Assembly: GCF_004348455.1 (NCBI RefSeq) | Contig: NZ_SMKA01000005.1 | Coordinates: forward strand, 1 to 64,000 | Source of the DNA: Kribbella albertanoniae | Lineage (GTDB): Bacteria; Actinomycetota; Actinomycetes; Propionibacteriales; Kribbellaceae | Reading direction: 5' to 3' | Length of the DNA: 64,000 nucleotides | Shown here: positions 1 through 64,000 of the stretch, one piece after another | Numbering within the stretch: position 1 is the stretch's first letter | Layout: the number at the start of each line of letters is the position of its first letter | Position numbers and translations under genes: made by a program | The notes under the pieces: generated by a model | Databases searched by the model: none | What the model saw: the letters and a program-made list of their open reading frames with translations, nothing else | What the model was told of the DNA's origin: nothing

Positions 1-1057
1 CCGCACTAGCCGCGCCTCCGACCGTCCGAGCACCAGACGCCCCAGCCCCAGCCCCCGCTCCACCACCAGAGCCACCACCAGAGCCACCTCCCGAACCGCC
101 GAGACGAGCGCGTCCAACGTTGACGGCTCCAGTCGCAAGCCCACCCGGATCGGCGACCGAACTGCCCATCGCGGCGCTGCCGCCGGCAACCGCTGCCGTG
201 AGCGGTACGGCGAATCGCAGCAGCGCGGGCAGTGCGAACACCGCGAGCATCAGCATCATGATCCCGGTCATCGCCTGCACCAACTGGTTGTCGCTCGGCA
301 GCATCGCCGACTGGTTGAGCTTCATCGCCGCCGCATAGATGAGCGCAGCCGCCGGTTTATAGGCGATGAACGCGAGCGACCACCCACAGAACTTGCGGAA
401 CCAGGTCCGCCCGACCTCGGTGTTCGTCGCGGCCGCCGCGAGCGGGAACGTCCCGGCCAGGATGACCAGCATCGCGGACCGGATCAGCAACAGCACGATC
501 TGGATCACCGAGGCACACATCACCGAGATGGTGACGCAGATGGCGAGGATGACCTGGCCGGAGGCGACACCGATCTCGGTGAAGCCGCCGTTCGCGACGA
601 TGCTTTTGAAACCGGCGTCGATGTTGCCACCGGCGGCCTTGGTGACGATGTCGTGTGCGAGGCCGTCGGACCACTCGGACAGCAACTGCAGCACCGCCGC
701 GCCGGCACCGCAGACCAGCACGAAGGTCATCATTGCCTTGAGCAACTCCTGCAGCGGCTTGGCCCGCTGCTCCCAGGCGGTCCGCAGGCCGGCGATCAGG
801 ATCGCGACGGTGAAGACCGCAGCGACGACCGTGAGTGTGCTCTGCTGCAGGTACTCGACCGGGCCGGAGTTCTTCCAGCCGCTACCGGATTCGGTCGCGA
901 TCGTTGCGTCCGGCACCTTCAACCACAGGGTCGCCATCGCATGCATGGAGTCGAGGGCGGCCTGGCTGGCCTGCTGCAGCAAGGAATCGAGACTGGACGT
1001 CGCGACGGAGATGAAACCCTCCTTGATCTGGCAGCCGATCTCGAGCTGCCCGCACAT
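1..1057 (-). CDS. TrbL/VirB6-like conjugal transfer membrane protein (partial, runs off the window)
   Basis: An open frame of 352 codons runs from ATG at 1057 to the window edge without a stop, so the C-terminus is missing. After about 70 soluble residues there are five or six hydrophobic segments: a first one near STLTVVAAVFTVAILIAG, a pair around GQVILAICVTISVMCASVIQ, and a last one near GIMILMLAVFALPALLRF. A Gly/Ser-rich tail (GGSGGGSGGGSGGG) follows. Polytopic proteins of this layout form the inner-membrane channel of type IV secretion and conjugation systems (TrbL/VirB6 class). The start overlaps the stop of the upstream gene by one base (TGATG), which suggests translational coupling. 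The family assignment rests on topology and context only. Confidence 0.6.
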   Translation of the reverse strand, partial: MCGQLEIGCQIKEGFISVATSSLDSLLQQASQAALDSMHAMATLWLKVPDATIATESGSGWKNSGPVEYLQQSTLTVVAAVFTVAILIAGLRTAWEQRAKPLQELLKAMMTFVLVCGAGAAVLQLLSEWSDGLAHDIVTKAAGGNIDAGFKSIVANGGFTEIGVASGQVILAICVTISVMCASVIQIVLLLIRSAMLVILAGTFPLAAAATNTEVGRTWFRKFCGWSLAFIAYKPAAALIYAAAMKLNQSAMLPSDNQLVQAMTGIMMLMLAVFALPALLRFAVPLTAAVAGGSAAMGSSVADPGGLATGAVNVGRARLGGSGGGSGGGSGGGAGAGAGASGARTVGGAASA

Positions 1058-1770
1058 CAGAGACCACTCCACTTCACGAAGTCGGCGAGGTTGCGAACCT
1101 GAGCGAACGGGGCCCCGATGGCCGCACCGGACGGCGGTGGCTGGAGTCGCCAGTCGTGGTCGTGCCAGACCATCGTCACGGTGAGACTCATGTACTGCGT
1201 CTCGACAGGTACGGCGACAGTCACGGTGACCTGGTCGCGGCTGGCAGCCAGGACGCGGTACCCGGCGAGCTGGGTCGGCTCGGAGGTGGTCGCCGAGGTT
1301 TCCTTGGCGGTCGTGCGCAGCAGCTCGTCAGTGTCCGGGCCGGGCAGCATCAGCTTGCGGGCGGTGGCGGTCGCCTTGGTCTGATCGCCGAGTGCAGCAA
1401 GTACGTTGTACGCCGCGAACACCGCACCCGTCGGCGAATGAGCAAAACACCGCCGGAACCCGTCGGAGTCGACAACCCCGGGCCCGAACGCGGTTGACCG
1501 AGGAACGACCACCCGCCGGCTCACCTCCCATCCGTCCACGGCAGGAGCCACCGCAGGAACACCTTGGTCGCCAGCAGGTAATGAGCAAGTGGAGCGGGAG
1601 GTGGTGGGGTCCGGGGTTGCGGCGGGTGCGGTGGCGACGAGGCTGGTCTTCGGGGAGTCCGCCGTACCGGCGAAGAGGACGACGAGGCCGCAGGTGATGA
1701 CGGCGGCGATGACGATGCAGGCCGCGACGAAGCCGGCGCCGAAGGGTGTGGTGCTTTCGTTCTCGCTCAT
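1057..1770 (-). CDS. Membrane-anchored protein of a conjugation cluster, unknown function
   Basis: A 237-residue protein with a short cytoplasmic start and one transmembrane helix (FVAACIVIAAVITCGLVVLF, about residues 14-33). A Thr/Ala/Pro-rich linker follows, then an extracytoplasmic domain of about 170 residues with a conserved-looking end (MVWHDHDWRLQPP). I recognise no enzyme motif. Single-pass proteins with this outline are common next to TrbL-like genes in actinobacterial integrative elements, where they probably belong to the secretion channel. Its stop codon overlaps the start of the TrbL-like gene. The upstream region to 1980 is shared with the divergent MarR gene. Confidence 0.55.
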   Translation of the reverse strand: MSENESTTPFGAGFVAACIVIAAVITCGLVVLFAGTADSPKTSLVATAPAATPDPTTSRSTCSLPAGDQGVPAVAPAVDGWEVSRRVVVPRSTAFGPGVVDSDGFRRCFAHSPTGAVFAAYNVLAALGDQTKATATARKLMLPGPDTDELLRTTAKETSATTSEPTQLAGYRVLAASRDQVTVTVAVPVETQYMSLTVTMVWHDHDWRLQPPPSGAAIGAPFAQVRNLADFVKWSGL

Positions 1771-1956
1771 TCCGCGCGTCCCCGATCAGTGGTGGAAAAC
1801 CTGCTGGGACAAGGCTTGCAAAAATCGGGCGATCGCCGCGGAAGTTATCCACAGGCACCCGTCGTACCGGTCTGGACAGGTGCCCGGTTACGCTCAGGAA
1901 GTTTGCGACTCCCGGTCGATCTGTAGCCAAAAGGTCACCCCGTGTAGCGAAGTGAA

Positions 1957-1971
1957 CTAGTCAGCTACTAG
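1957..1971. promoter_or_regulatory. Inverted repeat upstream of the MarR gene, candidate operator
   Basis: CTAGT and ACTAG form perfect 5-bp arms separated by five bases, ending 9 bp before the MarR start codon. MarR proteins usually bind short palindromes that overlap their own promoter. The location fits autoregulation and possible control of the divergent conjugation genes. The arms are short, so chance is possible. Confidence 0.35.
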
Positions 1972-1980
1972 AGTCCGCGC

Positions 1981-2508
1981 ATGACCATCGCGCCTTCGCT
2001 TTGCTCGCCCCTAGCGCTCGCCGATGCAGAACCCACCCGCGCCGCGGAACCCTGGGAAAGCGACGTCATCACGGCCTACGGTCTGCTGCGGGAAGCCGCA
2101 GCCGAGCTGGACCAGTTGATGCGGCACTCTCTCAAGCGCAGTGGTCTGCAAATGGCAATGTTCGAACTGTTGCTGCGGCTCGCCCGCAGTCACGGGGAGA
2201 AGCAGCGTTTGACCTCTCTGGCCAGGGAGCTGACCGTCACCACCGGCGGTATCACCCGGCTCGTCGACCGCGCCGAGAACCTCGGCCTGGTTCGTCGCGA
2301 GCCCTGTCCTGACGACGCCCGCGGTTCCTACGCAGTGATCACCGAGGAGGGGAAGCGGCGGCTGCGCGAAGCACTGCCGGATCACCTCCTGGAGATCGAC
2401 AGTCTGTGGATGTCGCAGCTGTCCGACGAGCGCGACGTCGTGCTCGGCAAGCTGCGCCGGGTCCGGGACAACGCACGTCGCTGGCCCAACGGCCGGCCGG
2501 CACTCTGA
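1981..2508 (+). CDS. MarR-family transcriptional regulator
   Basis: A 175-residue protein with a MarR winged helix-turn-helix across about residues 40-130. It has helix 1 (YGLLREAAAELDQLMRH), a recognition region (LARELTVTTGGITRLVDRAE) and the wing (LVRREPCPDDARGSYAVIT), with the typical R-x-D-x-R-x-x-x-V pattern between wing strands. Length and the C-terminal dimerisation helices are normal for the family. It is transcribed away from the conjugation genes. A strong hairpin about 60 bp downstream probably ends its transcript. The ligand is not predictable. Confidence 0.88.
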   Translation: MTIAPSLCSPLALADAEPTRAAEPWESDVITAYGLLREAAAELDQLMRHSLKRSGLQMAMFELLLRLARSHGEKQRLTSLARELTVTTGGITRLVDRAENLGLVRREPCPDDARGSYAVITEEGKRRLREALPDHLLEIDSLWMSQLSDERDVVLGKLRRVRDNARRWPNGRPAL

Positions 2509-2567
2509 GCGCACCAAGGCGAGCAATAAATCAGCAAGTACAACTTCAACGCATTACCCGGAACTAA

Positions 2568-2604
2568 CGGATGGGGCGCTCGACTGGTGTCGGGCGCCCC
2601 TCCG
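2568..2604. terminator. Long hairpin terminator after the MarR gene
   Basis: GGGGCGC-T-CGAC at 2573-2584 pairs with GTCG-G-GCGCCCC at 2589-2600 around a TGGT loop. This makes a 12-bp stem with one G-U pair, and CGGA/TCCG extends it across a one-base bulge. There is no T tract, as is usual for actinobacterial terminators. It lies between the MarR stop and the GTG start of the molybdopterin gene at 2620, so it could also shape that gene's leader. Confidence 0.65.
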
Positions 2605-2619
2605 CGTCAAGGTTGAGAT

Positions 2620-4128
2620 GTGAATCAACAGATTCGTTGGAGGGGCGCGGTCGGCGGGATACTCGCTGCCCTCGGGGGGCTCGCGGCCGGCAGTGTGGCG
2701 GCCGGGCTACTCGGTACGTCGCAGACTCCCGTGGTCGCGATCGGCTCGGCGTTCATCGATCGGGTGCCGCCGTGGCTGAAGGACCTGGCCATCTCCTGGT
2801 TCGGAACGAACGACAAGACCGCGCTCCGCACCGGCATTCTGATCGTCCTGCTGGCCCTGGCCGCGGTTGGCGGGATTCTTGCGGTACGGCGGTACTGGGC
2901 CGGCGCGCTGATCGTCGTCGTACTGGGCGGGGTGGCCGTGGCTGCCGCGATGACTCGCGCGGACTCGGGGCAGACGGGATTCGTGCCGTCGGCTGTCGCC
3001 GGGCTCACGGCGCTGGGCATCCTGCGTCTGTACACGAAACGTCTGGAACCACTGCTCGACTTCCCCGATGACGGCGTCAGCCGCCGGGGCTTTCTGCAGT
3101 TGTCGGCCGGTGTCGCGATCGGTTCGGCCGCGATCGCTGCGCTCGGGCGCGTGATCAGCGGCAGCCGGACCGCGGTGGCCGATGCCCGCAAGGCATTGAA
3201 CCTGCCGAAACCGCCGACACTCGATCCGCCGGCCGGAGTCCAGGCCGATGGCGCTACGCCGTGGGTCACGCCGAACGAGGACTTCTACCGCATCGACACC
3301 GCGCTCGCGGTCCCGCAGATCATGCCGTCGGACTGGAAGCTACGGATCCACGGCATGGTCGACAAGGAGCTCAACCTCACCTTCGACGACCTGCTGAAGC
3401 GCAAGGTCATGCACAAGTGGGTCACGTTGACCTGTGTCAGCAACGAGGTCGGTGGCGACCTGATCGGGAACGCGTTGTGGTCCGGCGTGCTGCTCAAGGA
3501 CCTCCTGGAGGAGGCCGGGCCCTCGAAGGACGCGGACGCGATCCAGTCGATGTCGAAGGACGGCTTCACTGCCGGTACGCCGCTCAGCACGCTGCTCGAC
3601 GATCGCCAGTCGATGCTCGCGTTCGCGATGAACGGTGAGCCGCTGCCGGTGGAACACGGGTTCCCGGTGCGGATCGTCGTACCGGGTCTGTACGGGTATG
3701 TGTCGGCGACGAAGTGGCTGGTCGATATCGAGGTGACGCGGTTCGATCAGTTCGAGGCGTACTGGACGCCGCGGGGCTGGTCGGCGCTGGGACCGATCAA
3801 GCTGTCGTCGCGGATCGACGTACCGCTGGGCAAGAAGGTGACGGCCGGGCCCGTGACGGTGGCCGGTGTGGCGTGGGACCAGCATGTCGGGGTGTCGAAG
3901 GTCGAGGTCCGGGTTGATGGTGGCCCTTGGCAACAAACGACGCTGGCCGCGGACGGGTCGATCGACACCTGGCGGCAGTGGCACTGGACCTGGGACGCAC
4001 CGCGCGGGACGCACATCCTGCAGGTCCGCGCGGTCGATGCCAAGGGCACTCCGCAGATCGAGGCGTCCGCACCACCGGCACCGGACGGGTCGACCGGTCT
4101 GCACACGATCAGTGTGAAGGTTGACTGA
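2620..4128 (+). CDS. Membrane-anchored molybdopterin-dependent oxidoreductase, sulfite oxidase fold
   Basis: A 502-residue protein with GTG start. The N-terminus has about four hydrophobic segments within residues 6-135. A twin-arginine-like motif (SRRGFLQLSAG) follows near residue 153. The oxidoreductase domain spans about 200-400, with the molybdenum-ligand Cys at 272 in TCVSNEVGG, then the dimerisation/Ig-like domain near 400-500. Family knowledge: sulfite oxidase-fold enzymes with this layout transfer oxygen or reduce substrates outside the membrane; the substrate cannot be read from sequence. It stands alone between the 2568-2604 hairpin and a convergent TetR gene, and the two 3' ends overlap by 20 bp. 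Confidence 0.85.
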   Translation: MNQQIRWRGAVGGILAALGGLAAGSVAAGLLGTSQTPVVAIGSAFIDRVPPWLKDLAISWFGTNDKTALRTGILIVLLALAAVGGILAVRRYWAGALIVVVLGGVAVAAAMTRADSGQTGFVPSAVAGLTALGILRLYTKRLEPLLDFPDDGVSRRGFLQLSAGVAIGSAAIAALGRVISGSRTAVADARKALNLPKPPTLDPPAGVQADGATPWVTPNEDFYRIDTALAVPQIMPSDWKLRIHGMVDKELNLTFDDLLKRKVMHKWVTLTCVSNEVGGDLIGNALWSGVLLKDLLEEAGPSKDADAIQSMSKDGFTAGTPLSTLLDDRQSMLAFAMNGEPLPVEHGFPVRIVVPGLYGYVSATKWLVDIEVTRFDQFEAYWTPRGWSALGPIKLSSRIDVPLGKKVTAGPVTVAGVAWDQHVGVSKVEVRVDGGPWQQTTLAADGSIDTWRQWHWTWDAPRGTHILQVRAVDAKGTPQIEASAPPAPDGSTGLHTISVKVD

Positions 4129-4720
4129 CTGCGTCGAGGACGATCGGGAGGAAGGCGTGCTCTAGCGAGCCCGCCGGAACCTTGGTGGGCTCGAGCAGGC
4201 TCTGCGATCGCGCGCCTTCGTGCAGCGCGATGATCAGCCGGACGAACAGCTCCGGCGGCACGCTGAAGGTCACGTCGCTCGCGGCCGAGATCTCTTCCAC
4301 CAACCGGGTCAGGCTGGCCCGGAACATCGCGCGCTGCTCGTTCAACGCCCGCGCCGCCTCGGGATTGCGCAAAGCGTGCAGGGTGAACTCGGTCGAAATC
4401 AGGTGCCATTGCCGCTGATCGCCGATCGCCTCGTCGAGCAGGCCTAGTACGGCGTCCAGCAGCGTGCCGGGCTGAGTCGCCAGGTCGGGGAGCAGTGCCT
4501 CGATCTGCTCGAGCAGCCGGTCGGTCGTTGCCTGGAACAACGCTAGGACCAGCTCGTCCTTGGAGCCGAAGTTCGAGTAGAAGGCACCCCGGGTGAACCC
4601 GGCCTGGTCGCAGATGTCCTCCACCGAGGCACCGGCGAAGCCACGCTCGGCGAAGACTTCGAGCGCGCCTGCCAGCAGGCGGGCCCGAGTGGCGGTACGA
4701 CTGCGCTTGGGCGGTTCCAT
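4109..4720 (-). CDS. TetR-family regulator, divergent from the YhgE/Pip operon
   Basis: A 203-residue protein. The N-terminal TetR helix-turn-helix is clear (RARLLAGALEVFAERGFAGA, then VEDICDQAGFTRGAFYSNFG), followed by an all-helical ligand domain. It is divergent from the ABC-like/YhgE operon and shares with it a 70-bp promoter region holding two palindromes, so it most likely represses itself and that operon. Its 3' end overlaps the end of the convergent molybdopterin gene. Confidence 0.88.
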   Translation of the reverse strand: MEPPKRSRTATRARLLAGALEVFAERGFAGASVEDICDQAGFTRGAFYSNFGSKDELVLALFQATTDRLLEQIEALLPDLATQPGTLLDAVLGLLDEAIGDQRQWHLISTEFTLHALRNPEAARALNEQRAMFRASLTRLVEEISAASDVTFSVPPELFVRLIIALHEGARSQSLLEPTKVPAGSLEHAFLPIVLDAVSQPSH

Positions 4721-4729
4721 AAGAGTAGG

Positions 4730-4760
4730 ATACAGTTCTGTATTGGATACACAAACGTAT
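4730..4760. promoter_or_regulatory. Two tandem palindromes, candidate TetR operators
   Basis: ATACA-GTTC-TGTAT is a perfect palindrome at 4730-4743, and ATAC-ACAAAC-GTAT forms a second at 4747-4760. They share the ATAC/GTAT half-site and lie between the divergent TetR start (4720) and the ABC-like start (4791). The stretch is AT-rich, as expected for a promoter. Paired palindromes at this spot are typical for TetR autoregulation. Confidence 0.6.
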
Positions 4761-4790
4761 TGAACTGCCCTAGAAATAGATGGAGCATAG

Positions 4791-5411
4791 ATGCAACTCG
4801 AGGCCGTCGGAGTCAGCGTGTTCGGTCTGCACGCCCCGATGCTGACCGGTACGTCGGTGCGAGTCGACGAGAAGCAGGTCGTGCTGCTGACCGGCTATCC
4901 AGGCCCCGGACATGTTGCTGCCGCGCTGGCGCTCTCCGGGCGTCTCAAGCCGGATACCGGCGAGGTGACGCTCCAGGGCTCCTCAGATCCCGCCGTACTG
5001 CGCCGCAAGGTTGCTGTGGTCGACGCACCCGGAATCACTGAGCCGGATGACGCCCTGCCCGTTCAGACGGTTGTGGGCGAGGAGCTGGCCATGGCTGGTC
5101 ACAAGGCCAGCCGGAAGGCTGTGCTGGAGTGGATGGACGAGCACGGCGTCGCTGAGCATGCGCGCACCCGCTTCGAGCACCTCCCGGTCGCTGCGCGCAC
5201 CAGACTGCTCGCCGAGCTGACTGTCGCCCGGCCGGACGTGAAGGTCGTCATTCTGACCATGCCGGACCGTCATGGCGGCGATCCGCACGAGTGGTACGCG
5301 CTGGGCCAGGATCTGGCCGACCGGGGCTACGCAGTCCTGATCACGTGCGCGGATACCTCCGCCCGGTTGCTCGACGTACCCGCAGATCAAGTTGAGGAGA
5401 TGAAGGCGTGA
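4791..5411 (+). CDS. Degenerate ABC-type ATPase-like protein (nucleotide motifs lost)
   Basis: A 206-residue protein that aligns by eye with the start and middle of ABC ATPases but lacks the catalytic residues. The Walker A position reads GYPGPGHVA (35-43) instead of GxxGxGK[ST]. The signature position reads LPVAARTRL instead of LSGGQ, and the Walker B end reads VVILTMPD without the catalytic Glu. The flanking pattern (LSGRLKPDTGEVTLQG) is still ABC-like. It overlaps the YhgE/Pip gene by four bases (GTGA), so the two are translated together. It may be a structural or regulatory partner of that membrane protein rather than an active ATPase. Confidence 0.7.
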   Translation: MQLEAVGVSVFGLHAPMLTGTSVRVDEKQVVLLTGYPGPGHVAAALALSGRLKPDTGEVTLQGSSDPAVLRRKVAVVDAPGITEPDDALPVQTVVGEELAMAGHKASRKAVLEWMDEHGVAEHARTRFEHLPVAARTRLLAELTVARPDVKVVILTMPDRHGGDPHEWYALGQDLADRGYAVLITCADTSARLLDVPADQVEEMKA

Positions 5412-7471
5412 CCGCGCTCCGGATGGCCCTGAGTGAGCTGCGGCGGCTGACCGCCGGCCGACTGCCCAAGCTGGCCGTGGTGGCCCTGCTGCTGGTGCCG
5501 GTCCTGTACGGCGGCCTGTATCTCTACGCGAACCACGATCCGTACAAGCGGCTCAACCAGATCCCCACCGCGGTCGTGGTGGAGGACGAGGGCACCACGC
5601 TGGCGACCGGCGAGAAGCTGAACGTCGGGCCGCAGGTGGCCGACGAGCTGGTCAAGTCGAAGAGCTTCGGCTGGCACAAGGTCACTCGGGCCGAGGCGAC
5701 CAAGGGAGTGTCGGACGGCACGTACGAGTTCGCTCTGGTGCTGCCGAAGTCGTTCTCCGGGGACCTGGCGTCCAGTGCGGACTTCACGCCGCGGCAGGCG
5801 AATCTGGAGCTGCTGACCAACGACGCCAACAACTACATCGCGCACACGATCGCCAACCAGGTCGTTGCGCAGGTGACCAAGACCGTCGCGTCCCAGGTGA
5901 GCGAGACGGCGGCGAGCAAGCTGCTGGCTGGGTACAACACGATCCACGGTCAGATCAGCCAGGCGGCGTCCGGTGCGGCGCAGCTACAGAACGGACTGAC
6001 GTCAGCCTCCACTGGTGTTGGCAAGCTGCAGTCCGGTGCTGGCCAGCTCAACACCGCACAGCAGAAGCTGTCGGCCGGTGCGGCCAAGCTGGCCGCTGGG
6101 ACAGGGCAGGCGCAGCAGGGTGCGGCGAAACTGGCCACTGGTGCTGACCAGCTCAGCGACGGCCTCGGCACGCTGAAAAGTAAGACCGCGAGCCTGCCGA
6201 AGCAGACCAAGGCGTTGGCGAACGGCGCCGACCAGGTGGCCGACGGCAACGAGAAGATCGCCGGTGTGGGTCGTCAGGTCGCCACCGCGTCGAACACGTT
6301 GGTCAAGGACCTCAAGGCGTTCGACAAGACGCTCGCAGCCCGTCTGAAGGCACAGGGGCTGAGCAACCACCAGATCAACCAGATCCTCTCCGAGACCGCC
6401 AAGCTGCGCGGACCGGTCGTCCGGGCGAACACCAAGATCCAGTCGACCTCCACCCAGCTCAACCAGTTAGCCGGCGGCGCACGCCAGGTCTCCAACGGCG
6501 CAGCAGCGCTGGCTGAGGCCACACCGGCTCTCACGAATGGCATCAGTACGGCGGCCAATGGCGCCAAGCAGCTCGACGCCGGGGCCGGCCAACTGAGCAC
6601 CGGGCTCACCACACTGCAGTCCGGAGCGCAGCAGTTGGCGGCCGGTGAGAAGCAGGCAGTGGCCGGACAGGGCCAGCTCCTGACCGGTGTGAACAGCCTG
6701 GCCACCGGAGTGACCAAGCTGACGAACGGCGCGACCCAGCTGAACACCGGTCTGGAGAAGGGCGTCAAGGAGATCCCCAACCCGACCACTGCGCAGCGCA
6801 AGGCCGTGGCCGAGACCCTGGGTGCTCCGGTCACGCTGCAGAACGTCTCCCAGGCGAGTGCTGAGAGCTATGGCGCCGGCCTGGCCCCGTTCTTCCTCTG
6901 CCTGGCCTGCTGGATCGGCGCGTACGTGCTGTTCCTGCTGGTGCGGCCGCTGTCCCCGCGTGCACTGGCCGGATTGCAGTCGCCGTTCCGAGTGGCGCTC
7001 GGTGGCTGGCTGCCGCCCGCGCTGTTCGGTGCGATCCAGGCGACGCTGGTCTTCACCGCAGTGACACTCGGCCTCGGTATCAACGTGGCGCATCCATGGC
7101 TGACGGTCGGCTTCCTGATCCTGACCTCGATCACCTTCGTGGCGATCCTGCACGCACTGTCCGCATGGTTCGGTGCCGTCGGCAAGTTCCTGGGTCTGGT
7201 GTTGATGGTGGTCCAGCTGGTCAGTGCGGGCGGCACGTTCCCGTGGCAGACCATCCCGGAGCCGCTGTACTTCTTCCACCACGCGCTGCCGATGAGCTAT
7301 GCGATCGACGGTGTCCGCCACCTCATGTACGGCGGCTCCACCGCGTCGCTCGGCAAGGACCTGCTGGCCCTGGCGGCCTGGTTCGCCGTGGCACTGGCCG
7401 CGTCTACGCTGGCTGCGCGCAAGCAGCGCGTGTGGCCGGCCAAGAAGCTGCAGCCGGAGCTGGCCCTCTAA
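5408..7471 (+). CDS. YhgE/Pip-family membrane protein
   Basis: A 687-residue protein with the YhgE/Pip (YueB/EsaA-like) layout. It has one N-terminal transmembrane helix (about 18-38) and an extracellular alpha/beta segment to about 170. A long coiled-coil stretch follows (about 170-470), built from repeated L-x-x-GA-x-QL units such as QLSDGL and QLDAGAGQLSTGL. The C-terminal block has five or six membrane helices like ABC-2 exporters. Homologues act as phage receptors or as components of type VII-like export. It is coupled by a GTGA overlap to the pseudo-ATPase and followed closely by the cyclase gene. Confidence 0.85.
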   Translation: MTALRMALSELRRLTAGRLPKLAVVALLLVPVLYGGLYLYANHDPYKRLNQIPTAVVVEDEGTTLATGEKLNVGPQVADELVKSKSFGWHKVTRAEATKGVSDGTYEFALVLPKSFSGDLASSADFTPRQANLELLTNDANNYIAHTIANQVVAQVTKTVASQVSETAASKLLAGYNTIHGQISQAASGAAQLQNGLTSASTGVGKLQSGAGQLNTAQQKLSAGAAKLAAGTGQAQQGAAKLATGADQLSDGLGTLKSKTASLPKQTKALANGADQVADGNEKIAGVGRQVATASNTLVKDLKAFDKTLAARLKAQGLSNHQINQILSETAKLRGPVVRANTKIQSTSTQLNQLAGGARQVSNGAAALAEATPALTNGISTAANGAKQLDAGAGQLSTGLTTLQSGAQQLAAGEKQAVAGQGQLLTGVNSLATGVTKLTNGATQLNTGLEKGVKEIPNPTTAQRKAVAETLGAPVTLQNVSQASAESYGAGLAPFFLCLACWIGAYVLFLLVRPLSPRALAGLQSPFRVALGGWLPPALFGAIQATLVFTAVTLGLGINVAHPWLTVGFLILTSITFVAILHALSAWFGAVGKFLGLVLMVVQLVSAGGTFPWQTIPEPLYFFHHALPMSYAIDGVRHLMYGGSTASLGKDLLALAAWFAVALAASTLAARKQRVWPAKKLQPELAL

Positions 7472-7490
7472 CCGGAGGAGGCGGTGCCGG

Positions 7491-8432
7491 ATGACGAGGC
7501 CCACGCAGGACGACGTACTCGGGTACTTCGACACACTGTCGAACTGGGGACGGTGGGGCGACGACGACCAGCTCGGCACGCTGAACCACATCACCGACGA
7601 CGTCCGGCTGGCGGCAGCACGGGCCGTGCGCCACGGCCGGAGCGTTTCGTGCGCCTGGGAGATCGCCGTACCGGGTGAGATGGAGCGGGCGACCAATGTG
7701 TGTCCGTGCGCGGTAGAGATGCCGGGTGCCGAGCACATGCCGGAGCTGTTCCAGAACGACCGGCGCTGGGGCTTCTCGAACGAGCGCCTCGGCATCATGT
7801 TCCACGGCAACACGATCACCCACCTGGACTCGCCGTGCCACCTGCTCTGGGACGGCAAGCTGTACAACGGGCGGTCGCACTCGATGATCGACGCCGAGAC
7901 CGGGTCGGCGTGGGCAGCGGTCACGGCGGCGGCGCACGGGATCGTCACCCGTGGTGTCGTGCTGGACATCGCAGCGATCCGCGACGTGCCGTGGCTGCAG
8001 CCGGGGGAGGGCGTGTTCCCCGAGGACCTCGAGGCGGCCGAGCGTCGCCAGGGCGTGCGGGTGCAGTCCGGCGACGCGCTACTCATCCGGACCGGCTACG
8101 GCCGCGCTCGGCACGAGTCTGGGCCCTCGGGCGGTATGACGCAGGCCGGCTGGCACGCGTCCTGTCTGCCGTGGCTGCAGGAGCGGGAGGTCGCGCTGAT
8201 CGGCGCCGACACCCCACAGGACGTGCAGCCTTCCGGGTACGACGACGTGCTGATGCCGGTGCACGCCGTGAGCCTCGTCGCGATGGGCCTGTGGATGCTC
8301 GACAACTGCGACCTCGAGGAGTGCGTGACGACGGCTGCCGAGCTCGGTCAGTGGGACTTCCAGCTCGCCGTTGCACCAGTCCGCTTCGCCGGTACGTCGG
8401 GTAGCCCGGTCAACCCGATCGCCACCTTCTAG
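7491..8432 (+). CDS. Cyclase-family metal-dependent hydrolase (kynurenine formamidase-like)
   Basis: A 313-residue protein of the putative cyclase family. The metal/active-site motif HGNTITHLDSPCH lies near residues 103-116, with a late acidic/histidine region (GADTPQDVQP). The ATG at 7491 was chosen because GGAGGAGG sits 9 bases upstream; the open frame extends further but only through shadow of the previous gene. It follows YhgE/Pip by 19 bp and may be co-transcribed. Family members hydrolyse amides or lactones; the substrate is unknown. Its stop codon TAG is completed by the first base of the inserted hairpin element. Confidence 0.82.
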   Translation: MTRPTQDDVLGYFDTLSNWGRWGDDDQLGTLNHITDDVRLAAARAVRHGRSVSCAWEIAVPGEMERATNVCPCAVEMPGAEHMPELFQNDRRWGFSNERLGIMFHGNTITHLDSPCHLLWDGKLYNGRSHSMIDAETGSAWAAVTAAAHGIVTRGVVLDIAAIRDVPWLQPGEGVFPEDLEAAERRQGVRVQSGDALLIRTGYGRARHESGPSGGMTQAGWHASCLPWLQEREVALIGADTPQDVQPSGYDDVLMPVHAVSLVAMGLWMLDNCDLEECVTTAAELGQWDFQLAVAPVRFAGTSGSPVNPIATF

Positions 8433-8594
8433 TGCCCTGCATCGGATGTTGTTTGAGTGATTGCGGCGTCCAGGTGCGTGCATCGCGGTGCCGGAGGAGC
8501 GGCCTCGATGCTTTTCCATCGTGGCTGTTCCTCCGGTGCCGTGAGGTGCGTGCCTGGGCGTCGCAAGCGCCAAAGAACATTCGATGCAGGGCAC
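8432..8594. mobile_element. 163-bp MITE-like hairpin element flanked by TA
   Basis: GTGCCCTGCATCG at 8432-8444 is repeated inverted at the right end (8582-8594), and the two 80-bp arms remain alignable to the centre (CGATGCTTTTCCATCG). Most arm differences are transitions that keep G-U pairing in RNA. TA stands directly outside both ends (8430-8431 and 8595-8596), the target duplication typical of IS630/Tc1-type elements. There is no transposase inside. It separates the convergent cyclase and ceramidase-like genes and contributes a base to both stop codons, so it may also serve as a bidirectional terminator. Confidence 0.75.
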
Positions 8595-9835
8595 TAAGCG
8601 TTGACGAAGGCTGCCGTCTCGGCCACCAACTGGTTGGTCGTCGGCTGGTCGAAGTAGGTGATGAGCGCTTCGTACACACCTGCCTCGGCCGCGGTCGGGT
8701 CGACGACGTACCCGAAGTAGCCGTCCGAGTAGCCGATGACCCGGGTGATCGGGTGGCTGCTCTTCTCCTGCAGGACGGCACCATGCAGGGCGAACAGCTC
8801 GACCGGCAGGTTGACCCAGCACACGTCGCCCAAGGTGACCACGCTGACCGGTAGCTCAAGTTCGGCGGGCAGGTCGGCCGCAGCCATCAGCGCCTGGCCC
8901 CGGGCGCCGTCCAGGCGGGTCTGCGCGATCCTGGCCGACGGATCGTCCACTCCAGTCCGGATGGACCGCTCCGCAGCTCTGACAATCGCTGCGGCGTCGC
9001 CGGCGGGAGGCAGCGACCGCACCGGCAGCCGAAGCGCCGTACGGCGAATGCTGGGAGCCGTTGAAGGTAAGGCGAGCCCTGGCTCAGCCAGAGCCGCCCG
9101 GACGCGCGTTGCCAGCAGCTCACCCAGTCTGGTGATCTCAGCCGCACCACGTCCCTGCCGAGTGAACCGCGGGCTGACATCACCGGCCGCACCCTGCAGA
9201 TAGCCGACCACAGCCGGCCCGAGCGCAGCCCTGGCCGCACCGGGCCAGTCAGCCGACCACAGCAGGTTCTCCGGCCCGTATGTCGTCGGATGGCATGCGA
9301 AGTCCAACAGGACTGCCTGCAGCGAACCAGTCAGCGAGTGCAGCGCGAGCACTCCGGCCGTGTTGTCGTGCGGACCGTCCTCCCGATGCCGATTGGTACC
9401 GACCCCAGTCACTTCAACCGACCGCCACGACGCCACCACCGGCTGCCGGGCCAGTACGGCGTTCGCGACCGCCGAGACGAGTGGTTCGTACAGTCCGGCC
9501 TCACGCTCGGCCGGAATGACCGGGTGGATCTGGCCGGTCCACCCGCTCGGTCCGGAGTGCGTGTGCGAGGCCGACACGACTACATGTTCGGCCGGGATAC
9601 CGGCGGCGTGGCTGGCCGCTGCGGACAGTTCGGCGGTCAACTCCGCGCCGACCGCGATCGCGTCCAGCGTCAACCACAGCACGCCGGGGGCGTCCGCCGT
9701 AGTGAGCCAGATGATGGTGGCGCGGAGTGGGTCGGCCGTACCGGTCGCCGGGCCCGTGCGGGCGGCGTACCCGTCCAGGAGGTGGCCGGGGGGAGGTGTT
9801 ACGTCCAGGGAGGTCGCTGCGAGCAACAGATCCAT
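8594..9835 (-). CDS. Neutral/alkaline ceramidase N-terminal-like hydrolase
   Basis: A 413-residue protein starting MDLLLAATSLDVTPPPG. It carries the features of the neutral ceramidase N-terminal fold: the opening strand ending in TPP, a metal-type SASHTHSGPSG motif near residue 100, DFACHPTTYGP near 190, and YLQGAAGDVSP near 220. It is much shorter than true ceramidases and lacks their C-terminal Ig domain. Such proteins are frequent at the end of sugar ABC operons, where they probably hydrolyse an amide-bearing substrate. The start overlaps the permease stop (TGATG). The stop codon is completed by the adjacent hairpin element. Confidence 0.75.
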   Translation of the reverse strand: MDLLLAATSLDVTPPPGHLLDGYAARTGPATGTADPLRATIIWLTTADAPGVLWLTLDAIAVGAELTAELSAAASHAAGIPAEHVVVSASHTHSGPSGWTGQIHPVIPAEREAGLYEPLVSAVANAVLARQPVVASWRSVEVTGVGTNRHREDGPHDNTAGVLALHSLTGSLQAVLLDFACHPTTYGPENLLWSADWPGAARAALGPAVVGYLQGAAGDVSPRFTRQGRGAAEITRLGELLATRVRAALAEPGLALPSTAPSIRRTALRLPVRSLPPAGDAAAIVRAAERSIRTGVDDPSARIAQTRLDGARGQALMAAADLPAELELPVSVVTLGDVCWVNLPVELFALHGAVLQEKSSHPITRVIGYSDGYFGYVVDPTAAEAGVYEALITYFDQPTTNQLVAETAAFVNA

Positions 9836-10674
9836 CACTTCAGGGCTCCTGCGGTCATCCCGGTACTGATCTGGCGATGGAACACAAGGTAGACCGCGAG
9901 GACCGGGAGGATCGAAATGGTGAGCCCGGCGAACAGTCCGGAGTAGTCGGAGTGGTACCCCTGGGTCACCGCGAGGTTCGCCAGCCCCTGGGTGACCAGG
10001 TAGCGGTTCTCGTCGGTCATCAGCACCAGCGGCAGCAGGTACTCGTTCCACATCCCGAGGAACTGGAAGATGCCGATGCTGACCAGACCCGGGCGGGCCA
10101 GCGGCAGCATGATGCGGAACAGCACCCCCCAGTGTGAGCAGCCGTCGACCAGCGCGGCTTCGGCGAGCTCCTTGGACTGGCTCTTGAAGAACGCGGTCAG
10201 GAAGAAGACCGAGAACGACATGCCTCCGGTCGCGTAGACCAGGATCAGTCCTAGGTAGGTGTTCATCAGTCCGAGGTTCTGCACGACGAAGAAGAGCGGT
10301 ACCAGCGCCATGAAGCCGGGGAACACCATGCCGCCGACGAAGACGTAGTACAGGGCCTTGCTGCCCGGGAACTCGAACTGCGCCAGCACGTACGCGACCG
10401 CGGCCGACAGCAGCAGGCAGATGACGACACCGCAGGTCACCACGACCAGGCTGTTGAAGAAGTAGCGGCCGATGTGCGACTCGCTCCAGGCCCGGCTGAA
10501 GTTGTCCCAGTGCCACACCGCCGGCAACTTCCACGGGCTCTGGAAGATCTCGGAGTCGGTCTTGAAGGAGCTCACCACCGACCAGAGCAGCGGGAACAGC
10601 ACCATCGCGCCCCACACCAGCGCGAAGCCTTGCGTCATCCCGCCGAACAGCCGGCCGGTCGCCGTACGGGTCAT
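9835..10674 (-). CDS. Carbohydrate ABC transporter permease (MalG/UgpE type)
   Basis: A 279-residue inner-membrane permease with six predicted helices. The ABC EAA loop is visible in the second half (ELAEAALVDGCSHWGVLFRI, about residues 185-205), where the ATPase docks. It follows the other permease by 11 bp and overlaps the ceramidase-like gene, so the import genes and hydrolase form one transcript. No ATPase gene is present in the cluster; actinomycetes often serve several sugar importers with one shared MsiK-type ATPase. Confidence 0.9.
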   Translation of the reverse strand: MTRTATGRLFGGMTQGFALVWGAMVLFPLLWSVVSSFKTDSEIFQSPWKLPAVWHWDNFSRAWSESHIGRYFFNSLVVVTCGVVICLLLSAAVAYVLAQFEFPGSKALYYVFVGGMVFPGFMALVPLFFVVQNLGLMNTYLGLILVYATGGMSFSVFFLTAFFKSQSKELAEAALVDGCSHWGVLFRIMLPLARPGLVSIGIFQFLGMWNEYLLPLVLMTDENRYLVTQGLANLAVTQGYHSDYSGLFAGLTISILPVLAVYLVFHRQISTGMTAGALK

Positions 10675-10685
10675 CGGGGCACCCC

Positions 10686-11576
10686 CTAGTAGACGACCCG
10701 CTCGCGGCGGGTCAGTCGGAACGTGAGCACGGTCAGGATCATGTTCAGCGCGAACAGCGTCACGCCGATCGCCGACGCGTACCCGAACTTCCCGTACGCG
10801 AACGCGTTCGTGTACATGTACAGCGAGATCACCTGGGTGGCGTCGTTCGGACCGCCCGGCCCGACCGACAGCACCTTGATCAGCGCGAACTGGTCGAGCG
10901 CACCGATCACCAGGAACGCGATCGCGACCTGGACGGTGTTCCAGATCAGCGGCAGTGTGATCCGGAAGAACGCCTGCACCGATCCGGCACCGTCCAGAAG
11001 TGCGGCCTCGTACAGCTCTTTCGGGATCGCCGCCATGGCCGCGGTGAACAGCACCACGTAGAACCCGACACCGCCCCAGACCACGACCGCGATGATCGAA
11101 CCGAGCGCGGTGTCACCATCGCCCAACCAGGGCTGGGCAAGTGCGTCCAGACCGACCGCGCGCAGGAACCCGTTCAGCAGACCGCCGCGCGGCTCGAAGA
11201 TGAACTGCCACAGGACGCCGACCACCGCGATCGACAGCACGGCCGGGAAGAAGTAGATGATCTTGTAGAACTTCGCGCCCCGGATCCCGCCGCGGTGGTT
11301 GAGCGCCGCGGAGAAGAACAGCGACAGCGTCACGATGATCGTCGGCAGACTGACCAGCAGGAACAGGTTGTGCCGCAATGCCGTCCAGAACACCGAGTCG
11401 TGGAAGAGCGCGACGAAGTTGTCGAACCCGATGTAGCGGTACGTCGCCGACAGGCCTTCCCAGTCGGTGAACGCGATCGGGAAGGCCTGGACGTACGGCG
11501 AGACCACGAAGACGGCGTACAACCCGAGCGGGATCAGCAGCAGCCCGAAGACGAAGCGGTACTTGCCGTGATGCAT
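10686..11576 (-). CDS. Carbohydrate ABC transporter permease (MalF/UgpA type)
   Basis: A 296-residue permease with start MHHGKYRFVFGLLLIP and six membrane helices. The EAA loop is ELYEAALLDGAGSVQAFFRI. The ATG at 11576 was chosen because it lies two bases after the binding-protein stop; the longer open frame is only shadow of that gene. It pairs with the MalG-type permease to form the channel for the sugar delivered by the binding protein. Confidence 0.9.
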   Translation of the reverse strand: MHHGKYRFVFGLLLIPLGLYAVFVVSPYVQAFPIAFTDWEGLSATYRYIGFDNFVALFHDSVFWTALRHNLFLLVSLPTIIVTLSLFFSAALNHRGGIRGAKFYKIIYFFPAVLSIAVVGVLWQFIFEPRGGLLNGFLRAVGLDALAQPWLGDGDTALGSIIAVVVWGGVGFYVVLFTAAMAAIPKELYEAALLDGAGSVQAFFRITLPLIWNTVQVAIAFLVIGALDQFALIKVLSVGPGGPNDATQVISLYMYTNAFAYGKFGYASAIGVTLFALNMILTVLTFRLTRRERVVY

Positions 11577-11577
11577 G

Positions 11578-12951
11578 TCAGGCGTGGAACTTCTTGATCG
11601 ACGGGTCCTTCGCCGTCTCGTCGGCGTACTTCTGCATCTGCTTGCTCCACTCGTCGGGTGTGACCTCACGGTTCATCAGCGCGGCCATCGCCTTGTCGGA
11701 GCTGTCCAGCAACTTCTTGTACCAAATGCGGAACTGCCAGTCGTTGAACATGTTCGAGCCGGCCGCCGAGATCGCCTTCTGCATCGACTCGGCGGCGTGC
11801 GTCAGCTTGACGCCGTCGGTGCCGCCCTTCACGACGACCGGCGAGTTGGTCAGGCTGGCGAAGTTCTGCATGCACTTCTTCGAGATCATGATCCGCAGCA
11901 ACTCCAGCCCACCCTGCGGATTCTTGGCCTGCGCGGGCACGATCAGCGCGCCACCGGGCCCGCCGGTCAGCGTCTCGAACGGCGCCTTGTCGGAGGCCGA
12001 CCAGCCCGGGACCGGCATCATCGTCATCGCGAAGTCCTTCGGCGCATCCTGGCCGGACTCGTTCTCCAGCCAGCCGCCGCAGGGGATGAAGACCGCTTGC
12101 CCTTTGGCCCAGGAGGCCTGCGACTGCTTGTGATCGATGGCCTGCGAACCCTCCAGCAGGTAGCCCTTCGCGGCCAGCTCCTGGTAACCCTCCGCGGCCT
12201 GGATCAGCGCCGGGTCCCGCCACGCGTTCGGTTCGAGGTTGTCGACCTTCTTCTTCAGCTCCGGCCCGGCCGCCTTGTACGCCGTCATCAGCATCGGACT
12301 GGTCAGGTAGCCGGGGTACTTACCCTGGTAGGTCCACGGCGCGATCTTCGTCGACTTCTTGATCTCGGCGCAGAGGGCGAGCATCTCGGGCCACGTCTTC
12401 GGGTACGTCCAGCCATGCTCGTCCAGCAGCTTCTGGCTGAACCAGATGCCGCCGGTCCCGATCACGTAGGGCATCTCGTACTTGACCCCGTCGTACACGC
12501 CGTGTTCGGCGACGCCGGGCAGCAGGGTGTCCCTGACCTTCACGCCGGGCTGGTCGAAGGCCTCCATGTCGAGCAGCGCGCCGATGTCCATGACCTGCTT
12601 CTTCGCGGCCAGCGCGGCGCCGTCCAGACCGACGTTCTCGATCAGGTCGGGAGGGTTGCCCTGGATGAACCGGGGCTGCAGCTGCTGCTGGAGCTGCTGG
12701 CCGCTCGTCAGCTTCACGTTCGCCTGAGGAAACTCCTTGCGGTACAGGTCCAGTGGCATCTCGGTCCACTTCTTCCCGTATCCGCCATCGAAGTTGAAGA
12801 ACTCCAGCGGCTTGCTGCCGTCGACCTTCGCACCGAGGGCCGGCGCGGGCGCGGACTTCTCAACAACGGGCTTCGCACAGGACGCGAGCGCAGCCACGGC
12901 AGGCGCCGCCAGCGCGACGCGAAGAAGGGTACGGCGGTCGACTGTGCTCAT
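11578..12951 (-). CDS. Sugar ABC transporter substrate-binding lipoprotein
   Basis: A 457-residue lipoprotein. The N-terminus MSTVDRRTLLRVALAAPAV followed by an LASC-type lipobox gives a Tat-like signal with a lipidated Cys near residue 26. The rest has the two-lobed solute-binding fold of the extracellular family 1 type (for example AVFIPCGGWLENE, NSPVVVKGG). ATG at 12951 has GGAGAGG about 9 bases upstream; the longer frame is not needed. It is the first gene of the transporter part of the cluster, with a DasR-like site about 90 bp upstream, which fits uptake of an amino sugar or its oligomer. Confidence 0.9.
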   Translation of the reverse strand: MSTVDRRTLLRVALAAPAVAALASCAKPVVEKSAPAPALGAKVDGSKPLEFFNFDGGYGKKWTEMPLDLYRKEFPQANVKLTSGQQLQQQLQPRFIQGNPPDLIENVGLDGAALAAKKQVMDIGALLDMEAFDQPGVKVRDTLLPGVAEHGVYDGVKYEMPYVIGTGGIWFSQKLLDEHGWTYPKTWPEMLALCAEIKKSTKIAPWTYQGKYPGYLTSPMLMTAYKAAGPELKKKVDNLEPNAWRDPALIQAAEGYQELAAKGYLLEGSQAIDHKQSQASWAKGQAVFIPCGGWLENESGQDAPKDFAMTMMPVPGWSASDKAPFETLTGGPGGALIVPAQAKNPQGGLELLRIMISKKCMQNFASLTNSPVVVKGGTDGVKLTHAAESMQKAISAAGSNMFNDWQFRIWYKKLLDSSDKAMAALMNREVTPDEWSKQMQKYADETAKDPSIKKFHA

Positions 12952-13039
12952 GGGACGCGTCCTCTCCAGGGGATTGATTGGGACATGGATACGCCCGCGC
13001 GACCGGACTGGGGAAGAGGATTCGACCTGGATCGACAAG

Positions 13040-13055
13040 GTGGAGTAGACCACTC
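13040..13055. promoter_or_regulatory. DasR-like (dre-like) operator upstream of the sugar binding-protein gene
   Basis: GTGGAGTAGACCAC is an imperfect palindrome that differs at two positions from the core TGGTCTAGACCA known for the GntR-family GlcNAc regulator DasR. The 11-mer GTAGACCACTC (13045-13055) recurs upstream of the other half of the cluster at 17320. It lies in the 111-bp gap between nanE and the binding-protein gene. Regulation by a DasR-like protein is inferred. Confidence 0.5.
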
Positions 13056-13062
13056 TGATGGG

Positions 13063-13731
13063 CTATGACGTGCTGATCGCGCTCACCAGGCGGGCGGTGA
13101 TGTCCATCGGATTCGTGATCGCGTAGCCGACCACGACGGCGTACGCGCCCGCATCGCAGACTGCACGGACGTCGTCCGGCGTGCGAACCCTGCCCTCGGC
13201 AACGACCGGGCAGTCCAGCTTGGCCACCAACTGCCTGACCAGCTCGACGTCCGGTCCGCTCGGAGTGTGGCCATTGGTATAGCCGGACAGTGTCGACGCG
13301 ACCAGCTCGGCACCAGCTTCACGGGCCGCGATCCCGGCCTCCAGGGTGTCCACGTCGGCCAGAACCGGTACGCCGAGTTCTTCGTGGATCCGGGCGATCT
13401 GCTGGTCCAACCGCTGTCCGTCGGGGCGTGGTCGCCGGGTGCCGTCGAGGGCGATCAGGTCGGCGCCGGCCTTCACGATGTCGATCGCGGACTCGAAGGT
13501 CGGGGTGATGAAAACGCCGGACGGGTCACCGAGTTTGTTGATCCCGATGATCGGGAGCGCGGTGACCGCGCGGATCGCGGCTACGTCGGCAGCTCCGTTG
13601 GCGCGGATGGCGCCCGCGCCACCGGCCTCAGCGGCGCGGGCCATCAGGGCCATCGACTCCGGAGCGTGCAGCGGATTGCCGGGGGCAGCCTGGCAGGACA
13701 CCACCAAGGTGCCCGGGGCAAGAACTGTCAT
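13063..13731 (-). CDS. nanE: N-acetylmannosamine-6-phosphate 2-epimerase
   Basis: A 222-residue TIM-barrel protein with the NanE pattern: VVSCQAAPGNPLHAPESM at the start, AGAIRANG near 40, the catalytic-lysine strand PIIGINK near 65, then ALDGTRRPRPDG, LADVDT and VVAEGRVRTPDD. Length matches the family. It converts ManNAc-6-P to GlcNAc-6-P in the cytoplasm. It overlaps the upstream kinase by four bases (ATGA), so kinase and epimerase act in sequence. No sialic acid lyase is seen nearby, so the imported sugar may be ManNAc-like rather than sialic acid. Confidence 0.88.
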   Translation of the reverse strand: MTVLAPGTLVVSCQAAPGNPLHAPESMALMARAAEAGGAGAIRANGAADVAAIRAVTALPIIGINKLGDPSGVFITPTFESAIDIVKAGADLIALDGTRRPRPDGQRLDQQIARIHEELGVPVLADVDTLEAGIAAREAGAELVASTLSGYTNGHTPSGPDVELVRQLVAKLDCPVVAEGRVRTPDDVRAVCDAGAYAVVVGYAITNPMDITARLVSAISTS

Positions 13732-14615
13732 AGCTTCCTCTGGATCACGGTCAGGGCGGTGTAAGGGCCGGGCTCAGCGGTTGCTAGTCGCTCGGCGCCG
13801 TCCAGTGCGTTGCCGGCCGCGGGGACCAGGTGGGCGCGTGTGGACAGCACCGCGCGGACAGGGCCGAGCAGCTGCTCACCGGCACCGGCAAATAGGCCGC
13901 CGACACAAGCGACCGGGACTGGTTCGGTGCCGGCCAGCTTGTTGACCGCAGCATCGATCGTCTCCGCGATGTCCGCGGCCGCACCGGCCAAGATGTCGAG
14001 GGCAACAACATCGCCTTCGGCGGCACACCGCAGTACGTCGGGCGCGAACCGGGCCACGTCGTCGACCAGAGTCGGCGAACGGTAGTAGGCGATCGGATCC
14101 AGTGTCGTCTCAGCCAGCTTGGTCACCGGACCCCGCCCGTCCCGAGCCCGCTGTACGGCGACCAGTCCGGCCCGCCCGATCGCGAATGCACTGCCCGCGT
14201 CGCCGAACAGATACCCATGCCCGTCCAGCTTGTGCCAAGTCCCGTCCCGATCCACCGCCAGACACACCAACCCGGTGCCCGCAGCAACCACCACGCCGTA
14301 CCCATCAGGCAATGCCCCCGCATGAGCAGTAACCATGTCCTGAGTCAGCCGAACCTCATCCGCCTCCAGGAGCTGGACTACTCGGGCTGCAAACTCAGTA
14401 GCTGTGTCAGCGGGATACCCGGTCAATCCCAGTGCGACGACTCCGACCGGACCGGCGAGCTCGGCGGCAACGGCCGCCGTACGGATGGCTTCGAGCATGT
14501 AGTCGGATGCGTGCGGGCCGTGGGTGTAGCCGGGGCCGGTGCCGGTCGCGCCGGTGGGGAGGACTCGGAGGCGCAGCGCCGACTGGCCGCCGTCGATTGC
14601 CACGTTGACCTTCAT
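13728..14615 (-). CDS. BadF/BadG-family sugar kinase (N-acetylglucosamine/ManNAc kinase type)
   Basis: A 295-residue ASKHA-fold kinase. The phosphate-1 loop is VNVAIDGGQSALR (3-15), followed by the catalytic-Asp region TQDMVTAHAGA, a phosphate-2 loop VVAAGTGLVCLA, and GHGYLFGDAGSAFAIG, which is characteristic of the BadF/GlcNAc kinase family. Its neighbour NanE suggests it phosphorylates an N-acetylated amino sugar. ATGA overlaps on both sides (with NanE and the large upstream gene) show one co-translated unit. Confidence 0.82.
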   Translation of the reverse strand: MKVNVAIDGGQSALRLRVLPTGATGTGPGYTHGPHASDYMLEAIRTAAVAAELAGPVGVVALGLTGYPADTATEFAARVVQLLEADEVRLTQDMVTAHAGALPDGYGVVVAAGTGLVCLAVDRDGTWHKLDGHGYLFGDAGSAFAIGRAGLVAVQRARDGRGPVTKLAETTLDPIAYYRSPTLVDDVARFAPDVLRCAAEGDVVALDILAGAAADIAETIDAAVNKLAGTEPVPVACVGGLFAGAGEQLLGPVRAVLSTRAHLVPAAGNALDGAERLATAEPGPYTALTVIQRKL

Positions 14616-17275
14616 GCGGTGATCCAGTGGGAGTAGTCCTGCCAGGGGAGGTGCCAGCGGTTGACCTTGTGGGTACGGCGGTCCTGGCCGGCGGTGTCGT
14701 TGGCTACCAGGCGGACGGAGCCGAGCTGTTCGTCGTACAGGACGGCTGGGGAGCCGGTGAAGTGCAGGGTGCCGACCTGTTCCCAGGGGGTGTGGCCGCC
14801 GCGGACGTCGATCATCGAGCAGTGGTGGATGTGGCCATCGGCGCCGAGGGCGTAGACCTCGATCGCGTTGGCGCCGGGGTTGAAGGCGACCACTGGTTCG
14901 TCGGCCAGTTCGAGGTCGCCGAGTTGCTGCCAGCGGCCTTGGCCGACTCGGTTGTCGAGGTAGGTGTGGTGCAGGTGACCGTCGGCGCCACGGACGTAGA
15001 TCTCGTCCGCCCCGACCGGTTCGTTGCGCGCCCACACCGGCTCACCGGCCGCGATCAGCTCACCGAGAACCGCCTGTACGTCGTTCTGGATCCGGATCAC
15101 GCGGCCGTCGTCGCGGCGGGTGTAGCTGGCCGATGCCGGCTGACCGGCCTGGATCGCGTCGAATTCCGCCCGAATCGACGCGGGCAGACCGGACAGGCCG
15201 GCACCGGGGTCAGGGGCCGGCGGGAAGAAACTGTCGCCGGTCAGGTAAAGCATCGCACCAATGATCGCAGGCGCGACCGACCACCCCGTCTCAACGCAGT
15301 ACGGACCCCAACCGAGGTCGGCATTCGAGCCGAAGTACTCCCAGGAATCGAAGTCGAACGCGCGCTGCCAGGTGCCGTCGAGCTGCTCGTCGTCGGGATC
15401 CTCGATCTGGATCCGGCTCAGGTAGTCCAGGACGCCATGCGCGAGCTCCTGGAACACCGGCTCCCCAGTCACCCGATAGGCCAAGGGCAGCGCCCAGGCG
15501 GCGAACGGCGTTCCATAGAGCTGGTCCGTGACCAGATCACCGTTGGCCGCGAAGATCGCGGCCTCGTCGACGCCGTACGCCTCGTTGCTCGGCGGGCACT
15601 TCCCGTCCCACTCCGCGAAGCCGCCGTCCGGCCCCTGCCGACTCTTGAGGTACCCAGCCAGCGAGCGCATCGTCTCGAGGTACAGCGGCTTGCGGGTGTA
15701 GTGGTACGCGCCGACGAGCGGCAGCAGGAAGCGGCCGGCCTCACAGGTCCGGCTCGTCTCCAGCCGAGCCCGAGGATGCTGCCCGGCCATATGATCGAGC
15801 CCCCGAGTGGCCGTGTCGAGGTAACGCTGTTCGCCGGTCAGGCCGTACGCGTAGAGGTACGCGCACTGCGCCGAGCTCTGCCAGTGCGACGTGAGGTCGA
15901 GCCCGTCCTCGATCGGCGACCGGGCGATCTCGTCCCAGCCCTTCACCAGCAGCGTGGACGGCGTCCGCCACGGATCGACCTGCAGGCCGAGTTCCTCGCT
16001 CGACGTTCGGATCAGCGCCTCGACCCCGCGCAGACCGGGCTCGACATGACCGGACATCAGCGTGAACAGCGAGATCCAACCGTTGTCATCGGCAAACAGG
16101 TTGTTCGTGCCGGTCAGATCGGTCCGCGCGCCCCGCGGTTCGAAGGAACCGTAGAGCTGGTTGCGGTCAGTGAGCTGTTGCTCCTCGACGACCAGGCGCA
16201 TCAGGTTGTCGGCGATCGTTCGGCCGCGCGGGAAGTCGGCGAGGTCGGCGTACATCCGGAAGGCGTGCGCGGTCTGGGTGAAGCAGTCACCACGCGGTAC
16301 CGGCCGGAACGGAAGCTTGCCCTCGGCATCGATCTCGTTGGAGAACCCTTCGGCAACGCCCTTCGAGCCGTCCGGCGCGTCGTAGAACATGCCCGCCCAG
16401 TCGTACCAGGCGATCGCCCGGTCGACCATCCGCCGATACCGTTCCGCGCGCGGTCCGACGGTCACGGTCGCCTGCTGACCGCCGACCGTGAAGCTGTGCT
16501 CGCCGTCGGCAAGGTATTGGAGGTCCGATTCGAACCGGCCCGGTTTCGTCTCGATCAGGTCGAGCTCGGCCACCGGCTTGATGCAGGAACGGACCACCAG
16601 CTTGACCGGCTCACCGGTCGCGACCCAGACCCGCGGCTCGGTGAACACCTCGATGTCCTCGGCAAGCTGTACCCCGGTCAGTTGGCCGACAACCACCTGC
16701 AGCAGGCGACGCCATCGACGTACCGGCTTGTAGCGGCCCTTGAGGTGGTGGCTGAGCGCGGTCGTTGCGTAGAGCAACCGGCCGTCGCCGACCGGGATGT
16801 CGAGCAGCGCCGGGAAGGTGACCTCCGGCGGACCGAAGATGGCCTCGTGGGTCCCGGCGACCGTGCCGTAACTGCACAACTCAACCGCGTTGCTGGGGGC
16901 AACCACCTGCTGCGCCTGCGAGGAGTGCTCGTCGAGGATGTGCAACGGTTCGATCCCGGCCAGTGCCGCGGTGGTGAAGATCCGCTCGATGTGCGCGGTC
17001 CGGATCTCGCCCGTCGGGAGGAACCCGATGTCGTCGAGCGCGAACTCCACGTACGCCGATCCGCCCGCGCGCACGTACTCCGCCAGCCCGGCCACGTCGA
17101 GGCGCTCGGGTTCGGGGTACCGGCCGGCGACCACGATCACCGCCGGGTACGAGGAGAGGTCCACGGGAAGTTCGTCGTACCGGACGGAGGCGAGGCCGGC
17201 CTGGTCGAGTGCGGCCGTGAACGCGGCGGCCGGGTCCGGCGGGCCGATCACGGCGACGGGCACAGATGCGGTCAC
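14612..17275 (-). CDS. Large protein with (alpha/alpha)-toroid and lectin-like propeller repeats, unknown function
   Basis: An 887-residue protein that I cannot name. Residues about 1-200 look like a Rossmann/GATase-like fold (VPVAVIGPPDP, AVIVVAGRYP). The centre (about 280-690) is rich in aromatic helices of the glycoside hydrolase (alpha/alpha)6 type (WYDWAGMFYDAPDG, ETSRTCEAGRFLLPLVGAYH). The C-terminal 150 residues hold at least two propeller-type repeats (DEIYVRGADGHLHHTY and IEVYALGADGHIHHCS). GTG 17275 is preferred because an operator-like site lies just upstream; an in-frame GTG at 17356 would lengthen it by 27 poorly conserved residues. Context suggests a role in handling an amino-sugar glycan. 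Confidence 0.65.
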   Translation of the reverse strand: MTASVPVAVIGPPDPAAAFTAALDQAGLASVRYDELPVDLSSYPAVIVVAGRYPEPERLDVAGLAEYVRAGGSAYVEFALDDIGFLPTGEIRTAHIERIFTTAALAGIEPLHILDEHSSQAQQVVAPSNAVELCSYGTVAGTHEAIFGPPEVTFPALLDIPVGDGRLLYATTALSHHLKGRYKPVRRWRRLLQVVVGQLTGVQLAEDIEVFTEPRVWVATGEPVKLVVRSCIKPVAELDLIETKPGRFESDLQYLADGEHSFTVGGQQATVTVGPRAERYRRMVDRAIAWYDWAGMFYDAPDGSKGVAEGFSNEIDAEGKLPFRPVPRGDCFTQTAHAFRMYADLADFPRGRTIADNLMRLVVEEQQLTDRNQLYGSFEPRGARTDLTGTNNLFADDNGWISLFTLMSGHVEPGLRGVEALIRTSSEELGLQVDPWRTPSTLLVKGWDEIARSPIEDGLDLTSHWQSSAQCAYLYAYGLTGEQRYLDTATRGLDHMAGQHPRARLETSRTCEAGRFLLPLVGAYHYTRKPLYLETMRSLAGYLKSRQGPDGGFAEWDGKCPPSNEAYGVDEAAIFAANGDLVTDQLYGTPFAAWALPLAYRVTGEPVFQELAHGVLDYLSRIQIEDPDDEQLDGTWQRAFDFDSWEYFGSNADLGWGPYCVETGWSVAPAIIGAMLYLTGDSFFPPAPDPGAGLSGLPASIRAEFDAIQAGQPASASYTRRDDGRVIRIQNDVQAVLGELIAAGEPVWARNEPVGADEIYVRGADGHLHHTYLDNRVGQGRWQQLGDLELADEPVVAFNPGANAIEVYALGADGHIHHCSMIDVRGGHTPWEQVGTLHFTGSPAVLYDEQLGSVRLVANDTAGQDRRTHKVNRWHLPWQDYSHWITA

Positions 17276-17319
17276 CGCATCACTGTCCCCGACTGAGGGC
17301 AGCCGGTAAAGCACCTCGG

Positions 17320-17330
17320 GTAGACCACTC
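17320..17330. promoter_or_regulatory. Second DasR-like half operator, shared 11-mer
   Basis: GTAGACCACTC is identical to the 11-mer upstream of the binding-protein gene (13045-13055). It stands 45 bp upstream of the preferred start of the toroid/propeller gene and about 47 bp from the divergent LLM gene. Two occurrences at the two promoters of one pathway support a common regulator. The left half of the palindrome is poor here. Confidence 0.45.
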
Positions 17331-17376
17331 GGGCAGGAAATCCGGGCCTCGGCCACGGCCGTGGCACGCTGGTGGA

Positions 17377-18207
17377 ATGCGATTCGGGCTGAAGGTCAAT
17401 CCGGCAGGTTGGGACGATGCGTCGTACTGGGCGAAGGTTGCCGAGGACGCCGGTTTCGACGGGCTGTGGACCGGTGACAACCTGCGGAATCCGCGCGATC
17501 CCGCCGTACCGGTGCACGACGGGCCGACGATCATCGCGGGTTGGGCGGCGACCACCCAGCGGATCCGGGTCGGCATCCTGATCGCGAACCTGGTCTTCCG
17601 GCACCCGACCGTGCTGGCCAAGACCGCGACCACGCTCGACCACGTCTCCGGCGGCCGGTTCGACCTCGGGATCGGCTCCGGCGTCTGGCCGACCGACCAC
17701 GGCATGGCCGGTACGCCGGTCTGGACGGCGCGCGAGCGGACCGAGCGGCTGACCGAGTTCGTGGCGATCGTGGAGCGGCTGCTGTCGGGCGACGTGACCG
17801 ACCACGAGGGGCCGCACTACCCGTACTCGCTGGCGGCGATGACGCCGGGGACCGTCCAGGAGCGGCTGCCGCTGATCATCGCGGCGAACGCGCCTAAGGC
17901 GCTGGCCGCGGTGGCGGCGCATGGGGATGGGTGGGTGACGTTCCCCGGGGCTGCCTCTGAGGAGGAGTTCTACGCGAAGTCGATCGAGCGGTCGCAGGCT
18001 CTCGACGCGGCGCTGGACGGGCGGAAGATCCGGCGGCTGCTGCTTGGGTACGGCGAGCTGGATCCGTGGGGTTCCGAGGACGGCTTCGCCCGGCTGGTCT
18101 CGCGCTACGCCGCGATCGGCTTCGATGAGCTGGTGCTGTATGCGCCGAAGGAGCACGAGAAAGTGGTCTTCGAGAAGGTCGCGAACAGGCTGGACAGCTT
18201 CCGCTAG
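17377..18207 (+). CDS. LLM-class flavin-dependent oxidoreductase
   Basis: A 276-residue luciferase-like TIM-barrel protein: MRFGLKVNPAGWDDASYW at the start, TQRIRVGILIANLVFRHP near 55-75, LDHVSGGRFDLGIGSGVW near 90-105, and PLIIAANAPKALAAVAAHGD near 165-185. These are the flavin (F420 or FMN) pocket motifs of the family. The protein is shorter than most members, but the fold appears complete. It is divergent from the toroid/propeller gene and 19 bp before the GH172 gene, probably in one transcript. The cofactor and substrate cannot be told from sequence. Confidence 0.82.
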   Translation: MRFGLKVNPAGWDDASYWAKVAEDAGFDGLWTGDNLRNPRDPAVPVHDGPTIIAGWAATTQRIRVGILIANLVFRHPTVLAKTATTLDHVSGGRFDLGIGSGVWPTDHGMAGTPVWTARERTERLTEFVAIVERLLSGDVTDHEGPHYPYSLAAMTPGTVQERLPLIIAANAPKALAAVAAHGDGWVTFPGAASEEEFYAKSIERSQALDAALDGRKIRRLLLGYGELDPWGSEDGFARLVSRYAAIGFDELVLYAPKEHEKVVFEKVANRLDSFR

Positions 18208-18226
18208 CCGCCTAGGGTTGAGGCCC

Positions 18227-19312
18227 ATGGGTGACTTCAATGGGCTCGACGTCCATCTCGGCAATCTCGCGCGGCTGTCATCGGCCCGCACGTTTTCCAT
18301 CAGCGCCGAGAATCGAGACGGCGCCAAAGGCGGCGGGGCGCGGGCGACCGAGGGGACGATGTCACGGCAGGCCCGTGATCTCGGGGTCGGTTGGAAGATG
18401 TCCCCCTGCATCCCGCTGCCGGCCGGCTCGACCACGACGCTGGCCGAGATCGAGGGCTCGGGCGCGATCACGCACATCTGGATGACCGTCGACAAGAAGG
18501 TCTGGCGGTCGCTGGTGCTGCGCGCGTACTGGGACGGCGAGGACACGCCGTCGATCGAGGTTCCGCTCGGCGACTTCTTCTGCAGTGGCTGGGGTGAACA
18601 CGCGCAGGTCAGCTCGGTACCGATCGCGGTGAACCCGTCGGGCGGCTTCAACAGCTACTGGCAGATGCCGTTCCGCGCCGGTGCCCGGATCACCATCGAG
18701 AATCTGCAGGAGGTCGACGTACCGGAGCTCTTCTACCAGATCGACTTCGTACGCACCGAGGTTCCGGAGGACGCGGCCTACTTCCACGCGCAGTTCCGGC
18801 GGTCGAACCCGGTCCCGTACGGCGAGGTGCACACGTTGCTGGACGGCGTTCGGGGCCAGGGGCAGTACGTCGGCACGTATCTCGCGTGGGGCTGCAACAA
18901 CACCGGCTGGTGGGGTGAGGGCGAGGTCAAGTTCTACCTGGACGGCGACGACGAGTTCCCGACGATCTGCACGACCGGGACCGAGGACTACTTCGGTGGC
19001 GCGTGGGGGTTCATTCATCCGGAAGGCGTGTACGCGACGTTCACGACGCCGTACCTGGGAATGCCGCAGGCGATCCAGCCGGACGGATTCATGAAGAACC
19101 AGCAGCGGTTCGGCTTGTACCGCTGGCATCTCACCGACACCATCCGGTTCACCTCGGACCTGCGGGTCACCGTGCAGGCGCTCGGGTGGCGGCACGACGG
19201 CCGGTTCCTCCAGCTCCAGGACGACCTTGCCTCCACGTCGTTCTGGTACCAGACCTTGCCGCACGCGCCGTTCCCCTCGCTGCCTTCGCGCGATTATCTG
19301 GAGGTCATCTAG
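18227..19312 (+). CDS. DUF2961 (GH172) glycoside hydrolase-like protein
   Basis: A 361-residue protein with the DUF2961 signature: opening SSARTFSISAENRDGAKGGG, ITHIWMTVDKKVWRSLVLRA, VPLGDFFCSGWG, and the acidic motif TTGTEDYFGGAWGF near residue 250, where the family's catalytic Glu is expected. Characterised GH172 members act on alpha-D-fructofuranosides or alpha-D-arabinofuranosides through a jelly-roll fold as multimers. There is no signal peptide, so it acts in the cytoplasm. Its stop codon shares a CTAG with the stop of the convergent aldehyde dehydrogenase. Confidence 0.82.
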   Translation: MGDFNGLDVHLGNLARLSSARTFSISAENRDGAKGGGARATEGTMSRQARDLGVGWKMSPCIPLPAGSTTTLAEIEGSGAITHIWMTVDKKVWRSLVLRAYWDGEDTPSIEVPLGDFFCSGWGEHAQVSSVPIAVNPSGGFNSYWQMPFRAGARITIENLQEVDVPELFYQIDFVRTEVPEDAAYFHAQFRRSNPVPYGEVHTLLDGVRGQGQYVGTYLAWGCNNTGWWGEGEVKFYLDGDDEFPTICTTGTEDYFGGAWGFIHPEGVYATFTTPYLGMPQAIQPDGFMKNQQRFGLYRWHLTDTIRFTSDLRVTVQALGWRHDGRFLQLQDDLASTSFWYQTLPHAPFPSLPSRDYLEVI

Positions 19313-20730
19313 CCCTCGATGTTCGACATCACGTGCTTGATGCGGGTGTAGTCCTCGAGGCCGTACATCGACAGGTCCTTGCCGTGGCCGGAGTTCTTGA
19401 AGCCGCCGTGCGGCATCTCCGCCACGATCGGGATGTGGGTGTTGATCCAGACGCAGCCGAAGTCGAGCTTGCGGGACATCCGCATCGCCCGGCCGTGGTC
19501 CTTCGTGAAGACGGATGAAGCGAGGCCGTATTCGACGCCGTTCGCCCATCTGAGCGCTTCGTCCTCGTCGGAGAAGCGCTGGACGGTGATCACCGGGCCG
19601 AAGATCTCGTCCTGGATCGCTTCGTCGTCCTGATGCAGGCCGGACACGACCGTGGGCTCGAAGAAGTAGCCGCGGTCGCCGATCGCGTGCCCACCGGTCT
19701 GTACGGCGGCGTGGTCGGGAAGGCGGTCGACGAATCCGCGAACGCGGCCGAGCTGGTCGGCGTTGTTCAGGGCGCCGTACGCGACGTCGTCCTCGGGTTG
19801 TCCGGTCTTCGTCTGCTTGGCCTGCTCGGTCAGCGCGGCGACGAAGTCGTCGTGGATCCGCGGGCCGGCGAGGACGCGGGTGGCCGCCGTACAGTCCTGG
19901 CCTGCGTTGAAGTAGCCCGCACCTGCGATCGCTTCCGCGGCTGCCTCCAGGTCTGCGTCGTCGAAGACGACGACCGGGGCCTTGCCGCCGAGCTCGAGGT
20001 GGGTGCGCTTCAGCTTGCGCGCGGCCGACGACGCGACCTCGCGCCCGGCGCGAACCGAGCCGGTGATCGCGACCAACTGCGGAATGTCGTGCTCGACCAG
20101 CGCGCGGCCGGTGTTGCGGTCGCCGCAGACCACGTTGAGCACGCCCGGCGGGAGGAACTCGTTGCACACCTCGGCGAGCAGGACCGTCGAGGCGGGGGTG
20201 GTGTCGCTCGGCTTGAGGACGATGGCGTTGCCGGCTGCGAGGGCGGGCGCGATCTTCCAGATCGCCATCATCAGCGGGTAGTTCCACGGGGTGACCTGGC
20301 CGACGACGCCGATCGGCTCACGGCGGATCCAGGAGGTGTGACCGGGCATGTATTCGCCGGCTGACCTGCCTTCCAGGACACGAGCGGCGCCGGCGAAGAA
20401 GCGCAACTGGTCCACACAGGGCGGGATTTCTTCGCTCGCGGTGAGCGCCAGCGGCTTGCCGGTGTTGCGGCTCTCGACCGCGGTGAACTCGTCCGCGCGC
20501 TGCTCGATCGCATCGGCGATCTTGAGGAGTGCGCGCTGCCGAGCGGCCGGCGTACTGTCCCGCCAGCTCTCGAACGCCCGGGCCGCCGCGGTCATCGCCT
20601 GGTCCACGTCCTCCGGCCCGGACAACGGCGCCTGGGTGTACGACTCCCCGGTCGCGGGCGCGATCACGTCGTACGTCGCTCCACTCAGCGCGGCGGCGGG
20701 TTTGCCGTCGATGAAGTTGTTCAGGGGCAC
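19309..20730 (-). CDS. NAD-dependent aldehyde dehydrogenase (gamma-aminobutyraldehyde type)
   Basis: A 473-residue enzyme with the classical ALDH core: TPWNYPLMMAIWKIAPALAA, the general base in ELGGKAPVVVFDDAD (Glu near 246), the catalytic Cys near 278 in NAGQDCTAATRV, and EIFGPVITVQRF. GTG 20730 starts LNNFIDGK, the normal family N-terminus; the open frame upstream is shadow. The Gln-Asp before the Cys (GQDCTA) is typical of gamma-aminobutyraldehyde/betaine-aldehyde enzymes. It overlaps the amidohydrolase stop by about 10 bp and would oxidise aldehydes made by the nearby amine oxidases or aminotransferase. Confidence 0.88.
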   Translation of the reverse strand: MPLNNFIDGKPAAALSGATYDVIAPATGESYTQAPLSGPEDVDQAMTAAARAFESWRDSTPAARQRALLKIADAIEQRADEFTAVESRNTGKPLALTASEEIPPCVDQLRFFAGAARVLEGRSAGEYMPGHTSWIRREPIGVVGQVTPWNYPLMMAIWKIAPALAAGNAIVLKPSDTTPASTVLLAEVCNEFLPPGVLNVVCGDRNTGRALVEHDIPQLVAITGSVRAGREVASSAARKLKRTHLELGGKAPVVVFDDADLEAAAEAIAGAGYFNAGQDCTAATRVLAGPRIHDDFVAALTEQAKQTKTGQPEDDVAYGALNNADQLGRVRGFVDRLPDHAAVQTGGHAIGDRGYFFEPTVVSGLHQDDEAIQDEIFGPVITVQRFSDEDEALRWANGVEYGLASSVFTKDHGRAMRMSRKLDFGCVWINTHIPIVAEMPHGGFKNSGHGKDLSMYGLEDYTRIKHVMSNIEG

Positions 20731-22352
20731 GAGGCGTCCTCTCTGTTCGGGCCGAAGACGAGGTCGCCTTCGACATAAGTGGCCCGGACTCGGGCGGTGT
20801 TGATCTCGTCGGTGGGGGCGGTGAACGGATCGCGGTCGAGGATCGCGAGGTCGGCCAGGGCGCCGACCGCGATCCGGCCGGTGTCGTCGGCGTGGTTCAC
20901 CCAGGCGCTGCCTTGGGTGTACGCCGCGAGCGCGGTCGCCAGGTCGAGCGCTTGCTCGGGGAGGAAGGGGTCGTCGGCTTCGTCGGTACGGCGGTTGACC
21001 GCGACGTGAATGGCTTCCAGCGGATCGGGGCTGGAGACGGGCCAGTCGGAACCGGCGACGAGTCGTGCTCCGGCGGTTTGCAGCGACTTGAAGGGGTACT
21101 GCCAGCCGGTGCGCTCGGGGCCGAGGAACGGGATGGTCAGCTCGGTCATCTGGGGTTCGTAGACGGCCCAGAGGGCCTGCATGTTCGCGGCGACGTTGAG
21201 TTCTTGGAACCGCGGGATGTCGTCGGGGTGGATGACCTGCAGATGGGCGATGTGGTGCCGGTTGTCGTTGATTCCGTTGCTGGCTTGGGCTTTGGCGAAC
21301 GCATCGAGGGCTTCGCGGGCGGCACGGTCGCCGATCGCATGGACGTGAACCTGGAATCCTGCTGCGTCCAGTTGGGTCACATGCTCTTGGAGGGCTTGGG
21401 GGTCGACGAAGGACAGGCCGCTGTTCGCGGTGCGGCAGCCGCAGCCGTCGAAGTACGGGTCGAGCATCGCGGCGGTGAAGTTCTCGGCGACACCGTCCTG
21501 CATGATCTTGACAGTGCCGACGCGGAATCTCTTGTATTGCAGGGCTTCCCGGCGTTCGATGAGCTCGGGGATCTGCTCGGGGCCGCGGTCGCGCTGCCAC
21601 CAGAGGGCGCCGTTGACGCGGGCGGTCAGGCGGCCGGTTTGCGCGAGTTCGACGTACGCGGGGGTGGAGTCGCCGAGGTTGGCGTAGGCGCCGAGGATCG
21701 CGTCCTGCCAGCCGGTGATGCCGAGGGAGTGCAGGTAGGCCTGGGCATCGAGAAGCGCGTCGACCATTTCTTGGTGCGTGGTCGGGGGTACCAGTCGGCC
21801 GACCAGGTTCATCGCGCCTTCGTGGAGGGTGCCTGTCGGAGTGCCGTCTTCATTGCGCTCGATCCGGCCGTCAGCTGGGTCGAGGGTGTCGGCGTCGATG
21901 CCAGCCAACTGGAGTGCCTTCGAGTTCACCCAGGCGCTGTGGTGATCCGCGTTGACGAGGAAGGCGGGACGGTCGCCGGTGACCGGGTCGAGGTCCGCCG
22001 CGTTCGGAGCGCCGCCCGGGAAGTCGGGCTGGTGCCAGCCGCCGCCCAGGATCCACGGTGCGGTCGGGTGTTGAGCGCCGTACTGGCTGATCTTTTCCTG
22101 GTACGACGGGAGTCCGTGGAACGGGGAGAGGTCGCAGTGGGCGCGTTCGACACCGCCTTGGACCGGGTGGATGTGCGCGTCGACGAACCCGGGGAGCAGC
22201 AGACCGCCCTCCAGGTCGACGACCTCGGCACCGTTGCGCTGGCCCAGGTCCGGGCCGATCGCCGCGATCCGGCCGGCTTTCACCGCGACCGCGAGACCCG
22301 GACGGTACGCCGTACCGTCGAAGACTGCGCCGTTCACGAACAGGGTGTCCAA
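20721..22352 (-). CDS. Amidohydrolase-family protein (YtcJ-like, amidohydrolase 3)
   Basis: A 543-residue metal-dependent hydrolase: PGFVDAHIHPVQGG near 55-68 (first metal His pair), HVHAIGDRAAREALDAF near 330, HHIAHLQVIHPDD, and the last metal Asp in LVAGSDWPVSSPDP. The start is TTG 22352, with GGAAGG about 7 bases upstream. YtcJ-like enzymes hydrolyse N-substituted amides or formamides, but their substrates are poorly known. It is the first gene of a two-gene transcript with the aldehyde dehydrogenase and is divergent from the aminotransferase, suggesting release of an amine that enters the same pathway. Confidence 0.85.
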   Translation of the reverse strand: MDTLFVNGAVFDGTAYRPGLAVAVKAGRIAAIGPDLGQRNGAEVVDLEGGLLLPGFVDAHIHPVQGGVERAHCDLSPFHGLPSYQEKISQYGAQHPTAPWILGGGWHQPDFPGGAPNAADLDPVTGDRPAFLVNADHHSAWVNSKALQLAGIDADTLDPADGRIERNEDGTPTGTLHEGAMNLVGRLVPPTTHQEMVDALLDAQAYLHSLGITGWQDAILGAYANLGDSTPAYVELAQTGRLTARVNGALWWQRDRGPEQIPELIERREALQYKRFRVGTVKIMQDGVAENFTAAMLDPYFDGCGCRTANSGLSFVDPQALQEHVTQLDAAGFQVHVHAIGDRAAREALDAFAKAQASNGINDNRHHIAHLQVIHPDDIPRFQELNVAANMQALWAVYEPQMTELTIPFLGPERTGWQYPFKSLQTAGARLVAGSDWPVSSPDPLEAIHVAVNRRTDEADDPFLPEQALDLATALAAYTQGSAWVNHADDTGRIAVGALADLAILDRDPFTAPTDEINTARVRATYVEGDLVFGPNREDASCP

Positions 22353-22490
22353 GACACAACCTTCCCTGATGCTTGCGAGGTGCGGAATCCGAATGATTTG
22401 AGCTTCTCAGGTGCTGACATCGACACTCTATCGGCTTCAGAGGTACGAAATCACTTGCCAGCGAAGATTTTCCCGGGCAGGATTGCGCCC

Positions 22491-23876
22491 ATGGCCGACA
22501 CCATCGGAGATGCCGAATTCGCCAAGCTGCAGCAGTCTGCGCGCGACCACCTCTGGATGCACTTCACCCGGATGTCGAGCTACGACAAGGCCGACATCCC
22601 GGTGATCGTCCGCGGTGACGGCGCCTACATCTACGACGCTCAGGGCAAGCGCTACCTGGACGCCCTGGCCGGGCTCTTCGTCAGCCAACTGGGCCACGGG
22701 CGCACCGAGCTCGCCGAAGCCGCCGCCAAGCAGGCCTCCGAGCTGGCCTTCTTCCCGCTGTGGTCGTACGCGCACCCGAAGTCGATCGAGCTCGCCGAGC
22801 GGGTGGCTGGGTACGCGCCTGGCGATCTGAACCGGGTGTTCTTCACCAGCGGTGGCGGCGAGGCCGTCGAGACCGCGTGGAAGCTGGCGAAGCACTACTT
22901 CAAGCTGACCGGCAAGCCCGGGAAGCACAAGGTGATCAGCCGGGCGATCGCGTACCACGGCACCACGCATGGTGCGCTGTCGATCACCGGGCTGCCCGAC
23001 CTGAAGGCGCCGTACGAGCCGTTGGTGCCGTCGACCTTCCGGGTGCCGAACACCAACTTCTACCGGGCCCCGGTTTTTGGTGACGATGAGGAGGCCTTCG
23101 GTCGCTGGGCTGCCGATCAGATCGCGGTCGCTATCGAGAACGAGGGCCCGTCGACGGTCGCCGCGGTCTTCCTCGAGCCGGTGCAGAACGCCGGCGGCTG
23201 CTTCCCGCCGCCACCCGGGTACTTCCAGCGGGTCCGCGAGATCTGCGACGAGTACGACGTACTGCTGGTCAGCGACGAGGTCATCTGCGCCTTCGGCCGC
23301 CTCGGCACCATGTTCGGCGCCGAGCGCTACGGCTACCAGCCCGACATCATCACCTGCGCCAAGGGCATCACCTCCGGCTACTCGCCGCTCGGCGCCGCGA
23401 TCGCCACCGATCGCTTGTTCGAGCCCTTCTCCAAGGGCGACGCCTCGTTCGCCCACGGCTACACCTTCGGTGGCCACCCTGTCTCCGCCGCGGTCGCCCT
23501 GGCCAACCTGGACATCTTCGAGAGCGAAGGCATCAACGAGCACGTCCGGAACCACGAGGGGGACTTCCGGGCCACACTCGACAAGCTCCTCGATCTGCCC
23601 CTGGTCGGCGACGTCCGCGGCGCGGGCTACTTCTACGGCATCGAACTCGTCAAGGACAAAGCCACCAAGGAAACCTTCAACGCCGACGAGTCCGAACGCC
23701 TCCTCCGCGGCTTCCTCTCCAAAGCCCTCTTCGACGCCGGCCTCTACTGCCGAGCCGACGACCGCGGCGACCCCGTCATCCAGCTCTCCCCACCGCTGAT
23801 CTGCGACCAGTCCCACTTCGACGAAATCGAGCAGACCATCCGCGCAGTCCTCACCGAAGCCGAATCCAAGCTGTAG
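22491..23876 (+). CDS. Class III PLP-dependent aminotransferase (putrescine/omega-amine type)
   Basis: A 461-residue fold-type I aminotransferase: FFTSGGGEAVETAWKLAKHY (phosphate-binding region), SRAIAYHGTTHGALS, the cofactor Asp in LLVSDEVICAFGRLG (near 262), and the Schiff-base Lys in IITCAKGITSGYSPLGA (near 290). The ATG at 22491 with AGGA upstream gives the family length. The motif set fits omega-amine:pyruvate or putrescine/beta-alanine aminotransferases. It is divergent from the amidohydrolase/ALDH pair, so both sides can share a regulator in the 138-bp gap. The product aldehyde would be the ALDH substrate. Confidence 0.9.
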   Translation: MADTIGDAEFAKLQQSARDHLWMHFTRMSSYDKADIPVIVRGDGAYIYDAQGKRYLDALAGLFVSQLGHGRTELAEAAAKQASELAFFPLWSYAHPKSIELAERVAGYAPGDLNRVFFTSGGGEAVETAWKLAKHYFKLTGKPGKHKVISRAIAYHGTTHGALSITGLPDLKAPYEPLVPSTFRVPNTNFYRAPVFGDDEEAFGRWAADQIAVAIENEGPSTVAAVFLEPVQNAGGCFPPPPGYFQRVREICDEYDVLLVSDEVICAFGRLGTMFGAERYGYQPDIITCAKGITSGYSPLGAAIATDRLFEPFSKGDASFAHGYTFGGHPVSAAVALANLDIFESEGINEHVRNHEGDFRATLDKLLDLPLVGDVRGAGYFYGIELVKDKATKETFNADESERLLRGFLSKALFDAGLYCRADDRGDPVIQLSPPLICDQSHFDEIEQTIRAVLTEAESKL

Positions 23877-23920
23877 TCCGCCTGTCCGGTGAGTGGGTGG
23901 TTTGCCGTCAGGCCCGTCAC

Positions 23921-23979
23921 AACGTCCGAAGATCCGGAGACCACGCCCGGAGACCACGCCCTCGGATCCTTCGGACGTT
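23921..23979. repeat. Palindromic repeat copy A, 59 bp, with an internal 13-bp duplication
   Basis: AACGTCCGAA and TTCGGACGTT form the ends. The inside matches the 46-bp copy B at 54272-54317, except that CCGGAGACCACGC is present twice in tandem here. A few single-base differences exist (for example GATCC versus CATCC). This copy is intergenic, 44 bp after the aminotransferase stop, while copy B is inside a coding region. It behaves as a dispersed short palindromic element. Confidence 0.75.
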
Positions 23980-24057
23980 GCGGGTACGGCGTTCTGCTGC
24001 CGGCGTGGAGGTCGGCGGGTGTGCCGCGGTCACCTAGTGGGGGTGGGGACACCGCAT

Positions 24058-24095
24058 GGTGGGCTTGAACAGGTAATTCCCTGTTCAAGCCCACC
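24058..24095. terminator. Perfect 16-bp hairpin, likely terminator of the aminotransferase
   Basis: GGTGGGCTTGAACAGG pairs without mismatch with CCTGTTCAAGCCCACC around a six-base TAATTC loop, followed by GTTTCTTGTTC. It lies about 180 bp after the aminotransferase stop, with no gene between. The strength of the stem and the T-rich tail favour an intrinsic terminator. Confidence 0.7.
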
Positions 24096-24134
24096 GTTTC
24101 TTGTTCAAGGCCCCCGGTTGCCGGCTCGGCCGCG

Positions 24135-24191
24135 GGTGGGCTGGGGAGTGCTAACGGTCGATTTCGGGAGGTAGGACTCCCCAGCCCCACC
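24135..24191. repeat. Imperfect inverted repeat
   Basis: GGTGGGCTGGGGAGT (24135-24149) pairs with ACTCCCCAGCCCCACC (24176-24191) with one bulged base, across a 26-base loop. It follows the 24058 hairpin by 40 bp. A terminator or decayed mobile-element end are both possible; nothing in the loop helps decide. Confidence 0.45.
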
Positions 24192-24494
24192 AGACACCCG
24201 CAGACAGCACCCCAACCAGCCCGACCCGCCTCAAACCACCGCGGCGGGTCAGCAGGCAAGCCTCGTCGCTGTCGGCGGCAACCACAGCCCGTCAGCCCCA
24301 GGCCTCGTGCACCTCTGGTCGCCGACCTGGCTATCCCGCCCAGCCAGGCACCCCGCCCAGCCACACCTCTTCGGTAACGCCGGCCGCAGCGGCGAGCAAC
24401 CACCGCCGTACGAGACCGGCCGCATCCGAGCGCACCGCCACCACACCGCCGTACAAGAACCCACACATCCAGCAACAGAGCCGGATATCCCTCC

Positions 24495-24540
24495 AGTTGG
24501 GGGGTTGCCCATCGAGATTTTCAGGGGCAACCCCCCAACT
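24495..24540. terminator. Perfect 16-bp hairpin after the TetR gene (minus strand)
   Basis: AGTTGGGGGGTTGCCC pairs exactly with GGGCAACCCCCCAACT around a 14-base loop. It lies 41 bp beyond the stop of the minus-strand TetR gene at 24581, the position expected for its terminator. It is symmetrical and could stop readthrough from both sides. Confidence 0.65.
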
Positions 24541-24580
24541 CGACAGGCAACCCCGCCTGCGGCGGCGACACGCGGGCGGG

Positions 24581-25132
24581 CTACGCAAGGAATGTGCGTG
24601 CGAGCGCCTGGGGGTCGAGTTGGCGCGGGTCCCGGCCGCTCATGATGGCGAAGAAGGTGGGCCCGATCAGGCGGGCGGTGGCGAACTCGAGGGCCTGGGG
24701 TGTGTCGCAGGCCGGTACTGCGCGCGCGATGACCACCCGGGCGCTGTCGCCTAGAACATCCTTGTCTGCAAGGAGTTTCGCCACATCGGGGTCGTGCTGG
24801 GCTTCGCCGATCAGGGCTCGGTAGGCGGAGCCGGCGTGGGAGTGGGCGAGGAAGTTGATGAGCGCCTGGAGGTAGGTAGTCAGGTCGTCGAGTGGGTCGC
24901 CGGTGGGGGTGATGGCTAGTTCGTCCTCGGCGTCAGTGGCGCTGGCTTCGAGGAGGATCTCGGCCTTGGTCGACCACCAGCGGTACACGGTCTGGCGGGA
25001 GACGCTGGCTCGCTCGGCGATGCCCTTCATGGTGACGGCCGCATAGCCGACCTCGACGAGGAGATCGTCCACTGCGTGGAGCACGGCTTCGCGGGCGCGT
25101 TCGCTGCGGGGGCGGCCGACTTTGCTCTCCAT
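24581..25132 (-). CDS. TetR-family regulator, divergent from the epimerase gene
   Basis: A 183-residue protein from MESKVGRPRSERAREAV. The TetR helix-turn-helix is clear (VTMKGIAERASVSRQTVYRW), followed by a TetR C-terminal domain with YLQALINFLAHSHAGSAYRA. An in-frame GTG at 25153 would add seven residues; ATG 25132 matches the usual family start better. It is divergent from the SDR epimerase gene with an 82-bp gap, so it probably controls that gene. Confidence 0.86.
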   Translation of the reverse strand: MESKVGRPRSERAREAVLHAVDDLLVEVGYAAVTMKGIAERASVSRQTVYRWWSTKAEILLEASATDAEDELAITPTGDPLDDLTTYLQALINFLAHSHAGSAYRALIGEAQHDPDVAKLLADKDVLGDSARVVIARAVPACDTPQALEFATARLIGPTFFAIMSGRDPRQLDPQALARTFLA

Positions 25133-25159
25133 GGCAGCACTATAGCTGGACACGGTGAC

Positions 25160-25194
25160 TCGATATTGCTAGATTAATGGACATCGTGTATCGA
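25160..25194. promoter_or_regulatory. Inverted half-sites between TetR and epimerase genes
   Basis: TCGATA (25160-25165) and TATCGA (25189-25194) are exact inverted copies 23 bases apart, in an AT-rich gap between the divergent starts. This could be a TetR operator pair or two half-sites. The arms are only six bases long, so the claim is weak. Confidence 0.3.
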
Positions 25195-25214
25195 AATGGA
25201 TCTGGAGAAGGATC

Positions 25215-26117
25215 ATGCGTGTCTTTGTCACTGGAGCCTCGGGCTGGATCGGCTCCGCCACCGTTGACGAACTGCTGAGCAGCGGGCATGAGGTGGTTGG
25301 GCTGGTCCGTTCGGACAGCTCGGCCGCGGTGTTGACCGCGAAGGGCGCGCTGGCGCACCGCGGTGATCTCGACGATCTTGAGTCGTTGCGGAAGGGCGCT
25401 GCGGATTCGGATGCCGTGGTTCACCTGGCCAACAAGCACGACTGGGGCAATCCGACCGAGTCCGACCGAGCCGAGCGGGCCGCTGCCGAGACCATGCTCG
25501 ACGTCCTCACCGGCTCCGGCCGCGCGTTCGTGATTGCCAATGCCCTGTCCGGAATCGTCGAGGGCCGCCCGGTGGTCGAGACCGATCCGTCGCCGGCCGT
25601 TGGCTCCGAATCCGACCGGGGTGGTAGCGAGAACCTTGCGCTGGATGCCGCCGTCCGAGGGGTGCGGTCTGCTGTGGTTCGCTTTGCACCCTCGGTGCAT
25701 GGGCGTGGGGACTGGGGTTTCGTCACCTGGCTGGCCGAGGCTGCTCGCAAGCACGGTGTCTCCGGTTACATCGGCGACGGCTCGGCCAGCTGGTCGGCGG
25801 TCCATCGCACCGACGCTGCCCGCCTCATCCGCCTCGCTGTCGAGCAGGCCCCAGCCGGCTCCCGCCTGCACGCCGTCGCCGAGGAAAGCCTTAGCACCAA
25901 GGCGATCGCGGAAGCACTCGGTACGGCGCTCGCCGTACCAGTCACGTCGATCGCCCCAGCCGACGCCGCCGACCACTTCGGCATCGTCGCCCATTTCTTC
26001 GCCACCACGATGACCGCGAAGTCCACGATCACCCGCGACCTTCTCGGCTGGAAGCCCACCAGCCCCGGCTTGATCGAGGACATCACCTCCGGCGCCTACA
26101 CCACCGTCGTCGCCTGA
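25215..26117 (+). CDS. NAD(P)-dependent SDR-family epimerase/reductase
   Basis: A 300-residue extended short-chain dehydrogenase with the nucleotide motif MRVFVTGASGWIGSATVDEL (1-20), the acidic/adenine region HRGDLDDLESL and AVVHLAN near 70. The usual YxxxK pair is not evident; the region reads SENLALDAAVRGV, so it belongs to the atypical group. Typical paralogues reduce or isomerise small ketones and sugars, but no substrate can be named. The start has AGAAGGA about 6 bases upstream. It is probably repressed by the divergent TetR protein. Confidence 0.82.
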   Translation: MRVFVTGASGWIGSATVDELLSSGHEVVGLVRSDSSAAVLTAKGALAHRGDLDDLESLRKGAADSDAVVHLANKHDWGNPTESDRAERAAAETMLDVLTGSGRAFVIANALSGIVEGRPVVETDPSPAVGSESDRGGSENLALDAAVRGVRSAVVRFAPSVHGRGDWGFVTWLAEAARKHGVSGYIGDGSASWSAVHRTDAARLIRLAVEQAPAGSRLHAVAEESLSTKAIAEALGTALAVPVTSIAPADAADHFGIVAHFFATTMTAKSTITRDLLGWKPTSPGLIEDITSGAYTTVVA

Positions 26118-26301
26118 CCAGCCACCGAACCTCCAGCACTGATCAACTCCCGCAGCGCGCGTATCAGTACGCTCAACCGCAGGTCGGCAACCGCTACCCG
26201 AGCCGGTTAGTCAGTGTGGCAGGTCCGGTCCGGGGCTGAGACAAGTGCCGGTCAGTGGCGCGGGCGGCTTGGTGGCGGGGTGATCGCGCTCTCATGAGGC
26301 A

Positions 26302-26330
26302 TTGACATCGTTGTAGCGGGTGGGGATGGT
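26302..26330 (+). promoter_or_regulatory. Possible promoter of the thaumatin-like gene
   Basis: A consensus -35 box TTGACA stands at 26302-26307. The -10 position 17 bases on reads GATGGT, a weak match to TATAAT. It precedes the ATG at 26375 by about 45 bp. The rest of the gap from 26118 shows no gene. Confidence 0.3.
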
Positions 26331-26374
26331 GGTGGGGCAGTCGTCCGCGTCCGCCCCGATCTTGCGGAGTCGAT

Positions 26375-27103
26375 ATGCCGAAGCTTCTTGCTGTGTTGAT
26401 GTCGCTTGCATTGTTGCTGGGGATTCCGGCGCCGGTGAGTGCGGCGACCGTTCATACGGTGACGTTTGTTAACCAGTCGGGGCAGACCTTGTGGGTGGGG
26501 GCGACTGTCAACGCGGACAGCTCGGTGAATTTGAGTGGGCTGCCGACGTTGGCGAGTGGGCAGTCGGCGACTGTGACGATTCCGGAGGGGGCTTGGCCTT
26601 ATCACTGGCGCGGGAAGTTTTTCGGGCGTCAGGGGTGTGCCGGGCAGTCCGGGTCTACGTTCAAGTGTGCGGTGGGGGACTGCGGGCCGTGGGCTGATCG
26701 GTGCAGTACTGGGGAGCAGCCGACGAGTTTGGCGGAGTTCAATTTCGATCAGAACGACGGGCTCGCGCCTTGGTACAACGTCAGTTACGTGAACGCGTTC
26801 TCGGTGCCGATCACGATCCGCGCCAACGACGCCCAGGGCTCACCACCGGAGTGCGAGACGATGGGCTGCCCCGAGAACCTGTTGCCCTACTGCCCGCAGG
26901 TCAACAAACGCGTCGGCACGAACGGCGTCACGCCGTACTGTCTCAATCTCGATCGCGACCACCGCACGCCGTACAGTGACGCACTCAGTTCGCGGTGTCC
27001 CAAGGCTTACGCGTGGTCGAAGCAGGATGCCGAGCAGGGCAACCAGACCGTCCGCCAGTGCCGCAACTGCAGCGGATTCACGGTCACCTTCCACGCGGTT
27101 TAG
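26375..27103 (+). CDS. Secreted thaumatin-like family protein
   Basis: A 242-residue protein with a Sec signal peptide (LLAVLMSLALLLGIPAPVSA, cleavage near residue 24). The mature part follows the thaumatin pattern: TVTFVNQSGQTLWVG at the start, PEGAWPYHWRGKFFGRQGC, CAVGDCGPWADRC, then PTSLAEFNFDQNDG and the WYNVSYVNAFSVPITI strand with the family's acidic cleft residues. There are 12 or more Cys in the mature chain, in line with multiple disulfides. Thaumatin-like proteins bind or cleave beta-glucans in plants and fungi. Bacterial copies are rarer and mostly actinobacterial. It is convergent with the FAD oxidase, and the two stop codons overlap. Confidence 0.82.
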   Translation: MPKLLAVLMSLALLLGIPAPVSAATVHTVTFVNQSGQTLWVGATVNADSSVNLSGLPTLASGQSATVTIPEGAWPYHWRGKFFGRQGCAGQSGSTFKCAVGDCGPWADRCSTGEQPTSLAEFNFDQNDGLAPWYNVSYVNAFSVPITIRANDAQGSPPECETMGCPENLLPYCPQVNKRVGTNGVTPYCLNLDRDHRTPYSDALSSRCPKAYAWSKQDAEQGNQTVRQCRNCSGFTVTFHAV

Positions 27104-28470
27104 AAGTCGAAGCCGAGGCCCAGCCGGTCGAGCGTGCGGAGCCAGAGGTTGCGGCGACCGGCGTTGGCGTCGGCCTGTGACATGGAATGCCGGGTCAAGT
27201 GGATGCCGGCGGAGCGGATGGGTTCGGGTGGGAACGGGACCGGCCGCGTGCGGACCATCCGGAGAGCGGTGCGTTCGGTGGATTCGCGGTACAGGTGGTC
27301 GAGCATGACGTCGGCGCCGAAGCGGGTCGCAGCAACGCCGAGGCCGGTGTAGCCGAGGGCGTAGGCGGTGCGCCCCTCGTGCGCAGTGCCAAAGAAGGCG
27401 CAGAAGCGAGTGCTGGTGTCGATGACGCCGCCCCAGCGGTGCGTGAAGCGCAGACCCTCGAGCTGGGGGAAGGTGCTGAAGAAGTGCTCGGCGAGCATGC
27501 TGTGTACGGCGGTTTGTTGCTCGTACGCCGGATTGATCCGACTGCCGAAGTGGTACAGCGGGGTGTAACCGCCCCAGATGATCCGGTTGTCGCGGGTCAG
27601 CCGGTAGTAATGGAAGAGGTTGGACGCGTCACCGACGCCCTGCCGGTTCTGCCAGCCAATGCTGGCAAGCTGAGCCGGGGACAGCGGTTCACTCGCGAGC
27701 ACCAGGTCATACACCGGGACGGTGAAGAGCCGCAGCCGACGCAGCAGAGACGGAAAAGCGTTAGTAGCAAGGGCAATCCGCGCGGCACGCACCGAACCAC
27801 TGGTCGTAGTCAACCGACCGTCGTGGAGCGCCGTCACACGGGTGTACTCGTAGATGCGCACTCCGAGATCCAGACACGCCTGCCGCAACCCCCACGCCAA
27901 CCGCGCAGGCTCGACCAGCGCTGTGGAGTGCGGATCGGACAGCGCACCGAGATACGTGGGTGAGTTGAGCTCCGCCCGTACGGCGTCCTGGTCCAGCAGC
28001 ACGACCTCGTCGCGGCGAGCCGCCTCCTCGGCCAGCTCCTCCAGGTGATGAGGTGCGGTGGCGACTGTGAGCTCGCCGGTACGGCGCCAGTCGCAGTCGA
28101 TCCCGAGACGCACGATCGTGGTGCCGATCGCATCGAGGTTCTCCGTGCCGAGGCGCTCGATGGTGGCGAGCTCTTCGGGCCAGCGGGCGAGGCCGTTGGC
28201 GTATCCGTGCGTGAGGCTGGCGTCGCAGAACCCGCCGTTGCGGCCGCTCGCGGCGGAGCCGCAGGTGTTGGCTTCGAGGAGTACGACGTCGAGTCGCGGG
28301 AAGCGTTCCTTGGCGCGGAGCGCGGTCCACAGGCCGGTGTACCCGCCGCCGACGATCGCGAGGTCGGCCGCGATCGGGCCGGTGAGCGGAGGCGCCGACT
28401 CGGGTGCCGTCGGGTCGTCGAGCCAGAAGACCTCGGGAGCCGCATCCGCCAACGCCGCCGCCACATTCAC
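27100..28470 (-). CDS. FAD-dependent amine oxidoreductase (DAO family)
   Basis: A 456-residue flavoprotein with the dinucleotide motif LAIVGGGYTGLWTALRAKE (GxGxxG at 41-46), the family loop SAASGRNGGFCDAS, and the late FAD motif GYTGLGVAATRFGADVMLDHL. This pattern matches gamma-glutamylputrescine oxidase/PuuB-like enzymes. GTG 28470 has GGGGAG seven bases upstream. It lies 53 bp after the potC-like permease in the same direction, so it is likely the last gene of the transporter operon and oxidises the imported amine. A paralogue with the same motifs lies at 33140. Confidence 0.86.
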   Translation of the reverse strand: MNVAAALADAAPEVFWLDDPTAPESAPPLTGPIAADLAIVGGGYTGLWTALRAKERFPRLDVVLLEANTCGSAASGRNGGFCDASLTHGYANGLARWPEELATIERLGTENLDAIGTTIVRLGIDCDWRRTGELTVATAPHHLEELAEEAARRDEVVLLDQDAVRAELNSPTYLGALSDPHSTALVEPARLAWGLRQACLDLGVRIYEYTRVTALHDGRLTTTSGSVRAARIALATNAFPSLLRRLRLFTVPVYDLVLASEPLSPAQLASIGWQNRQGVGDASNLFHYYRLTRDNRIIWGGYTPLYHFGSRINPAYEQQTAVHSMLAEHFFSTFPQLEGLRFTHRWGGVIDTSTRFCAFFGTAHEGRTAYALGYTGLGVAATRFGADVMLDHLYRESTERTALRMVRTRPVPFPPEPIRSAGIHLTRHSMSQADANAGRRNLWLRTLDRLGLGFDF

Positions 28471-28523
28471 CACTCGACTCCCCTGGTGTGAGCCGGGAGG
28501 AGCGCGTCGCCGATGCTCATCCC

Positions 28524-29327
28524 TCAACTCCTCGCTCGACGTCGGCGGGTGACCTCGCCGGCCAGGACGAAGATCAACGCGAGCAGGAACATCGCCGTAC
28601 CGATGACGTTGATCTGTGGCGGGATGTCGCGCTGCGCCGAACCCCAGACGTACATCGGGAACGTCACCGTGGTGCCGGCGTTCAGGTTGGTGATGATGAA
28701 GTCGTCGAACGACAGCGAGAAGCTCAGCAGCGCGGCCGCCATGATGCCGGGGAAGACGAGCGGGAAGGTGACGCGCCAGAACGTCTGCCACTCGTTCGCG
28801 TAGAGGTCCATCGCCGCCTGTTCCAGCCGCGAATCCATCCCGGCCAGCCGTGCCTTCACGGTCACCACCACGAACGACAGGCAGAACATCACGTGCGCGA
28901 TCAGGATCGTCCAGAACCCGAGCCGCCCGCCGAACCCGCTCGACACGAACAGCGCCAGCAACGACGAGCCGAGCACGATCTCCGGCGACGCCATCGGCAG
29001 GAAGATGAACAGGTTCGTCGCCGACCGCCCGCGGAACCGGTGCCGCACCATCGCGAACGCCATCAGCGTCCCCAGCGCGGTCGCGACCACGGTCGCCAGC
29101 AAGCCGATCCGCAGACTCGTCGACACGGCGTCACACAGCCCGTACGGCTGGCACGGATTCGCCCAGTTGTCCCAGGTGAAGCCGTCGAACGTGTACGACA
29201 ACCGCCCCTTCGGCTGGTTGAACGACATCAGGATCACAACGACGATCGGCGCGAACAGGTACAGCAGCACGATGAGACCCAGCACCATGATCAGGTGCTG
29301 CCCGATGAACCGTCCGACGCGCGTCAT
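28524..29327 (-). CDS. Polyamine-type ABC transporter permease (PotC-like)
   Basis: A 267-residue permease with six hydrophobic helices and the EAA loop QAAMDLYANEWQTFWRVTFP. The layout is that of PotC/YdcV. It starts inside the stop of the PotB-like gene (ATGA overlap). Together with PotB, PotA and the binding protein it makes a complete spermidine/putrescine-type importer. Confidence 0.9.
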   Translation of the reverse strand: MTRVGRFIGQHLIMVLGLIVLLYLFAPIVVVILMSFNQPKGRLSYTFDGFTWDNWANPCQPYGLCDAVSTSLRIGLLATVVATALGTLMAFAMVRHRFRGRSATNLFIFLPMASPEIVLGSSLLALFVSSGFGGRLGFWTILIAHVMFCLSFVVVTVKARLAGMDSRLEQAAMDLYANEWQTFWRVTFPLVFPGIMAAALLSFSLSFDDFIITNLNAGTTVTFPMYVWGSAQRDIPPQINVIGTAMFLLALIFVLAGEVTRRRRARS

Positions 29328-30226
29328 ACCAGATCATCCGTTCCGGCTCGGCGGACGTAGATCAGGACCAGTACGACGATCGCCGCCATCAGCGTCACCG
29401 ACAATGCGGCCGCGGTCGGGTAGGCACCGGCTGAGAACAGTCGCTGGATGTCGTTGCCGATCATCCGCTGCTTCGGCGTACCGAGAAGCTGTGCGTTGAT
29501 GTAGTCACCGGCGGCCGGGATGAACGTGAGCAGCGTGCCCGCGACCACACCCGGCATCGACAGCGGCAGGGTGACCACTCGGAACGTCGTCAGCGGGCCC
29601 GCGAACAAGTCGCCACCGGCCTCGATCAGGCGGCGGTCGATCTTCTCCAGGCTCGCGTACAGCGGCAGCACCATGAACGGCAGGAAGTTGTACGTCAGAC
29701 CGGTCACGACCGCGGCCGTTGTCGCCAGCAACCGTCCGTCCGGGCCGAGGATGTGCAGCCACTTCAACGCGTCCACGACGAAACCGTTGTCGCTGAGCAG
29801 CAACTTCCACGAGAGCGTGCGGATCAGGAAGCTGGTGAAGAACGGCGCGATCACCAGCGCCAGCATCAGGTTCTTCCAACGGCCGGCCTTCATCGCGATC
29901 GCGTATGCGAGCGGATAACCGAGCAGCAGACAGAAAGCCGTGGTCAGCAAGGCATACCAGAGCGATCGCCCGAACGGACGCGCGTAGTCGGCCATCGTGT
30001 CGGCGAAGTTGCCGAAGCTCCAGGTCATCGAGAACCCGTCCTCGATCGACCCGTTCGGATCGTACAAACTTGCTGCCAGCAACGACACCAGCGGGACCAC
30101 GAAGAACAGGAGCAGCCAGAGACCGCCGGGCAGCAACAGCAGGTACGCCGTCAATCGCCGCCCGGACCGTGGCGGCGGTGGAGCCGGGGTCTGGCTGGCG
30201 GCGCTCAGCTGGCCGACGGCGCTCAT
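29324..30226 (-). CDS. Polyamine-type ABC transporter permease (PotB-like)
   Basis: A 300-residue permease. A Pro-rich cytoplasmic start (QTPAPPPPRSGRR) is followed by six helices, beginning LTAYLLLLPGGLWLLLFFVV. The docking loop is LIEAGGDLFAGPLTTFRVVT. ATG 30226 overlaps the ATPase stop by four bases; the longer open frame is ATPase shadow. It pairs with the PotC-like permease. Confidence 0.9.
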   Translation of the reverse strand: MSAVGQLSAASQTPAPPPPRSGRRLTAYLLLLPGGLWLLLFFVVPLVSLLAASLYDPNGSIEDGFSMTWSFGNFADTMADYARPFGRSLWYALLTTAFCLLLGYPLAYAIAMKAGRWKNLMLALVIAPFFTSFLIRTLSWKLLLSDNGFVVDALKWLHILGPDGRLLATTAAVVTGLTYNFLPFMVLPLYASLEKIDRRLIEAGGDLFAGPLTTFRVVTLPLSMPGVVAGTLLTFIPAAGDYINAQLLGTPKQRMIGNDIQRLFSAGAYPTAAALSVTLMAAIVVLVLIYVRRAGTDDLV

Positions 30227-31338
30227 TCCACGTCCTCGACCCCGGCCAGCGCGTCCTGCGCCGCGTCGAGCAGGAAGCTGTGCGCCGGCCGCCAATGCAG
30301 GTCGACCGCGTCGCCGGCCCGGAAGGTATCCCGGGCACCGGTGTTCTGCTCGAAGACCGTCAGCTCCTGACCCCACGGCAGCTTCGCCAGGTACTGCGTG
30401 CTGACGCCGACGTAACTGACGTCCGTGACGACGGCGCCGAGGAGCTGGTTCACCCCGTCACCCTCCTCGGTGCCGGCTGGGGCGAGGAACACCTTCTCCG
30501 GCCGGATCCCCAACCAGACCTCGCCTTCGGTAACCCGGCAGCGGGCCTTCGGAACAAGCACCTTGCGGCCTTGGACATCCACGATCAGGTTCTCGTCGGC
30601 CTGGCCGATGATCGCGCCGCGAATCAGGTTCGACTGCCCGAGGAAGTTCGCCACGAACGTGGTGGCCGGCAGGTCGTACAGCTCGGCCGGACTACCCAGC
30701 TGCTCGATCAGGCCGCCGTTCATCACCGCGATCGTGTCGGCCATCGTCATGGCCTCTTCCTGATCGTGGGTGACGTGCACGAAGGTGATACCGACCTCGG
30801 TCTGGATCCGCTTCAGCTCGAGCTGCATCTGGCGGCGGAGCTTCAGGTCGAGGGCACCGAGCGGCTCGTCGAGCAGCAGGACCTGCGGGCGGTTGATCAG
30901 CGCGCGGGCCAGGGCAACTCGTTGCTGCTGGCCACCAGATAGTTGCCCAGGGCGACGTTTGCCGTAGTCGTTCAGCTCGACCAGGTCGAGCATCTCCTCG
31001 ACCTTCGGCTTGTAGTCCTTGACCTTGCGGCGTTTGAGGCCGAAGGCAACGTTCTCGAAGATGTCGAGATGCGGGAACAGCGCGTAGTTCTGGAAGACGG
31101 TGTTCACCGGCCGCTTGTACGGGCGCAGGCCGGTGATCTCGTCGTCGCCGAGCCGGATGGTGCCGGTGGTCGGCTCCTCCAGGCCGGCGATCATTCTCAG
31201 GGTCGTCGTCTTGCCGCAGCCTGACGGACCGAGTAGCGCGAAGAAGCTGCCTGCAGGGACGGTCAGGTCGAGATTGTCGACGGCTCGATGACCCGCAAAC
31301 TGCTTGCTGATGCCTTCTAGAACAAGATCACTGGTCAT
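30223..31338 (-). CDS. Polyamine-type ABC transporter ATPase (PotA-like)
   Basis: A 371-residue ATPase with all motifs intact: Walker A GPSGCGKTT (37-45), Q-loop VFQNYALFPH, signature LSGGQQQRVALARAL (near 133), Walker B and Glu LLLDEPLGALD, switch His in HVTHDQEEAM, then a TOBE domain from about 280 on. It energises the PotBC channel. It stands 3 bp after the binding-protein stop and overlaps PotB by four bases. Confidence 0.93.
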   Translation of the reverse strand: MTSDLVLEGISKQFAGHRAVDNLDLTVPAGSFFALLGPSGCGKTTTLRMIAGLEEPTTGTIRLGDDEITGLRPYKRPVNTVFQNYALFPHLDIFENVAFGLKRRKVKDYKPKVEEMLDLVELNDYGKRRPGQLSGGQQQRVALARALINRPQVLLLDEPLGALDLKLRRQMQLELKRIQTEVGITFVHVTHDQEEAMTMADTIAVMNGGLIEQLGSPAELYDLPATTFVANFLGQSNLIRGAIIGQADENLIVDVQGRKVLVPKARCRVTEGEVWLGIRPEKVFLAPAGTEEGDGVNQLLGAVVTDVSYVGVSTQYLAKLPWGQELTVFEQNTGARDTFRAGDAVDLHWRPAHSFLLDAAQDALAGVEDVE

Positions 31339-31341
31339 CTA

Positions 31342-32526
31342 TCAGCCCCCGATCGCGAGGTTGAAGTCGGTTTCGTAGAGCTTCGCCTTGGCCGTGTCGA
31401 GCGGCATGAACGACGAGGTCTTCGAAAGCATGGCCTGGTCGGGGAAGACCAGCGGGTTGTCGACCAGCTCGGGGTCGATCTTCTCCATCGCCTGCCGGGC
31501 GCCTTCGACCGGACAGATGTAGTTCACCCAGGCGGCCAGCTCGGCGGCGACCTCGGGGTCGTAGTAGTAGTTCATCAGCGCTTCGGCGTTCGCCTTGTGG
31601 GTCGCCTTGTTCGGCACCAGCATGTTGTCGGACCAGAGGTTGAGACCCTCTTCCGGTACGACGAACTTGATGTCGGCGTTGTCCGCCTGGAGCGCAAGGA
31701 CGTCACCGGACCACGCCATACAGGCTGCGATGTTGCCGTCGTTCAGGTCCTGCACGTAGTCGTTCCCGGTGAAGCGGCGGATCTGGCCGGAGCCGACGGA
31801 GCTCTCCAGCTTCTCCAGCGCCTTGCTCCACTCGGCGTCGTTGAACTTGCCGGGATCGGCACCCACCAGGCGCAACATGATCGCCATCGTGTCCGGCATC
31901 TCCGACAGGAGTGTGACCCTGCCCTTGAGTTCGGACTTGCCGACCAGGTCGGCCCAGCTGCCGATCTCGCCGGTCACCTTGGCGTTGTAGGCGATCCCGG
32001 TCAGACCGCTCTGCCACGGCACGCTGTAGTCGCGGTTCGGATCCCAGGTCGGCGACTTGAGCTGCTCGAGCAGGTACTTGTCGACGTTCGGCACCGCTGC
32101 GTGGTCGAGCTTCTGGAGCCAGCCGAGGCTGACCATCCGGGCGGCCATCCAGTCGGTCAGCACGAAGATGTCGCGACCGCTGGGCTGACAGGTACCGAGC
32201 TGGTCGCGAACCTTCGCGTAGAACTCGGAGTTGTCGTTGACGTCGGCGGTGTAGGTGACCCGGATCCCGCTCTGCTTCTGGAACGCGTCCAGGGTCGGCA
32301 ATGCGGTCTTGCCGTTGACCTTCTCCTCGGACTCGTCCATGTAGCTCGGCCAGTTCGAGAAGTTCAGCAGCTTCTGGGTGCCGGACTGGTCGGTGCTGAT
32401 GCACTTGTCCGCACTCTGCCGGGCCGGCGGGATGCCGCAGGCTGCCAGCGCGCCTGCCCCCAGCCCTAACCCGAGGCCGCGCAACACCGCCCGGCGGCCG
32501 AGAACCGGCGTACGACGAGGTCTCAC
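31342..32526 (-). CDS. Polyamine-type ABC substrate-binding lipoprotein (PotD-like)
   Basis: A 394-residue lipoprotein. A Tat-like signal (LGRRAVLRGLGLGLGAGALA) ends in an ALAAC lipobox, with Cys near residue 30. The mature protein is PotD-like, including LLNFSNWPSYMDES, DIFVLTDWMAARMV and CMAWSGDVLALQADN. GTG 32526 has a near-perfect AAGGAGGT four bases upstream. It is the first gene of the importer operon and divergent from the Lrp regulator. Confidence 0.9.
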   Translation of the reverse strand: MRPRRTPVLGRRAVLRGLGLGLGAGALAACGIPPARQSADKCISTDQSGTQKLLNFSNWPSYMDESEEKVNGKTALPTLDAFQKQSGIRVTYTADVNDNSEFYAKVRDQLGTCQPSGRDIFVLTDWMAARMVSLGWLQKLDHAAVPNVDKYLLEQLKSPTWDPNRDYSVPWQSGLTGIAYNAKVTGEIGSWADLVGKSELKGRVTLLSEMPDTMAIMLRLVGADPGKFNDAEWSKALEKLESSVGSGQIRRFTGNDYVQDLNDGNIAACMAWSGDVLALQADNADIKFVVPEEGLNLWSDNMLVPNKATHKANAEALMNYYYDPEVAAELAAWVNYICPVEGARQAMEKIDPELVDNPLVFPDQAMLSKTSSFMPLDTAKAKLYETDFNLAIGG

Positions 32527-32672
32527 GCGTACCTCCTTGCAGGGGCTGTCGCGGTGGATACTGTCAAACCATCGGGACAGAGACAAGGGATTCCGTAGCA
32601 AACTTGGATTTTCACAACGAATTCCGCTTCGGCGGCTTGCTTGTGGTCCGGTACCGCTGACAGGATCACCAG

Positions 32673-33155
32673 GTGGCAGTACGAACGGGGCACCCCGACA
32701 AGAACCAAGGTCTGCTGGACGAGACCTCCAAAGCGATCATCGAACAGCTCCAGGTCGACGGACGGCGCTCGTACGCCGCGATCGGGAAAGCGGTCGGGTT
32801 GTCGGAGGCCGCCGTACGGCAGCGTGTCCAGCGACTGACCGACGCCGGCGTGATGCAGGTGGTCGCGGTGACCGATCCGCTCGAGCTCGGGTTCGACCGG
32901 CAGGCGATGATCGGGATCAAGGCCGAGGGGGCACTCGAACCGATCGCGGAACAGCTGGCCGCGATGGACGAGGTCGAGTACGTCGTGATCACGGCCGGTT
33001 CCTTCGACCTGCTGATCGAGGTGTTGTGCGAGAGCGATGAACACCTGCTGCAGGTGCTGTCCGAGCGTGTTCGGCAGATCGAGGGCGTGAAGAGCACGGA
33101 GAGCTTCGTGTATCTGAAGCTGGTGAAGCAGACCTACTCGTGGGGTGTGCGCTGA
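32673..33155 (+). CDS. Lrp/AsnC-family regulator
   Basis: A 160-residue protein with an N-terminal AsnC helix-turn-helix (LDETSKAIIEQLQVDGRRSY, then IGKAVGLSEAAVRQRVQRL) and a RAM ligand-binding domain from about 70 on (VMQVVAVTDPLELGFDRQAM). It is divergent from the PotD-like gene with a 146-bp AT-richer gap between, and overlaps the FAD oxidase downstream by 16 bp. Its position at the hinge of the island makes it the likely sensor of the imported amine or a product amino acid. Confidence 0.88.
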   Translation: MAVRTGHPDKNQGLLDETSKAIIEQLQVDGRRSYAAIGKAVGLSEAAVRQRVQRLTDAGVMQVVAVTDPLELGFDRQAMIGIKAEGALEPIAEQLAAMDEVEYVVITAGSFDLLIEVLCESDEHLLQVLSERVRQIEGVKSTESFVYLKLVKQTYSWGVR

Positions 33156-34474
33156 ACCTCTGGGGCACTGCTGAGGTGACCCGGGCTCCGTTGGCTGGCG
33201 ACCGGGATGCCGATGTGGTGATCGTCGGCGCCGGGTACACCGGGTTGTGGACCGCCTACTACCTGGCGAAGGCCGACCCGTCGCTGCGGATCGTCGTACT
33301 GGAGCGGGAGACGGTCGGGTTCGGGGCTTCCGGGCGCAACGGTGGGTGGTGCTCGGCGTTGTTCCCGGCGTCGGCGCGGAAGCTGGCTGCGTTGCCGGGA
33401 TCAAGCCTTGACGCGGCGATCGCGATGCACCGGGCGATGCAGGATTCGGTCAACGAGGTCGGTCTGGTGAGCGCGGCCGAGGGGATCGACTGCGACTACC
33501 ACAAGGGCGGCACGATCGTGCTGGCCCGCTCGCAGGCGCAACTGGCGCGAGCCCGCTTGGAGGTGGCTTCGGCAGGCGAGTGGGGTCCGGGCGATCTGCG
33601 GTTCCTGGAACGTGACGAGGTGCAGGCCCATGTCCGCGCGACAAAGGTGCTGGGGGCAACATTCACGCCGCACTGCGCGGTGATCCATCCGGGGAAGCTC
33701 GTGCGTGGATTGGCCTCGGTGGTCGAGGGCCTTGGCGTGGTCATTCACGAGCAGACGCCCGTGGAGGTCATCTCTCGCGGAAGAGCCATCACGCCGTACG
33801 GCGTGGTGCGGGCTGAGGTTGTGGTGCGTGCGACTGAGGGGTTCACCGGGGGACGCGCGGTGGCGCCGGTGTATTCGTTGGTGGTGGCAACTGAGCCGTT
33901 GAGTACTGCGGTGTGGGATCGGATCGGGTTGGCGGATCGGCCTTCGTTCAGCGATCACCGGCACCTGATCATCTACGGGCAGCGGACTGCCGATGGGCGA
34001 CTCGTGTTCGGTGGGCGCGGGGCGCCGTACCACTTCAGGTCGCGGGTGCGTCCGGCGTACGACTCGGAGCCGCGCGTGTTCGCCAAGCTGCAAGGGACGT
34101 TGCGGGAGCTGTTCGGGCTCGAGGATCTGCGGTTCTCGCATGCGTGGGGCGGGGCGCTCGGCGTACCGCGGGACTGGTGCGCGTCGGTCGGGCTCGAGGA
34201 CGGGCTCGCGTGGGCGGGTGGGTATGTCGGCGACGGCGTCAGTACGACGAACCTGGCCGGACGCACGCTCACCGACCTGATCCTCCGCCGCGACACCGCC
34301 CTGACCCGCCTCCCCTGGGTCGGCCACCACTCCCGCCCCTGGGAACCCGAACCCTTCCGCTGGCTAGGCATCAACACCGGCCTCCGAGCCATGACCTTGG
34401 CCGACACCGAAGAACGCCTAACCAACCGCAACAGCCAATTGGCCCGCCTGATGGCGCCGTTGCTCGGTCATTAG
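33140..34474 (+). CDS. FAD-dependent amine oxidoreductase (DAO family), second copy
   Basis: A 444-residue flavoprotein with GxGxxG at 30-35 (VVIVGAGYTGLWTAYYLAK), the loop GFGASGRNGGWCSALFP and the late FAD motif WAGGYVGDGVSTTNLAGRT. Its motifs match the oxidase at 27100. The GTG at 33140 lies inside the Lrp gene (16-bp overlap), and no better start is seen before the FAD motif. Co-translation with the regulator is likely. It probably oxidises the same class of imported amine as its paralogue. Confidence 0.84.
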   Translation: MGCALNLWGTAEVTRAPLAGDRDADVVIVGAGYTGLWTAYYLAKADPSLRIVVLERETVGFGASGRNGGWCSALFPASARKLAALPGSSLDAAIAMHRAMQDSVNEVGLVSAAEGIDCDYHKGGTIVLARSQAQLARARLEVASAGEWGPGDLRFLERDEVQAHVRATKVLGATFTPHCAVIHPGKLVRGLASVVEGLGVVIHEQTPVEVISRGRAITPYGVVRAEVVVRATEGFTGGRAVAPVYSLVVATEPLSTAVWDRIGLADRPSFSDHRHLIIYGQRTADGRLVFGGRGAPYHFRSRVRPAYDSEPRVFAKLQGTLRELFGLEDLRFSHAWGGALGVPRDWCASVGLEDGLAWAGGYVGDGVSTTNLAGRTLTDLILRRDTALTRLPWVGHHSRPWEPEPFRWLGINTGLRAMTLADTEERLTNRNSQLARLMAPLLGH

Positions 34475-34600
34475 CCCACCCGTGCACGTGATGCCAGGTG
34501 CATGTGGATTAGCCCACCCGTGCATGTCATTCCGGGTGCATGCACTTGCCCCACCCGTGCACCTGATTCGAGGCGCACGGATCTTGCCCACCCGTGACTG
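34471..34600. repeat. Three and a half imperfect 38-bp direct repeats
   Basis: Units begin at 34471, 34509, 34546 and 34584 (partial), each opening TTAGCCCACCCGTGCA or TTGCCCACCCGTG. Inside each unit a short stem can form (TGCAC/GTGCA in unit 1, TGCAT/ATGCA in unit 2, GTGC/GCAC in unit 3). The paired bases change together, so structure may be under selection. The repeat starts on the oxidase stop codon and is followed by a terminator hairpin. No CRISPR-like spacers exist. Confidence 0.7.
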
Positions 34601-34623
34601 AGGTTGGATGGCACCGCGGTTTG

Positions 34624-34659
34624 AAGGGTGCGGCATCGTTGAATCAAGGCCGCACCCTT
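34624..34659. terminator. Hairpin between convergent genes
   Basis: AAGGGTGCGGC pairs perfectly with GCCGCACCCTT across a 14-base loop. It sits 5 bp beyond the stop of the minus-strand gene at 34665 and after the 38-bp repeats on the plus side, so it can end transcripts from both directions. Confidence 0.6.
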
Positions 34660-34664
34660 ACGCG

Positions 34665-35429
34665 TTATTCGGCCTGGGGCTCCGGCGTCGCGACCCAGAT
34701 CGGGGTGCCCAGCATCACAAGGCTGTACCTGCCGCTTTCCCCTGGACTAAGACCGTGAAACGACAGGTCGACGTCCCTGGCCGTGTCGTACGGCCGGAAC
34801 AGTACGTCCATCCTGTCTGGTCCCTGCGTTGCTGCGGTCGTGTAGATCGTGGCAGCCGAGCGCAGTCGGGATTGCAAGCTCAGGTCACGGTCCCATTCGA
34901 GAAACTTCGTCGCGACGACAGGATCTTCAGGCTCGGCAGCGTCCGCGAGTATCTGGTACATCCCCTCCGCGTCGGACGGCATCCAACCACCTGAGTACTC
35001 CTCGTCGGCAACCCCGAGGAAGTTCGTCGCAGAGCCGAAGAGCCCGGGGAAGATACTTCCTACATCAGGGACCTCGACGTCGGCGAAGAAGCAAGCGACT
35101 CGCACGTTCTGCGCTCGGTCCCAGCCCATGTGTACGGGGATCGCACCCCACGAGAGGTCAACGGTCGCCCGCACATAGTGGCCAGGATTCGCCAGGGTGC
35201 CGGTGTTATCAGAGACCACGTCGATGGCGCGGCGGGCGACGTCGTAGATATTGGTGCGATCGACCTCGCGGAGCCCAACCTCTGCTGAGACGCCAGCAGC
35301 CTTGGCCCCGAGGTTGAGGCCGACCTTCCTCAGCCACTTTGAGCGTGGCGCCGCATCCTGACCGACTATCTGCCGGGTCAGCCGACGCGAACAGTACTTC
35401 ACGTCGACCGGCCAGTTGTCCGTAACCAC
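34665..35429 (-). CDS. Hypothetical protein of an accessory region
   Basis: A 254-residue soluble protein without a recognised motif. There is no signal peptide or membrane segment. It opens with a basic region (VKYCSRRLTRQIVGQ), has a Gly/Ala stretch (VGLNLGAKAAGVSAEVGL) and an aromatic beta-rich centre (LSWGAIPVHMGWDRAQNVRV). It may resemble the small actinobacterial DUF7019-type proteins, but I cannot confirm this. GTG 35429 has GGAGG six bases upstream. It stands at the border of the accessory region and its base composition is close to that of the core genes. Confidence 0.6.
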   Translation of the reverse strand: MVTDNWPVDVKYCSRRLTRQIVGQDAAPRSKWLRKVGLNLGAKAAGVSAEVGLREVDRTNIYDVARRAIDVVSDNTGTLANPGHYVRATVDLSWGAIPVHMGWDRAQNVRVACFFADVEVPDVGSIFPGLFGSATNFLGVADEEYSGGWMPSDAEGMYQILADAAEPEDPVVATKFLEWDRDLSLQSRLRSAATIYTTAATQGPDRMDVLFRPYDTARDVDLSFHGLSPGESGRYSLVMLGTPIWVATPEPQAE

Positions 35430-36004
35430 GGATCGCCTCCATCCTCATTGTCCGTCGCTGCGGCTCGACGCCGTTCCCTGCTCACGAGTATGGGCGGACC
35501 GTCGCAAATTGAGACGAAGCAGGTCCGGGTGGCTCCTGAGCAAGCGAGCCAGCCAGCCGGCTCTCATTCCAACTCCCAGACCCGGAATCATGCTCCGGTC
35601 TGCGGCAATGACTTCTGAGTCTCTAGGATGTTGGCCGAGAGTACGCGATTCGAACTCGTGAGGGGTTGCCCCAACACGCTTTCCACGTCCCCAATCAGCC
35701 GTTCAACGTTCGCCCAGGGCCGTGCACGCGGGCCACATCGTCTGGGAACCTAGCTGAACGTCCCCGACCGGATGCGGATAAGACGAGTTTTGAGACTGCT
35801 CTCTGGCGGCTGAATCGGGCGCCCTTGAGCCAGCCGGCGGCAGACTCCCGGGGAGAGTGTCGATCAGCTTAGGAACTGCCTTGTCAGCCACAGAAACGCC
35901 TGAGCGCGCCGACGCCTAGATGTCATCCGAGTTCGTCGAATCGTTGTAGACCGCCCCCGACTTGCGCGATCCCTCAGATCGGGCACGGATCCGGCACGCC
36001 CCGC
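35430..36004. other. 575-bp gene-free stretch carrying a tRNA fragment
   Basis: No convincing protein-coding frame is seen. The only structured item is the tRNA-Ser 3' fragment at 35632-35684. Base composition falls from here to the right, which marks the start of the AT-richer island. Confidence 0.5.
35632..35684 (-). other. 3' fragment of a tRNA-Ser gene, probable attachment-site remnant
   Basis: On the minus strand the 53 bases run GGAAAGCGTG (end of a GGA anticodon loop and stem), then TTGGGGCAACCCC (the long variable arm typical of tRNA-Ser), ACGAGTTCGAATC (T arm), ACTCTCG (acceptor 3' strand) and GCCA. The 5' half is absent: the sequence before GGAAAG does not look like a tRNA. Fragments cut at the anticodon loop are the usual trace of integrases that use tRNA 3' ends. 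No intact tRNA-Ser(GGA) partner was found in this window. Confidence 0.7.
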
Positions 36005-38647
36005 CTAGAGCACTGCTGCGTAGTCGCGGAACCTCTCAAGCGTGTCTGTTGGGATGCGGCCTAGGTCGGTCTCCATCAGCTGTGCCGTGACAGCTTCAGA
36101 GAATACGTGGTCGAGGTCAGTTAGGGTCTTGAGAACATCAAGCGATCCGTCGTCGACTATCGACCGAGCGCAGGTGTGAGCGACGGTGAACGCTCCGCTC
36201 TCCTGGGCGCCCGCACCAACTTGCATGGCAAGGCGTACGATCTCAGTCGGATTCTTTGCAGTGGATGCCCAATCCGAAATCGCGTTCCACGCAACCCGAA
36301 ACTGACCGGGATCGAGACGGACTGCAGCAAGGCATAACGCAGACAAAGACCGAACGCTGAGTGTCTCGAACTTTGGAATTCTTGCGACTTCGCGAAGTCT
36401 CGTTACGACCATTTCGAATGCCTCGCGCTGCCTGAGGCGCAGTGCCGTCACGCCTGCGCGCCGCAGCCAGGTAGTTAGGTGATCGGGCCTGTACTGACTG
36501 ATATCGGCGACCGAGAGTCGCCCGATGAAAATGACCGGCGTCTGTTCCTCTGGTCCAGAGGCCGAGAGACAATGATTGAAGACGACGTCGGCAGCCTTCC
36601 GGACTCCATCATCGCTATTGCTTGTGGCTGAAACGAGAAGTGTCATTACGTCGCGCAGGACTGGACTGACTGGATACACGGTGGAGAGTCCAGATCCGAG
36701 ATGCGTGCCGCCATCATCGCGAGTGTGCTTCGCTCGCAGTCGCGAACGCTCGGTGCTAGCCCGCAGAAGGTGTTCGGACAGAATGCGGCTGGCCTGCTCT
36801 GCGATGGCCTCTCCCAGTCGAACGTCGCCAGTCTTCGCGCTGTTCAAGGCGAGCGAGACCAGGGTGACAGCCTGAATGCTCACCTCCTCCAGTGGTCCAG
36901 CATCGACTGGCCTCAACCACTTGCGCAGCCTCTTTTGAAGTGACATCGGCAACTTTTGGGAGGCCGGCGGCTTAACATAGGCGATTGTGTCCCCAGCCGA
37001 GGCGATCAACCCGAATTGCGAATTGAACTGAATATGTGCACCATCTGCAAAGACCGGATCGGACAGAACTCGCAGCGCCTGGCGACGCTTTGGTAGTAGG
37101 ATGCCATGGGTCGGGGCGTCAATCTGCAATATGTCATGACCAACCATATGGCGAGCGCCGGTTCCAGCGGATGGCAGCGAATCTAGCCCCTTCCACAGAT
37201 GTGTTGCCCAGAATTGCGTGGAACCGAATACAGAGCTTGCTCGATTCCATTTACGGAGATGTCGGTCGACGTACGATTTACATGCCTCGGCCGGGTCCGT
37301 CCTGTGGAAAATCCGAAACATCGCGGCTGCCATCCAGCCGACCGATGCGATAAGGAGAGCCGCCTGGAGGATGGGCCAGATCTTCGGCGTCGGCGTTGGT
37401 GTATACGTCGAAGTCGATAGCAACGATAGCGCCGCTATATACGCGGCCGCCAGATGCCAGGGTTGCCCGGCCACCCGCGCGACCGCCCCAGGGAGTCTTT
37501 GTGTCGATAGTTGCACTGTAAACACGTTTATAGTTGCAATGAGAGCAACGATGGCAATCGCCCCCTCTAGGGGCATCGCCGCAAGTGAAATTTTTGCAAG
37601 CCACTTCCATTCGATATCACGGTGGGTAGAAATGATCAAAGCGACGATCGCCGGCGCGGCTACGAGAATTACACTTAAGGCGAATCCGGTTGCAAATGTG
37701 GTGATCTGTTCACCGAACCGGCGAGTTGGCGAAGGCAATGAAACCTTGGGCGCTGTGCGGAGTGATGTGTCCGCAGCCTTCGCAAACCTTTCTGCCTCGT
37801 GACTGCTCAACATCAGCGTCTTATTGATATTCATGAATGATGCTGCTGATTCAGTCCCTTTGCTCCGAACGCTTTGCGCCAGGAGATCTAGTGCGACAAT
37901 TCGTTTCGGACCACTGAGGGTTGCGCACAATTTTGTGAGATGCGATTCAATCTCTGGGCGTTGCGCTGCTAGATCTACTAGTGCCGCTGAGGCGCCCGGT
38001 CTCCTGGAATTGGAGTCATAAGGGTCGAGAGGAGCGCTCGCGAGGTGCCAAATCTTGTCAAAGACAGCCAATGTTTGGCGCTCAGGCAGGCTCGCGGCGA
38101 CGTGTCGAACCTGAAGCAGCATCAGATCCAGCAAGCTTCCACCAAGCCCTGCCGGGCCGTCCAAGACAATCGCCTCATAAATCGTCTGCGGCAACTCTGC
38201 GTCAAGCCGGTAGTTGTCCGTGAACCATCGGAGTCCAGTTGTCTGGAGCGATATCGGGAGCTTCGAAATGTCCGTAAGGATGTCTCTGGCGGAGGCCGCT
38301 GTCGCTGGTTGGCCGCTTAGAATCAGAAATAGCAATCTGTCAGCACTGAGGCCCGCCTTCAATATGTCGCGATGCTCAACCGAGATTGAGTTCGACGCGA
38401 CGGCCAGCAACACCGTGAGGCGGTTAATGTAGTCCGGGAGCGGCGTCCTCGTGGCTGTGTTGAGCCTTCCGACTCGTCCCAGTTGCGCCAGGCTGAACGC
38501 TGCTGAACGGCTATAGCAAGTTCTTGCGGTACGCCGAAGCGCCGAGGCTAGTAGGTCACATCTGGTAATCGGCTCAGGAACGCTTAGAGCCGTGGTGACC
38601 AGAGCGCTGTGAGCGAGTTGCTTGCCTGAGTTCGCGTCAACAGTCAC
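36005..38647 (-). CDS. Large membrane protein of unknown function, second gene of a coupled pair
   Basis: An 880-residue protein that I do not recognise. Residues 1-300 are helical and soluble. A membrane block follows with about four segments between 300 and 440 (GFALSVILVAAPAIVALIIS, GAIAIVALIATINVFTV, AAYIAALSLLS, ILQAALLIASVGWMAAAMF). The last 440 residues are again soluble and helical (TPR/HEAT-like in appearance), with no Cys/His metal site and no P-loop. It starts with GTG overlapping the stop of the upstream gene. Codon use is clearly less GC-biased than in flanking operons, a sign of transfer. Confidence 0.7.
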   Translation of the reverse strand: MTVDANSGKQLAHSALVTTALSVPEPITRCDLLASALRRTARTCYSRSAAFSLAQLGRVGRLNTATRTPLPDYINRLTVLLAVASNSISVEHRDILKAGLSADRLLFLILSGQPATAASARDILTDISKLPISLQTTGLRWFTDNYRLDAELPQTIYEAIVLDGPAGLGGSLLDLMLLQVRHVAASLPERQTLAVFDKIWHLASAPLDPYDSNSRRPGASAALVDLAAQRPEIESHLTKLCATLSGPKRIVALDLLAQSVRSKGTESAASFMNINKTLMLSSHEAERFAKAADTSLRTAPKVSLPSPTRRFGEQITTFATGFALSVILVAAPAIVALIISTHRDIEWKWLAKISLAAMPLEGAIAIVALIATINVFTVQLSTQRLPGAVARVAGQPWHLAAAYIAALSLLSTSTYTPTPTPKIWPILQAALLIASVGWMAAAMFRIFHRTDPAEACKSYVDRHLRKWNRASSVFGSTQFWATHLWKGLDSLPSAGTGARHMVGHDILQIDAPTHGILLPKRRQALRVLSDPVFADGAHIQFNSQFGLIASAGDTIAYVKPPASQKLPMSLQKRLRKWLRPVDAGPLEEVSIQAVTLVSLALNSAKTGDVRLGEAIAEQASRILSEHLLRASTERSRLRAKHTRDDGGTHLGSGLSTVYPVSPVLRDVMTLLVSATSNSDDGVRKAADVVFNHCLSASGPEEQTPVIFIGRLSVADISQYRPDHLTTWLRRAGVTALRLRQREAFEMVVTRLREVARIPKFETLSVRSLSALCLAAVRLDPGQFRVAWNAISDWASTAKNPTEIVRLAMQVGAGAQESGAFTVAHTCARSIVDDGSLDVLKTLTDLDHVFSEAVTAQLMETDLGRIPTDTLERFRDYAAVL

Positions 38648-40005
38648 TCGGCCACCTGGACAGCGATCCTGGGAACGTCCGGTTGCATGATCTCCATCCC
38701 AGGGAAGTAGATCGGTGACTTCGGCTCCGGCATATGGACCGCCGCTGGGTTGAAGATTTCGACCGAAGCCCTGGAGAGAGCTGCCAACTGTTGCTCGGCC
38801 AGCTTCTGGGAAACCTCTGGCCAGTCTCCGACCTGCGCACGTGCATCCGGGAATTGTTGCATCACCTTGGCGGACAGAAGCATGTGAAGGAAAGATTCAC
38901 GATTCGCAGTGGTGATAACCAAAGGCTCGAGAATGCTGAGGCCGAGCGTAGACCCGAGTTGCTTACCTCCCTTCACCGGAAGGACGGGAGAGATCTTCAC
39001 TGGAACATGTTCTCGATTTACAAGGGCGTGTTTCTCGGATATTTCCAAGATATCCTCCGGTCTAATCACCCACGGATTTTTCAGAGGCACAGCTTCCATT
39101 GACAGGAGGCCCATTCCGCAAACGAACCCATCTCTTGCCATTTGGGCCGTTAGCGACGGTATTCCACCGATCTCCAGGAGGTCACGGGCCTTCTGGAGCA
39201 TGCTCTCAGGACCGGGGCCCGTGATCGTCCACCCTTGGGTGAGAACGTTGACGATCTTGTCGATGGTGAGACGAGCATTAGGCATGGAGTTGTAGACATG
39301 TCTGACCAGCGGCATTCGGGTGCGGATTTGCTCAGCGGCGAGCAGCGGGGCCTCGTATCTGACATTCAAGGTGAACCCGCTCGCATCTGCGCGAGCGCGT
39401 ATTGCGTGGCACGCATTTTGCCATCCGTGATTTCGGATTTCGGCACCGACCAGGTTAGTGGTCTCCTGGTCCACCCGAGCTGCTTGATCAGGCAGAGATG
39501 GAATCTTCTCTTTAGGGGTTCTCCTAACGAGATCCTGCCGCGCGACCAGCATCGCCAGCGCAGTTAGCGTTGACTCGATCTGTGTTTCAATCGAAGAGTT
39601 GAGGACGCATGCCCAGATCGATGGCGATTCCTGCGAACTGTCGGTTGGCGACTGTATCGTCACCCCGGGGCTATTCAGCAGGGTTTCGAGTGCAGCCGAG
39701 TCGATCCAGTCCGCCATCTGCTCGCTTGCCCAATCGTGCCCCAAAGCCTCCAGGCGTGGGATTGGGCGGGGCGCTTGGTTGTCTGCATGAATAGGCAGGA
39801 GCCAGAACCCAAACAGCTTCGGATTCAAGAAGCCGGGTTGCTCGTAGTGTCCCACCCGTACGTAGAGGTGGTTGTCTGTCTTGCTGTCGCGAGTCGAACT
39901 GACCTCTGAGCAAAGCTCTTGGAGGAGGGTGGACGACGCAGTGCGATGTTCGTCGGTGACCTCAGCGGGCTCTGTGCGGTCGTCTGGCATAGGAATGTAG
40001 GCCAC
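38644..40005 (-). CDS. Soluble protein of unknown function, first gene of a coupled pair
   Basis: A 453-residue protein with no membrane helix, signal or known catalytic motif. Visible parts are an acidic start (MPDDRTEPAEVTDEHRTASS), a central segment with NSMPNARLTIDKIVNVLTQG and a C-terminal EPKSPIYFPGMEIMQP. GTG 40005 is the longest start; ATG 39990 (MPDDRTEP) is a good alternative, since neither has a clear ribosome site. It overlaps the 880-residue membrane protein by four bases, so the two are made together. Base composition is foreign like its partner. A defence or membrane-stress role is possible but unproven. Confidence 0.65.
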   Translation of the reverse strand: MAYIPMPDDRTEPAEVTDEHRTASSTLLQELCSEVSSTRDSKTDNHLYVRVGHYEQPGFLNPKLFGFWLLPIHADNQAPRPIPRLEALGHDWASEQMADWIDSAALETLLNSPGVTIQSPTDSSQESPSIWACVLNSSIETQIESTLTALAMLVARQDLVRRTPKEKIPSLPDQAARVDQETTNLVGAEIRNHGWQNACHAIRARADASGFTLNVRYEAPLLAAEQIRTRMPLVRHVYNSMPNARLTIDKIVNVLTQGWTITGPGPESMLQKARDLLEIGGIPSLTAQMARDGFVCGMGLLSMEAVPLKNPWVIRPEDILEISEKHALVNREHVPVKISPVLPVKGGKQLGSTLGLSILEPLVITTANRESFLHMLLSAKVMQQFPDARAQVGDWPEVSQKLAEQQLAALSRASVEIFNPAAVHMPEPKSPIYFPGMEIMQPDVPRIAVQVAE

Positions 40006-40269
40006 GATCGGGATTGTGGCACGCAGCGCGTCTGCGGGGTAGGCGCCAGCGTCGGTGCGGGCACAGCAGTCGGCGTCGCCAGAGTCCGGGTCGTCCTGGA
40101 AGTGCAGGGTCTGTGTATAGGCCGCGCCGGAGCCTGGCCAGGCTTCGGCAACCGGCGATCTATGGACGGGAAGCGAGAGCCTTACTGGTCAGCATCTTCG
40201 AAGAGATCGCATAGCAACTAATCGCAATTCCAATGGCCGCGGCCTGCTGCGCATTTCTAGGCTCAAATC

Positions 40270-40446
40270 ATGAATACGGGAATGCTCGTGTTGTCGTTTG
40301 GTACCGGCGTCATCACCGTGCTGATGATCGTGGACTGCCTGCACGACATGGCGAGGCGCCAGTGCCTGACCGCCTCCGGCTGCTTCTATCCCGATGGTTC
40401 ACGCGACTCAGATCACTTCCGGCGTCTCCGCGACGATGACCGATGA
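40270..40446 (+). CDS. Small membrane protein, hypothetical
   Basis: A 58-residue frame: one hydrophobic helix (GMLVLSFGTGVITVLMIVD) followed by a polar tail (FYPDGSRDSDHFRRLRDDDR). It has an in-frame stop directly overlapping the start of the recombinase-like remnant downstream (ATG 40436). No clear ribosome site. It could be a real small protein or the debris of a larger gene. Confidence 0.4.
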   Translation: MNTGMLVLSFGTGVITVLMIVDCLHDMARRQCLTASGCFYPDGSRDSDHFRRLRDDDR

Positions 40447-40780
40447 GGCGAAGCCCCGCCCGGTGGTGCTCGGCTACTTCCGCCAGCACCTCTTGATGAC
40501 TCAGACCGAGGTTCGTACTCGACGCAGCAACTTAGCTACTTCGCCGAGGCGCAAGGCTTCACGCTCGCAGAGGTGTACATCGGGCAGATCGAGACTTGGC
40601 CGATGGCTTTGAACTCCTCGTCGCGCACGCCATGCGCAAGGGTGTCGGCGGGGTCTTGCTGCCGAGCATGCTGCATTTCGCCGTGCTCGGCCCTCCCAAG
40701 TCGGTCACCGAGCATTTCGAGCACGTCACCGGAACTCGGGTGTATGCCGTCCCCGAGTTGGTGTCGTACAGAGCAGGTGT
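40436..40780 (+). pseudogene. Frameshifted resolvase/recombinase-like small protein
   Basis: Three successive frames together read as one protein: VVLGYFRQHLLMTQTEV from ATG 40436, then TQQLSYFAEAQGFTLAEVYIG in the next frame around 40519-40590, then ADGFELLVAHAMRKGVGGVL and PSMLHFAVLGPP in the third from about 40599. Intact actinobacterial proteins with this order resemble the catalytic-domain fold of serine recombinases, though they are short and lack the DNA-binding part. Two frameshifts make it non-functional. The exact end is uncertain. Confidence 0.6.
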
Positions 40781-40965
40781 GGCGGCGTCTAATTCCTGCA
40801 TCGGCGCCCCCACACCGAACCACCCAGCAGGAAGTCGGGGAGCTTGACGGCCTCAGACCCATCTCGTTGAGCGCCGCGGCGGGCAGTCACGGGCCGGCGG
40901 CCGCAATCACCTCGCCTCGAAGCACGTGCACGGGTGGGCTGAACTACCTCCGCCCCGGCCCGTGG

Positions 40966-41322
40966 CTAGGTGATGCCGGCTTTGGCGTCGAGGTGTTGGA
41001 GTAGGTTGTGGGCGGCCAGTTCGATTTTCTTGTGGCGCCATTCGGAGGCTCGGTAGACGCAGGTGATCAGGCCTGTTCGGTGGATGCGGCGGAGGTCGCC
41101 GTACACGAAGCCGTAGCGTGCCTTGGTCTCATCGCTCGCGCCTTCGGTGAGGCCGAGGTGCCAGGCCGAGTACTCGGCCCAGGAATGCTTCTCCAGGAAG
41201 GCGTTCTGCGCATCTGCGCGCGGCTGCACCGAGCCCCAGTCGCTGTCGAGCACGTACTGGCGGGAGTCGATCAGCTTCCGCGCGTACTCGACCGCGACCT
41301 CGTTGACCTCGTAGTTGGCCAT
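40966..41322 (-). CDS. Conserved actinobacterial hypothetical protein
   Basis: A 118-residue soluble protein with a strongly conserved look: VAVEYARKLIDSRQYVLDSD near the start, then EKHSWAEYSAWHLGLTEGA and RIHRTGLITCVYRASEWRHK. I recognise the type from actinomycete genomes but know no function. There is no signal or membrane segment. It stands alone, and its GC-rich codon use is that of the core genome, unlike the pair at 36005-40005. Confidence 0.7.
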   Translation of the reverse strand: MANYEVNEVAVEYARKLIDSRQYVLDSDWGSVQPRADAQNAFLEKHSWAEYSAWHLGLTEGASDETKARYGFVYGDLRRIHRTGLITCVYRASEWRHKKIELAAHNLLQHLDAKAGIT

Positions 41323-41393
41323 ACCAATGCCTGTTCCCAGCCGCTAACGCACCAGCTCATCAGATCAAGCCACGCCGGGCTGATGGTCAGAGC

Positions 41394-41771
41394 TCACGGC
41401 CTGTTCGAGCCGACGAAGAACTCCGAGGCCAGCAGGCCGGCCACCAGAACGACCGGCAGGTAGACGGCGAAATGCCATCTGAACGTGGTGATCCTAGCCA
41501 GGATGGCCACCCCGATCGGTGCGTAGACGAAGCCGCTCATCACCGCGTAGGTCGAGGTCACATCAGTCATGTAGGCCAAGATATGGGTCGGCAATCCGAC
41601 GATGCCGGCCGCGGCGTAGGCATAGCCGAACGCGCGGCCCGACGAGTTCGCCGGCAGCCACACCTTCCATCCAGGCGGCGGCGGTCCCCAGCTCGGATCC
41701 GGCTGCCAGCCAGGCTTCGGCCGCCAACCCTCAGGTGGCGGCGGCCAGTTCGGTGGCGGGTTGTAGATCAT
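41394..41771 (-). CDS. Small membrane protein with Pro/Trp-rich N-terminus
   Basis: A 125-residue protein. Residues 3-36 are nearly all Pro, Trp and Gly (YNPPPNWPPPPEGW, then GPPPPGWKVW), followed by three hydrophobic helices. The Pro/Trp repeats resemble the N-terminal tails of other actinobacterial membrane proteins that sit at the cell pole or septum. ATG 41771 opens exactly at this region; the frame upstream is not protein-like. Function unknown. Confidence 0.6.
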   Translation of the reverse strand: MIYNPPPNWPPPPEGWRPKPGWQPDPSWGPPPPGWKVWLPANSSGRAFGYAYAAAGIVGLPTHILAYMTDVTSTYAVMSGFVYAPIGVAILARITTFRWHFAVYLPVVLVAGLLASEFFVGSNRP

Positions 41772-41969
41772 CCTCGGCTCCCGTCGATCGGCCCTCGCTC
41801 TCCGAGTCTCCGCACCTCCCATGACATTTCGATGACAGCAAGACCGCCGACCAGCATTGCCCGCGGACCGCCGCCACTGACCAACTCCGGCTGGCTGCGG
41901 GTCTCCCGCCTGGGGATCGAGTGAATCCGGGCGATTTGAGGGGTTGGTGAGTGGCTGGGGTCCGCTTTC

Positions 41970-42599
41970 TCAGTGAAGGGCAGGCTCGGGGTGCAGGGTG
42001 GCCAGCGGGAGGCCGGACAGGTGGAGGGTGGGGTGTAGCCAGTCGTTGAGGATGGGGGCTTCGGTGGCTAGGTGGTTGGCTAGTTCGGTGCGGCTCAGTT
42101 CGAAGACGTGGGCGGGGTTGCCGGTGAGGTCGACGACGGTTTGCATGAGGCGGCCGGCTTGTTCGTTCCAGAGGGGATCGTTGGCGTCGAGGTCGTCGGG
42201 GCGGATGAGCAGGAGCTCGACGTCGGACTCGAGGTCGCCGTCGGCGCGGGCCAGGGCGCCGTACACGGAGGCGTGGACCGGCGGGAGGCGCCAGGCGGTC
42301 AGTTCGTCGGCGATGCGGTTGACGAGGGCGGCGCGGAGGTCGGCCAGGAACTCGACGACCGGGGCAGCGAGGTGCTTGCGGTTCAGCCGGTAGGACAGGG
42401 AGTTGCCGGCGTCGTCGACGTGGACGAGGCCGGTGGCGGCGAGCCGCTGGAGGACCAGGCGGACCCCGGCCACACTGCCCTGACCTGCAAGTTTGTGGAC
42501 CTCACGCCCCGACAACCCCTCGTCCGCCCGAGCCAGGACCTGGAGGACCGGCCCGTCCAGGGAGGGGATCACGGTGCTGATCGGCGTCTTCAGGTCCAT
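41970..42599 (-). CDS. Winged-helix plus nucleotidyltransferase-fold protein
   Basis: A 209-residue protein. Residues 15-75 form a winged helix (VLQVLARADEGLSGREVHKL). Residues about 95-150 match the start of the pol-beta/MNT nucleotidyltransferase fold, with ASVYGALARADGDLESDVEL where the family has G-S-x-ARGD-x-x-SD-D/E-x-DL. The second Asp of the usual pair is Glu here, so activity is uncertain. Proteins of this design are found beside toxin-antitoxin genes. It lies 74 bp downstream of, and in the same direction as, the DprA/phosphoribosyltransferase pair. Confidence 0.68.
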   Translation of the reverse strand: MDLKTPISTVIPSLDGPVLQVLARADEGLSGREVHKLAGQGSVAGVRLVLQRLAATGLVHVDDAGNSLSYRLNRKHLAAPVVEFLADLRAALVNRIADELTAWRLPPVHASVYGALARADGDLESDVELLLIRPDDLDANDPLWNEQAGRLMQTVVDLTGNPAHVFELSRTELANHLATEAPILNDWLHPTLHLSGLPLATLHPEPALH

Positions 42600-42672
42600 G
42601 ACGAGACAGTAGTAACCGATCAGCTCCGCAGAGTAATCATCCTGATCTGGAAGTATTCCTGGGCGGCGGCGA

Positions 42673-43407
42673 TCAGCCGTCCAGGGCGCAGACCGAGAGG
42701 TCGAACTCTGCCGCACGCGCTCGCTCGACCAGCGCCTTCGACCCCGCGTGGGCACCGTTCACATGGCGACCCAGGACAACGGTCACGACAGCCTGCGCAC
42801 CCGACACCTTCAAGGCATGAGCAAGCGACTGTGCCCTCGAGCCCGTGGTCCAGGTGTCATCAAGCAGCAGGACCCGAGCCCCGTCGACCGGGGGTGCGAC
42901 GAAGCGATCGGGCTGGAAGGTTCGGTCGTCGGGGGGATGGTGCGCACCGATTGCGACTGCCAGAAACGGCAACGACAGACCTGGAGCGAGGAGCGCTTGA
43001 AGCGGATGTATCCCAGTCCGTCCACGGGTGCTCGGAACTACTGCCGCGTGGGTCAGGCGGCCGCCCGCTGGACCTTCGAGGCAGCGTCGATGCGTGCCGA
43101 GGAACAGCATGCCGAGCGCGCGAAGCGCGCCACGAGCCGCCTGCGAGGGATGCTCGAACTTGTAGGTGGCCAGATGGTGCGCGTGCTGCTTACCCTTCAG
43201 CGCATAGGCGATCGGCACGACAGCGTCCGCGATCATCCTGCTTCCGTCTCGATGACTCCGGCAGGGAAAGCAGATGTCGTAGGCATCCTTGGCGGCCGAT
43301 CTGCAGACACGGCAGATGCCAGGTCCCTCGGGCAATGGGTTACGCAGAAAGACTGCCTGGCGGGCCACCGACGCCCGGAACGACTCCAGTGGATCAGAAC
43401 TGGACAA
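42673..43407 (-). CDS. ComF-like phosphoribosyltransferase (ShosT-like candidate)
   Basis: A 244-residue protein with an N-terminal zinc ribbon (CRVC near residue 32 and CFPC near 46) and a phosphoribosyltransferase domain whose PRPP loop is VLLLDDTWTTGSRAQSL near residue 175. The TTG start at 43407 lies inside the DprA-like gene (14-bp overlap), with AGGAA about eight bases before. ComF proteins act in DNA uptake. In ShosTA modules a PRTase toxin is paired with a DprA-like antitoxin, and this gene pair has the same two folds. The toxin role is inferred. Confidence 0.75.
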   Translation of the reverse strand: MSSSDPLESFRASVARQAVFLRNPLPEGPGICRVCRSAAKDAYDICFPCRSHRDGSRMIADAVVPIAYALKGKQHAHHLATYKFEHPSQAARGALRALGMLFLGTHRRCLEGPAGGRLTHAAVVPSTRGRTGIHPLQALLAPGLSLPFLAVAIGAHHPPDDRTFQPDRFVAPPVDGARVLLLDDTWTTGSRAQSLAHALKVSGAQAVVTVVLGRHVNGAHAGSKALVERARAAEFDLSVCALDG

Positions 43408-44326
43408 CGGTCGACAGTTCCTGCGGCGACTCGAAGCCTCCGGCAGCTTCGGCGACCAGCTTCTCGGTCACCGCCAGAAGTTCCTCGGTGTTGTCCACGA
43501 CGTACACGCCGGGACGCTCCGCGTAGTCGCGAGCCCAGTCATGCTCGAGTAGCTCACGCGGCATCACGACCGGCCGTCCGTGCTGCAGCGCCAGCCGCGC
43601 CTGGATCCGGGCGCCACTGCGCCACGGCGCCTCGACCACGACAGTGGCAGCGGCGTACCCACTCATCACCGCGTTGCGCATCGGAAAGGTCTGCTTCGTC
43701 GGGGCACCGTCGGGCCAGAACTGGCTGAGTACCAGACCCCTCCGACCGATCTCCTGCTGCAACTGGGCGTTGGCTGCCGGGTAGGCGCGCCGAATGCCAG
43801 TCCCGATCACAGCGACGGTCCGGCCCTGCGCCTGCAGTGCGGCCGTGTGGGCTGCGGTATCGATTCCGGCGGCAAGCCCACTGACAACCGTCACATCATT
43901 CCTCGCGAGCGCCGTAGCGACCGTACGAGCGATACCAAGCCCCCGCGCACTGGCCTGCCGGGTACCCACGACGGCGACAGCTCTTCGATCATCACGCACT
44001 TCACCCCGCGTGAAGATGACCGGAGGCAGTTGATGAACATCACGAAGCTGTGCCGGGTAGCTCGAGTCGTAGAAGGCGTGAACGCCGATACCTTCTGCTT
44101 CCCACTGCTGGATGTCGCGCTCGGCCTTGTCCAGAGCAGCCTGGGCATCACCCACCGCGAAGAGCACGTCACCCCCAGCGAGATATCGCTCCAGGACTAC
44201 CGTCGCGCTTCCCAGCTCCAGGACTTCGGCGGTCACCTCCGCCCAGCGGACCCCAGGTTGCTGCAGCAGCGCAACCAGCGCGGCCCTCTCTGCCCGGATC
44301 GGCTCCACGAACCAGATGTTATCCAT
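43394..44326 (-). CDS. DprA/Smf-like protein (ShosA-like candidate)
   Basis: A 310-residue protein whose core is the DprA Rossmann fold: AVAVVGTRQASARGLGIART near 117-136, VTVVSGLAAGIDTAAHTAAL near 145-165, AVIGTGIRRAYPAANAQLQ, LSQFWPDGAPTKQTFPMRNA, and PWRSGARIQARLALQHGRPV. The C-terminal winged helix of full-length chromosomal DprA is missing. True DprA loads RecA in transformation. Standalone DprA-like proteins also serve as antitoxin or sensor in defence modules. The gene overlaps the phosphoribosyltransferase and has its own upstream palindrome. Confidence 0.78.
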   Translation of the reverse strand: MDNIWFVEPIRAERAALVALLQQPGVRWAEVTAEVLELGSATVVLERYLAGGDVLFAVGDAQAALDKAERDIQQWEAEGIGVHAFYDSSYPAQLRDVHQLPPVIFTRGEVRDDRRAVAVVGTRQASARGLGIARTVATALARNDVTVVSGLAAGIDTAAHTAALQAQGRTVAVIGTGIRRAYPAANAQLQQEIGRRGLVLSQFWPDGAPTKQTFPMRNAVMSGYAAATVVVEAPWRSGARIQARLALQHGRPVVMPRELLEHDWARDYAERPGVYVVDNTEELLAVTEKLVAEAAGGFESPQELSTVVQF

Positions 44327-44375
44327 CCTCAAGCACCTGCTGTCGCAGCAACACTGCGCTCTCTCAAATCGAGAC

Positions 44376-44393
44376 TTCGAACATTTGCTCGAA
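44376..44393. promoter_or_regulatory. Inverted repeat upstream of the DprA-like gene
   Basis: TTCGA and TCGAA are perfect 5-bp arms with an 8-base spacer in an AT-rich 90-bp gap. They lie 50 bp upstream of the DprA-like start and 38 bp before the permease stop. It could be the autoregulatory site of a toxin-antitoxin-type operon. The arms are short. Confidence 0.35.
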
Positions 44394-44415
44394 TATATCA
44401 GAGAAGCAGAGCGAC

Positions 44416-45237
44416 TCAGCCTTTGACGGCGCCTGTGAGGCCGTTGACGATGTAGCGCTGGAACAGCAGGGCCAGTAGCACCGGGGGCAGAGCAGCCAGT
44501 ACGCCGCCTGCGGCCACCAGGCCGAAGTCCGATGAGAACTTGCCGGTGAACTCGGCGATCGCGACCGGGATCGTTTTGGAGTTCGTGGTCGAGGTGAAGA
44601 TCAGCGAGTACAGGAACTCGTCCCACGCGAGCAGGAAGCCGAACATCGCGGTCGCGACGATCCCGGGGCGGGCCAGCGGAAGCACGATCCGGACCAGCGC
44701 ACCCAGCCGCGAGCAGCCGTCGACGCGGGCCGCGTCCTCCAGTTCGGGCGGGAGGCTGAGGTAGAAGTTGCTCATGGTCCACAGGCAGAACGGCGTGACG
44801 ATCGAGCAGTAGGTGACGATCAGGCCGAGCTGGGTGTCGAGCAGATGCAGGTTCGCCAGGGCCAGGTAGAGCGGGATCACCAGCGCGATCGGCGGCAGCA
44901 TGTAGATCGCCAGGAACGCGAACAACGTCGTACGGCGGAAGCGGAATCGCAGGCGGGCGAACGCGTAGCCGCCCAGGCACCCGACCACCAGCGAGATCAA
45001 CGTGGTCGCCGATGCGACGACCAGGCTGTTCAGCATCGAGACCCGGAACGTGCCGGCGATCCCGTCGGTACCGGACGTGAAGATGTCCTGATAACGCGAG
45101 AAGGTCGGATGTGTCGGCAGGAGCGAGCCGTTGTTCAGCTCGTCGGCCGGGGACAGGCTCGAGATCACCAGCCAGCTGAACGGAGCCAGTACGACGATCG
45201 CCAGCAGACCGCACATCGCGTATTGGAACTTGCGCAT
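44416..45237 (-). CDS. Carbohydrate ABC transporter permease (MalG type), second cluster
   Basis: A 273-residue permease from MRKFQYAMCGLLAIVVLAP, with six helices and the EAA loop LEDAARVDGCSRLGALVRIV. The start shares a base with the stop of the other permease (TGATG). It is the last gene of the second sugar importer. Confidence 0.9.
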   Translation of the reverse strand: MRKFQYAMCGLLAIVVLAPFSWLVISSLSPADELNNGSLLPTHPTFSRYQDIFTSGTDGIAGTFRVSMLNSLVVASATTLISLVVGCLGGYAFARLRFRFRRTTLFAFLAIYMLPPIALVIPLYLALANLHLLDTQLGLIVTYCSIVTPFCLWTMSNFYLSLPPELEDAARVDGCSRLGALVRIVLPLARPGIVATAMFGFLLAWDEFLYSLIFTSTTNSKTIPVAIAEFTGKFSSDFGLVAAGGVLAALPPVLLALLFQRYIVNGLTGAVKG

Positions 45238-46115
45238 CAGACCCCCGCCATCTGGTTCTGCCGGAGCACCCGCAGGTAGAACATCGCCAGCGCTCCGACC
45301 GCAATCACGATCAGATACGCGAGCGCGGCGCCGTACCCGAAGAGCTGGTTCGAGAACGCCTGCAGATAGGTGTAGAAGGCAACGGTCTGGGTGCCGGACG
45401 CGGGACCGCCGCCGGTCATCACGTAGACGATGTCGAACACCTTGAACGCCTCGATCGTGCGGAGTACCAGCACCACCGCGATACTCGGCTTCAGCAGCGG
45501 TACGACGACCTGCCAGAAGGTGCGCCAGGTCGAGGCGCCGTCCACCACTGCTGCCTCGCGCAGTTCGTTCGGGATCGTCTGCAATCCGGCGAGCAGGAAG
45601 AACGCGACGATCGAGGTGTTCTTCCAGACGTCGGCGACGATCACCATGTTCAACGCCAGGAACGGCGAGCCCAGCCACTGGATCTCGGTCCCGAGCAGCT
45701 GGTTGAGGACGCCGTACTGGCCGTTGTCGATCCAGCGCCACAAGGCACCGTTGACGATCGTCGGCAGCGCCCACGGCAGCACGACCAGGCTGCGCCACAA
45801 CCATTTGAAGCGTAGCGGCGCGTTCAGTAGCAGCGCGACGCCCATGCCGAGGACGAGCTCGGCCGCGGTCGAGACCACCGTGAAGTACGCCGTGTGCCCG
45901 AGCACCGGGTAGAACGACGGGTCGCTGAAAACCTTGGCGTAGTTGCTCAGCCCGGCGAACGGATAGCTGCCGGGCATCGCGCTGTCGACCTTGTAGAACG
46001 ACATCAGCAGCGTCCGGAGTACCGGGTAGAGCACCACACCGAAGACGACTGTTGCCGCAGGCAACAACAGGAACAGCGCGAACCGCCCCTCGCCGCGGAC
46101 CCGCACCGGTTTCAC
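45237..46115 (-). CDS. Carbohydrate ABC transporter permease (MalF type), second cluster
   Basis: A 292-residue permease. GTG 46115 overlaps the binding-protein stop (GTGA). The six helices begin ALFLLLPAATVVFGVVLYPV, and the docking loop is LREAAVVDGASTWRTFWQVV. The longer open frame upstream is shadow of the binding-protein gene. Confidence 0.9.
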   Translation of the reverse strand: MKPVRVRGEGRFALFLLLPAATVVFGVVLYPVLRTLLMSFYKVDSAMPGSYPFAGLSNYAKVFSDPSFYPVLGHTAYFTVVSTAAELVLGMGVALLLNAPLRFKWLWRSLVVLPWALPTIVNGALWRWIDNGQYGVLNQLLGTEIQWLGSPFLALNMVIVADVWKNTSIVAFFLLAGLQTIPNELREAAVVDGASTWRTFWQVVVPLLKPSIAVVLVLRTIEAFKVFDIVYVMTGGGPASGTQTVAFYTYLQAFSNQLFGYGAALAYLIVIAVGALAMFYLRVLRQNQMAGV

Positions 46116-47404
46116 GACTGCAGCAAGCTGTTCGCCTTGTCCGCCGCGTCGTCGAGCGCCTTCTGCGCCAGCTTGCGCCCGAGCAATGCGTTCTGCAACT
46201 CGGCCTGCAGTACCTGCGAGAAGGCGTTGTAGCTCTTCGCCTGCGGCCGCAGGATCAGGTCGTCCAGCTGCTTCTTCGCCTGCGGGACGACGGCCGGGTT
46301 CGTCTTGATGACGGCATCTTCGTCGTACGACGTCGCCCAGACCGGCAGCGAGGAGAGCGCGTACTTCTCCTGCTCGGGCTGGCTGGTCAGGTGCGAGATG
46401 TACTTGAACGCAGCGGCCTGGTTCTTGCTGCCCGCGGTGACGCACAGCGCCATCCCGCCGTTCACCCCCGGCCGGCCGACACTCCCCTTCGGCGTCTGCG
46501 CGACCTGAACCTTGCCGACGACCTTGCACTGCTTGGCGTCGTTGGCCGCGCCGTACATGTAGGTCCAGTTCAGTACGATGCTGGCCTGGCCGGCTTGGAA
46601 GACGCGCTGTACGTCGGCCTCCAGCGACTGGGTCGACGCCGGGTTGGTCAGTCCGTCGACGATCGTCTGCCGCATCCACTCCAACGCCTGGACCCCTCCA
46701 CCGGCGTTGAAAGCGACCTTGCCCGAGTCGTCGAGAAACTTGCCACCCATCGCACCGAGCAGCTGGGCGTAGTCACAGACCAGCGCCTCGGCCTGCTGCC
46801 AGGACCAGATGAACGGGTACTTCACGACGCCCGATTGCTTCAGCCGGCGGGCCGACTTCAGCGTTCCTTCCCAGGTGTCGAGCCACTGCGGGTTCGCGTT
46901 GGCCACGTCCAGGTGCTGGGTGTTCAGGAACAGGTACTTGGTGTCCATGATCCACGGGACGCCGTACAACTTGTCGTCGTACTCGGCGGTGTCGATCGCG
47001 CCGGCGAGCATCTCGGTCTTCCACTCGGCCGGCCACTGTCCACTCACGTCGGTGATCATCTTCTTGCTGCCGAACTCGGCCGGCCAGATCACGTCGATCA
47101 GCACCACGTCGTACGTCCCGGCCGGCCCGGCGGCGACGATCTTGTCGTGCAACGCCTCGTAGGCGACGAACTCCGGAGTGACCTTGATGCCCGGGTTCGC
47201 GGCCGTGAACGAGGCCGTCATCTTGGTGACGTCCGCCTCGGTGTACGCCGCCTGCTTCATGAACAGCGCCCGGATCTCACCGCTGCTCCCACTGCCCTGA
47301 TCCCCCGTGGTCGCGCCCTTGCCCCCGCTGCACGCAGCCAGCAAGGCCGCCAGCCCGGCCCCACCGGCCGTCCTCAGCACAGTCCGCCTGTCGATCGCCA
47401 CCAT
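46112..47404 (-). CDS. Sugar ABC transporter substrate-binding lipoprotein, second cluster
   Basis: A 430-residue lipoprotein: Tat-like MVAIDRRTVLRTAGGAGLAA, then an LLAAC lipobox with Cys near 25. The mature part is an extracellular family 1 solute-binding fold, with YDVVLIDVIWPAEFGSKKM and NWTYMYGAANDAKQC. It leads a three-gene importer without an ATPase. A ROK-type palindrome 23 bp upstream suggests sugar-responsive repression by a regulator encoded elsewhere. Confidence 0.9.
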   Translation of the reverse strand: MVAIDRRTVLRTAGGAGLAALLAACSGGKGATTGDQGSGSSGEIRALFMKQAAYTEADVTKMTASFTAANPGIKVTPEFVAYEALHDKIVAAGPAGTYDVVLIDVIWPAEFGSKKMITDVSGQWPAEWKTEMLAGAIDTAEYDDKLYGVPWIMDTKYLFLNTQHLDVANANPQWLDTWEGTLKSARRLKQSGVVKYPFIWSWQQAEALVCDYAQLLGAMGGKFLDDSGKVAFNAGGGVQALEWMRQTIVDGLTNPASTQSLEADVQRVFQAGQASIVLNWTYMYGAANDAKQCKVVGKVQVAQTPKGSVGRPGVNGGMALCVTAGSKNQAAAFKYISHLTSQPEQEKYALSSLPVWATSYDEDAVIKTNPAVVPQAKKQLDDLILRPQAKSYNAFSQVLQAELQNALLGRKLAQKALDDAADKANSLLQS

Positions 47405-47426
47405 CGCCCCACTCCAGGTCAGTATT

Positions 47427-47447
47427 TGTTAGGTAACTTTCCTAACA
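47427..47447. promoter_or_regulatory. ROK-type operator palindrome upstream of the second sugar importer
   Basis: TGTTAGG-TAACTTT-CCTAACA has perfect 7-bp arms. The core TTAGGTAACTTTCCTAA matches the general shape of sites used by ROK-family sugar repressors in actinobacteria. It stands 23 bp before the start codon of the binding-protein gene, where it would overlap the promoter. No ROK gene lies in this window. Confidence 0.65.
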
Positions 47448-47568
47448 TACGGAGTATCGTCAGGCCCGCCGACCGAGTCAAGGATTTCGGCCGCGCTCGC
47501 CAGGCGGACCGGCTCACCTTGGGCACGCATCAACCACTTGCCGGGCCGCGCACTTGGTTGAACCGTGC

Positions 47569-48666
47569 TCAACGTCGTACTGGCTTGGGCGGAGAGTGCT
47601 TGAAGAAGGTGTGGAGGTCGTTCACCAGGAGGGTGGGGGATTGGTGGGCGGCGTAGTGGCCGCCGGAATCGTGGTGGGTCCAGGTGGTGATGTTGGTGTG
47701 GTCTCGGGTGGCGTAGGCGCGGATCGAGCGGAGGTCGTTGCGGAACTGGGAGAGGGCTAGAGGGACTGTGGTCGGGGCATCCGGTGGGGGTTGGTTCGCG
47801 TACTCGGCGTAGAGGCGCATGGCGGAGGCTGCGGTGCCGGTTAGCCAGTACGCCGTGATGTGGGTGAGCAGGGTGTCGCGGTCTAGGTCGCGCATGGCTT
47901 GGCGGTTCCAGGCGAGGAGGCCGACTGGGGAATCGTTCAGAGCGGTTCCGAGGATGTCGGGGCGTTGCTCGTGGACGTGGGCGTAGCAGCCGGATGAGCG
48001 TTGGAGTTCGCGCAGGCTGTCGAGGGCTGCGCGATCTTCGGGGCTCAGTGCGGTGCGGTCAGGCTCGGCGGTGGGTGGGTACGCCAGCCACTCACCTTCC
48101 GGGAAGCAGAACAGCTGCGTGACGTGTACGCCGGTCACCGCGTCCGGTGCGACTCGGCCCAGCTCCGGGGCGATGTGCGAACCCCAGTCGTTGCCGGCCG
48201 CGCCGTACCGGTGGTAGCCCAGCCGTTCCATCAACGTCGCCCAGGCGCGAGCGATCCGGCGTGGGCCCCAGCCGCGGTCCGGGGTCGGGCCGGACCAGGT
48301 GTAGCCGGGGAGGGACGGGATGACGAGGTCGTAGCCGACCTCGGTCAGCGGGGCGATCACGTCGACGTACTCGACGATCGAGCCCGGCCAACCGTGCGTG
48401 AGGATGAGCGGGAACGCATGAGGCTGGGGTGAGCGCACGTGCAGGAAGTGGACGTTCGTCCCGTCGATCGTCGTCGTGTACTGCGGGTATTGATTCAGCC
48501 GCCGCTCCCAGACCCGCCAGTCGTACTCGTCCCTCCAGTAGTCCACCAGCTTCCGCAGCTCCGGGTCGATCCCTCGGCGGACATTGGCCAGTCGTTGGCG
48601 GAGGTCGGTGAGTTCGTCCTCCGGAACATCGATCACGTACGGCGTCAGTTCTGGCCCGCCAGCCAT
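47569..48666 (-). CDS. Epoxide hydrolase (EHN family, alpha/beta fold)
   Basis: A 365-residue protein with an N-terminal epoxide hydrolase domain (YVIDVPEDELTDLRQRLANV, YPQYTTTIDGTNVHFLHV) followed by the alpha/beta hydrolase core. The oxyanion motif is HGWPGSIVEY near 95, the nucleophile Asp is in AAGNDWGSHIAPEL near 160, and the late His is in SGGHYAAHQSP near 340. These hydrolyse epoxides to diols in the cytoplasm. It overlaps the hydrolase gene upstream by 22 bp and belongs to the GntR-led operon. Confidence 0.87.
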   Translation of the reverse strand: MAGGPELTPYVIDVPEDELTDLRQRLANVRRGIDPELRKLVDYWRDEYDWRVWERRLNQYPQYTTTIDGTNVHFLHVRSPQPHAFPLILTHGWPGSIVEYVDVIAPLTEVGYDLVIPSLPGYTWSGPTPDRGWGPRRIARAWATLMERLGYHRYGAAGNDWGSHIAPELGRVAPDAVTGVHVTQLFCFPEGEWLAYPPTAEPDRTALSPEDRAALDSLRELQRSSGCYAHVHEQRPDILGTALNDSPVGLLAWNRQAMRDLDRDTLLTHITAYWLTGTAASAMRLYAEYANQPPPDAPTTVPLALSQFRNDLRSIRAYATRDHTNITTWTHHDSGGHYAAHQSPTLLVNDLHTFFKHSPPKPVRR

Positions 48667-49472
48667 TCCAGTCCCTCCTCCGCGTGCTCGACGATGGTGA
48701 AGTGGCTCGCGCCTTCGTGGAGTTGCAGCGTGGCGGTCGGACAGTGCGCGGCGAGCCAGTCGCCGTGCGAGGGCGGGATGATGCGATCCGCGGTGCCGTG
48801 CAGCAGCAGGGTCGGCGCGGTGATCGCGCTGGGGTCGCAACCCCAAGGGCGCGTGTACGACGCATCGTCGTCGATCTGCCCGTACGGTCCGGCATCGAGG
48901 CCGGGGCCGGCGACCTTGCCCAGCCAGCCCCACGGGCCCTCGAATAGCCGGTGGTCGGTAGCGGCGAAGCCGGCGTCGTACTCGAATCCTGAGTCGTGCA
49001 AGGCGGCTCGCACCTCGGCACCCGCGGCCGCGCTGCCGAGGGCGGCGACGCCGGACGGAACCATGCCGGTGAACCAGTCCAAACCCTCAGCCCCGTACGG
49101 CGCGATCGCGGCCAGCGTGACGACGGCGCGCACCCGATCACCGAGTACGGCGGCGGTGCCGAGCGCGAAGGTTCCGCCGCCGGAGTAGCCGACGACCGCG
49201 AACCGATCGAGCCCGAGGGCATCCGCGAGAAACTCGGTGTCACGGGCTGTGGAGGCGACCGTTCGGCCACGGGCCACGGTAGAACCGCCGTACCCGGGGC
49301 GGTCGAAGGAAATCCAGCGGAGGCCGAGGCGTTCCGCGGCTGCGAAGAGTGGTTCGGGTGGTGCACCGACGTTCGGGGTGCCGTGGTTCCAGATGACGGG
49401 TACGCCGTCCGATCCGGCGTCGTACACATGCAGCGTCCGGCCGTCGGCGAGTTGAAGGTTGTTCTCGATCAT
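48645..49472 (-). CDS. Alpha/beta hydrolase
   Basis: A 275-residue serine hydrolase: HGTPNVGAPPEPLF near 30, ISFDRPGYGGSTVARG, the nucleophile elbow VVGYSGGGTFALG (Ser near 95), the acid in LLLHGTADRIIPP and the His in GASHFTIVEH. It is typical of the esterase/haloperoxidase-like branch, with no substrate indicated. It lies between the GntR gene (37-bp gap) and the epoxide hydrolase, in the same direction. Confidence 0.85.
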   Translation of the reverse strand: MIENNLQLADGRTLHVYDAGSDGVPVIWNHGTPNVGAPPEPLFAAAERLGLRWISFDRPGYGGSTVARGRTVASTARDTEFLADALGLDRFAVVGYSGGGTFALGTAAVLGDRVRAVVTLAAIAPYGAEGLDWFTGMVPSGVAALGSAAAGAEVRAALHDSGFEYDAGFAATDHRLFEGPWGWLGKVAGPGLDAGPYGQIDDDASYTRPWGCDPSAITAPTLLLHGTADRIIPPSHGDWLAAHCPTATLQLHEGASHFTIVEHAEEGLEWLAGQN

Positions 49473-49509
49473 GTCGGCGACGTCGGAGCGGGTCGGACGG
49501 CCTCGACAT

Positions 49510-50250
49510 TTAGAAACTGGTGGCTCGTGCTCGCGGGGTTTGGGTCATCCGGAGTTCGGTGGTGAAGGCGTAGCGGTCGCCTCGGTAGAGCGCCGAGGTG
49601 TACTCGAAGACGCGGTCGCGACTGTCGAAGCTGATGCCGTGGGTGGCCAGACACGGCTGGGTGACCGGGATGTCGAGCCAGGCGGCGGTCTTGGCGTCGG
49701 GCATGACTGGTTCGAGCCGCGACGTGCCGCTGACCACGTCGATGCCGTAGCGGTTCGTCAGCAGGTCGTACATGGACCCGTTGAGATCCTCGGCCTCCAG
49801 GCCGGGAACGTAGGCCGCGGGCAAAGTGGTCCGCTCGACCACCATCGGGAAGTCGTCGGCCAGCCGCAATCGGGTGAACGCGATGATCGGATCCCCGACC
49901 GGAATCCGCAGCCTCCGAGCGGCTGCCCGCTCAGCCTTCTGGTGGCGGAACTCGAGTACCTGGTTGCCCGGCCGCATCCCGCGCCGGCGGATGTCCTCGG
50001 AGAACCCGATCATCCCCAGCCAGCGCGCCACCTTCGGGCGGGTGGTGTACGTGCCGCTGCCGTGCCGCCGTACCAGCAGCTCTTCGATCACGAGCTCGTC
50101 GACAGCACGACGCAACGTCATCCGTGCCACGTTCCAGCGCACGGCCAGCTCCCGTTCGGGCGGCAGCGCAGCGCCCTCCGGCAGCGTGTCGATCAAACTC
50201 AGCAACAACGCCCGGATCTCGGCGGCCTTCCCCGGCAGCGAACCATGCAT
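49510..50250 (-). CDS. GntR-family (HutC/UTRA) regulator
   Basis: A 246-residue protein from [16 protein letters not shown]. It has a GntR winged helix ([20 protein letters not shown]) and a UTRA effector domain from about 80 on ([40 protein letters not shown]). An in-frame ATG at 50274 adds eight residues and has a better purine-rich leader, so the start is uncertain. It leads the operon with the two hydrolases and is divergent from the acyl-CoA operon. Confidence 0.84.
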
Positions 50251-50642
50251 GCCTCTTGGGTAACACCCCAGCATGCCCCACCGAAAGCTTTTCCACCGCC
50301 GTCGAAGCCATCCTCACTAGACCACCGAAGAACCCGGGCCGCGCGAGCGCATCAGGTCCACTTGGGTACGGCGATTGTGGTGGGGCGGCGAGGCGGACCT
50401 GCGCCACTGATCAACCCGCTCCTGACCGCTTCAGGCCGCTCGCGCTGAGCGGGAACCCAGCAGGCCGCGCGCAGTTGGTCAGTGCTGGCGGTCCGCACAT
50501 CCGATTGGTCCACCAGGAACCGGGTAGCTGGAGAGCGCGCTGTCCGTCCTCGAAAGTCTTCATTCGGAAAACAAGCGCGCTTGATTCTTTTTGGGGATCG
50601 TGCCAATGTCGGGGGCACGATCTCCACCCCCTGGGAGTGCGC
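50251..50642. other. Gene-free stretch of about 390 bp between divergent operons
   Basis: No protein-like frame. It holds the palindrome at 50596-50622 just before the acyl-CoA operon and, if the longer GntR start is used, eight codons of that gene at the left end. Promoters for both operons must lie here, but no strong -10/-35 pair stands out. Confidence 0.5.
50596..50622. promoter_or_regulatory. Palindrome before the acyl-CoA operon, candidate operator
   Basis: GATCGTGCC and GGCACGATC are perfect 9-bp arms with a 9-base spacer, ending 20 bp before the first start codon (50643). The stem extends by further G-C pairs on both sides. It may be the operator of the operon's own TetR protein (60507) or of the divergent GntR protein, or a leader hairpin. 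Confidence 0.5.
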
Positions 50643-51431
50643 GTGCTTGTTGACGAGGTGCTGGCGGATCTGTGGGCCGAGGGTGCTGAGCTGGATCGGC
50701 TTGTTGGTGGGTTGGCTGCTGACGAGTGGGCTCGGCCGACGCCGGCTGACGGATGGACGATCGCGCATCAGATTGCGCATCTGGCGTGGACGGATGAGGC
50801 CGCGCGGATGGCGGTGGCAGAGCCGGAGGGGTTTGCGGAGCTGCTCAAGCAGGGGGCGGCCAATCCGACTGGGTACGTCGACGATGCGGCGGCTGAGGGT
50901 GCGGCGCTGCCGCCGGATCAGTTGCTGGTGTATTGGCGGGAGTCGCGGGCGGACCTGGCCGAGGTGCTGAAGGGGGTGCCGGCTGGGGAGAAGATTCCGT
51001 GGTTCGGGCCGCCGATGAGCGCTACGTCGATGGCTACTGCGCGGCTGATGGAGACGTGGGCGCACGGGCAGGATGTGGCTGATGCGCTGGGGGTTCGGCG
51101 GCTGCCGAGCAATCGGCTGCGGCATGTTGCGCATCTGGCGGTGCGGACGCGCGGGTTCGCGTACCTGCTGCACGGGCGGACGGCACCGGACGCCGAGATT
51201 CGGGTCGAGTTGACCGGGCCGGATGGGGATGTGTGGAGCTGGGGGCCGGAGGATGCGGCGCAGCGGGTGAGTGGGCCGGCGTTGGACTTCTGTTTGCTGG
51301 CGACTCAGCGGCGGCATCGCGACGATCTCGCGGTTGTCGCCGAGGGTGCGGATGCGGACGAGTGGCTGGGGATCGTGCAGGCGTTCGCGGGGTTGCCGGG
51401 TAAGGGACGCGAGCCGGGGCAGTTCGCGTGA
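50643..51431 (+). CDS. TIGR03084-family metal-binding (DinB-like) protein
   Basis: A 262-residue protein of the TIGR03084 type. Its N-terminal MDMPI/DinB-like helical bundle carries the putative metal ligands in [17 protein letters not shown] (near 38-54) and in [16 protein letters not shown] (near 140). GTG 50643 has GGGAG five bases upstream. The family regularly travels with AtuA and acyl-CoA carboxylase genes, and its exact role is unknown. It leads an operon of eight genes and overlaps the next by four bases (GTGA). Confidence 0.84.
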
Positions 51432-53140
51432 ACGCGCCCATCCGGATCGGGAACGCTTCGGGGTTCTATGGAGATCGGTTCAGCGCGGTGCAGGAGATGC
51501 TGACCGGTGGGCCGCTGGATGTGCTGACCGGGGACTACCTGGCTGAGCTGACGATGTTGATCCTCGGGCGGGATCGCCTGAAGGATCCGTCGCTCGGCTA
51601 TGCGCGGACGTTCCTGAAGCAGCTCGAAACCAGTCTCGGCGAGGCGCTCGATCGGGGCGTGAAGATCGTCAGCAACGCCGGCGGCCTGAACCCGGCTGGC
51701 CTCGCGCAAGCGATCCAAGAACTCGCGGACCGCCTCGGCCTGCATCCGAAGATCGCGTACGTCGAGGGCGACGACCTGCTCGCCCGAGCCGCCGAGCTCG
51801 ACCTCGGTACGCCGTTGACGGCCAACGCGTATCTCGGCGCCTGGGGAATCGCCGAGGCACTGCAGGCCGGGGCCGACGTCGTCGTGACCGGTCGCGTCAC
51901 CGACGCATCCGTGATCGTCGGACCCGCCGCGGCGCACCACGGATGGAAGCGGACCCAGTACGACGAACTCGCGGGCGCGGTGGCCGCCGGGCATGTGATC
52001 GAGTGCGGCTGCCAGGCAACGGGCGGCAACTACTCGTTCTTCAGCGAGATCCGCGACCTCGGCCGGCCCGGGTTCCCGATCGCGGAGATCCATGCGGACG
52101 GCAGCAGCATCATCACCAAACATGACAAGACCGGTGGCGCGGTCACGATCGACACGGTCAAGGCACAGTTGCTGTACGAGATCACCGGCGCCCGGTATGC
52201 CGGTCCGGACGTGACCACCCGCCTCGACACGATCGAACTCAGCGAAGACGGTGACGACCGGATCCGGATCAGCGGGGTCCGTGGTGAGGCGCCACCGCCG
52301 ACGTACAAGGTCTCGTTGAACAGCGTGGGCGGCTTCCGCAACGAGGTGACCTTCGTGCTGACCGGCTTGCAGTTGGAGGAGAAGGCCGAGCTGGTCAAGG
52401 CGCAGCTCGAGCGAGGGCTCGCGAAGCAGCCGGCCGAGCTGCAGTGGACGCTCGCCTGGACGGAGAAGCCGAACGCGGATTCCGAGGAGGAGGCCAGCGT
52501 CTTCCTGCGCTGCGCGGTGAAGGATCCGGATCCGAAGGTGGTCGGCCGGGCGTTCTCCAGTGCTGCGGTCGAGTTGGCGTTGTCGAGCTACCCCGGGTTC
52601 CACGCGGTCGCGCCGCCTGGGGACGGATCGCCGTACGGCGTCTTCCGGGCCGGGTACGTCGATATCCACGAGGTGGAGCACGTCGTCGTACTGCCCGATG
52701 GGGCGCGGGTGATCATCGAACCTGCAGCGGAGACGCAGCCTCTGACTCCGGCTGAGGATGCGGGGCTGCCGATCCCGTTGCCGTCGCTGGCGTCGACGGG
52801 TCGGCCGCGGACGCGTGAGGTTCCGCTCGGACGGCTCGTGGGTGCGCGGTCCGGGGACAAGGGCGGCGACGCGAACGTCGGGGTGTGGGTGCGCGACGAG
52901 AAGGCGTGGCGGTGGTTGGCGCACACGCTGACTGTTGAGCTGTTCCAGGAGTTGCTGCCGGAGACTGCCGAGCTGACCGTGACGCGGTACCTGCTGCCCA
53001 ATCTGCTGGCGATGAACTTCGTGGTCGAGGGGTTGCTGGGTGAAGGGGTTGCCGCGCAGGCGCGGTTCGATCCGCAGGCCAAGGCGGTCGGCGAATGGTT
53101 GCGATCTCGATATGTCGACATCCCGGAGATGTTGCTGTGA
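51428..53140 (+). CDS. AtuA-like protein (acyclic terpene utilisation family)
   Basis: A 570-residue protein of the AtuA/DUF1446 family: [20 protein letters not shown] at the start, [19 protein letters not shown] near 80-98, [17 protein letters not shown] near 155-170, [17 protein letters not shown] near 185, and the C-terminal segment [19 protein letters not shown] near 475. The Pseudomonas atu cluster degrades citronellol and geraniol via CoA esters, with AtuA of undefined step. Here it is coupled by GTGA overlaps on both sides. Confidence 0.86.
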
Positions 53141-54264
53141 GCGCCGAACGGTTAGCACTGAGAGAGAGCGTGCGGCGGTTCATGGCGGCGGAGGTGTTGC
53201 CGCAGCTGGATCAGTGGGAACGGGACGGCGAGCTGCCGCGAGAACTGCACAAGAAGGCTGGTGCGCTGGGGCTGCTCGGGGTGGCGTTTCCCGAGGAGGT
53301 CGGCGGGGGCGGTGGGTCGTTGCGCGACATGCTCGCGGTGGTTGAGGAGATGCATTACGCGGGCGGTTCGGGTGGGTTGGTCGCGTCGCTGCTCACCTGT
53401 GGAATCGCCGTACCGCATATCGTTGCTGCGGGCAATCAAGAGCAGATCGACCGGTGGGTGCTGCCGACGCTGGAAGGCGAACTGATCGGCGCGCTCGCGA
53501 TCACCGAACCCGATGGTGGTTCGGATGTTGCGTCGCTGCGGACGACCGCCGTACGCGATGGTGATTTCTTTGTGGTCAATGGCGCGAAGACCTACATCAC
53601 CTCAGGGGTGCGCGCGGACTTCGTCACGACTGCGGTCCGCACGGAGGGTCCGGGTGCGCACGGGGTCAGTCTGCTGGTGCTGGAACGCGGGATGTTCGAG
53701 GTGTCGCGGAAGCTGGAGAAGATGGGCTGGCTCTGCTCGGACACTGCCGAGCTGAGCTTCACTGATGTCCGGGTGCCGGTGCAGAACCTCGTCGGCGCGC
53801 CGGGTTCGGGCTTCGTCCAACTGGCGGTGAACTTCGTGGCTGAACGACTCACGCTCGCCGTCCAGGCGTACGCCGGCGCACAGCGCGCGCTCGACCTGAC
53901 TGTGCGGTGGTGCCGGGATCGGGAGACGTTCGGGCGACCGTTGATCTCGCGGCAGACGGTTCAGCACACGCTCACCGAGATGGCCCGGCGGATCGACGTC
54001 GCGCGGGTGTACGTGCAGCACGTCGCCGAGCGGGCCGAGCGTGGCGATGACGTGATCGCGGAGACGTGTTTCGCGAAGAACACGGCGGTCGAGGCCGGGC
54101 AGTGGGTGTGCGACCAGGCGCTGCAGTTGCACGGCGGGCTCGGGTACATGCGCGAGTCCGAGATCGAGCGCCAGTACCGCGACCAACGCATCCTCGGCAT
54201 CGGCGGTGGTGCGACCGAAATCCTCACCAGCCTGGCAGCCAAACGACTGGGGTACACCTCATGA
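53137..54264 (+). CDS. Acyl-CoA dehydrogenase
   Basis: A 375-residue flavoenzyme: ALAITEPDGGSDVASLRTTA (FAD motif near 125), VNGAKTYITSGVRADFVTTA, WLCSDTAELSFTDVRVP, and the C-terminal LHGGLGYMRESEIERQYRD and GATEILTSLAAKRL. GTG 53137 starts within the AtuA stop (GTGA). It introduces a double bond into an acyl-CoA and passes electrons to ETF. It precedes the carboxylase subunits, as expected for a branched-chain or terpenoid acyl-CoA route. Confidence 0.9.
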   Translation: MSAERLALRESVRRFMAAEVLPQLDQWERDGELPRELHKKAGALGLLGVAFPEEVGGGGGSLRDMLAVVEEMHYAGGSGGLVASLLTCGIAVPHIVAAGNQEQIDRWVLPTLEGELIGALAITEPDGGSDVASLRTTAVRDGDFFVVNGAKTYITSGVRADFVTTAVRTEGPGAHGVSLLVLERGMFEVSRKLEKMGWLCSDTAELSFTDVRVPVQNLVGAPGSGFVQLAVNFVAERLTLAVQAYAGAQRALDLTVRWCRDRETFGRPLISRQTVQHTLTEMARRIDVARVYVQHVAERAERGDDVIAETCFAKNTAVEAGQWVCDQALQLHGGLGYMRESEIERQYRDQRILGIGGGATEILTSLAAKRLGYTS

Positions 54265-55865
54265 GCACCGTAACGTCCGAACATCCGGAGACCACGCCCT
54301 CCGATCCTTCGGACGTTAATCGTCGGGGGATGCTGGACAAGCTCGCGGCACTCGACGCTGAGCATGCGAAGGCGTTGGCGGGGGGTGGGGAGAAGTATGT
54401 GGCGCGGCATCACGCGCGCGGGAAGTTGCTGGCGCGGGAGCGGATCGAGTTGCTGATTGATCCGGACAGCGCGTTTCTGGAGTTGTCGCCGTTGGCTGGG
54501 TGGGGGTCGGACTTCACGGTTGGCGCGAGTTTGGTGACGGGGATCGGCGTCGTGGAGGGCGTTGAGTGTCTGATCACGGCGAATGACCCGACCGTGAAGG
54601 GTGGCGCGAGTAACCCGTGGACGTTGCGGAAGGCGTTGCGGTCGGACGAGATCGCGCGGGCGAACCGGCTGCCGGTGATCAGCCTGGTCGAGTCCGGCGG
54701 CGCGGATCTGCCGACGCAGAAGGAGATCTTCATCCCGGGCGGCGCGATGTTCCGGAATCTGACCCGGCTGTCGGCCGAAGGGATCCCGACGATCGCGCTG
54801 GTGTTCGGCAATTCGACCGCGGGCGGTGCGTACATCCCGGGGATGAGCGACTACGTGGTGATGGTCGACGGGGGCGCGAAGGTGTTCCTGGCCGGGCCGC
54901 CGCTGGTGAAGATGGCGACCGGTGAGGACGCCGACGACGAATCGCTCGGTGGTGCGTCGATGCACGCGCGGAAGTCGGGGCTGGCGGACTACTTCGCGGT
55001 CGACGAGCAGGACGCGATCCGGCTCGGGCGGCAGATCGTGTCGCGGTTGAACTGGACGAAGCAGGGGCCCGCGGCAGCGCCGTCGTACCGGGAGCCTTTG
55101 TACGACGCGGACGAGCTGCTCGACATCGTGCCGGGGGATCTGAAGATCCCGTTCGATCCGCGGGACGTGATCGCTCGGGTGGTGGACGGGTCGGTGTTTG
55201 ACGAGTTCAAGCCGTTGTACGGGTCGTCGCTGGCGACTGGATGGGCGTCGGTGCACGGGTATCCGGTGGGGATTCTGGCGAACGCGCGCGGCGTGCTGTT
55301 CAGCGAGGAGTCGCAAAAGGCGGCACAGTTCATCCAGCTGGCGAATCGGTCGGATACGCCGCTGATCTTCCTGCACAACACGACCGGGTACATGGTCGGT
55401 CAGGAGTATGAGCAGGGCGGGATCATCAAGCACGGTGCGCAGATGATCAACGCGGTCGCCAACTCCAAGGTGCCGCACGTATCGATCCTGATGGGCGCGT
55501 CGTACGGCGCCGGGCACTACGGGATGTGTGGGCGCGCGTTCGATCCACGGTTCCTGTTCGCGTGGCCGTCGGCGAAGTCGGCGGTGATGGGGCCGCAGCA
55601 GTTGGCCGGGGTGTTGTCGATCGTGGCGCGGGCTGCTTCGGAGGCGAAGGGGCTGCCGTACGACGAGGACGGGGACGCGAAGATGCGCGCGTACGTCGAG
55701 GGTCAGATCGAGGCGGAGTCGCTGCCGATGTTCCTCTCCGGACGCCTGTACGACGACGGTGTCATCGATCCCCGGGATACGCGAACCGTGCTGGGTATCT
55801 GTCTGTCCGCGATCCACTCCGCACCGGTGGAGGGCACGTCCTCCTTCGGTGTCTTTCGGCTGTGA
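54261..55865 (+). CDS. Acyl-CoA carboxylase, carboxyltransferase (beta) subunit
   Basis: A 534-residue carboxyltransferase of the methylcrotonyl/geranyl-CoA carboxylase type. It has LDAEHAKALAGGGEKYVARHH near 30-50, the oxyanion-forming GNSTAGGAYIPGMSDYVVMV near 180-200, FLHNTTGYMVGQEYEQGGII near 370-390 and LMGASYGAGHYGMCGRAFDP near 415. It transfers carboxyl from biotin to an enoyl-CoA. The start overlaps the dehydrogenase stop (ATGA). Residues 4-19 are encoded by a palindromic repeat shared with 23921, an apparent insertion. Confidence 0.92.
   Translation: MSTVTSEHPETTPSDPSDVNRRGMLDKLAALDAEHAKALAGGGEKYVARHHARGKLLARERIELLIDPDSAFLELSPLAGWGSDFTVGASLVTGIGVVEGVECLITANDPTVKGGASNPWTLRKALRSDEIARANRLPVISLVESGGADLPTQKEIFIPGGAMFRNLTRLSAEGIPTIALVFGNSTAGGAYIPGMSDYVVMVDGGAKVFLAGPPLVKMATGEDADDESLGGASMHARKSGLADYFAVDEQDAIRLGRQIVSRLNWTKQGPAAAPSYREPLYDADELLDIVPGDLKIPFDPRDVIARVVDGSVFDEFKPLYGSSLATGWASVHGYPVGILANARGVLFSEESQKAAQFIQLANRSDTPLIFLHNTTGYMVGQEYEQGGIIKHGAQMINAVANSKVPHVSILMGASYGAGHYGMCGRAFDPRFLFAWPSAKSAVMGPQQLAGVLSIVARAASEAKGLPYDEDGDAKMRAYVEGQIEAESLPMFLSGRLYDDGVIDPRDTRTVLGICLSAIHSAPVEGTSSFGVFRL
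54272..54317. repeat. Palindromic repeat copy B, 46 bp, inside a coding region
   Basis: AACGTCCGAA and TTCGGACGTT bound a 46-bp copy of the repeat at 23921-23979, minus one 13-bp duplication. It lies at codons 4-19 of the carboxyltransferase gene and is read without a stop as VTSEHPETTPSDPSDV. The rest of the protein looks complete. In-frame short palindromes of this kind recall the Rickettsia RPE type. Confidence 0.75.
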
Positions 55866-55897
55866 TCCGGATGTCCACTTCAGCCAAGGAGCCGCGC

Positions 55898-57781
55898 GTG
55901 ATCACATCCGTGCTTGTTGCCAACCGCGGGGAGATCGCTCGTCGGGTGTTCCGGACAGCTCGGTCGTTGGGGCTGTCGACAGTCGCCGTTTACTCCACGG
56001 CTGACGCCGATGCGCCGTACGTCGATGAGGCGGATGCGGCGGTGCATTTGCCGGGGAACGCGCCTGGGGAGACGTATCTGCGCGGGGAGTTGGTGATTGA
56101 GGCGGCGCTGCGGGCGGGGGCGGATGCGGTGCATCCGGGGTATGGGTTCCTGTCGGAGAACGCTGGGTTTGCCCAAGCGGTGATCGAGGCTGGGTTGACG
56201 TGGATCGGGCCGCCGGTGGATGCGATCTCGTCGATGGGTTCGAAGATCGAGGCTAAGAAGCTGATGGCCGCGGCTGGGGTGCCGGTATTGGCTGAGCTCA
56301 CGCCGGCTGAGGTTTCGGAGGCTGACCTGCCGGTGCTCGTGAAGGCCTCGGCGGGTGGTGGTGGGCGCGGGATGCGGGTGGTGTCGCGGCTCGCGGATCT
56401 GCCGGGTGAGATCGAGGCGGCGTCGGCGGAGGCGTTGTCGGCGTTCGGAGATGGGACTGTTTTTTGCGAGCGGTATCTGCCGGCCGGGCGGCATGTCGAG
56501 GTGCAGATCCTGGCTGATCAGCACGGGACGATCTGGGCGGTCGGGGAGCGGGAGTGCTCGATCCAGCGGCGGCATCAGAAGGTGGTCGAGGAGGCGCCGT
56601 CGCCGTTGGTTTCCCGCATCCCATCCATGCGTCCGTTGCTGTTCGACGCGGCCCGGAAGGCTGCGGCGGCGATCAGTTACGTCGGGGCGGGGACCGTTGA
56701 GTTCCTGGCTGATGAGGACGGGAACTTCTACTTCCTCGAGATGAACACCCGCCTCCAGGTTGAGCACCCGGTCACGGAAGAGACCACAGGGCTGGACCTT
56801 GTGGAGCTGCAGATCGCGGTTGCGGACGGCCTAAAGCTTTCGGACGAGCCGCCTCCCACCGTGGGGCATGCGATCGAAGTGCGCTTGTACGCCGAGGACC
56901 CGCACCACGACTGGCAGCCGCAGACCGGTGTGCTTCACAAGTTCGCGGTGGATCCGAGTGTGCGGGTGGACTCGGGGGTGGAGGATGGGTCGATCGTCTC
57001 CCCTTACTACGACTCGATGCTGGCCAAGGTGGTTGCCTTCGGCCCCGATCGGACAGCCGTTGCGAGGCGGTTGGCGGGGGTTCTGGAGCGGGCGACCATC
57101 CATGGGGTGGGTACCAACCGGGACCTGCTCGCGTGGATCTTGAGGCATCCGGCGTTCTTGGCTGGGGAGACTGATACTGCGTTCTTCGCCACGCACGGGA
57201 TTGGTGGGGCCGCTGGGTCCGCGGAGATGGCTGCGCTGGCGGCGGCGTTGGCGGACGCGGCGGGGCGGACCGGGCCGGTTCGGGTGCCTAGTGGGTGGCG
57301 GAACTTGGCGTCGCAGCCCCAGCGGAAGAGCTATCGGGTGGGCGAAACCACTTATGACGTGGAGTATCGGCTGACCCGGGACGGGTTGGTGGTCGAGGGC
57401 AACATTCAGCTGGTCGAGAGTTCGCCGGAGCGCGTCGTACTGGAGATTGACGGCGTACGGCGGGTGTTCGAGGTGGCGGCGTACGACGGGCTGGTTTGTG
57501 TGGGGTCGGTCAATCTGATTCCGGTACCGCGGTTCGTGGATCCGTCGGAGCAGGTGGCAGCGGGGTCGTTGGTGGCGCCGATGCCGGGGACGGTGATCCG
57601 GGTCGGGGTCAAGGTCGGTGAGGTGGTGAAGCAGGGGCAGCCGCTGTTGTGGCTGGAGGCGATGAAGATGGAGCACACGATCGCCGCGCCGGTCGACGGT
57701 GTCGTCGGTGAGCTCAAGGTCGAAGCAGGTCAACAGGTCGAGGTCGGCGCCGTACTGGCTGTCGTTGGGGAGAACGCATGA
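55898..57781 (+). CDS. Acyl-CoA carboxylase, biotin carboxylase/BCCP (alpha) subunit
   Basis: A 627-residue biotin carboxylase fused to a biotin carrier domain. Visible are SVLVANRGEIARRVFRTARS at the start, the ATP-grasp loop VKASAGGGGRGMRVV near 150, EMNTRLQVEHPVTEETTG near 285, and the biotinyl Lys590 in LEAMKMEHTIAAP. GTG 55898 has AAGGAG six bases upstream; ATG 55871 in frame would add nine residues. It carboxylates biotin with bicarbonate and ATP for the beta subunit just upstream. It overlaps the next gene by four bases. Confidence 0.93.
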   Translation: MITSVLVANRGEIARRVFRTARSLGLSTVAVYSTADADAPYVDEADAAVHLPGNAPGETYLRGELVIEAALRAGADAVHPGYGFLSENAGFAQAVIEAGLTWIGPPVDAISSMGSKIEAKKLMAAAGVPVLAELTPAEVSEADLPVLVKASAGGGGRGMRVVSRLADLPGEIEAASAEALSAFGDGTVFCERYLPAGRHVEVQILADQHGTIWAVGERECSIQRRHQKVVEEAPSPLVSRIPSMRPLLFDAARKAAAAISYVGAGTVEFLADEDGNFYFLEMNTRLQVEHPVTEETTGLDLVELQIAVADGLKLSDEPPPTVGHAIEVRLYAEDPHHDWQPQTGVLHKFAVDPSVRVDSGVEDGSIVSPYYDSMLAKVVAFGPDRTAVARRLAGVLERATIHGVGTNRDLLAWILRHPAFLAGETDTAFFATHGIGGAAGSAEMAALAAALADAAGRTGPVRVPSGWRNLASQPQRKSYRVGETTYDVEYRLTRDGLVVEGNIQLVESSPERVVLEIDGVRRVFEVAAYDGLVCVGSVNLIPVPRFVDPSEQVAAGSLVAPMPGTVIRVGVKVGEVVKQGQPLLWLEAMKMEHTIAAPVDGVVGELKVEAGQQVEVGAVLAVVGENA

Positions 57782-58935
57782 GCTTCGTGGAGTCGGAAGA
57801 GCGTCAAGCGCTGCGCAAGGCGGTCGGCGAGCTGGGGAAGAAGTACGGCTACGAGTGGTTCGACAAGCAGGCGCGCAGCGGGGGGAACACCAGCGAGCTG
57901 TGGCAGGAGGCCGGGAAGCTGGGCTACCTCGGCGTCAACCTGCCCGAGGAGTACGGCGGCGGTGGCGGCGGCATGGGTGATCTGTCGATCGTGCTCGAGG
58001 AGCTCGGTACGGCGGGATGCCCGCTGCTGATGATGGTCGTGTCGTCGTCGATCGTCGGCACGGTGATCACGCGGTTCGGCACGGCTGAGCAGAAGCAGCA
58101 GTGGTTGCCCGGGCTGGCCGACGGGTCGACCACGATGGCGTTCGCGATCACCGAGCCCGATGCGGGATCGAATTCGCACCAGATCACCACGACTGCCCGC
58201 CGTACCGAGGACGGCTGGTCGTTGTCCGGGCGGAAGGTGTTCATCTCCGGACTCGACGTGGCACAGGCGATGCTGGTGGTCGGGCGGACCGAGGATGCCC
58301 GGACCGGCAAGCTGAAGCCGGCGTTGTTCGTCGTACCGACGGATGCGGCCGGGGTCGAGTTCCAGCAGATCGAGATGGATCTGATCAGCCCGGACAAGCA
58401 GTTCACGCTGTTCCTGGACGACGTTCAGCTGCCGCCAGAGGCGTTGGTCGGGTCCGAGGACGCGGCGCTGATGCAGTTGTTCGCGGGGCTGAACCCGGAG
58501 CGGATCATGGCGTCGGCGTTCGCGATCGGGATCGCCCGGCACGCGCTCGGCAAGGCGATCGCGTACGTCAAGGAGCGGACGGTCTGGAAGACTCCGATCG
58601 GCGCCCACCAGGCGATCGCGCACCCGCTGGCGCAGATCAAGATCGAGCTCGAACTGGCCCGGCTGATGATGCAGAAGGCGGCCGCGCTGTACGACGCCGG
58701 TGACGACCTGGGCGCGGGTGAGGCCGCGAACATGGCCAAGTACGCCGCGGGTGAGGTTGCGGTCCGCGCCACCGACCAGGCGGTCCAGTCGCTCGGCGGC
58801 AACGGCATGACCAAGGAGTACGGCGTCGCTGCGCTCTCCACGGCCGCTCGCGCGGCCCGGATCGCGCCGGTGAGCCGGGAGATGATCCTCAACTTCGTCG
58901 CCCAGCACAGCCTGGGTCTCCCCAAATCCTACTGA
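57778..58935 (+). CDS. Acyl-CoA dehydrogenase, second of the operon
   Basis: A 385-residue acyl-CoA dehydrogenase: VNLPEEYGGGGGGMGDLSIV near 58, TMAFAITEPDAGSNSHQITT near 118-137, SGRKVFISGLDVAQAMLVVG, and the late region AVQSLGGNGMTKEYGV. It differs clearly from the one at 53137, so the two probably act on different intermediates of the same chain. It starts inside the alpha-subunit stop (ATGA). Confidence 0.9.
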   Translation: MSFVESEERQALRKAVGELGKKYGYEWFDKQARSGGNTSELWQEAGKLGYLGVNLPEEYGGGGGGMGDLSIVLEELGTAGCPLLMMVVSSSIVGTVITRFGTAEQKQQWLPGLADGSTTMAFAITEPDAGSNSHQITTTARRTEDGWSLSGRKVFISGLDVAQAMLVVGRTEDARTGKLKPALFVVPTDAAGVEFQQIEMDLISPDKQFTLFLDDVQLPPEALVGSEDAALMQLFAGLNPERIMASAFAIGIARHALGKAIAYVKERTVWKTPIGAHQAIAHPLAQIKIELELARLMMQKAAALYDAGDDLGAGEAANMAKYAAGEVAVRATDQAVQSLGGNGMTKEYGVAALSTAARAARIAPVSREMILNFVAQHSLGLPKSY

Positions 58936-58948
58936 GAGGCCGCCGCCC

Positions 58949-60514
58949 ATGATCATCACCAGCCAGTTTCCGCCAGTCGAGATTCTTGACGTCCCGCTGC
59001 ACGATGCCGTCCTCGGGCGCGCCCAGGAGTACGGCGATCGCCCCGCGCTCGTGGACGCGGTCAGCGGCCGCGAGATCAGCTACGCCCAGCTCGACACGAT
59101 GACGCGGCGGGTCGCGGCCGGGCTGGCCGAGCTCGGGATCCGGCCCGGTGACGTGGTCGCGCTCTACAGCCCGAACACGATCCTCTACCCGGTCGTCTTC
59201 TACGGCACCACCCGCGCGGGTGCGACCGTAACCACAGTCAACGCGCTCTACACGGCCGACGAGCTGCACAAGCAACTGGTCGACTCGAAGGCCAAGCTGC
59301 TGGTGACGATCTCGTTGTTCCTGCCGGTCGCCACGGCCGCGATCGAGGGCACCGACGTCACGGAGATCTTCGTCTGCGACCAGGCCGAGGGCTACCGCTC
59401 CGTCATGGAACTGGTCGCCTCGACCGCGCCTGAGCCGTCAGTCACCATCAATCCCGCCGAGGACGTCGCGGTGCTGCCGTACTCGAGCGGGACGACCGGC
59501 TCCGCCAAGGGCGTGATGCTGACGCACCGCAACATCGCGACCAACCTCGTCCAGGCCGAGGCCACGTTCTCGATGGAGGAGGGTGAGCGGATCATCGCGA
59601 TTCTGCCGTTCTTCCACATCTACGGGCAGGCCGTGCTGATGAATCTGCCGTTCCGCTTCGGCGTGACGGTCGTCGTACTGCCGAAGTTCGAGCTGCAGCA
59701 GTTCCTGACCACGCTCGACGAACAGAAGATCACCCGCGCGTTCGTCGCGCCGCCGATCGTGCTGGCGCTGGCGAAACACCCGGCGGTGGACGGCGTCGAT
59801 CTGTCGGCGCTGAAGTACCTGACGTCGGCGGCGGCCCCGCTGGATGCGGAGCTGGCCGAGGCGTGCGCGAAGCGGCTCGGGCTGGCTTCAGTGCTGCAGT
59901 GCTACGGGATGACCGAGCTGTCGCCGGGGACGCACGCCATCCCGCAGGACGACCCGGAGCCGCCGCCCGGCGCGGTCGGCAAGCTGTTCCCGTCCACCGA
60001 ACAGCGCATAGTCGGTGCCGATGGCAACGATGTGGCCGACGGCGAGGTCGGGGAGATCTGGATCCGCGGGCCGCAGGTGATGAAGGGCTATCTCGGTCGG
60101 CCGGCCGAGACCGATGCGACCATCGATCGCGAGGGCTGGTTGCACACCGGCGACCTCGGGCGGGAGGACGAGCGCGGTTATCTGTACGTCGTGGATCGGG
60201 TCAAGGAGCTGATCAAGTACCACGGGTACCAGGTGCCGCCGGCCGAGTTGGAGGCCGTGCTGCTGACCGACGAGCGGATCGCGGATGCGGCGGTGATCGG
60301 GGTCGTGCAGGACGGCAACGAGGTGCCGAAGGCGTTCGTCGTACCGATGCCGGGGTCGGGGCTGACCGAGGCCGACGTTCTGGAGTACGTAGCGGCGCGG
60401 GTGGCGCCGTACAAGAAGGTGCGGCAGGTGGAGTTCATCGAGGCGGTGCCGAAGGCTGCGTCCGGGAAGATCCTGCGGCGTGAGCTCAGAGCGCGCGAGG
60501 CTGCGCGTGAGTGA
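58949..60514 (+). CDS. Acyl-CoA synthetase (AMP-forming, 4-coumarate-CoA ligase-like)
   Basis: A 521-residue ANL-family ligase: P-loop VLPYSSGTTGSAKGVML near 174-190, AILPFFHIYGQAVLMN, the A5 motif LQCYGMTELSPGTHAIP, A7 GWLHTGDLGREDERGYLYVV and the A10 Lys in PKAASGKILRRELRA. It activates a carboxylic acid to its CoA thioester, feeding the operon's dehydrogenases and carboxylase. The start lies 13 bp after the dehydrogenase stop. Side-chain preference cannot be read by eye. Confidence 0.9.
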   Translation: MIITSQFPPVEILDVPLHDAVLGRAQEYGDRPALVDAVSGREISYAQLDTMTRRVAAGLAELGIRPGDVVALYSPNTILYPVVFYGTTRAGATVTTVNALYTADELHKQLVDSKAKLLVTISLFLPVATAAIEGTDVTEIFVCDQAEGYRSVMELVASTAPEPSVTINPAEDVAVLPYSSGTTGSAKGVMLTHRNIATNLVQAEATFSMEEGERIIAILPFFHIYGQAVLMNLPFRFGVTVVVLPKFELQQFLTTLDEQKITRAFVAPPIVLALAKHPAVDGVDLSALKYLTSAAAPLDAELAEACAKRLGLASVLQCYGMTELSPGTHAIPQDDPEPPPGAVGKLFPSTEQRIVGADGNDVADGEVGEIWIRGPQVMKGYLGRPAETDATIDREGWLHTGDLGREDERGYLYVVDRVKELIKYHGYQVPPAELEAVLLTDERIADAAVIGVVQDGNEVPKAFVVPMPGSGLTEADVLEYVAARVAPYKKVRQVEFIEAVPKAASGKILRRELRAREAARE

Positions 60515-61112
60515 GGCAGTCCGAGCGCCCCAACAGGACCGCAGCCGGGCTACCCGGCAGCGGTTGCTGGAGGCCGCGGTCGATTCGCTCGCCGACGTCG
60601 GGTACGCCGCAACCACGGTGGCTGTGGTCGCGGCCCGGGCCGGTGTGTCGCGTGGTGCTGCTCAGCACCACTTCCCGACACGGGCGGACCTGTTCGCGGC
60701 GGCGGTCGAGTACATGACCGAGGTGCGGCTGGCGGAGATCCGGGCCGCGCAACTGCCCGCCGGGCCGGGGCGGACCGAGGCGATCGTGAGCCTGCTCGTG
60801 GACGTCTACACCGGTCCGCTCTTCAAAGCCGCGCTGCACCTGTGGGTTGCTGCCTCGACCGAGGAGCCGCTGCGCGCGCAGATCGTCCGGCTGGAAGAGC
60901 GGGTCGGACGGCGTGCACACCGGGCACTGCTCGACGTACTGGACGTTTCGGAGCGGACGCCCGGCGTACGGGAGACGGTGCAGGGTGTGCTGGACATGGC
61001 ACGCGGACTGGGGCTGGCTGACCTGCTGTCGGATGACAGCGCGCGTCGGCGTGGAATTGTGCGGCAGTGGAGCAGAATCCTCGATCAGGCCTTGCTTGCG
61101 CCTGGTGTGTGA
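60507..61112 (+). CDS. TetR-family regulator of the acyl-CoA operon
   Basis: A 201-residue protein. The helix-turn-helix is RQRLLEAAVDSLADVGYAAT followed by VVAARAGVSRGAAQHHFPTR. GTG 60507 overlaps the ligase stop by eight bases; an in-frame GTG at 60480 is less likely. As the last gene of the operon it is a plausible local repressor that responds to an acyl-CoA intermediate. Its end overlaps the convergent AraC gene by 28 bp. Confidence 0.86.
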   Translation: MSEAVRAPQQDRSRATRQRLLEAAVDSLADVGYAATTVAVVAARAGVSRGAAQHHFPTRADLFAAAVEYMTEVRLAEIRAAQLPAGPGRTEAIVSLLVDVYTGPLFKAALHLWVAASTEEPLRAQIVRLEERVGRRAHRALLDVLDVSERTPGVRETVQGVLDMARGLGLADLLSDDSARRRGIVRQWSRILDQALLAPGV

Positions 61113-61816
61113 CCGAAGGACCTTCTGAAGGTGTCAATGAACGCACTGGTCGACGCCCAGCCGCACTGGTGAGCCACTCGGGTCACTGACTCGCCGGCCG
61201 CGAGCAGTCTGAGTGCTGTGTGCAGTCTGAGTTGGGTGCGCCATTGCGGGAAGGTCATGCCGAGGTCTGAGCGGCAGAGTCGGCTCAGGGTGCGTTCGCT
61301 CGCGCCGACGTGCGCACCGAGTTCGGTGAGGGTGCGGTTGTCGGCTGGGTCGTTGTGGAGGAGCTCGCAGAGGGCCGCCAGGCGGGGGTCGCTCGGAGTG
61401 GGTAGGTAGGTGGGGCGTTGAGGTGACCGCCGGAGCTGGTCCAGCAGTACGGCGTACAGCCTGCTGCGTTCGGCTGGCTCGTCCATGGGAGCTGTGTAGG
61501 TGAGGATCAGCTCCCGCAGCAGTGGGCTGACGACCAGCGCGGACGGCAGCTCGAGAGCTAGCGGGTTCTCGGTCAGGCCGATGGTGTGCAGGGCGGTGTA
61601 GCCGTAGGCACGGTGTTCGTGGACGGTGCCGGCGGGGATCCAGATGGCGCGATTGGCCGGGGCGATCCAGCTCCCGGCGTCCGTGGTGACAGCCAGCACG
61701 CCCTGACCGGCGTACACGATCTGGTGCTCGTCATGCCAGTGCGCGTCGATCGCCCCACCGGCGGGGATCGGCAGGATCCCGGTGGTGGCCTGATCAGCTT
61801 GGCGGGTTTGCGGCAT
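61085..61816 (-). CDS. AraC-family regulator with cupin sensor domain
   Basis: A 243-residue protein. Its N-terminal cupin (HWHDEHQIVYAGQGVLAV, then WIPAGTVHEHRAYGYTALHT) likely binds an effector. The C-terminal AraC double helix-turn-helix is typical (LTELGAHVGASERTLSRLCR and VTRVAHQCGWASTSAFIDTF). ATG 61816 begins MPQTRQ, and the frame upstream is intergenic. It is divergent from the MFS exporter and probably activates or represses it. Confidence 0.87.
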   Translation of the reverse strand: MPQTRQADQATTGILPIPAGGAIDAHWHDEHQIVYAGQGVLAVTTDAGSWIAPANRAIWIPAGTVHEHRAYGYTALHTIGLTENPLALELPSALVVSPLLRELILTYTAPMDEPAERSRLYAVLLDQLRRSPQRPTYLPTPSDPRLAALCELLHNDPADNRTLTELGAHVGASERTLSRLCRSDLGMTFPQWRTQLRLHTALRLLAAGESVTRVAHQCGWASTSAFIDTFRRSFGHTPGASKA

Positions 61817-61870
61817 AGGTTGGCATTTTATCGGAAGCCGGACACGCGCTGTGGGGACGACGATCGATGG

Positions 61871-63004
61871 GTGAGGAAAATCCCGCCCATTGGGCTGATG
61901 GCGATCGGGCATGCGTGCGTCGATGTGTACCAAGGCGCCGTACCGGCTCTGGTGCCGTTCCTGGTCGCCGAACGCGGCCTCGGGTACGTCGCAGTCTCCG
62001 GGATCACGCTCGCCGCGACGCTGCTGTCATCCGTGGTGCAGCCGGTGTTCGGGGTGCTGACGGACCGGCGGCCGTTGACCTGGCTGATCCCGGTGAGCAT
62101 GACGACGGCCGGGCTCGGGATCGCGCTGATCGGGGTCGGCGACGTCTACTGGCTGGCGTGGCTCGCGGCCGCATTGTCGGGCCTCGGGGTCGCGGCTTAC
62201 CACCCCGAGGCGGCTCGGATGGCGCGGGCCGTGAGTGGTGGCAGCCATGTCGGGATGAGCTGGTTCTCGGTCGGCGGGAACCTCGGGTTCGCGTTGGCGC
62301 CTGCGCTGGTGACACCGATCATTGCGGTCGGCGGGTTGGGGTGGACGCCGGTGCTGATCGTTCCGGCGTTGGTCGGCGCGGTGATCACCCGCGTGGCGGT
62401 CCGGTCCACGAGTTTTGTTGCTGCGGGCAACAGTCTGGCGATCGTAGGCTCTGATGACTGGTCGTCTTTCCTGCGGTTGTCGGTGATGATGGTCTTCCGC
62501 TCGATCGTGTTCGTCGGCCTCGGCACCTTCATCGCCCTGTACGCCGGCCAACGGGTCGGCGGCGGAACCACCACCGGCGGGATCGCCCTGTTCATCCTGT
62601 TCGCCTTGAGCGCGGTCGGCACCCTGCTCGGCGGCCGGTTCGCCACCCGCTTCGGGCGGATCCGGACGTTGCGCGCGTCGTACGGGATCGCCGTACCGGC
62701 GCTGGCCGGGCTGGTGTTCGTGCCCGGGCCGGCGTTCTTCGGCTTCCTCGGGCTGACCGCGATCGCCATGGCCGTCCCCTTCTCCCTGCACGTCACCCTC
62801 GGCCAGGACTTCCTCCCCACCCGCGTCGGCACCGCCGGCGGCATGACGCTGGGACTAGCCGTCAGCATCGGCGGCATCGGCACCCCGATCCTCGCCACCC
62901 TCGCCGAGCACACCTCCCTCCACACCGCCCTCTCCACCCTGATCGCCCTCCCCCTCGCCTGTGCCCTGATCGGCTACGCCCTCAAAGAACCCGTCACGGA
63001 GTGA
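61871..63004 (+). CDS. MFS transporter, fosmidomycin-resistance (Fsr)-like
   Basis: A 377-residue transporter with about 11-12 hydrophobic helices. Visible are MAIGHACVDVYQGAVPALVP at the start, the loop FGVLTDRRPL between helices 2 and 3, and SGLGVAAYHPEAARMARAVS, typical of the Fsr branch. GTG 61871 was chosen because the hydrophobic start follows at once. It is probably an exporter of small drugs or metabolites, under the divergent AraC regulator. Confidence 0.85.
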   Translation: MRKIPPIGLMAIGHACVDVYQGAVPALVPFLVAERGLGYVAVSGITLAATLLSSVVQPVFGVLTDRRPLTWLIPVSMTTAGLGIALIGVGDVYWLAWLAAALSGLGVAAYHPEAARMARAVSGGSHVGMSWFSVGGNLGFALAPALVTPIIAVGGLGWTPVLIVPALVGAVITRVAVRSTSFVAAGNSLAIVGSDDWSSFLRLSVMMVFRSIVFVGLGTFIALYAGQRVGGGTTTGGIALFILFALSAVGTLLGGRFATRFGRIRTLRASYGIAVPALAGLVFVPGPAFFGFLGLTAIAMAVPFSLHVTLGQDFLPTRVGTAGGMTLGLAVSIGGIGTPILATLAEHTSLHTALSTLIALPLACALIGYALKEPVTE

Positions 63005-63009
63005 TCCCT

Positions 63010-64000
63010 GTGCAGAATTTTCTCGATGATCTGGTCGCCAGCGGCCGCGAACGCGGGCTGCAGGTCGCGGCCTGTCTGGACGGTGAGCTGATCGTCGACG
63101 CCTGGGCGGGGACCGCTGGTCCGGACACGCTCTTCCCGGTCTTCTCGGTCAGCAAGGGGATCGGCGCGACCGTCGTCCACATCCTGGTCGATCGCGGACT
63201 CGTCGGGTACGACGATCGCGTCGCTGAGCTCTGGCCGGCCTTCGGCAAGCACGGCAAGGACGTGATCACGGTTGGGCAGGTGCTGGAGCACAGCGCCGGG
63301 GTGCCGTTCTTCCCCGCGGGGCTGACGCCGGACGAGATCGCCGATGAGAAGCTCGTCGCGGGCCTGATCGCTGAACAGCCGCTGGCCTGGGAGCCGGGGA
63401 CGCAGACCGGGTATCACAGCCTCACGTTCGGCTACCTCGTCGACCACATCGTCCGCGGTGCGTCCGGGCAGACGCTCGGCGAGGCCGTACACGCGTTGAT
63501 CGCACAGCCGCTCGGGATCGCGGACGAACTGTTCGTCGTCCCGCCTGTGCAGTTCGCGGATCGGTTGGCCGAGGTGGACGACTCCGCGTTCGACCCGTCG
63601 GTGTTCGGGGAGACGTTCCAGCGGGTCGTCGGCGGGATGACGATCGGGTCGATGGTTCCACGCCGTACGACGCCACCGGGCCGATCGTGGTCGATGGCCG
63701 CGCCACTGCCGTTCGGCGCGACGATGACAGCGCGTGCAGGAGCGCGACTGTACGGCGTACTGGCAACAGGTGGTGAGCCACTGCTGTCCGCGGAGACGCT
63801 GGCCGCTGCCACGCGCATCCGGCGGCGGGACGCGGATGTGGTGGTCGGCGTACCGGTGCTGAAGTCCTACGGGTACTCGCATGGTGACGAGGTGACCGGT
63901 GGCCGGCCGGAGGCGTTCGGCTTCGGCGGTCTGGGTGGCTCGGAGGCTTACGCCGACCCGACGACACGCCTGTCGTTCGCCTTCACCCACAACAGGCTCA
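63010..64000 (+). CDS. Serine beta-lactamase-fold hydrolase (EstB/class C-like), partial
   Basis: 330 residues up to the window end, with no stop seen. The serine motif is FSVSKG (S46-x-x-K49), followed by VGQVLEHSAGVPFFPAGLTP and the Tyr motif QTGYHSLTFGYLVD near 138. This arrangement fits esterases and D-alanyl-D-alanine carboxypeptidase-like proteins of the beta-lactamase family. There is no signal peptide. GTG 63010 has GGAG eight bases upstream and lies 6 bp after the MFS stop, so the two are probably co-transcribed. A GTG at 63001 is also in frame. Confidence 0.83.
   Translation, partial: MQNFLDDLVASGRERGLQVAACLDGELIVDAWAGTAGPDTLFPVFSVSKGIGATVVHILVDRGLVGYDDRVAELWPAFGKHGKDVITVGQVLEHSAGVPFFPAGLTPDEIADEKLVAGLIAEQPLAWEPGTQTGYHSLTFGYLVDHIVRGASGQTLGEAVHALIAQPLGIADELFVVPPVQFADRLAEVDDSAFDPSVFGETFQRVVGGMTIGSMVPRRTTPPGRSWSMAAPLPFGATMTARAGARLYGVLATGGEPLLSAETLAAATRIRRRDADVVVGVPVLKSYGYSHGDEVTGGRPEAFGFGGLGGSEAYADPTTRLSFAFTHNRL

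Follow-up and report, generated by a model that had tools for sequence, protein, structure and literature searches.

A 163-bp hairpin lying between two convergent genes of Kribbella albertanoniae belongs to a mobile, palindromic family of IS630-type MITEs whose arms pair faultlessly on one strand only, and among the Kribbella matches listed that strand is nearly always the leading-strand template. The copy that led us to the family lies in the window, a stretch of 64,000 nucleotides (contig NZ_SMKA01000005.1, positions 1 to 64,000), where it forms the stop codons of both its neighbours. We think it probable that the element is an IS630-type MITE whose copies were oriented, and are kept paired, by replication-coupled processes acting after insertion; the replication mechanism taken by itself is put forward more tentatively. 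As a rule, palindromic MITEs are regarded as passengers in decay. In seven complete Kribbella genomes, more than 120 natural copies tie the strand asymmetry of a hairpin to the direction of replication, and orthologous copies allow compensatory change to be tracked in place, offering a comparative test, within a single genus, of how long palindromes are tolerated, oriented and repaired at the fork. The open-access literature yielded no report of this hairpin family or of replication-oriented IS630 MITEs, and our claims to novelty rest on that, not on proven absence.

The preliminary description had proposed a TA-flanked 163-bp hairpin at 8432-8594 with reverse-complementary ends, and the sequence agrees in each respect. 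The element runs from GTG to CAC between TA at 8430-8431 and TA at 8595-8596, the terminal 13 bases on the left (GTGCCCTGCATCG) recur on the right as an exact reverse complement, and the whole of 8430-8596 reads TA-GTGCCCTGCATCG...CGATGCAGGGCAC-TA. As RNA, 8432-8594 folds into a single hairpin of -142.9 kcal/mol, compared with an average of -69.6 for shuffled sequences (z -18.4). As DNA, the fold reaches -74.6 kcal/mol on the + strand and -50.2 on the - strand, the latter being weaker because numerous differences between the arms read as G.T on + but as A.C on -. No second long hairpin of the same kind was found in the 64-kb window. The element and its surroundings comprise the following features:

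7494..8432, + strand: putative cyclase gene (PF04199), its stop common with the element; domain match and orthologues with the same C-terminus
8430..8431, no strand: left TA target copy, which with G8432 gives the cyclase stop TAG at 8430-8432
8432..8594, + as sense strand: palindromic element of 163 bp; fold z -18.4, covariance-model score 118.8 bits on + against 59.7 on -
8432..8455, + strand: left outer arm, variable between copies and matched to its own right arm (94.6% Watson-Crick against 52% with arms swapped)
8470..8485, + strand: conserved left core CCAGGTGCGTGCATCG with one same-strand repeat AGGTGCGTGC inside (93-copy consensus)
8542..8557, + strand: conserved right core, here TGAGGTGCGTGCCTGG, with the second AGGTGCGTGC copy (93-copy consensus; pairing)
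8571..8594, + strand: right outer arm (outer-arm pairing across copies)
8594..9790, - strand: neutral/alkaline ceramidase-like gene (weak, sub-threshold PF04734), its stop common with the element
8595..8596, no strand: right TA target copy, which with C8594 gives the minus-strand gene's stop TAG at 8594-8596 (read on -)

The two cores, 8470-8485 and 8542-8557, pair through conserved G.U wobbles. Because the ends read TA-G...C-TA, TAG is restored on both sides, each stop consisting of the flanking TA and the terminal base of the element, as had been claimed. The plus-strand cyclase ends ...NPIATF-TAG (TTC-TAG, 8432) and the minus-strand ceramidase-like gene ...AAFVNA-TAG (GCT-TAG, 8594). The further claim that the cyclase kept its length also holds, given that in 17 close orthologues (82-91% identity) the reading frame closes behind the same ...NPIATF codon, mostly at TGA and in one case, L256, at TAA (TTCTAACGG). 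No instance of the supposed pre-insertion site, TTCTAAGCG, turned up at the window locus among the 17 orthologues, a consequence of the fact that all have different right-hand neighbours and none shares that of the window. Synteny breaks off at the cyclase end (window 7494-9790), where nearly every relative has a different downstream neighbour, and the element may indicate the junction of a rearrangement there.

As anticipated, the element is not alone: about 40 matches to it were found in its own genome, among the matches listed, and a covariance model of the core detected 9-29 copies in each of the seven complete Kribbella genomes (7/7 positive, among the matches listed). At 163 bp, the element is short, non-coding and multicopy, as IS630-type MITEs are. 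Beyond Kribbella, the core is found unaltered in Microlunatus, Actinomadura, Pseudonocardia, Nocardioides and others, with a patchy distribution across other Actinomycetota; the phylum-wide model search used strict filters and the best 12 candidates per genome, and its low count is therefore a lower bound. Kribbella itself holds a second subfamily (L022-L027, L056-L064, L321-L380), with ends TAGGGCGTGTCTCTTAAG, TAGGTCCTGTCTGGTGATCC and many others, in which the middle hardly varies and the outer arms are different in nearly all copies. Streptomyces sp. SID13031 (L168, L169), a record that may be a misnamed Kribbella, also has copies of Kribbella type whose ends match.

Mobility of the family is well supported. 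Genome G015 carries five copies that are 99-100% identical over 168 bases (four at 100% and one at 99% to the query), and at one G015 locus (L089) the orthologous sites of G002, G007, G010 and G011 are empty, with a single TTCTAGC. These empty sites, which coincide with the stop of the left gene, read ACCTTCTAG (or TCCTTCTAG), and the filled site reads ACCTTC-TAG-TGTCC...GGACA-CTAG-C. Insertion duplicated TA or CTAG at L089, the two being indistinguishable there; other copies, such as that of the window, show duplication of TA only, and many older copies have TA on one side only. The search for an empty site thus gave a clean one in a stop codon at another locus and none at the window locus. 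Among further candidates only L045/L056 was informative (same end codon, TGA vs TAG), the others being too diverged. Ten near-identical copies in Microlunatus parietis are a sign of recent activity.

The same species supplied the link to a transposase. An 883-bp M. parietis element (L418/L431), whose ends TAGTGTCGTGCGTC resemble those of the local hairpins, encodes a DDE_3 domain (E 6.6e-21) in a gene split across two overlapping frames, and we class this transposase as IS630 type. In Kribbella, seven transposase loci (L435, L438, L439, L440, L446, L450 and L451) have TA-flanked TAGTG/TAGCG inverted ends. The expectation of a full IS630-like element with the same ends was thereby borne out in part: ends are shared in M. 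parietis, those in Kribbella are similar but not identical (L439, L440, L435), and no IS630 element was found to match the ends of the window copy beyond TAGTG and partial similarity. Mobilisation of the window copy by a given transposase is thus something that we infer. The partner type was traced starting from M. parietis rather than from Kribbella ends; the latter, used as bait for an autonomous partner, yielded deletion remnants and one cargo-bearing element, with no transposase. Taken together, the multiple copies, some of them recent and identical, the empty site and the occurrence, in the same genera, of IS630 elements whose ends are related uphold the original assignment to a TA-inserting, non-autonomous palindromic element of IS630 type.

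Deletion remnants are present in two genera. In genome G020, palindromes of 23-39 bp made of element ends only (L276:1493, L280:2072, L284:2171, L285:2393, L291:2125, L293:2308) are internal-deletion remnants, and M. parietis has some twelve solo scars of the form TAGTGTCGTGCGTCCCTAG, or TAGTGTCG[TC]GCGTCCCTAG (L411, L413, L414, L427, L428 and others), which are explained by slippage between the terminal CTAG and another CTAG within the left arm.

The arms of each copy are matched to each other. Across 93 non-redundant copies, 94.6% of outer pairs were Watson-Crick, compared with about 52% when arms were swapped between copies, and nearly every outer pair occurred as three or four Watson-Crick types. 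The mispairs that do exist are one-sided, with 58 G.T against 4 A.C in the outer arms and 756 against 11 overall; other mismatches are also skewed (G.G over C.C, G.A over C.T), and core wobbles are fixed, T.G being found at one position in 91/93 copies. At ten orthologous loci, 4-15 double compensatory changes separate the copies. Among single changes, those that preserve a standard pair are far more numerous than fresh A.C mismatches, and change is greater in the arms than in the core; the comparison covered all pairs but the last two. The sense-strand fold has therefore been either held under constraint or re-established at its site well after insertion; the folded molecule may be an RNA or a single strand of DNA. 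Arm-to-arm repair as the sole cause is ruled out by the G.T/A.C asymmetry, and the conserved core wobbles speak against it too, as such repair alone should erase them. Strand-biased mutation alone was likewise rejected, the roughly 15-fold asymmetry in the outer arms and the excesses of G.G over C.C and G.A over C.T being too large for it. Strand biases in mutation are usually modest in bacteria.

In Kribbella, the strand with G.T rather than A.C differences also has a nearly constant relation to replication. With the origin placed at dnaA and the terminus assumed opposite, 121 of the 123 model matches listed for the seven complete Kribbella genomes (those beyond them were mostly antisense and weak) had their sense strand as leading-strand template, and the two exceptions resemble one orthologous locus (L372, L373). 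The corresponding p-value of 1e-33 is too small because some copies are shared vertically, yet single genomes are decisive alone (20/20 and 29/29). Draft genomes gave the same picture: 17 contigs carried two or more copies, and all 22 comparisons of neighbours on the same contig agreed. On the window contig, part of a 593-contig draft, a weak GC skew would make the window copy an exception to the replichore rule. The copies of M. parietis, which are mostly recent, showed no bias (6/12), and two identical ones lie 457 bp apart in opposite directions; insertion itself therefore appears to be unoriented. In G015, each of the five recent copies has the correct orientation, which would occur by chance in about 3% of cases if insertion were random and hints at an insertion-level bias in Kribbella. 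Pairing on one strand and orientation by replichore exceed the ordinary features of a MITE.

Under the reading that we favour, an ancient non-autonomous palindromic family would have inserted at TA, often within CTAG, its copies being moved by IS630-type transposases acting on the TAGTG ends. In a G+C-rich genome the non-coding TA sites include stop codons, so that copies often land exactly in a stop, which simply explains the frequency of that location for a TA-inserting element, and the TA-G...C-TA ends restore TAG for the gene on either or both sides. In Kribbella the sense strand, with its unbroken fold, nearly always serves as leading-strand template, and the lagging-strand template carries the weaker, A.C-mismatched hairpin. 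Copies in the wrong orientation would be lost by slippage or inverted in place, the middle being flipped through the arms, and this sorting would proceed until the A.C-mismatched strand faced the lagging template; the 23-39-bp remnants and the scars are the visible trace of slippage loss. The arms would be kept paired by template-switch repair or by selection of the sense fold. Sorting after insertion is favoured because near-identical ends give a transposase little to orient by. A stronger version, in which the Kribbella hairpins are a domesticated MITE, forming replication-polar single-strand structures with a fork-oriented function and held by selection on the sense fold (core with paired AGGTGCGTGC), strikes us as doubtful.

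Two other readings, both unlikely in our judgement, account for part of these data. In the first, a transcribed sense hairpin is selected for a role in mRNA stability, as an RNase III site, as an attenuator or as a small RNA, as in NEMIS and ERIC, whose RNA effects have been reviewed (PMC2229807). Tolerance of G.U but not of A.C and conservation of the core in place are what such a hairpin would require, but flanking genes show every direction with respect to the element (-- 50, -+ 34, ++ 31, +- 15), orientation follows replication and not transcription, and in Rfam no family reached its gathering score, the best hits being chance matches to miRNA-precursor models far below their cut-offs. In the second, orientation is set at insertion, by a transposase reaching the fork via the sliding clamp, as in several IS families, or by use of the single-stranded lagging template, as in IS200/IS605. 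Replication-oriented insertion has precedents in IS200/IS605, Tn7 and other IS families (PMC5371812), and the five G015 copies would fit. Against it stand the unoriented recent copies of M. parietis and the near identity of the two ends, and neither the TA duplication seen at the empty site nor the fold-competent strand, which here is not the lagging template, resembles IS200/IS605.

It is distinctly less probable that the family is an inert IS630 MITE, its paired arms being a by-product of transposition and neutral template-switch homogenisation with no strand-specific constraint. The anatomy is that of a MITE, the IS630 ends fit, and according to two reports template switching homogenises inverted-repeat arms and inverts spacers (PMC8604942, PMC7202029). 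Strand asymmetry, however, already strains this reading: homogenisation should neither spare conserved G.T wobbles in the core nor yield G.T and A.C at 756:11, and it does not itself produce an orientation of 121/123 (among the matches listed).

Stop codons are a frequent home for the element. As judged with gene calls from a simple codon-usage gene caller, the stop of a neighbouring gene coincides exactly with the border TAG in 37 of 130 copies, or at 43 of the 65 intact borders faced by a gene, and six of the 130, the window copy included, serve two convergent genes at once. In the window, 14 TA sites lie in stops and 231 are intergenic (5 and 23 for CTAG), and stops are therefore over-represented as insertion targets. 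The simplest reading of this excess is CTAG-preferring insertion with survival of harmless insertions, followed by selection keeping TAG. The proposal that the hairpin is a bidirectional terminator selected at a convergent stop/stop junction suits a very stable hairpin between convergent genes but is very improbable, as copies are not enriched between convergent genes (15/130, against 6/49 neighbour pairs in the window), copy orientation follows replication rather than flanking genes, neither end of the window hairpin has a T run, and in 17 relatives the cyclase was not found to be followed by such a hairpin.

Among known systems, an IS200/IS605 or REP (HUH Y1) identity was rejected, given that recent copies have TA on both sides, the empty site has it once and the outer bases vary. 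IS200/IS605 and REP/RAYT are not known to duplicate TA. These elements do form single-strand hairpins, and the orientation of IS200/IS605 follows replication (PMC5371812, PMC6006769). Unlike the Kribbella element, they insert without target duplication 3' of a fixed tetra- or pentanucleotide, and their folding strand lies in the lagging-strand template, where the Kribbella sense strand is the leading-strand template (121/123, among the matches listed). RUP of Streptococcus pneumoniae (IS630-Spn1) is similarly small and non-coding, with TA at both ends and IS630-like terminal inverted repeats (PMC2229807), whereas the Kribbella element is nearly all one hairpin, with ends that differ widely between copies and yet are complementary, and its copies keep a one-strand fold in place and follow the replichore. 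ERIC/IRU (127 bp) and Correia/NEMIS are likewise TA-ended, intergenic, stem-loop-forming palindromic MITEs (PMC2229807) but differ in sequence and hosts, and for these the open-access literature yielded no report of replication-set orientation or of copy-by-copy covariation of the arms. Quasipalindrome template-switch hotspots resemble the family in that a replication process equalises the arms and can invert the middle (PMC8604942, PMC7202029); they are a mutational process, not an element, and would not keep conserved core wobbles.

Three loci or groups of loci deserve separate mention. One copy (L102, G023 near 1,087,949) lies within another inverted repeat, AACCCGGGACAC...GTGTCCCGGGTT, as if it had landed in a terminator-like hairpin. 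The ends of G020 contigs C21, C32, C40 and C65 hold fragments of IS630-type transposases, as expected of an unresolved multicopy IS630-type element, possibly an active one. Finally, a 1.65-kb element at L275:1928-3578 (G020 C21) has ends of the same type of about 37 bp (TAGTGTCGTGAGTCGG...), CTAG on both sides and an epoxide hydrolase gene in place of the hairpin middle, and is possibly a cargo-bearing relative of the hairpin.

Follow-up and report, generated by a model that had tools for sequence, protein, structure and literature searches.

The window, a 64,000-nucleotide stretch of DNA from Kribbella albertanoniae, carries on its minus strand two overlapping genes, P2 and P1, which lie together with a decayed attachment (att) site in a 7.5-kb island. 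The preliminary description of this DNA placed both open reading frames correctly. The features are as follows.

34468..42002, no strand: island holding the pair, 7.5 kb, missing in 5/5 testable genus-mates
35584..35631, minus: match running on from the att site into left-end DNA of an actinomycete integrative conjugative element (AICE) (35584-35685 against 3574-3679 of locus L005)
35621..35685, minus: decayed copy of the tRNA-Ser(GGA) 3' end, an AICE att site (sequence match)
36005..38647, minus: P1, 880-aa membrane protein, gene 2 of the pair (ORF, homologues, membrane segments)
36590..37675, minus: predicted DUF2254-like core of P1, residues 325-686 in the wide alignment, 364-624 by default (hhalign with controls)
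37304..37708, minus: membrane block of P1, residues 314-448 (hydropathy)
38644..38647, minus: GTGA, four-base overlap of the P2 stop and the P1 GTG start (sequence)
38644..40005, minus: P2, soluble 453-aa partner, gene 1 of the pair (ORF; homologue beside the P1 homologue in 3/3 other loci)
38743..39132, minus: weak HK97-portal-like segment of P2, residues 292-421 (profile comparison, lead only)

The four-base overlap, noted previously and borne out here, suggests translational coupling, and the junction at the three other known loci is either an overlap or a gap of 2-4 bases. Both frames look like real genes because their differences from the homologues of Kribbella sp. ALI-6-A (locus L005) concentrate at codon position 3 (0.26/0.16/0.59 at positions 1/2/3 in P2 and 0.34/0.23/0.65 in P1). 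The pair has a G+C content of 0.573 compared with 0.665 and 0.670 in the flanks, in keeping with the earlier remark that its composition is unlike either side.

Distribution of the pair and its island

The pair is rare and its distribution patchy. Three other genomes have it in identical gene order (66/59, 49/40 and 29/26% identity), so pairing is kept in 4/4 loci, the window included, down to 26-29% identity; single genes in housekeeping contexts, which the preliminary description had named as evidence against its reading, were not found. Genome contig scans returned no match in one case and only the Kribbella sp. ALI-6-A locus in the other, while tblastn of plasmids and of phages and pattern scans of viral contigs yielded no homologue. 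Four spurious genome matches were dropped, two (L004 and L009) located inside a gene read as unrelated and two in a Wzz/kinase-like ORF (L014) and a CinA-like ORF (L015), both named from reading.

Neither protein has a convincing family match in Pfam, NCBIfam, PADLOC or the PDB sequences, which agrees with the earlier statement that no motif could be named, and no metabolic family, the other finding that was to speak against defence, was matched. A search of PADLOC-DB 2.0.0 at E ≤ 1 with the eight proteins of the four loci gave one weak stray match (Cas11, 0.007, to the P2 of L007). The coupled order of a smaller and then a larger gene, the membrane partner and the mobile setting would also suit an addiction module of toxin-antitoxin type, in which membrane harm by P1 would be restrained by P2 and the element thereby retained in its host; both proteins are, however, large for a classical module and match no toxin-antitoxin family, and this reading is quite unlikely.

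The tRNA fragment of the preliminary description is genuine, with 89% identity over 66 bases (35621-35685) to the 3' part of tRNA-Ser(GGA), and the similarity runs on into element DNA (35584-35685 against L005 3574-3679, 84% over 106). In the window the element has decayed to a 7.5-kb island, with only a degraded att copy left beside the pair. The recombinase-like remnant reported beside it could not be upheld, as no six-frame peptide of 34.4-44.3 kb matched the integrase of the L005 element and neither of two scanned ORFs beside the pair contained a recombinase domain. A possible third component, the nucleotidyltransferase gene at 41970-42755 (PADLOC PDC-M05A), was set aside for the window because 5/5 testable genus-mates without the island keep this gene. 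At L007, a gene recognised by those PADLOC models stands divergent to the pair.

Predicted architecture of P1 and P2

The prediction for P1 is a membrane protein in which two cytosolic α-solenoids flank a DUF2254-like core made of membrane helices and a barrel-like segment. The four-helix membrane block proposed earlier is a fair reading, since three stretches reach KD ≥ 1.5 in the window copy and more do so in those of L007 and L019. Profile comparison of P1 with DUF2254 (PF10011) by hhalign scored 38.4 over 234 columns, where 220 shuffles, reversed and unrelated profiles all remained at or below 24.0. Residues 325-686 are collinear with DUF2254 positions 3-361, the glycines of the barrel-like segment are conserved, and the domain order of the family, a membrane block and then a soluble barrel-like segment, is found in P1. 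Against this, none of the four P1 homologues matched the family in Pfam at E ≤ 10, so that its cut-off was not reached, and comparison of the P1 row with invariant columns taken from 15 DUF2254 proteins found the P-R after helix two and the D/T of N-D-P-x-T-A absent in register. The predicted structure (mean pLDDT 56.7) is usable only in its helical N- and C-terminal regions, for which Foldseek and VIA-align returned designed helical repeats and HEAT-like proteins with Z up to 13.6, a level usual for helical repeats, and no specific fold is therefore claimed.

DUF2254 is scarcely mentioned in the literature searched, which reports no function for it, and DUF2254 proteins are present in 15/57 genomes of the order. 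Such a spread would fit an envelope or nutrient function, with the pair as ordinary accessory cargo, and varied auxiliary genes are reported on AICEs (PMC3218068). The very patchy distribution, the islands with defence genes and the lack of a match to enzyme or transporter families argue otherwise, and this explanation is distinctly unlikely.

P2 contains no hydrophobic segment, consistent with the soluble protein described earlier, and its predicted structure is poor (mean pLDDT 40). As a lead only, its C-terminal half may be portal-like: profile-profile comparison with the HK97-type portal (PF04860) scored 29.5 (P 0.006; at most 24.4 in 150 shuffles) and residues 292-421 present G-N-x-Y-like, proline and G-L-S-x-L motifs ordered as in HK97-type portals, in a weak alignment that depends on one sequence (L019), without whose row the score falls to 17.6. 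No Pfam family was matched by the four P2 homologues at E ≤ 10, PF04860 included, and PHROGs gave only two weak unnamed families. SPP1-type portals were discarded as relatives, their scores of 12-18 being noise. No capsid, terminase or protease gene was recognised adjoining the pair, and HK97-type portals were not found in 24 genomes of the class. Should the resemblance be real, a phage structural fold would have been captured by an integrative element and P2 domesticated as an intracellular decoy or sensor that either joins the packaging machinery of an incoming phage or recognises it, and that elicits a membrane response from P1 as a DUF2254-derived effector, a scenario that appears quite improbable. 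No described defence system is known in which the sensor is itself a portal homologue.

Mobile setting and defence neighbourhood

The pair is self-contained mobile cargo of AICEs and related islands in soil bacteria. In Kribbella sp. ALI-6-A a 15-kb AICE at tRNA-Ser(GGA) carries it as the final cargo ahead of the right att, between two att repeats that enclose integrase, replication and FtsK-like transfer genes; this AICE looks intact, and the pair stands in its att-adjoining variable slot. Among six sister elements scanned for cargo (L071 and L082 were left out), 3/6 bear defence-type genes at this slot, namely PD-Lambda-5 A+B (L073), a C5 methylase with an AAA ATPase, and an HATPase gene; the cargo of the other 3/6 gave no convincing defence match.

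A membrane protein with a cytosolic partner might instead serve the AICE itself, in entry exclusion, in superinfection immunity between elements or as an accessory of septal DNA transfer. Its place beside the L005 att site and the integrase-like and relaxase-like ORFs adjoining the L007 pair are in accord with such a role. Yet the pair is found in 0/13 other integrase-bearing stretches and is thus not needed for transfer, its G+C in L005 is 57.5% against 67.8% in the AICE core, and no AICE transfer gene was recognised near the L019 pair; service to the element is fairly unlikely.

The preliminary description had proposed an anti-phage system and pointed to defence genes nearby. A BREX-like operon at L007 and a Bil-like operon at L019 lie within about 6.5 kb of the pair, so that 2/3 other loci adjoin defence operons, and these neighbours, the defence-type sister slots and the constant pairing lend its proposal partial support. 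The ShosTA-like pair that it named is real by PADLOC (ShosA 8e-65, ShosT 8e-4; 42673-44215, 2.7 kb from the pair) but lies outside the island as a separate insertion beyond a core gene, and this association drops out of the argument, as does the recombinase remnant.

A candidate defence system and its relation to known systems

Mobility and a slot that holds virus-defence genes in sister elements recommend the pair as a good candidate for a defence system not described so far. Its most likely function, at a probability of roughly 0.5, would be defence against phages or mobile elements. Counted for this reading were the pairing in 4/4 loci, the AICE att slot, the empty site in 5/5 genus-mates, the DUF2254-like core, the BREX-like and Bil-like operons, the defence genes in 3/6 sister slots and the patchiness. 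Counted against it were the 3/6 sister cargos without a convincing match, the other purposes that AICE cargo may serve, the separateness of the ShosTA insertion, the want of a reported DUF2254 function, and the fact that neither a catalytic motif nor a sensor domain of a known kind was recognised in P1 or P2. In such a system, P2, alone or with the P1 solenoids, would detect an invader product in the cytosol; the P1 core would next act at the membrane through leak or blocked entry, and the infected cell would fail or the invader be kept out.

Confirmation would give Actinobacteria a two-gene defence system not yet described; according to a 2023 survey, only three of 131 detectable systems had been found or tested in this phylum (PMC10482375). 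It would also provide a first testable role for DUF2254. Further systems might be sought in the slot next to the att site of tRNA-Ser AICEs.

The integrative conjugative element ICEBs1 likewise carries a defence, the abortive infection protein SpbK with a phage portal as its trigger (PMC11984713), but SpbK is a single TIR NADase, and neither P1 nor P2 matches a TIR domain. PD-Lambda-5 occupies the slot in a sister AICE, BREX and Bil share islands with the pair and ShosTA lies near it in the window as a separate insertion, yet all are unrelated to P1 and P2 in sequence. From the DUF2254 proteins, P1 is set apart by two added α-solenoids and by its gene partner.

The P2-P1 gene pair and its homologues

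The gene for the soluble protein P2 is followed on the reverse strand by that of the membrane protein P1:

38644-40005, minus strand: P2, 453 amino acids
36005-38647, minus strand: P1, 880 amino acids, 3' of P2

The two genes overlap by GTGA. Coding constraint appears to act on both, since substitutions against the nearest homologue fall mostly at codon position 3. The G+C content of the pair is 57.3%, compared to 66.5-67.0% in the surrounding DNA, and is likewise lower in the homologous pair of Kribbella sp. ALI-6-A (57.5% versus 67.8% for its element).

When whole genomes were searched with proteins and profiles and misreads were removed, the pair was recovered in 3/293 relatives (one spurious hit excluded), 3/391 genomes of the order, 1/396 of the phylum (two spurious hits excluded), 2/341 of the family of G044 and 2/394 of the class, in overlapping samples that include the window genome wherever it was searched. 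The carriers total four, namely the window genome, G006 (Kribbella sp. ALI-6-A), G044 and G818, the last of which is a draft of 88% completeness, so that its locus could be misassigned. P2 and P1 are both present, adjacent and in conserved order in all four. Identities to window P2/P1 are 66/59% in the ALI-6-A locus (L005) and 49/41% in a second locus, L007 (both tblastn), and 29/26% in a third, L019 (alignment); the junction is a 4-base overlap in the window and L019, with gaps of 2 bases in L005 and 4 bases in L007. A limited keyword search of the literature found no publication on the pair.

Mobile elements, cargo and the window island

In L005 the pair is carried by an actinomycete integrative conjugative element (AICE), a class whose transfer and auxiliary genes are described in passages of PMC3218068. 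Its attachment site (att), the 3' part of tRNA-Ser(GGA), is present in two exact copies, at 3574-3628 and 18511-18565, and ORF reading places between them:

tyrosine-integrase-like ORF
AAA and primase-polymerase-like ORFs
FtsK-like TraB and an SpdB-like ORF
XRE/TPR regulator (also helix-turn-helix model matches)
flavoprotein-like ORF

The pair is the final cargo ahead of the right att. Relatives of the L005 integrase (E<=1e-100) occur in 14 of 38 genus genomes, and the pair is absent from all 13 further integrase-bearing stretches, six of which (L070, L071, L074, L076, L081, L082) bear a right att repeat 12-17 kb from the left copy. The slot preceding the right att was catalogued in eight stretches, and ten cargo proteins, from six stretches, were scanned. 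In L073, a tRNA-Ser AICE, the slot houses PD-Lambda-5 A and B (4e-29, 7e-102; genes at 7054-9427). The cargo of L080 (13311-16662) comprises a C5 methylase (PADLOC 4.5e-95) and an AAA_5 ATPase (2.5e-12), and that of L076 (13982-16012) a 676-residue protein with HATPase_c_3 (8.5e-14) and a PADLOC type II restriction match (7e-7); both are possible further defence systems. Cargo of L070 and L074 gave weak PADLOC matches only, and the scanned cargo of L081 none. Another defence-linked gene is reported to be associated with AICEs (PMC11706625).

In the window, a decayed att copy (35621-35685; 89% over 66 bases) lies ~320 bases past the P1 end, and the match extends into DNA of the element's left end (35584-35685; 84% over 106). 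This order of pair, att core and left end suggests an excised circle or tandem copies rather than simple integration. Sequences matching both sides of 34468-42002 are only 31-1400 bases apart in five genus-mates, and a sixth (L083) does not span the island site. The ALI-6-A integrase has no match in the window genome at the strict limit used (E<=1e-100).

The same island encodes a DUF7019/SAVMC3_10250-like protein (34665-35429) between the decayed att and the left junction, where a repeat containing CACCCGTGCA recurs in several imperfect copies (34473-34600). An HTH-nucleotidyltransferase gene at 41970-42755, a match to PADLOC PDC-M05A, is retained in 5/5 testable genus-mates at 70-76% DNA identity, with insertions on either side. 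The ShosTA-like pair at 42673-44215, DprA-like (PADLOC ShosA 8e-65) and phosphoribosyltransferase-like (ShosT 8e-4), is a second, separate insertion, as matches flanking 42.6-44.4 kb are ~490 bases apart in locus L084. Sections of PMC10482375 count three defence systems found or tested in Actinobacteria, and describe ShosTA there as tending to be plasmid-borne and PD-Lambda-5 prophage-borne.

The remaining loci contain:

L007, 48-8113: BREX-like operon (BrxC piece, PglX, BrxHI, PglZ, BrxA)
L007, 9575-12328: MobF-like relaxase ORF, pair downstream (ORF reading; RecD-like helicase models also match)
L007, 18448-19971: integrase-like ORF, ~120 bases from the pair (ORF reading)
L019, 11113-13650: BilD-, BilC- and BilB-like genes (2e-17, 7e-12, 2e-4), on the pair's strand and ahead of it

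A nucleotidyltransferase gene (PDC-M05A 1.7e-18), matching the same models as window 41970-42755, is divergent from the pair in L007. Also ahead of the L019 pair and on its strand is a CapP-like peptidase (4.5e-33), with an E1-like gene and a second CapP-like peptidase on the opposite side of the pair. The L019 locus has a DUF6791-ThiF gene.

Anatomy of P1 and P2

Hydropathy places the P1 membrane block at residues 314-448, and, as each of its outer flanks has six basic residues, both ends are predicted to be cytosolic; the AlphaFold model is usable for the helical stretches ~70-290 and ~590-840 only. A four-sequence P1 profile aligned by hhalign with 15 DUF2254 (PF10011) proteins of the order over residues 364-624 (score 38.4, P 8e-4, probability 25%), or 325-686 at a lower threshold. 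Shuffles reached at most 23.6 (60 half-wise), 22.7 (60 local) and 24.0 (100 full column), reversed profiles 18.9 and 16.2, and the unrelated SpdB, TraB, integrase and HK97-type portal (PF04860) profiles 18.4, 19.1, 14.6 and 15.3. Omission of single rows left 32.0-41.1, with 59 columns only aligning without L007; the membrane block by itself scored only 20.6, and single P1 sequences 18.7-25.7. The register of the DUF2254 hallmark residues is not conserved in the P1 alignment. By profile comparison, the P1 core is predicted to be DUF2254-like and not a DUF2254 member, a family treated merely as a predicted knotted membrane family in parts of PMC11184937.

By eye, the C-terminal half of P2 resembles a phage portal core, a motif likeness that was then tested by profile comparison. 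The P2 profile scored at noise level against eight HK97-type portals (19.9) and 29.4-29.5 against 16 (P 0.002-0.006), with 150 shuffles at or below 24.4, the reversed profile at 15.4 and unrelated profiles at or below 15.7; HK97- versus SPP1-type portals score lower, at 21.3. The score falls to 17.6 without L019, stays at 21.4-30.4 without any other one row, and is 26.2 for L019 alone. Nothing was found against SPP1-type portals or the lambda portal. The portal likeness, carried by the L019 row, is a lead.

Proposed function

Given the observed pairing, mobility, slot and island context, the pair most likely defends its own host and element; less probably, it may exclude competing elements, act as an addiction module or serve an envelope function. 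In defence, P2 and the solenoids of P1 would read a cytosolic sign of infection, upon which the DUF2254-like core of P1 would act at the membrane. Among known systems, an ICE-borne defence set off by a portal protein is shown in passages of PMC11984713.

What the first reader, a model, noticed from the sequence alone, without database searches (positions are those of the whole stretch)
42673..44326. DprA-like plus ComF-like phosphoribosyltransferase pair resembling ShosTA defence modules
The DprA core motifs are intact, but the protein lacks the C-terminal winged helix of chromosomal DprA. The next gene, which starts inside its end, has a zinc ribbon and an intact PRPP loop. ShosTA, a known toxin-antitoxin and anti-phage pair, joins a PRTase toxin and a DprA-like antitoxin. 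Here the order is antitoxin-like first, with a palindrome upstream and an MNT/winged-helix gene just downstream. The alternative is a competence-type pair.
Basis: partly seen in the sequence, partly recalled or inferred. Interest (0 to 1): 0.7.

Follow-up and report, generated by a model that had tools for sequence, protein, structure and literature searches.

The report
SOS-boxed ShosTA-type toxin–antitoxin cassette
A small, inserted two-gene cassette in a Kribbella genome encodes a DprA-like protein and a PRPP-binding enzyme that resemble the ShosTA phage-defence toxin–antitoxin pair, and its promoter carries a binding site for LexA, the DNA-damage (SOS) repressor, a feature shared by about half of its actinobacterial relatives and by several proteobacterial ones.

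Summary
The pair is real and intact: a DprA-like gene (43394-44326, -) overlaps a zinc-ribbon PRTase gene (42673-43407, -). It is not the competence pair: the host has its own comF and dprA (the latter split by an assembly gap), and only 3 of 37 congeners carry the module. The closest relative has an exact empty site: a 1,770-bp insertion (42646-44415) holds just the two genes and their promoter. Relatives sit on phages and plasmids, nearly always as DprA then PRTase. Profile and tree place it with ShosTA, but the toxin lacks the HAD domain of E. coli ShosT and belongs to an actinobacterial subfamily that PADLOC's ShosT profile barely detects. The upstream palindrome is a LexA/SOS box. Such boxes precede 38 of 75 shosA genes (18 exact) against 6 of 512 neighbouring genes; alphaproteobacterial plasmids and proteobacterial phages carry their own phylum's LexA box. 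I found no paper linking LexA to ShosTA. Best reading: an SOS-controlled, compact ShosTA-type toxin–antitoxin/defence module. Toxicity, neutralisation, defence and LexA binding are inferred. The adjacent MNT gene is a genus core gene, not part of it.

The parts
42646..44415 (.). inserted cassette (1,770 bp) absent from the closest relative G021, where 4 nt separate the two flanks
   Evidence: G021 (L097) 3907-4490 matches window 44999-44416 and 4495-5121 matches 42645-42019
43394..44326 (-). shosA-like gene, DprA-like (SLOG/Rossmann) putative antitoxin, 310 aa, no C-terminal winged helix
42673..43407 (-). shosT-like gene, zinc-ribbon PRTase, putative toxin, 244 aa (TTG start), no HAD domain
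42841..42873 (-). PRPP loop VLLLDDTWTTG of the PRTase (residues 179-189)
43261..43314 (-). zinc ribbon C32-x2-C35 / C46-x2-C49 of the PRTase, invariant in 56 aligned sequences
44377..44392 (.). LexA/SOS box TCGAACATTTGCTCGA, its near end 51 nt upstream of the shosA ATG; fits the S. venezuelae ChIP consensus tCGAAC-N4-GNNCGa

Best explanation
A compact ShosTA-type toxin–antitoxin / anti-phage cassette, horizontally mobile and wired to the SOS response. LexA bound to the box in the shosA promoter keeps the shosA-shosT operon low; ssDNA or DNA damage (phage replication, incoming plasmid or phage DNA) activates RecA, LexA is cleaved and the operon rises. ShosA (DprA-like, expected to bind DNA) restrains ShosT; when phage takeover or DNA intermediates disable ShosA, the PRPP-binding ShosT acts on nucleotide metabolism and stops the infected cell. 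Shown here: intact genes, operon overlap, cassette insertion with empty site, distribution, kinship, conserved catalytic and zinc residues, and the conserved LexA box. Inferred: toxicity, neutralisation, trigger, phage defence, LexA repression.
For: ShosA profile 8.3e-65, ShosT profile 7.6e-4. 67 of 80 PRTase relatives in bacterial genomes have a ShosA-like gene, a 4-nt overlap being commonest. 39 ShosA-like proteins form one clade (support 0.89) that holds none of 14 chromosomal DprA. Confident PRTase model (pLDDT 95.8) whose three best solved matches are ShosT 8zvd (Z 9.4), H. pylori ComF (9.1) and ShosT+PRPP 8zvc (8.9). Carriers: Gordonia phages Vasanti and Bosnia near integrase genes, Pseudonocardia and Rhodococcus plasmids. 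Exact empty site. LexA box: 38/75 with at most 1 mismatch, 18 exact, against 1.2% in shuffles and 6/512 other genes, 0/75 for the reversed pattern; the host's recA and lexA loci carry exact boxes. 5 of 6 alphaproteobacterial plasmid copies carry exact GTTC-N7-GTTC 107-110 nt upstream, and two proteobacterial phage copies carry TACTGT-N8-ACAGTA.
Against: No experiment on any member of this actinobacterial subfamily. The ShosT profile match is weak and covers only the PRPP-loop region; the structural match to ShosT is tied with ComF. The HAD domain of E. coli ShosT is absent, so its reported dual activity may not transfer. About half of the family lacks a recognisable box, and so does the E. coli P2-phage reference. 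13 of 80 loci have the PRTase without a ShosA-like gene in reach.
Confidence: 0.72

Rival explanations
1. A LexA-controlled DNA-repair/recombination or competence-type pair: the DprA-like protein loads RecA on ssDNA and the ComF-like PRTase assists, serving repair or DNA uptake rather than defence.
For: DprA and ComF are homologues and SOS control fits repair; the PRTase model ties ShosT with H. pylori ComF; LexA box; a review says ShosA promotes homologous recombination (PMC12593503).
Against: Separate comF and dprA loci exist; patchy presence, phage and plasmid carriage; clade apart from chromosomal DprA; DDTW signature instead of the DDVITTG of the host ComF.
Confidence: 0.13
2. A selfish or life-cycle module of mobile elements: an SOS-induced addiction or takeover pair that helps phages and plasmids persist or exclude rivals at induction, without benefit to the host.
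For: Located near integrase genes in temperate phages, on plasmids; SOS control matches prophage induction.
Against: Here it is a bare 1,770-bp cassette with no mobile-element genes, and relatives occur in many chromosome-sized contigs.
Confidence: 0.1
3. A relic: a degraded import without present function.
For: Rare in the genus.
Against: Both frames are open, all invariant residues and the operator are kept, and the copy in G018 is 70-77% identical.
Confidence: 0.05

Closest known systems
ShosTA of E. coli P2-like phages / APEC O1 (PDB 8zva ShosA, 8zvb-d and 9w2p/9w2q ShosT; Peduovirus P24C9)
   Same: DprA-like + PRTase operon, DprA-like gene first in the P2-phage copy; PRPP-binding fold; carried by mobile elements.
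   Different: E. coli ShosT is about 430 aa with an N-terminal HAD-like domain, absent here; the P2-phage copy has no LexA box in the 147 nt available upstream.
Compact proteobacterial ShosTA (PADLOC PDLC03961/PDLC03962; Burkholderia phage Mana, Rhizobium plasmids)
   Same: Two short genes, same order, no HAD-sized domain in the toxin; LexA box of the host's own type upstream.
   Different: Their PRTase scores 141-163 bits on PDLC03962, the actinobacterial ones 17-23 bits over the PRPP-loop region only.
PsyrTA / RqlHI
   Same: DprA-like antitoxin with PRTase-domain toxin; the PRTase domain was shown to be toxic in RqlH (PMC4670107).
   Different: That toxin is a RecQ-like helicase fused to the PRTase; the window's DprA-like protein scores 94.8 bits on PsyrA against 217 on ShosA.
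Competence DprA and ComF
   Same: Fold and zinc-ribbon PRTase architecture.
   Different: Below NCBIfam cut-offs (TIGR00732 180 of 191 bits; TIGR00201 18 of 234), different clade, no C-terminal winged helix, patchy.

Membership tests
ShosTA | DprA-like protein of the ShosA family | tested here: met
   PDLC03961 8.3e-65, better than PsyrA and the second ShosA model; structural match 8zva Z 28.9, though DprA 3maj is higher
ShosTA | PRTase of the ShosT family | tested here: inconclusive
   PDLC03962 7.6e-4 over the PRPP-loop region only; best solved fold ShosT 8zvd Z 9.4 but tied with ComF 9.1
ShosTA | N-terminal HAD-like domain, as in E. coli ShosT (not present in every protein covered by PADLOC's shorter ShosT profile, so not strictly defining) | tested here: not met
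   PF00702 in the P2-phage ShosT residues 30-127; the window protein aligns only to chain residues 149-413; 225-aa PRTase of phage Mana still matches PDLC03962 at 1.2e-41
ShosTA | two genes in one operon, carried on mobile elements or as patchy cassettes | tested here: met
ShosTA | ShosT toxic, ShosA neutralises it, pair defends against phage | not testable with these tools
   needs bench work
chromosomal DprA (TIGR00732) | full-length DprA with C-terminal winged helix, present throughout the genus | tested here: not met
   180.2 bits against cut-off 191.15; model covered to 190 of 212; short form in 4 of the genus genomes only
ComF (TIGR00201) | ComF profile match over the whole protein | tested here: not met
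   18.3 bits over 39 positions; the genome's own ComF scores 56.7 bits over nearly the whole profile, also below the curated cut-off
LexA regulon member | LexA box in the promoter | tested here: met
   consensus from PMC9380542
LexA regulon member | LexA binding and induction by DNA damage | not testable with these tools
   needs binding assay and mitomycin C induction

The most novel reading that the evidence does not exclude
SOS control is a general design feature of compact ShosTA modules, acquired independently in at least three LexA dialects (actinobacterial CGAAC-N4-GTTCG, alphaproteobacterial GTTC-N7-GTTC, beta/gammaproteobacterial CTGT-N8-ACAG), so that this defence toxin–antitoxin is switched on by DNA damage or invading DNA through the host's own SOS circuit; and the actinobacterial zinc-ribbon, HAD-less ShosT is a distinct toxin subfamily.
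Probability: 0.6. Interest if true: 0.72.

Novelty: new variant of a known kind. Interest (0 to 1): 0.6.

Why it matters
It would tie a phage-defence toxin–antitoxin that is described as acting through DNA damage and repair to the host's own DNA-damage circuit, with a precise operator that is easy to test. It also extends ShosTA to a large actinobacterial subfamily whose toxin current profiles barely detect, and it offers a minimal PRTase toxin without the HAD domain, which could separate the roles of the two domains.

Tried and rejected
Competence pair: rejected on separate comF and dprA loci and patchiness. 'Only dprA in the genome': an assembly-gap artefact; contig C26 begins with the DprA winged helix and the C355 match ends at the dprA start. 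MNT/winged-helix gene as third component: rejected, found in all genus genomes searched with or without the pair. Gene order as a difference from ShosTA: rejected. Flanking direct repeats or mobile-element genes at the cassette ends: none found. Consensus promoter/terminator scan: nothing. Viral-contig scans gave little. The ShosTA mechanism paper (Pu et al. 2025) is not in the library, so its content is cited through a review. The Leptolyngbya plasmid copy has no PRTase gene annotated next to it and no cyanobacterial LexA box. In the first tree a mis-extracted sequence (L012) distorted the root; it was removed. In the second tree the 14 chromosomal DprA were not reported as strictly monophyletic after rooting; only the monophyly of the ShosA set is used.

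Full report
WHAT IS THERE. On the minus strand, a DprA-like gene (43394-44326, 310 aa) is followed, with a 14-nt overlap, by a PRTase gene (42673-43407, 244 aa, TTG start). The first protein hits PF02481 (8.8e-61) but covers the model only to position 190, whereas the 394-aa chromosomal DprA of a congener covers it to 210 and continues with a winged-helix-like tail. The second has an intact PRPP loop (VLLLDDTWTTG) and a zinc ribbon; in 56 aligned sequences the four ribbon cysteines and D184-T185-W186 are invariant.

NOT THE COMPETENCE PAIR. The genome search found no other DprA, but this is an assembly gap: a relative's dprA region matches contig C355 up to the dprA start and contig C26 from its first base, and C26 begins with 40 codons of the DprA winged helix. 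All 36 congeners searched have a full-length dprA; only G002, G018 and G026 have a second, short, complete one. A ComF is on contig C53.

AN INSERTED CASSETTE. In the closest relative found at this place (G021, neighbouring proteins 89-95% identical) the ABC-transporter permease gene and the MNT gene lie about 50 nt apart; alignment places the insertion at window 42646-44415, 1,770 bp, against 4 nt in G021. G029 and G015 also lack it. G018 has an orthologous pair (77% and 70% identical) between homologues of the same wider flanks, with other genes added, so the region next to the MNT gene is a variable site. The MNT/winged-helix gene itself has a homologue in every genus genome searched and is therefore not part of the module. 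A search of 391 genomes of the order found the PRTase in 13.

KINSHIP. PADLOC's ShosA profile gives 8.3e-65, PsyrA 1.5e-27; its ShosT profile only 7.6e-4. 39 ShosA-like proteins, including those of the window, of Gordonia phages and of plasmids, form one clade (support 0.89) that holds no chromosomal DprA. Among 80 relatives of the PRTase in the genome collection 67 have a ShosA-like gene, nearly always directly upstream, most often with a 4-nt overlap. Gordonia phages Vasanti and Bosnia carry the pair near integrase genes, and Pseudonocardia, Rhodococcus and Streptomyces plasmids carry it too. The reference ShosTA of a P2-like phage has the same order, DprA first; a Pf phage has the opposite one.

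STRUCTURE. The PRTase model is confident (pLDDT 95.8); its three best solved matches are ShosT with phosphate (8zvd, Z 9.4, 184 aligned, rmsd 4.4), H. pylori ComF (7p0h, Z 9.1, 169 aligned, rmsd 4.2) and ShosT with PRPP-Mg (8zvc, Z 8.9, 168 aligned, rmsd 3.8), which are tied; ordinary PRTases follow at 7.8 or less. The alignment to ShosT starts at its residue 149: the N-terminal HAD-like domain of E. coli ShosT is missing here. The DprA-like model matches DprA (3maj, Z 32.5) and ShosA (8zva, 28.9); the fold cannot tell them apart.

THE PALINDROME IS A LexA BOX. 44377-44392 reads TCGAACATTTGCTCGA, which fits the ChIP-derived Streptomyces consensus tCGAAC-N4-GNNCGa (PMC9380542) and differs by one base from CGAAC-N4-GTTCG. 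It lies inside the cassette, its near end 51 nt before the shosA ATG. The genome's recA and lexA loci carry exact boxes, and TCGAAC-N4-GTTCGA occurs 12 times in the genome against once for the reversed pattern. Upstream of 75 shosA genes of actinobacteria and their phages and plasmids, 38 have a box with at most one mismatch and 18 an exact one; shuffles give 1.2% and 0.04%, 512 other genes of the same loci give 6 and 0, and the reversed pattern gives none in 75. Taken alone, the chance of a one-mismatch box in 240 bases of this window is about 2% (6 in 64 kb), so the weight rests on the conservation. Related loci are not independent, but the boxed ones come from many genera.

OTHER PHYLA. Five of six alphaproteobacterial plasmid copies have an exact GTTC-N7-GTTC 107-110 nt upstream of shosA, with varying spacers (chance 0.3% each), beside a TATAAT-like hexamer in several. 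Burkholderia phage Mana has TACTGTATGCATAAACAGTA and a related viral contig TACTGTATGTATACACAGTA upstream of shosA. GTTC-N7-GTTC and CTG-type palindromes are the LexA boxes described for alphaproteobacteria and E. coli (PMC3091678). The E. coli P2-phage copy and the E. coli plasmid copies have none; two Enterobacter plasmid copies have a GTTC-N7-GTTC match, which is not the enterobacterial box and is left unexplained. Full-text searches found no paper that ties LexA or SOS to ShosTA regulation; the library is partial.

HOW IT PROBABLY WORKS. A review of Pu et al. 2025 states that ShosT is a PRTase and pyrophosphatase that disturbs purine metabolism, that ShosA binds DNA and counters it, and that a T7 protein is a trigger (PMC12593503); Rousset et al. 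showed defence against T7 and lambda by a DprA-PRTase pair (PMC9122126). RqlH, a related toxin, needs its PRPP pocket to be toxic (PMC4670107). From anatomy I infer the same for this compact pair, with LexA adding a DNA-damage switch. Raising toxin and antitoxin together would prime the cell; release of the toxin would still need loss or diversion of ShosA. The step from box to repression, and every step after it, is inference.

NOVELTY. The kind is known (ShosTA). New here are the distinct actinobacterial zinc-ribbon toxin subfamily without HAD domain, which the existing ShosT profile scores at 17-23 bits, and the recurrent LexA operator.

Noticed in passing
window 36005-40005: Two overlapping genes (453 aa then 880 aa, minus strand) of unusually low GC (about 0.55-0.60 against 0.66) with no match in Pfam, NCBIfam, PADLOC or PHROGs, in a stretch of about 7 kb next to the MNT gene that relatives such as G015 lack. 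The pair recurs in only 2 other genomes of 391 (G006 65%/55%, G043 50%/40%), in G043 next to a distant MNT homologue: a candidate mobile two-gene system.
   Followed up: partly
window 41970-42602: Winged-helix plus nucleotidyltransferase-like gene, core in the genus; resembles PADLOC candidate PDC-M05A (7e-11); its GS and DxD motifs look altered (GA, DVE).
   Followed up: partly
L110 6869-7567, L111 8413-9030, L114 8930-9547, L113 6642-7274; L232 and L235 downstream of shosT: A second, divergent PRTase gene accompanies the pair in some genomes of the order, and a convergent PRTase-family gene follows it on Rhizobiaceae plasmids: possible three-gene variants.
   Followed up: no
L148, L150, L154, L179, L183, L197, L199, L208: ShosT-like PRTases without ShosA, several next to what look like LigD-type or endonuclease III repair genes in actinobacterial genomes: possibly domesticated.
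   Followed up: no
L124, L125, L127, L129, L131: Exact LexA boxes at the start of a family of repeated genes that look like 13E12/DUF222 proteins in the host genome.
   Followed up: no
L223 and L224, upstream of the shosA-like gene: Two Enterobacter plasmid copies carry an exact GTTC-N7-GTTC, the alphaproteobacterial rather than the enterobacterial LexA box; may be chance or a trace of transfer.
   Followed up: no
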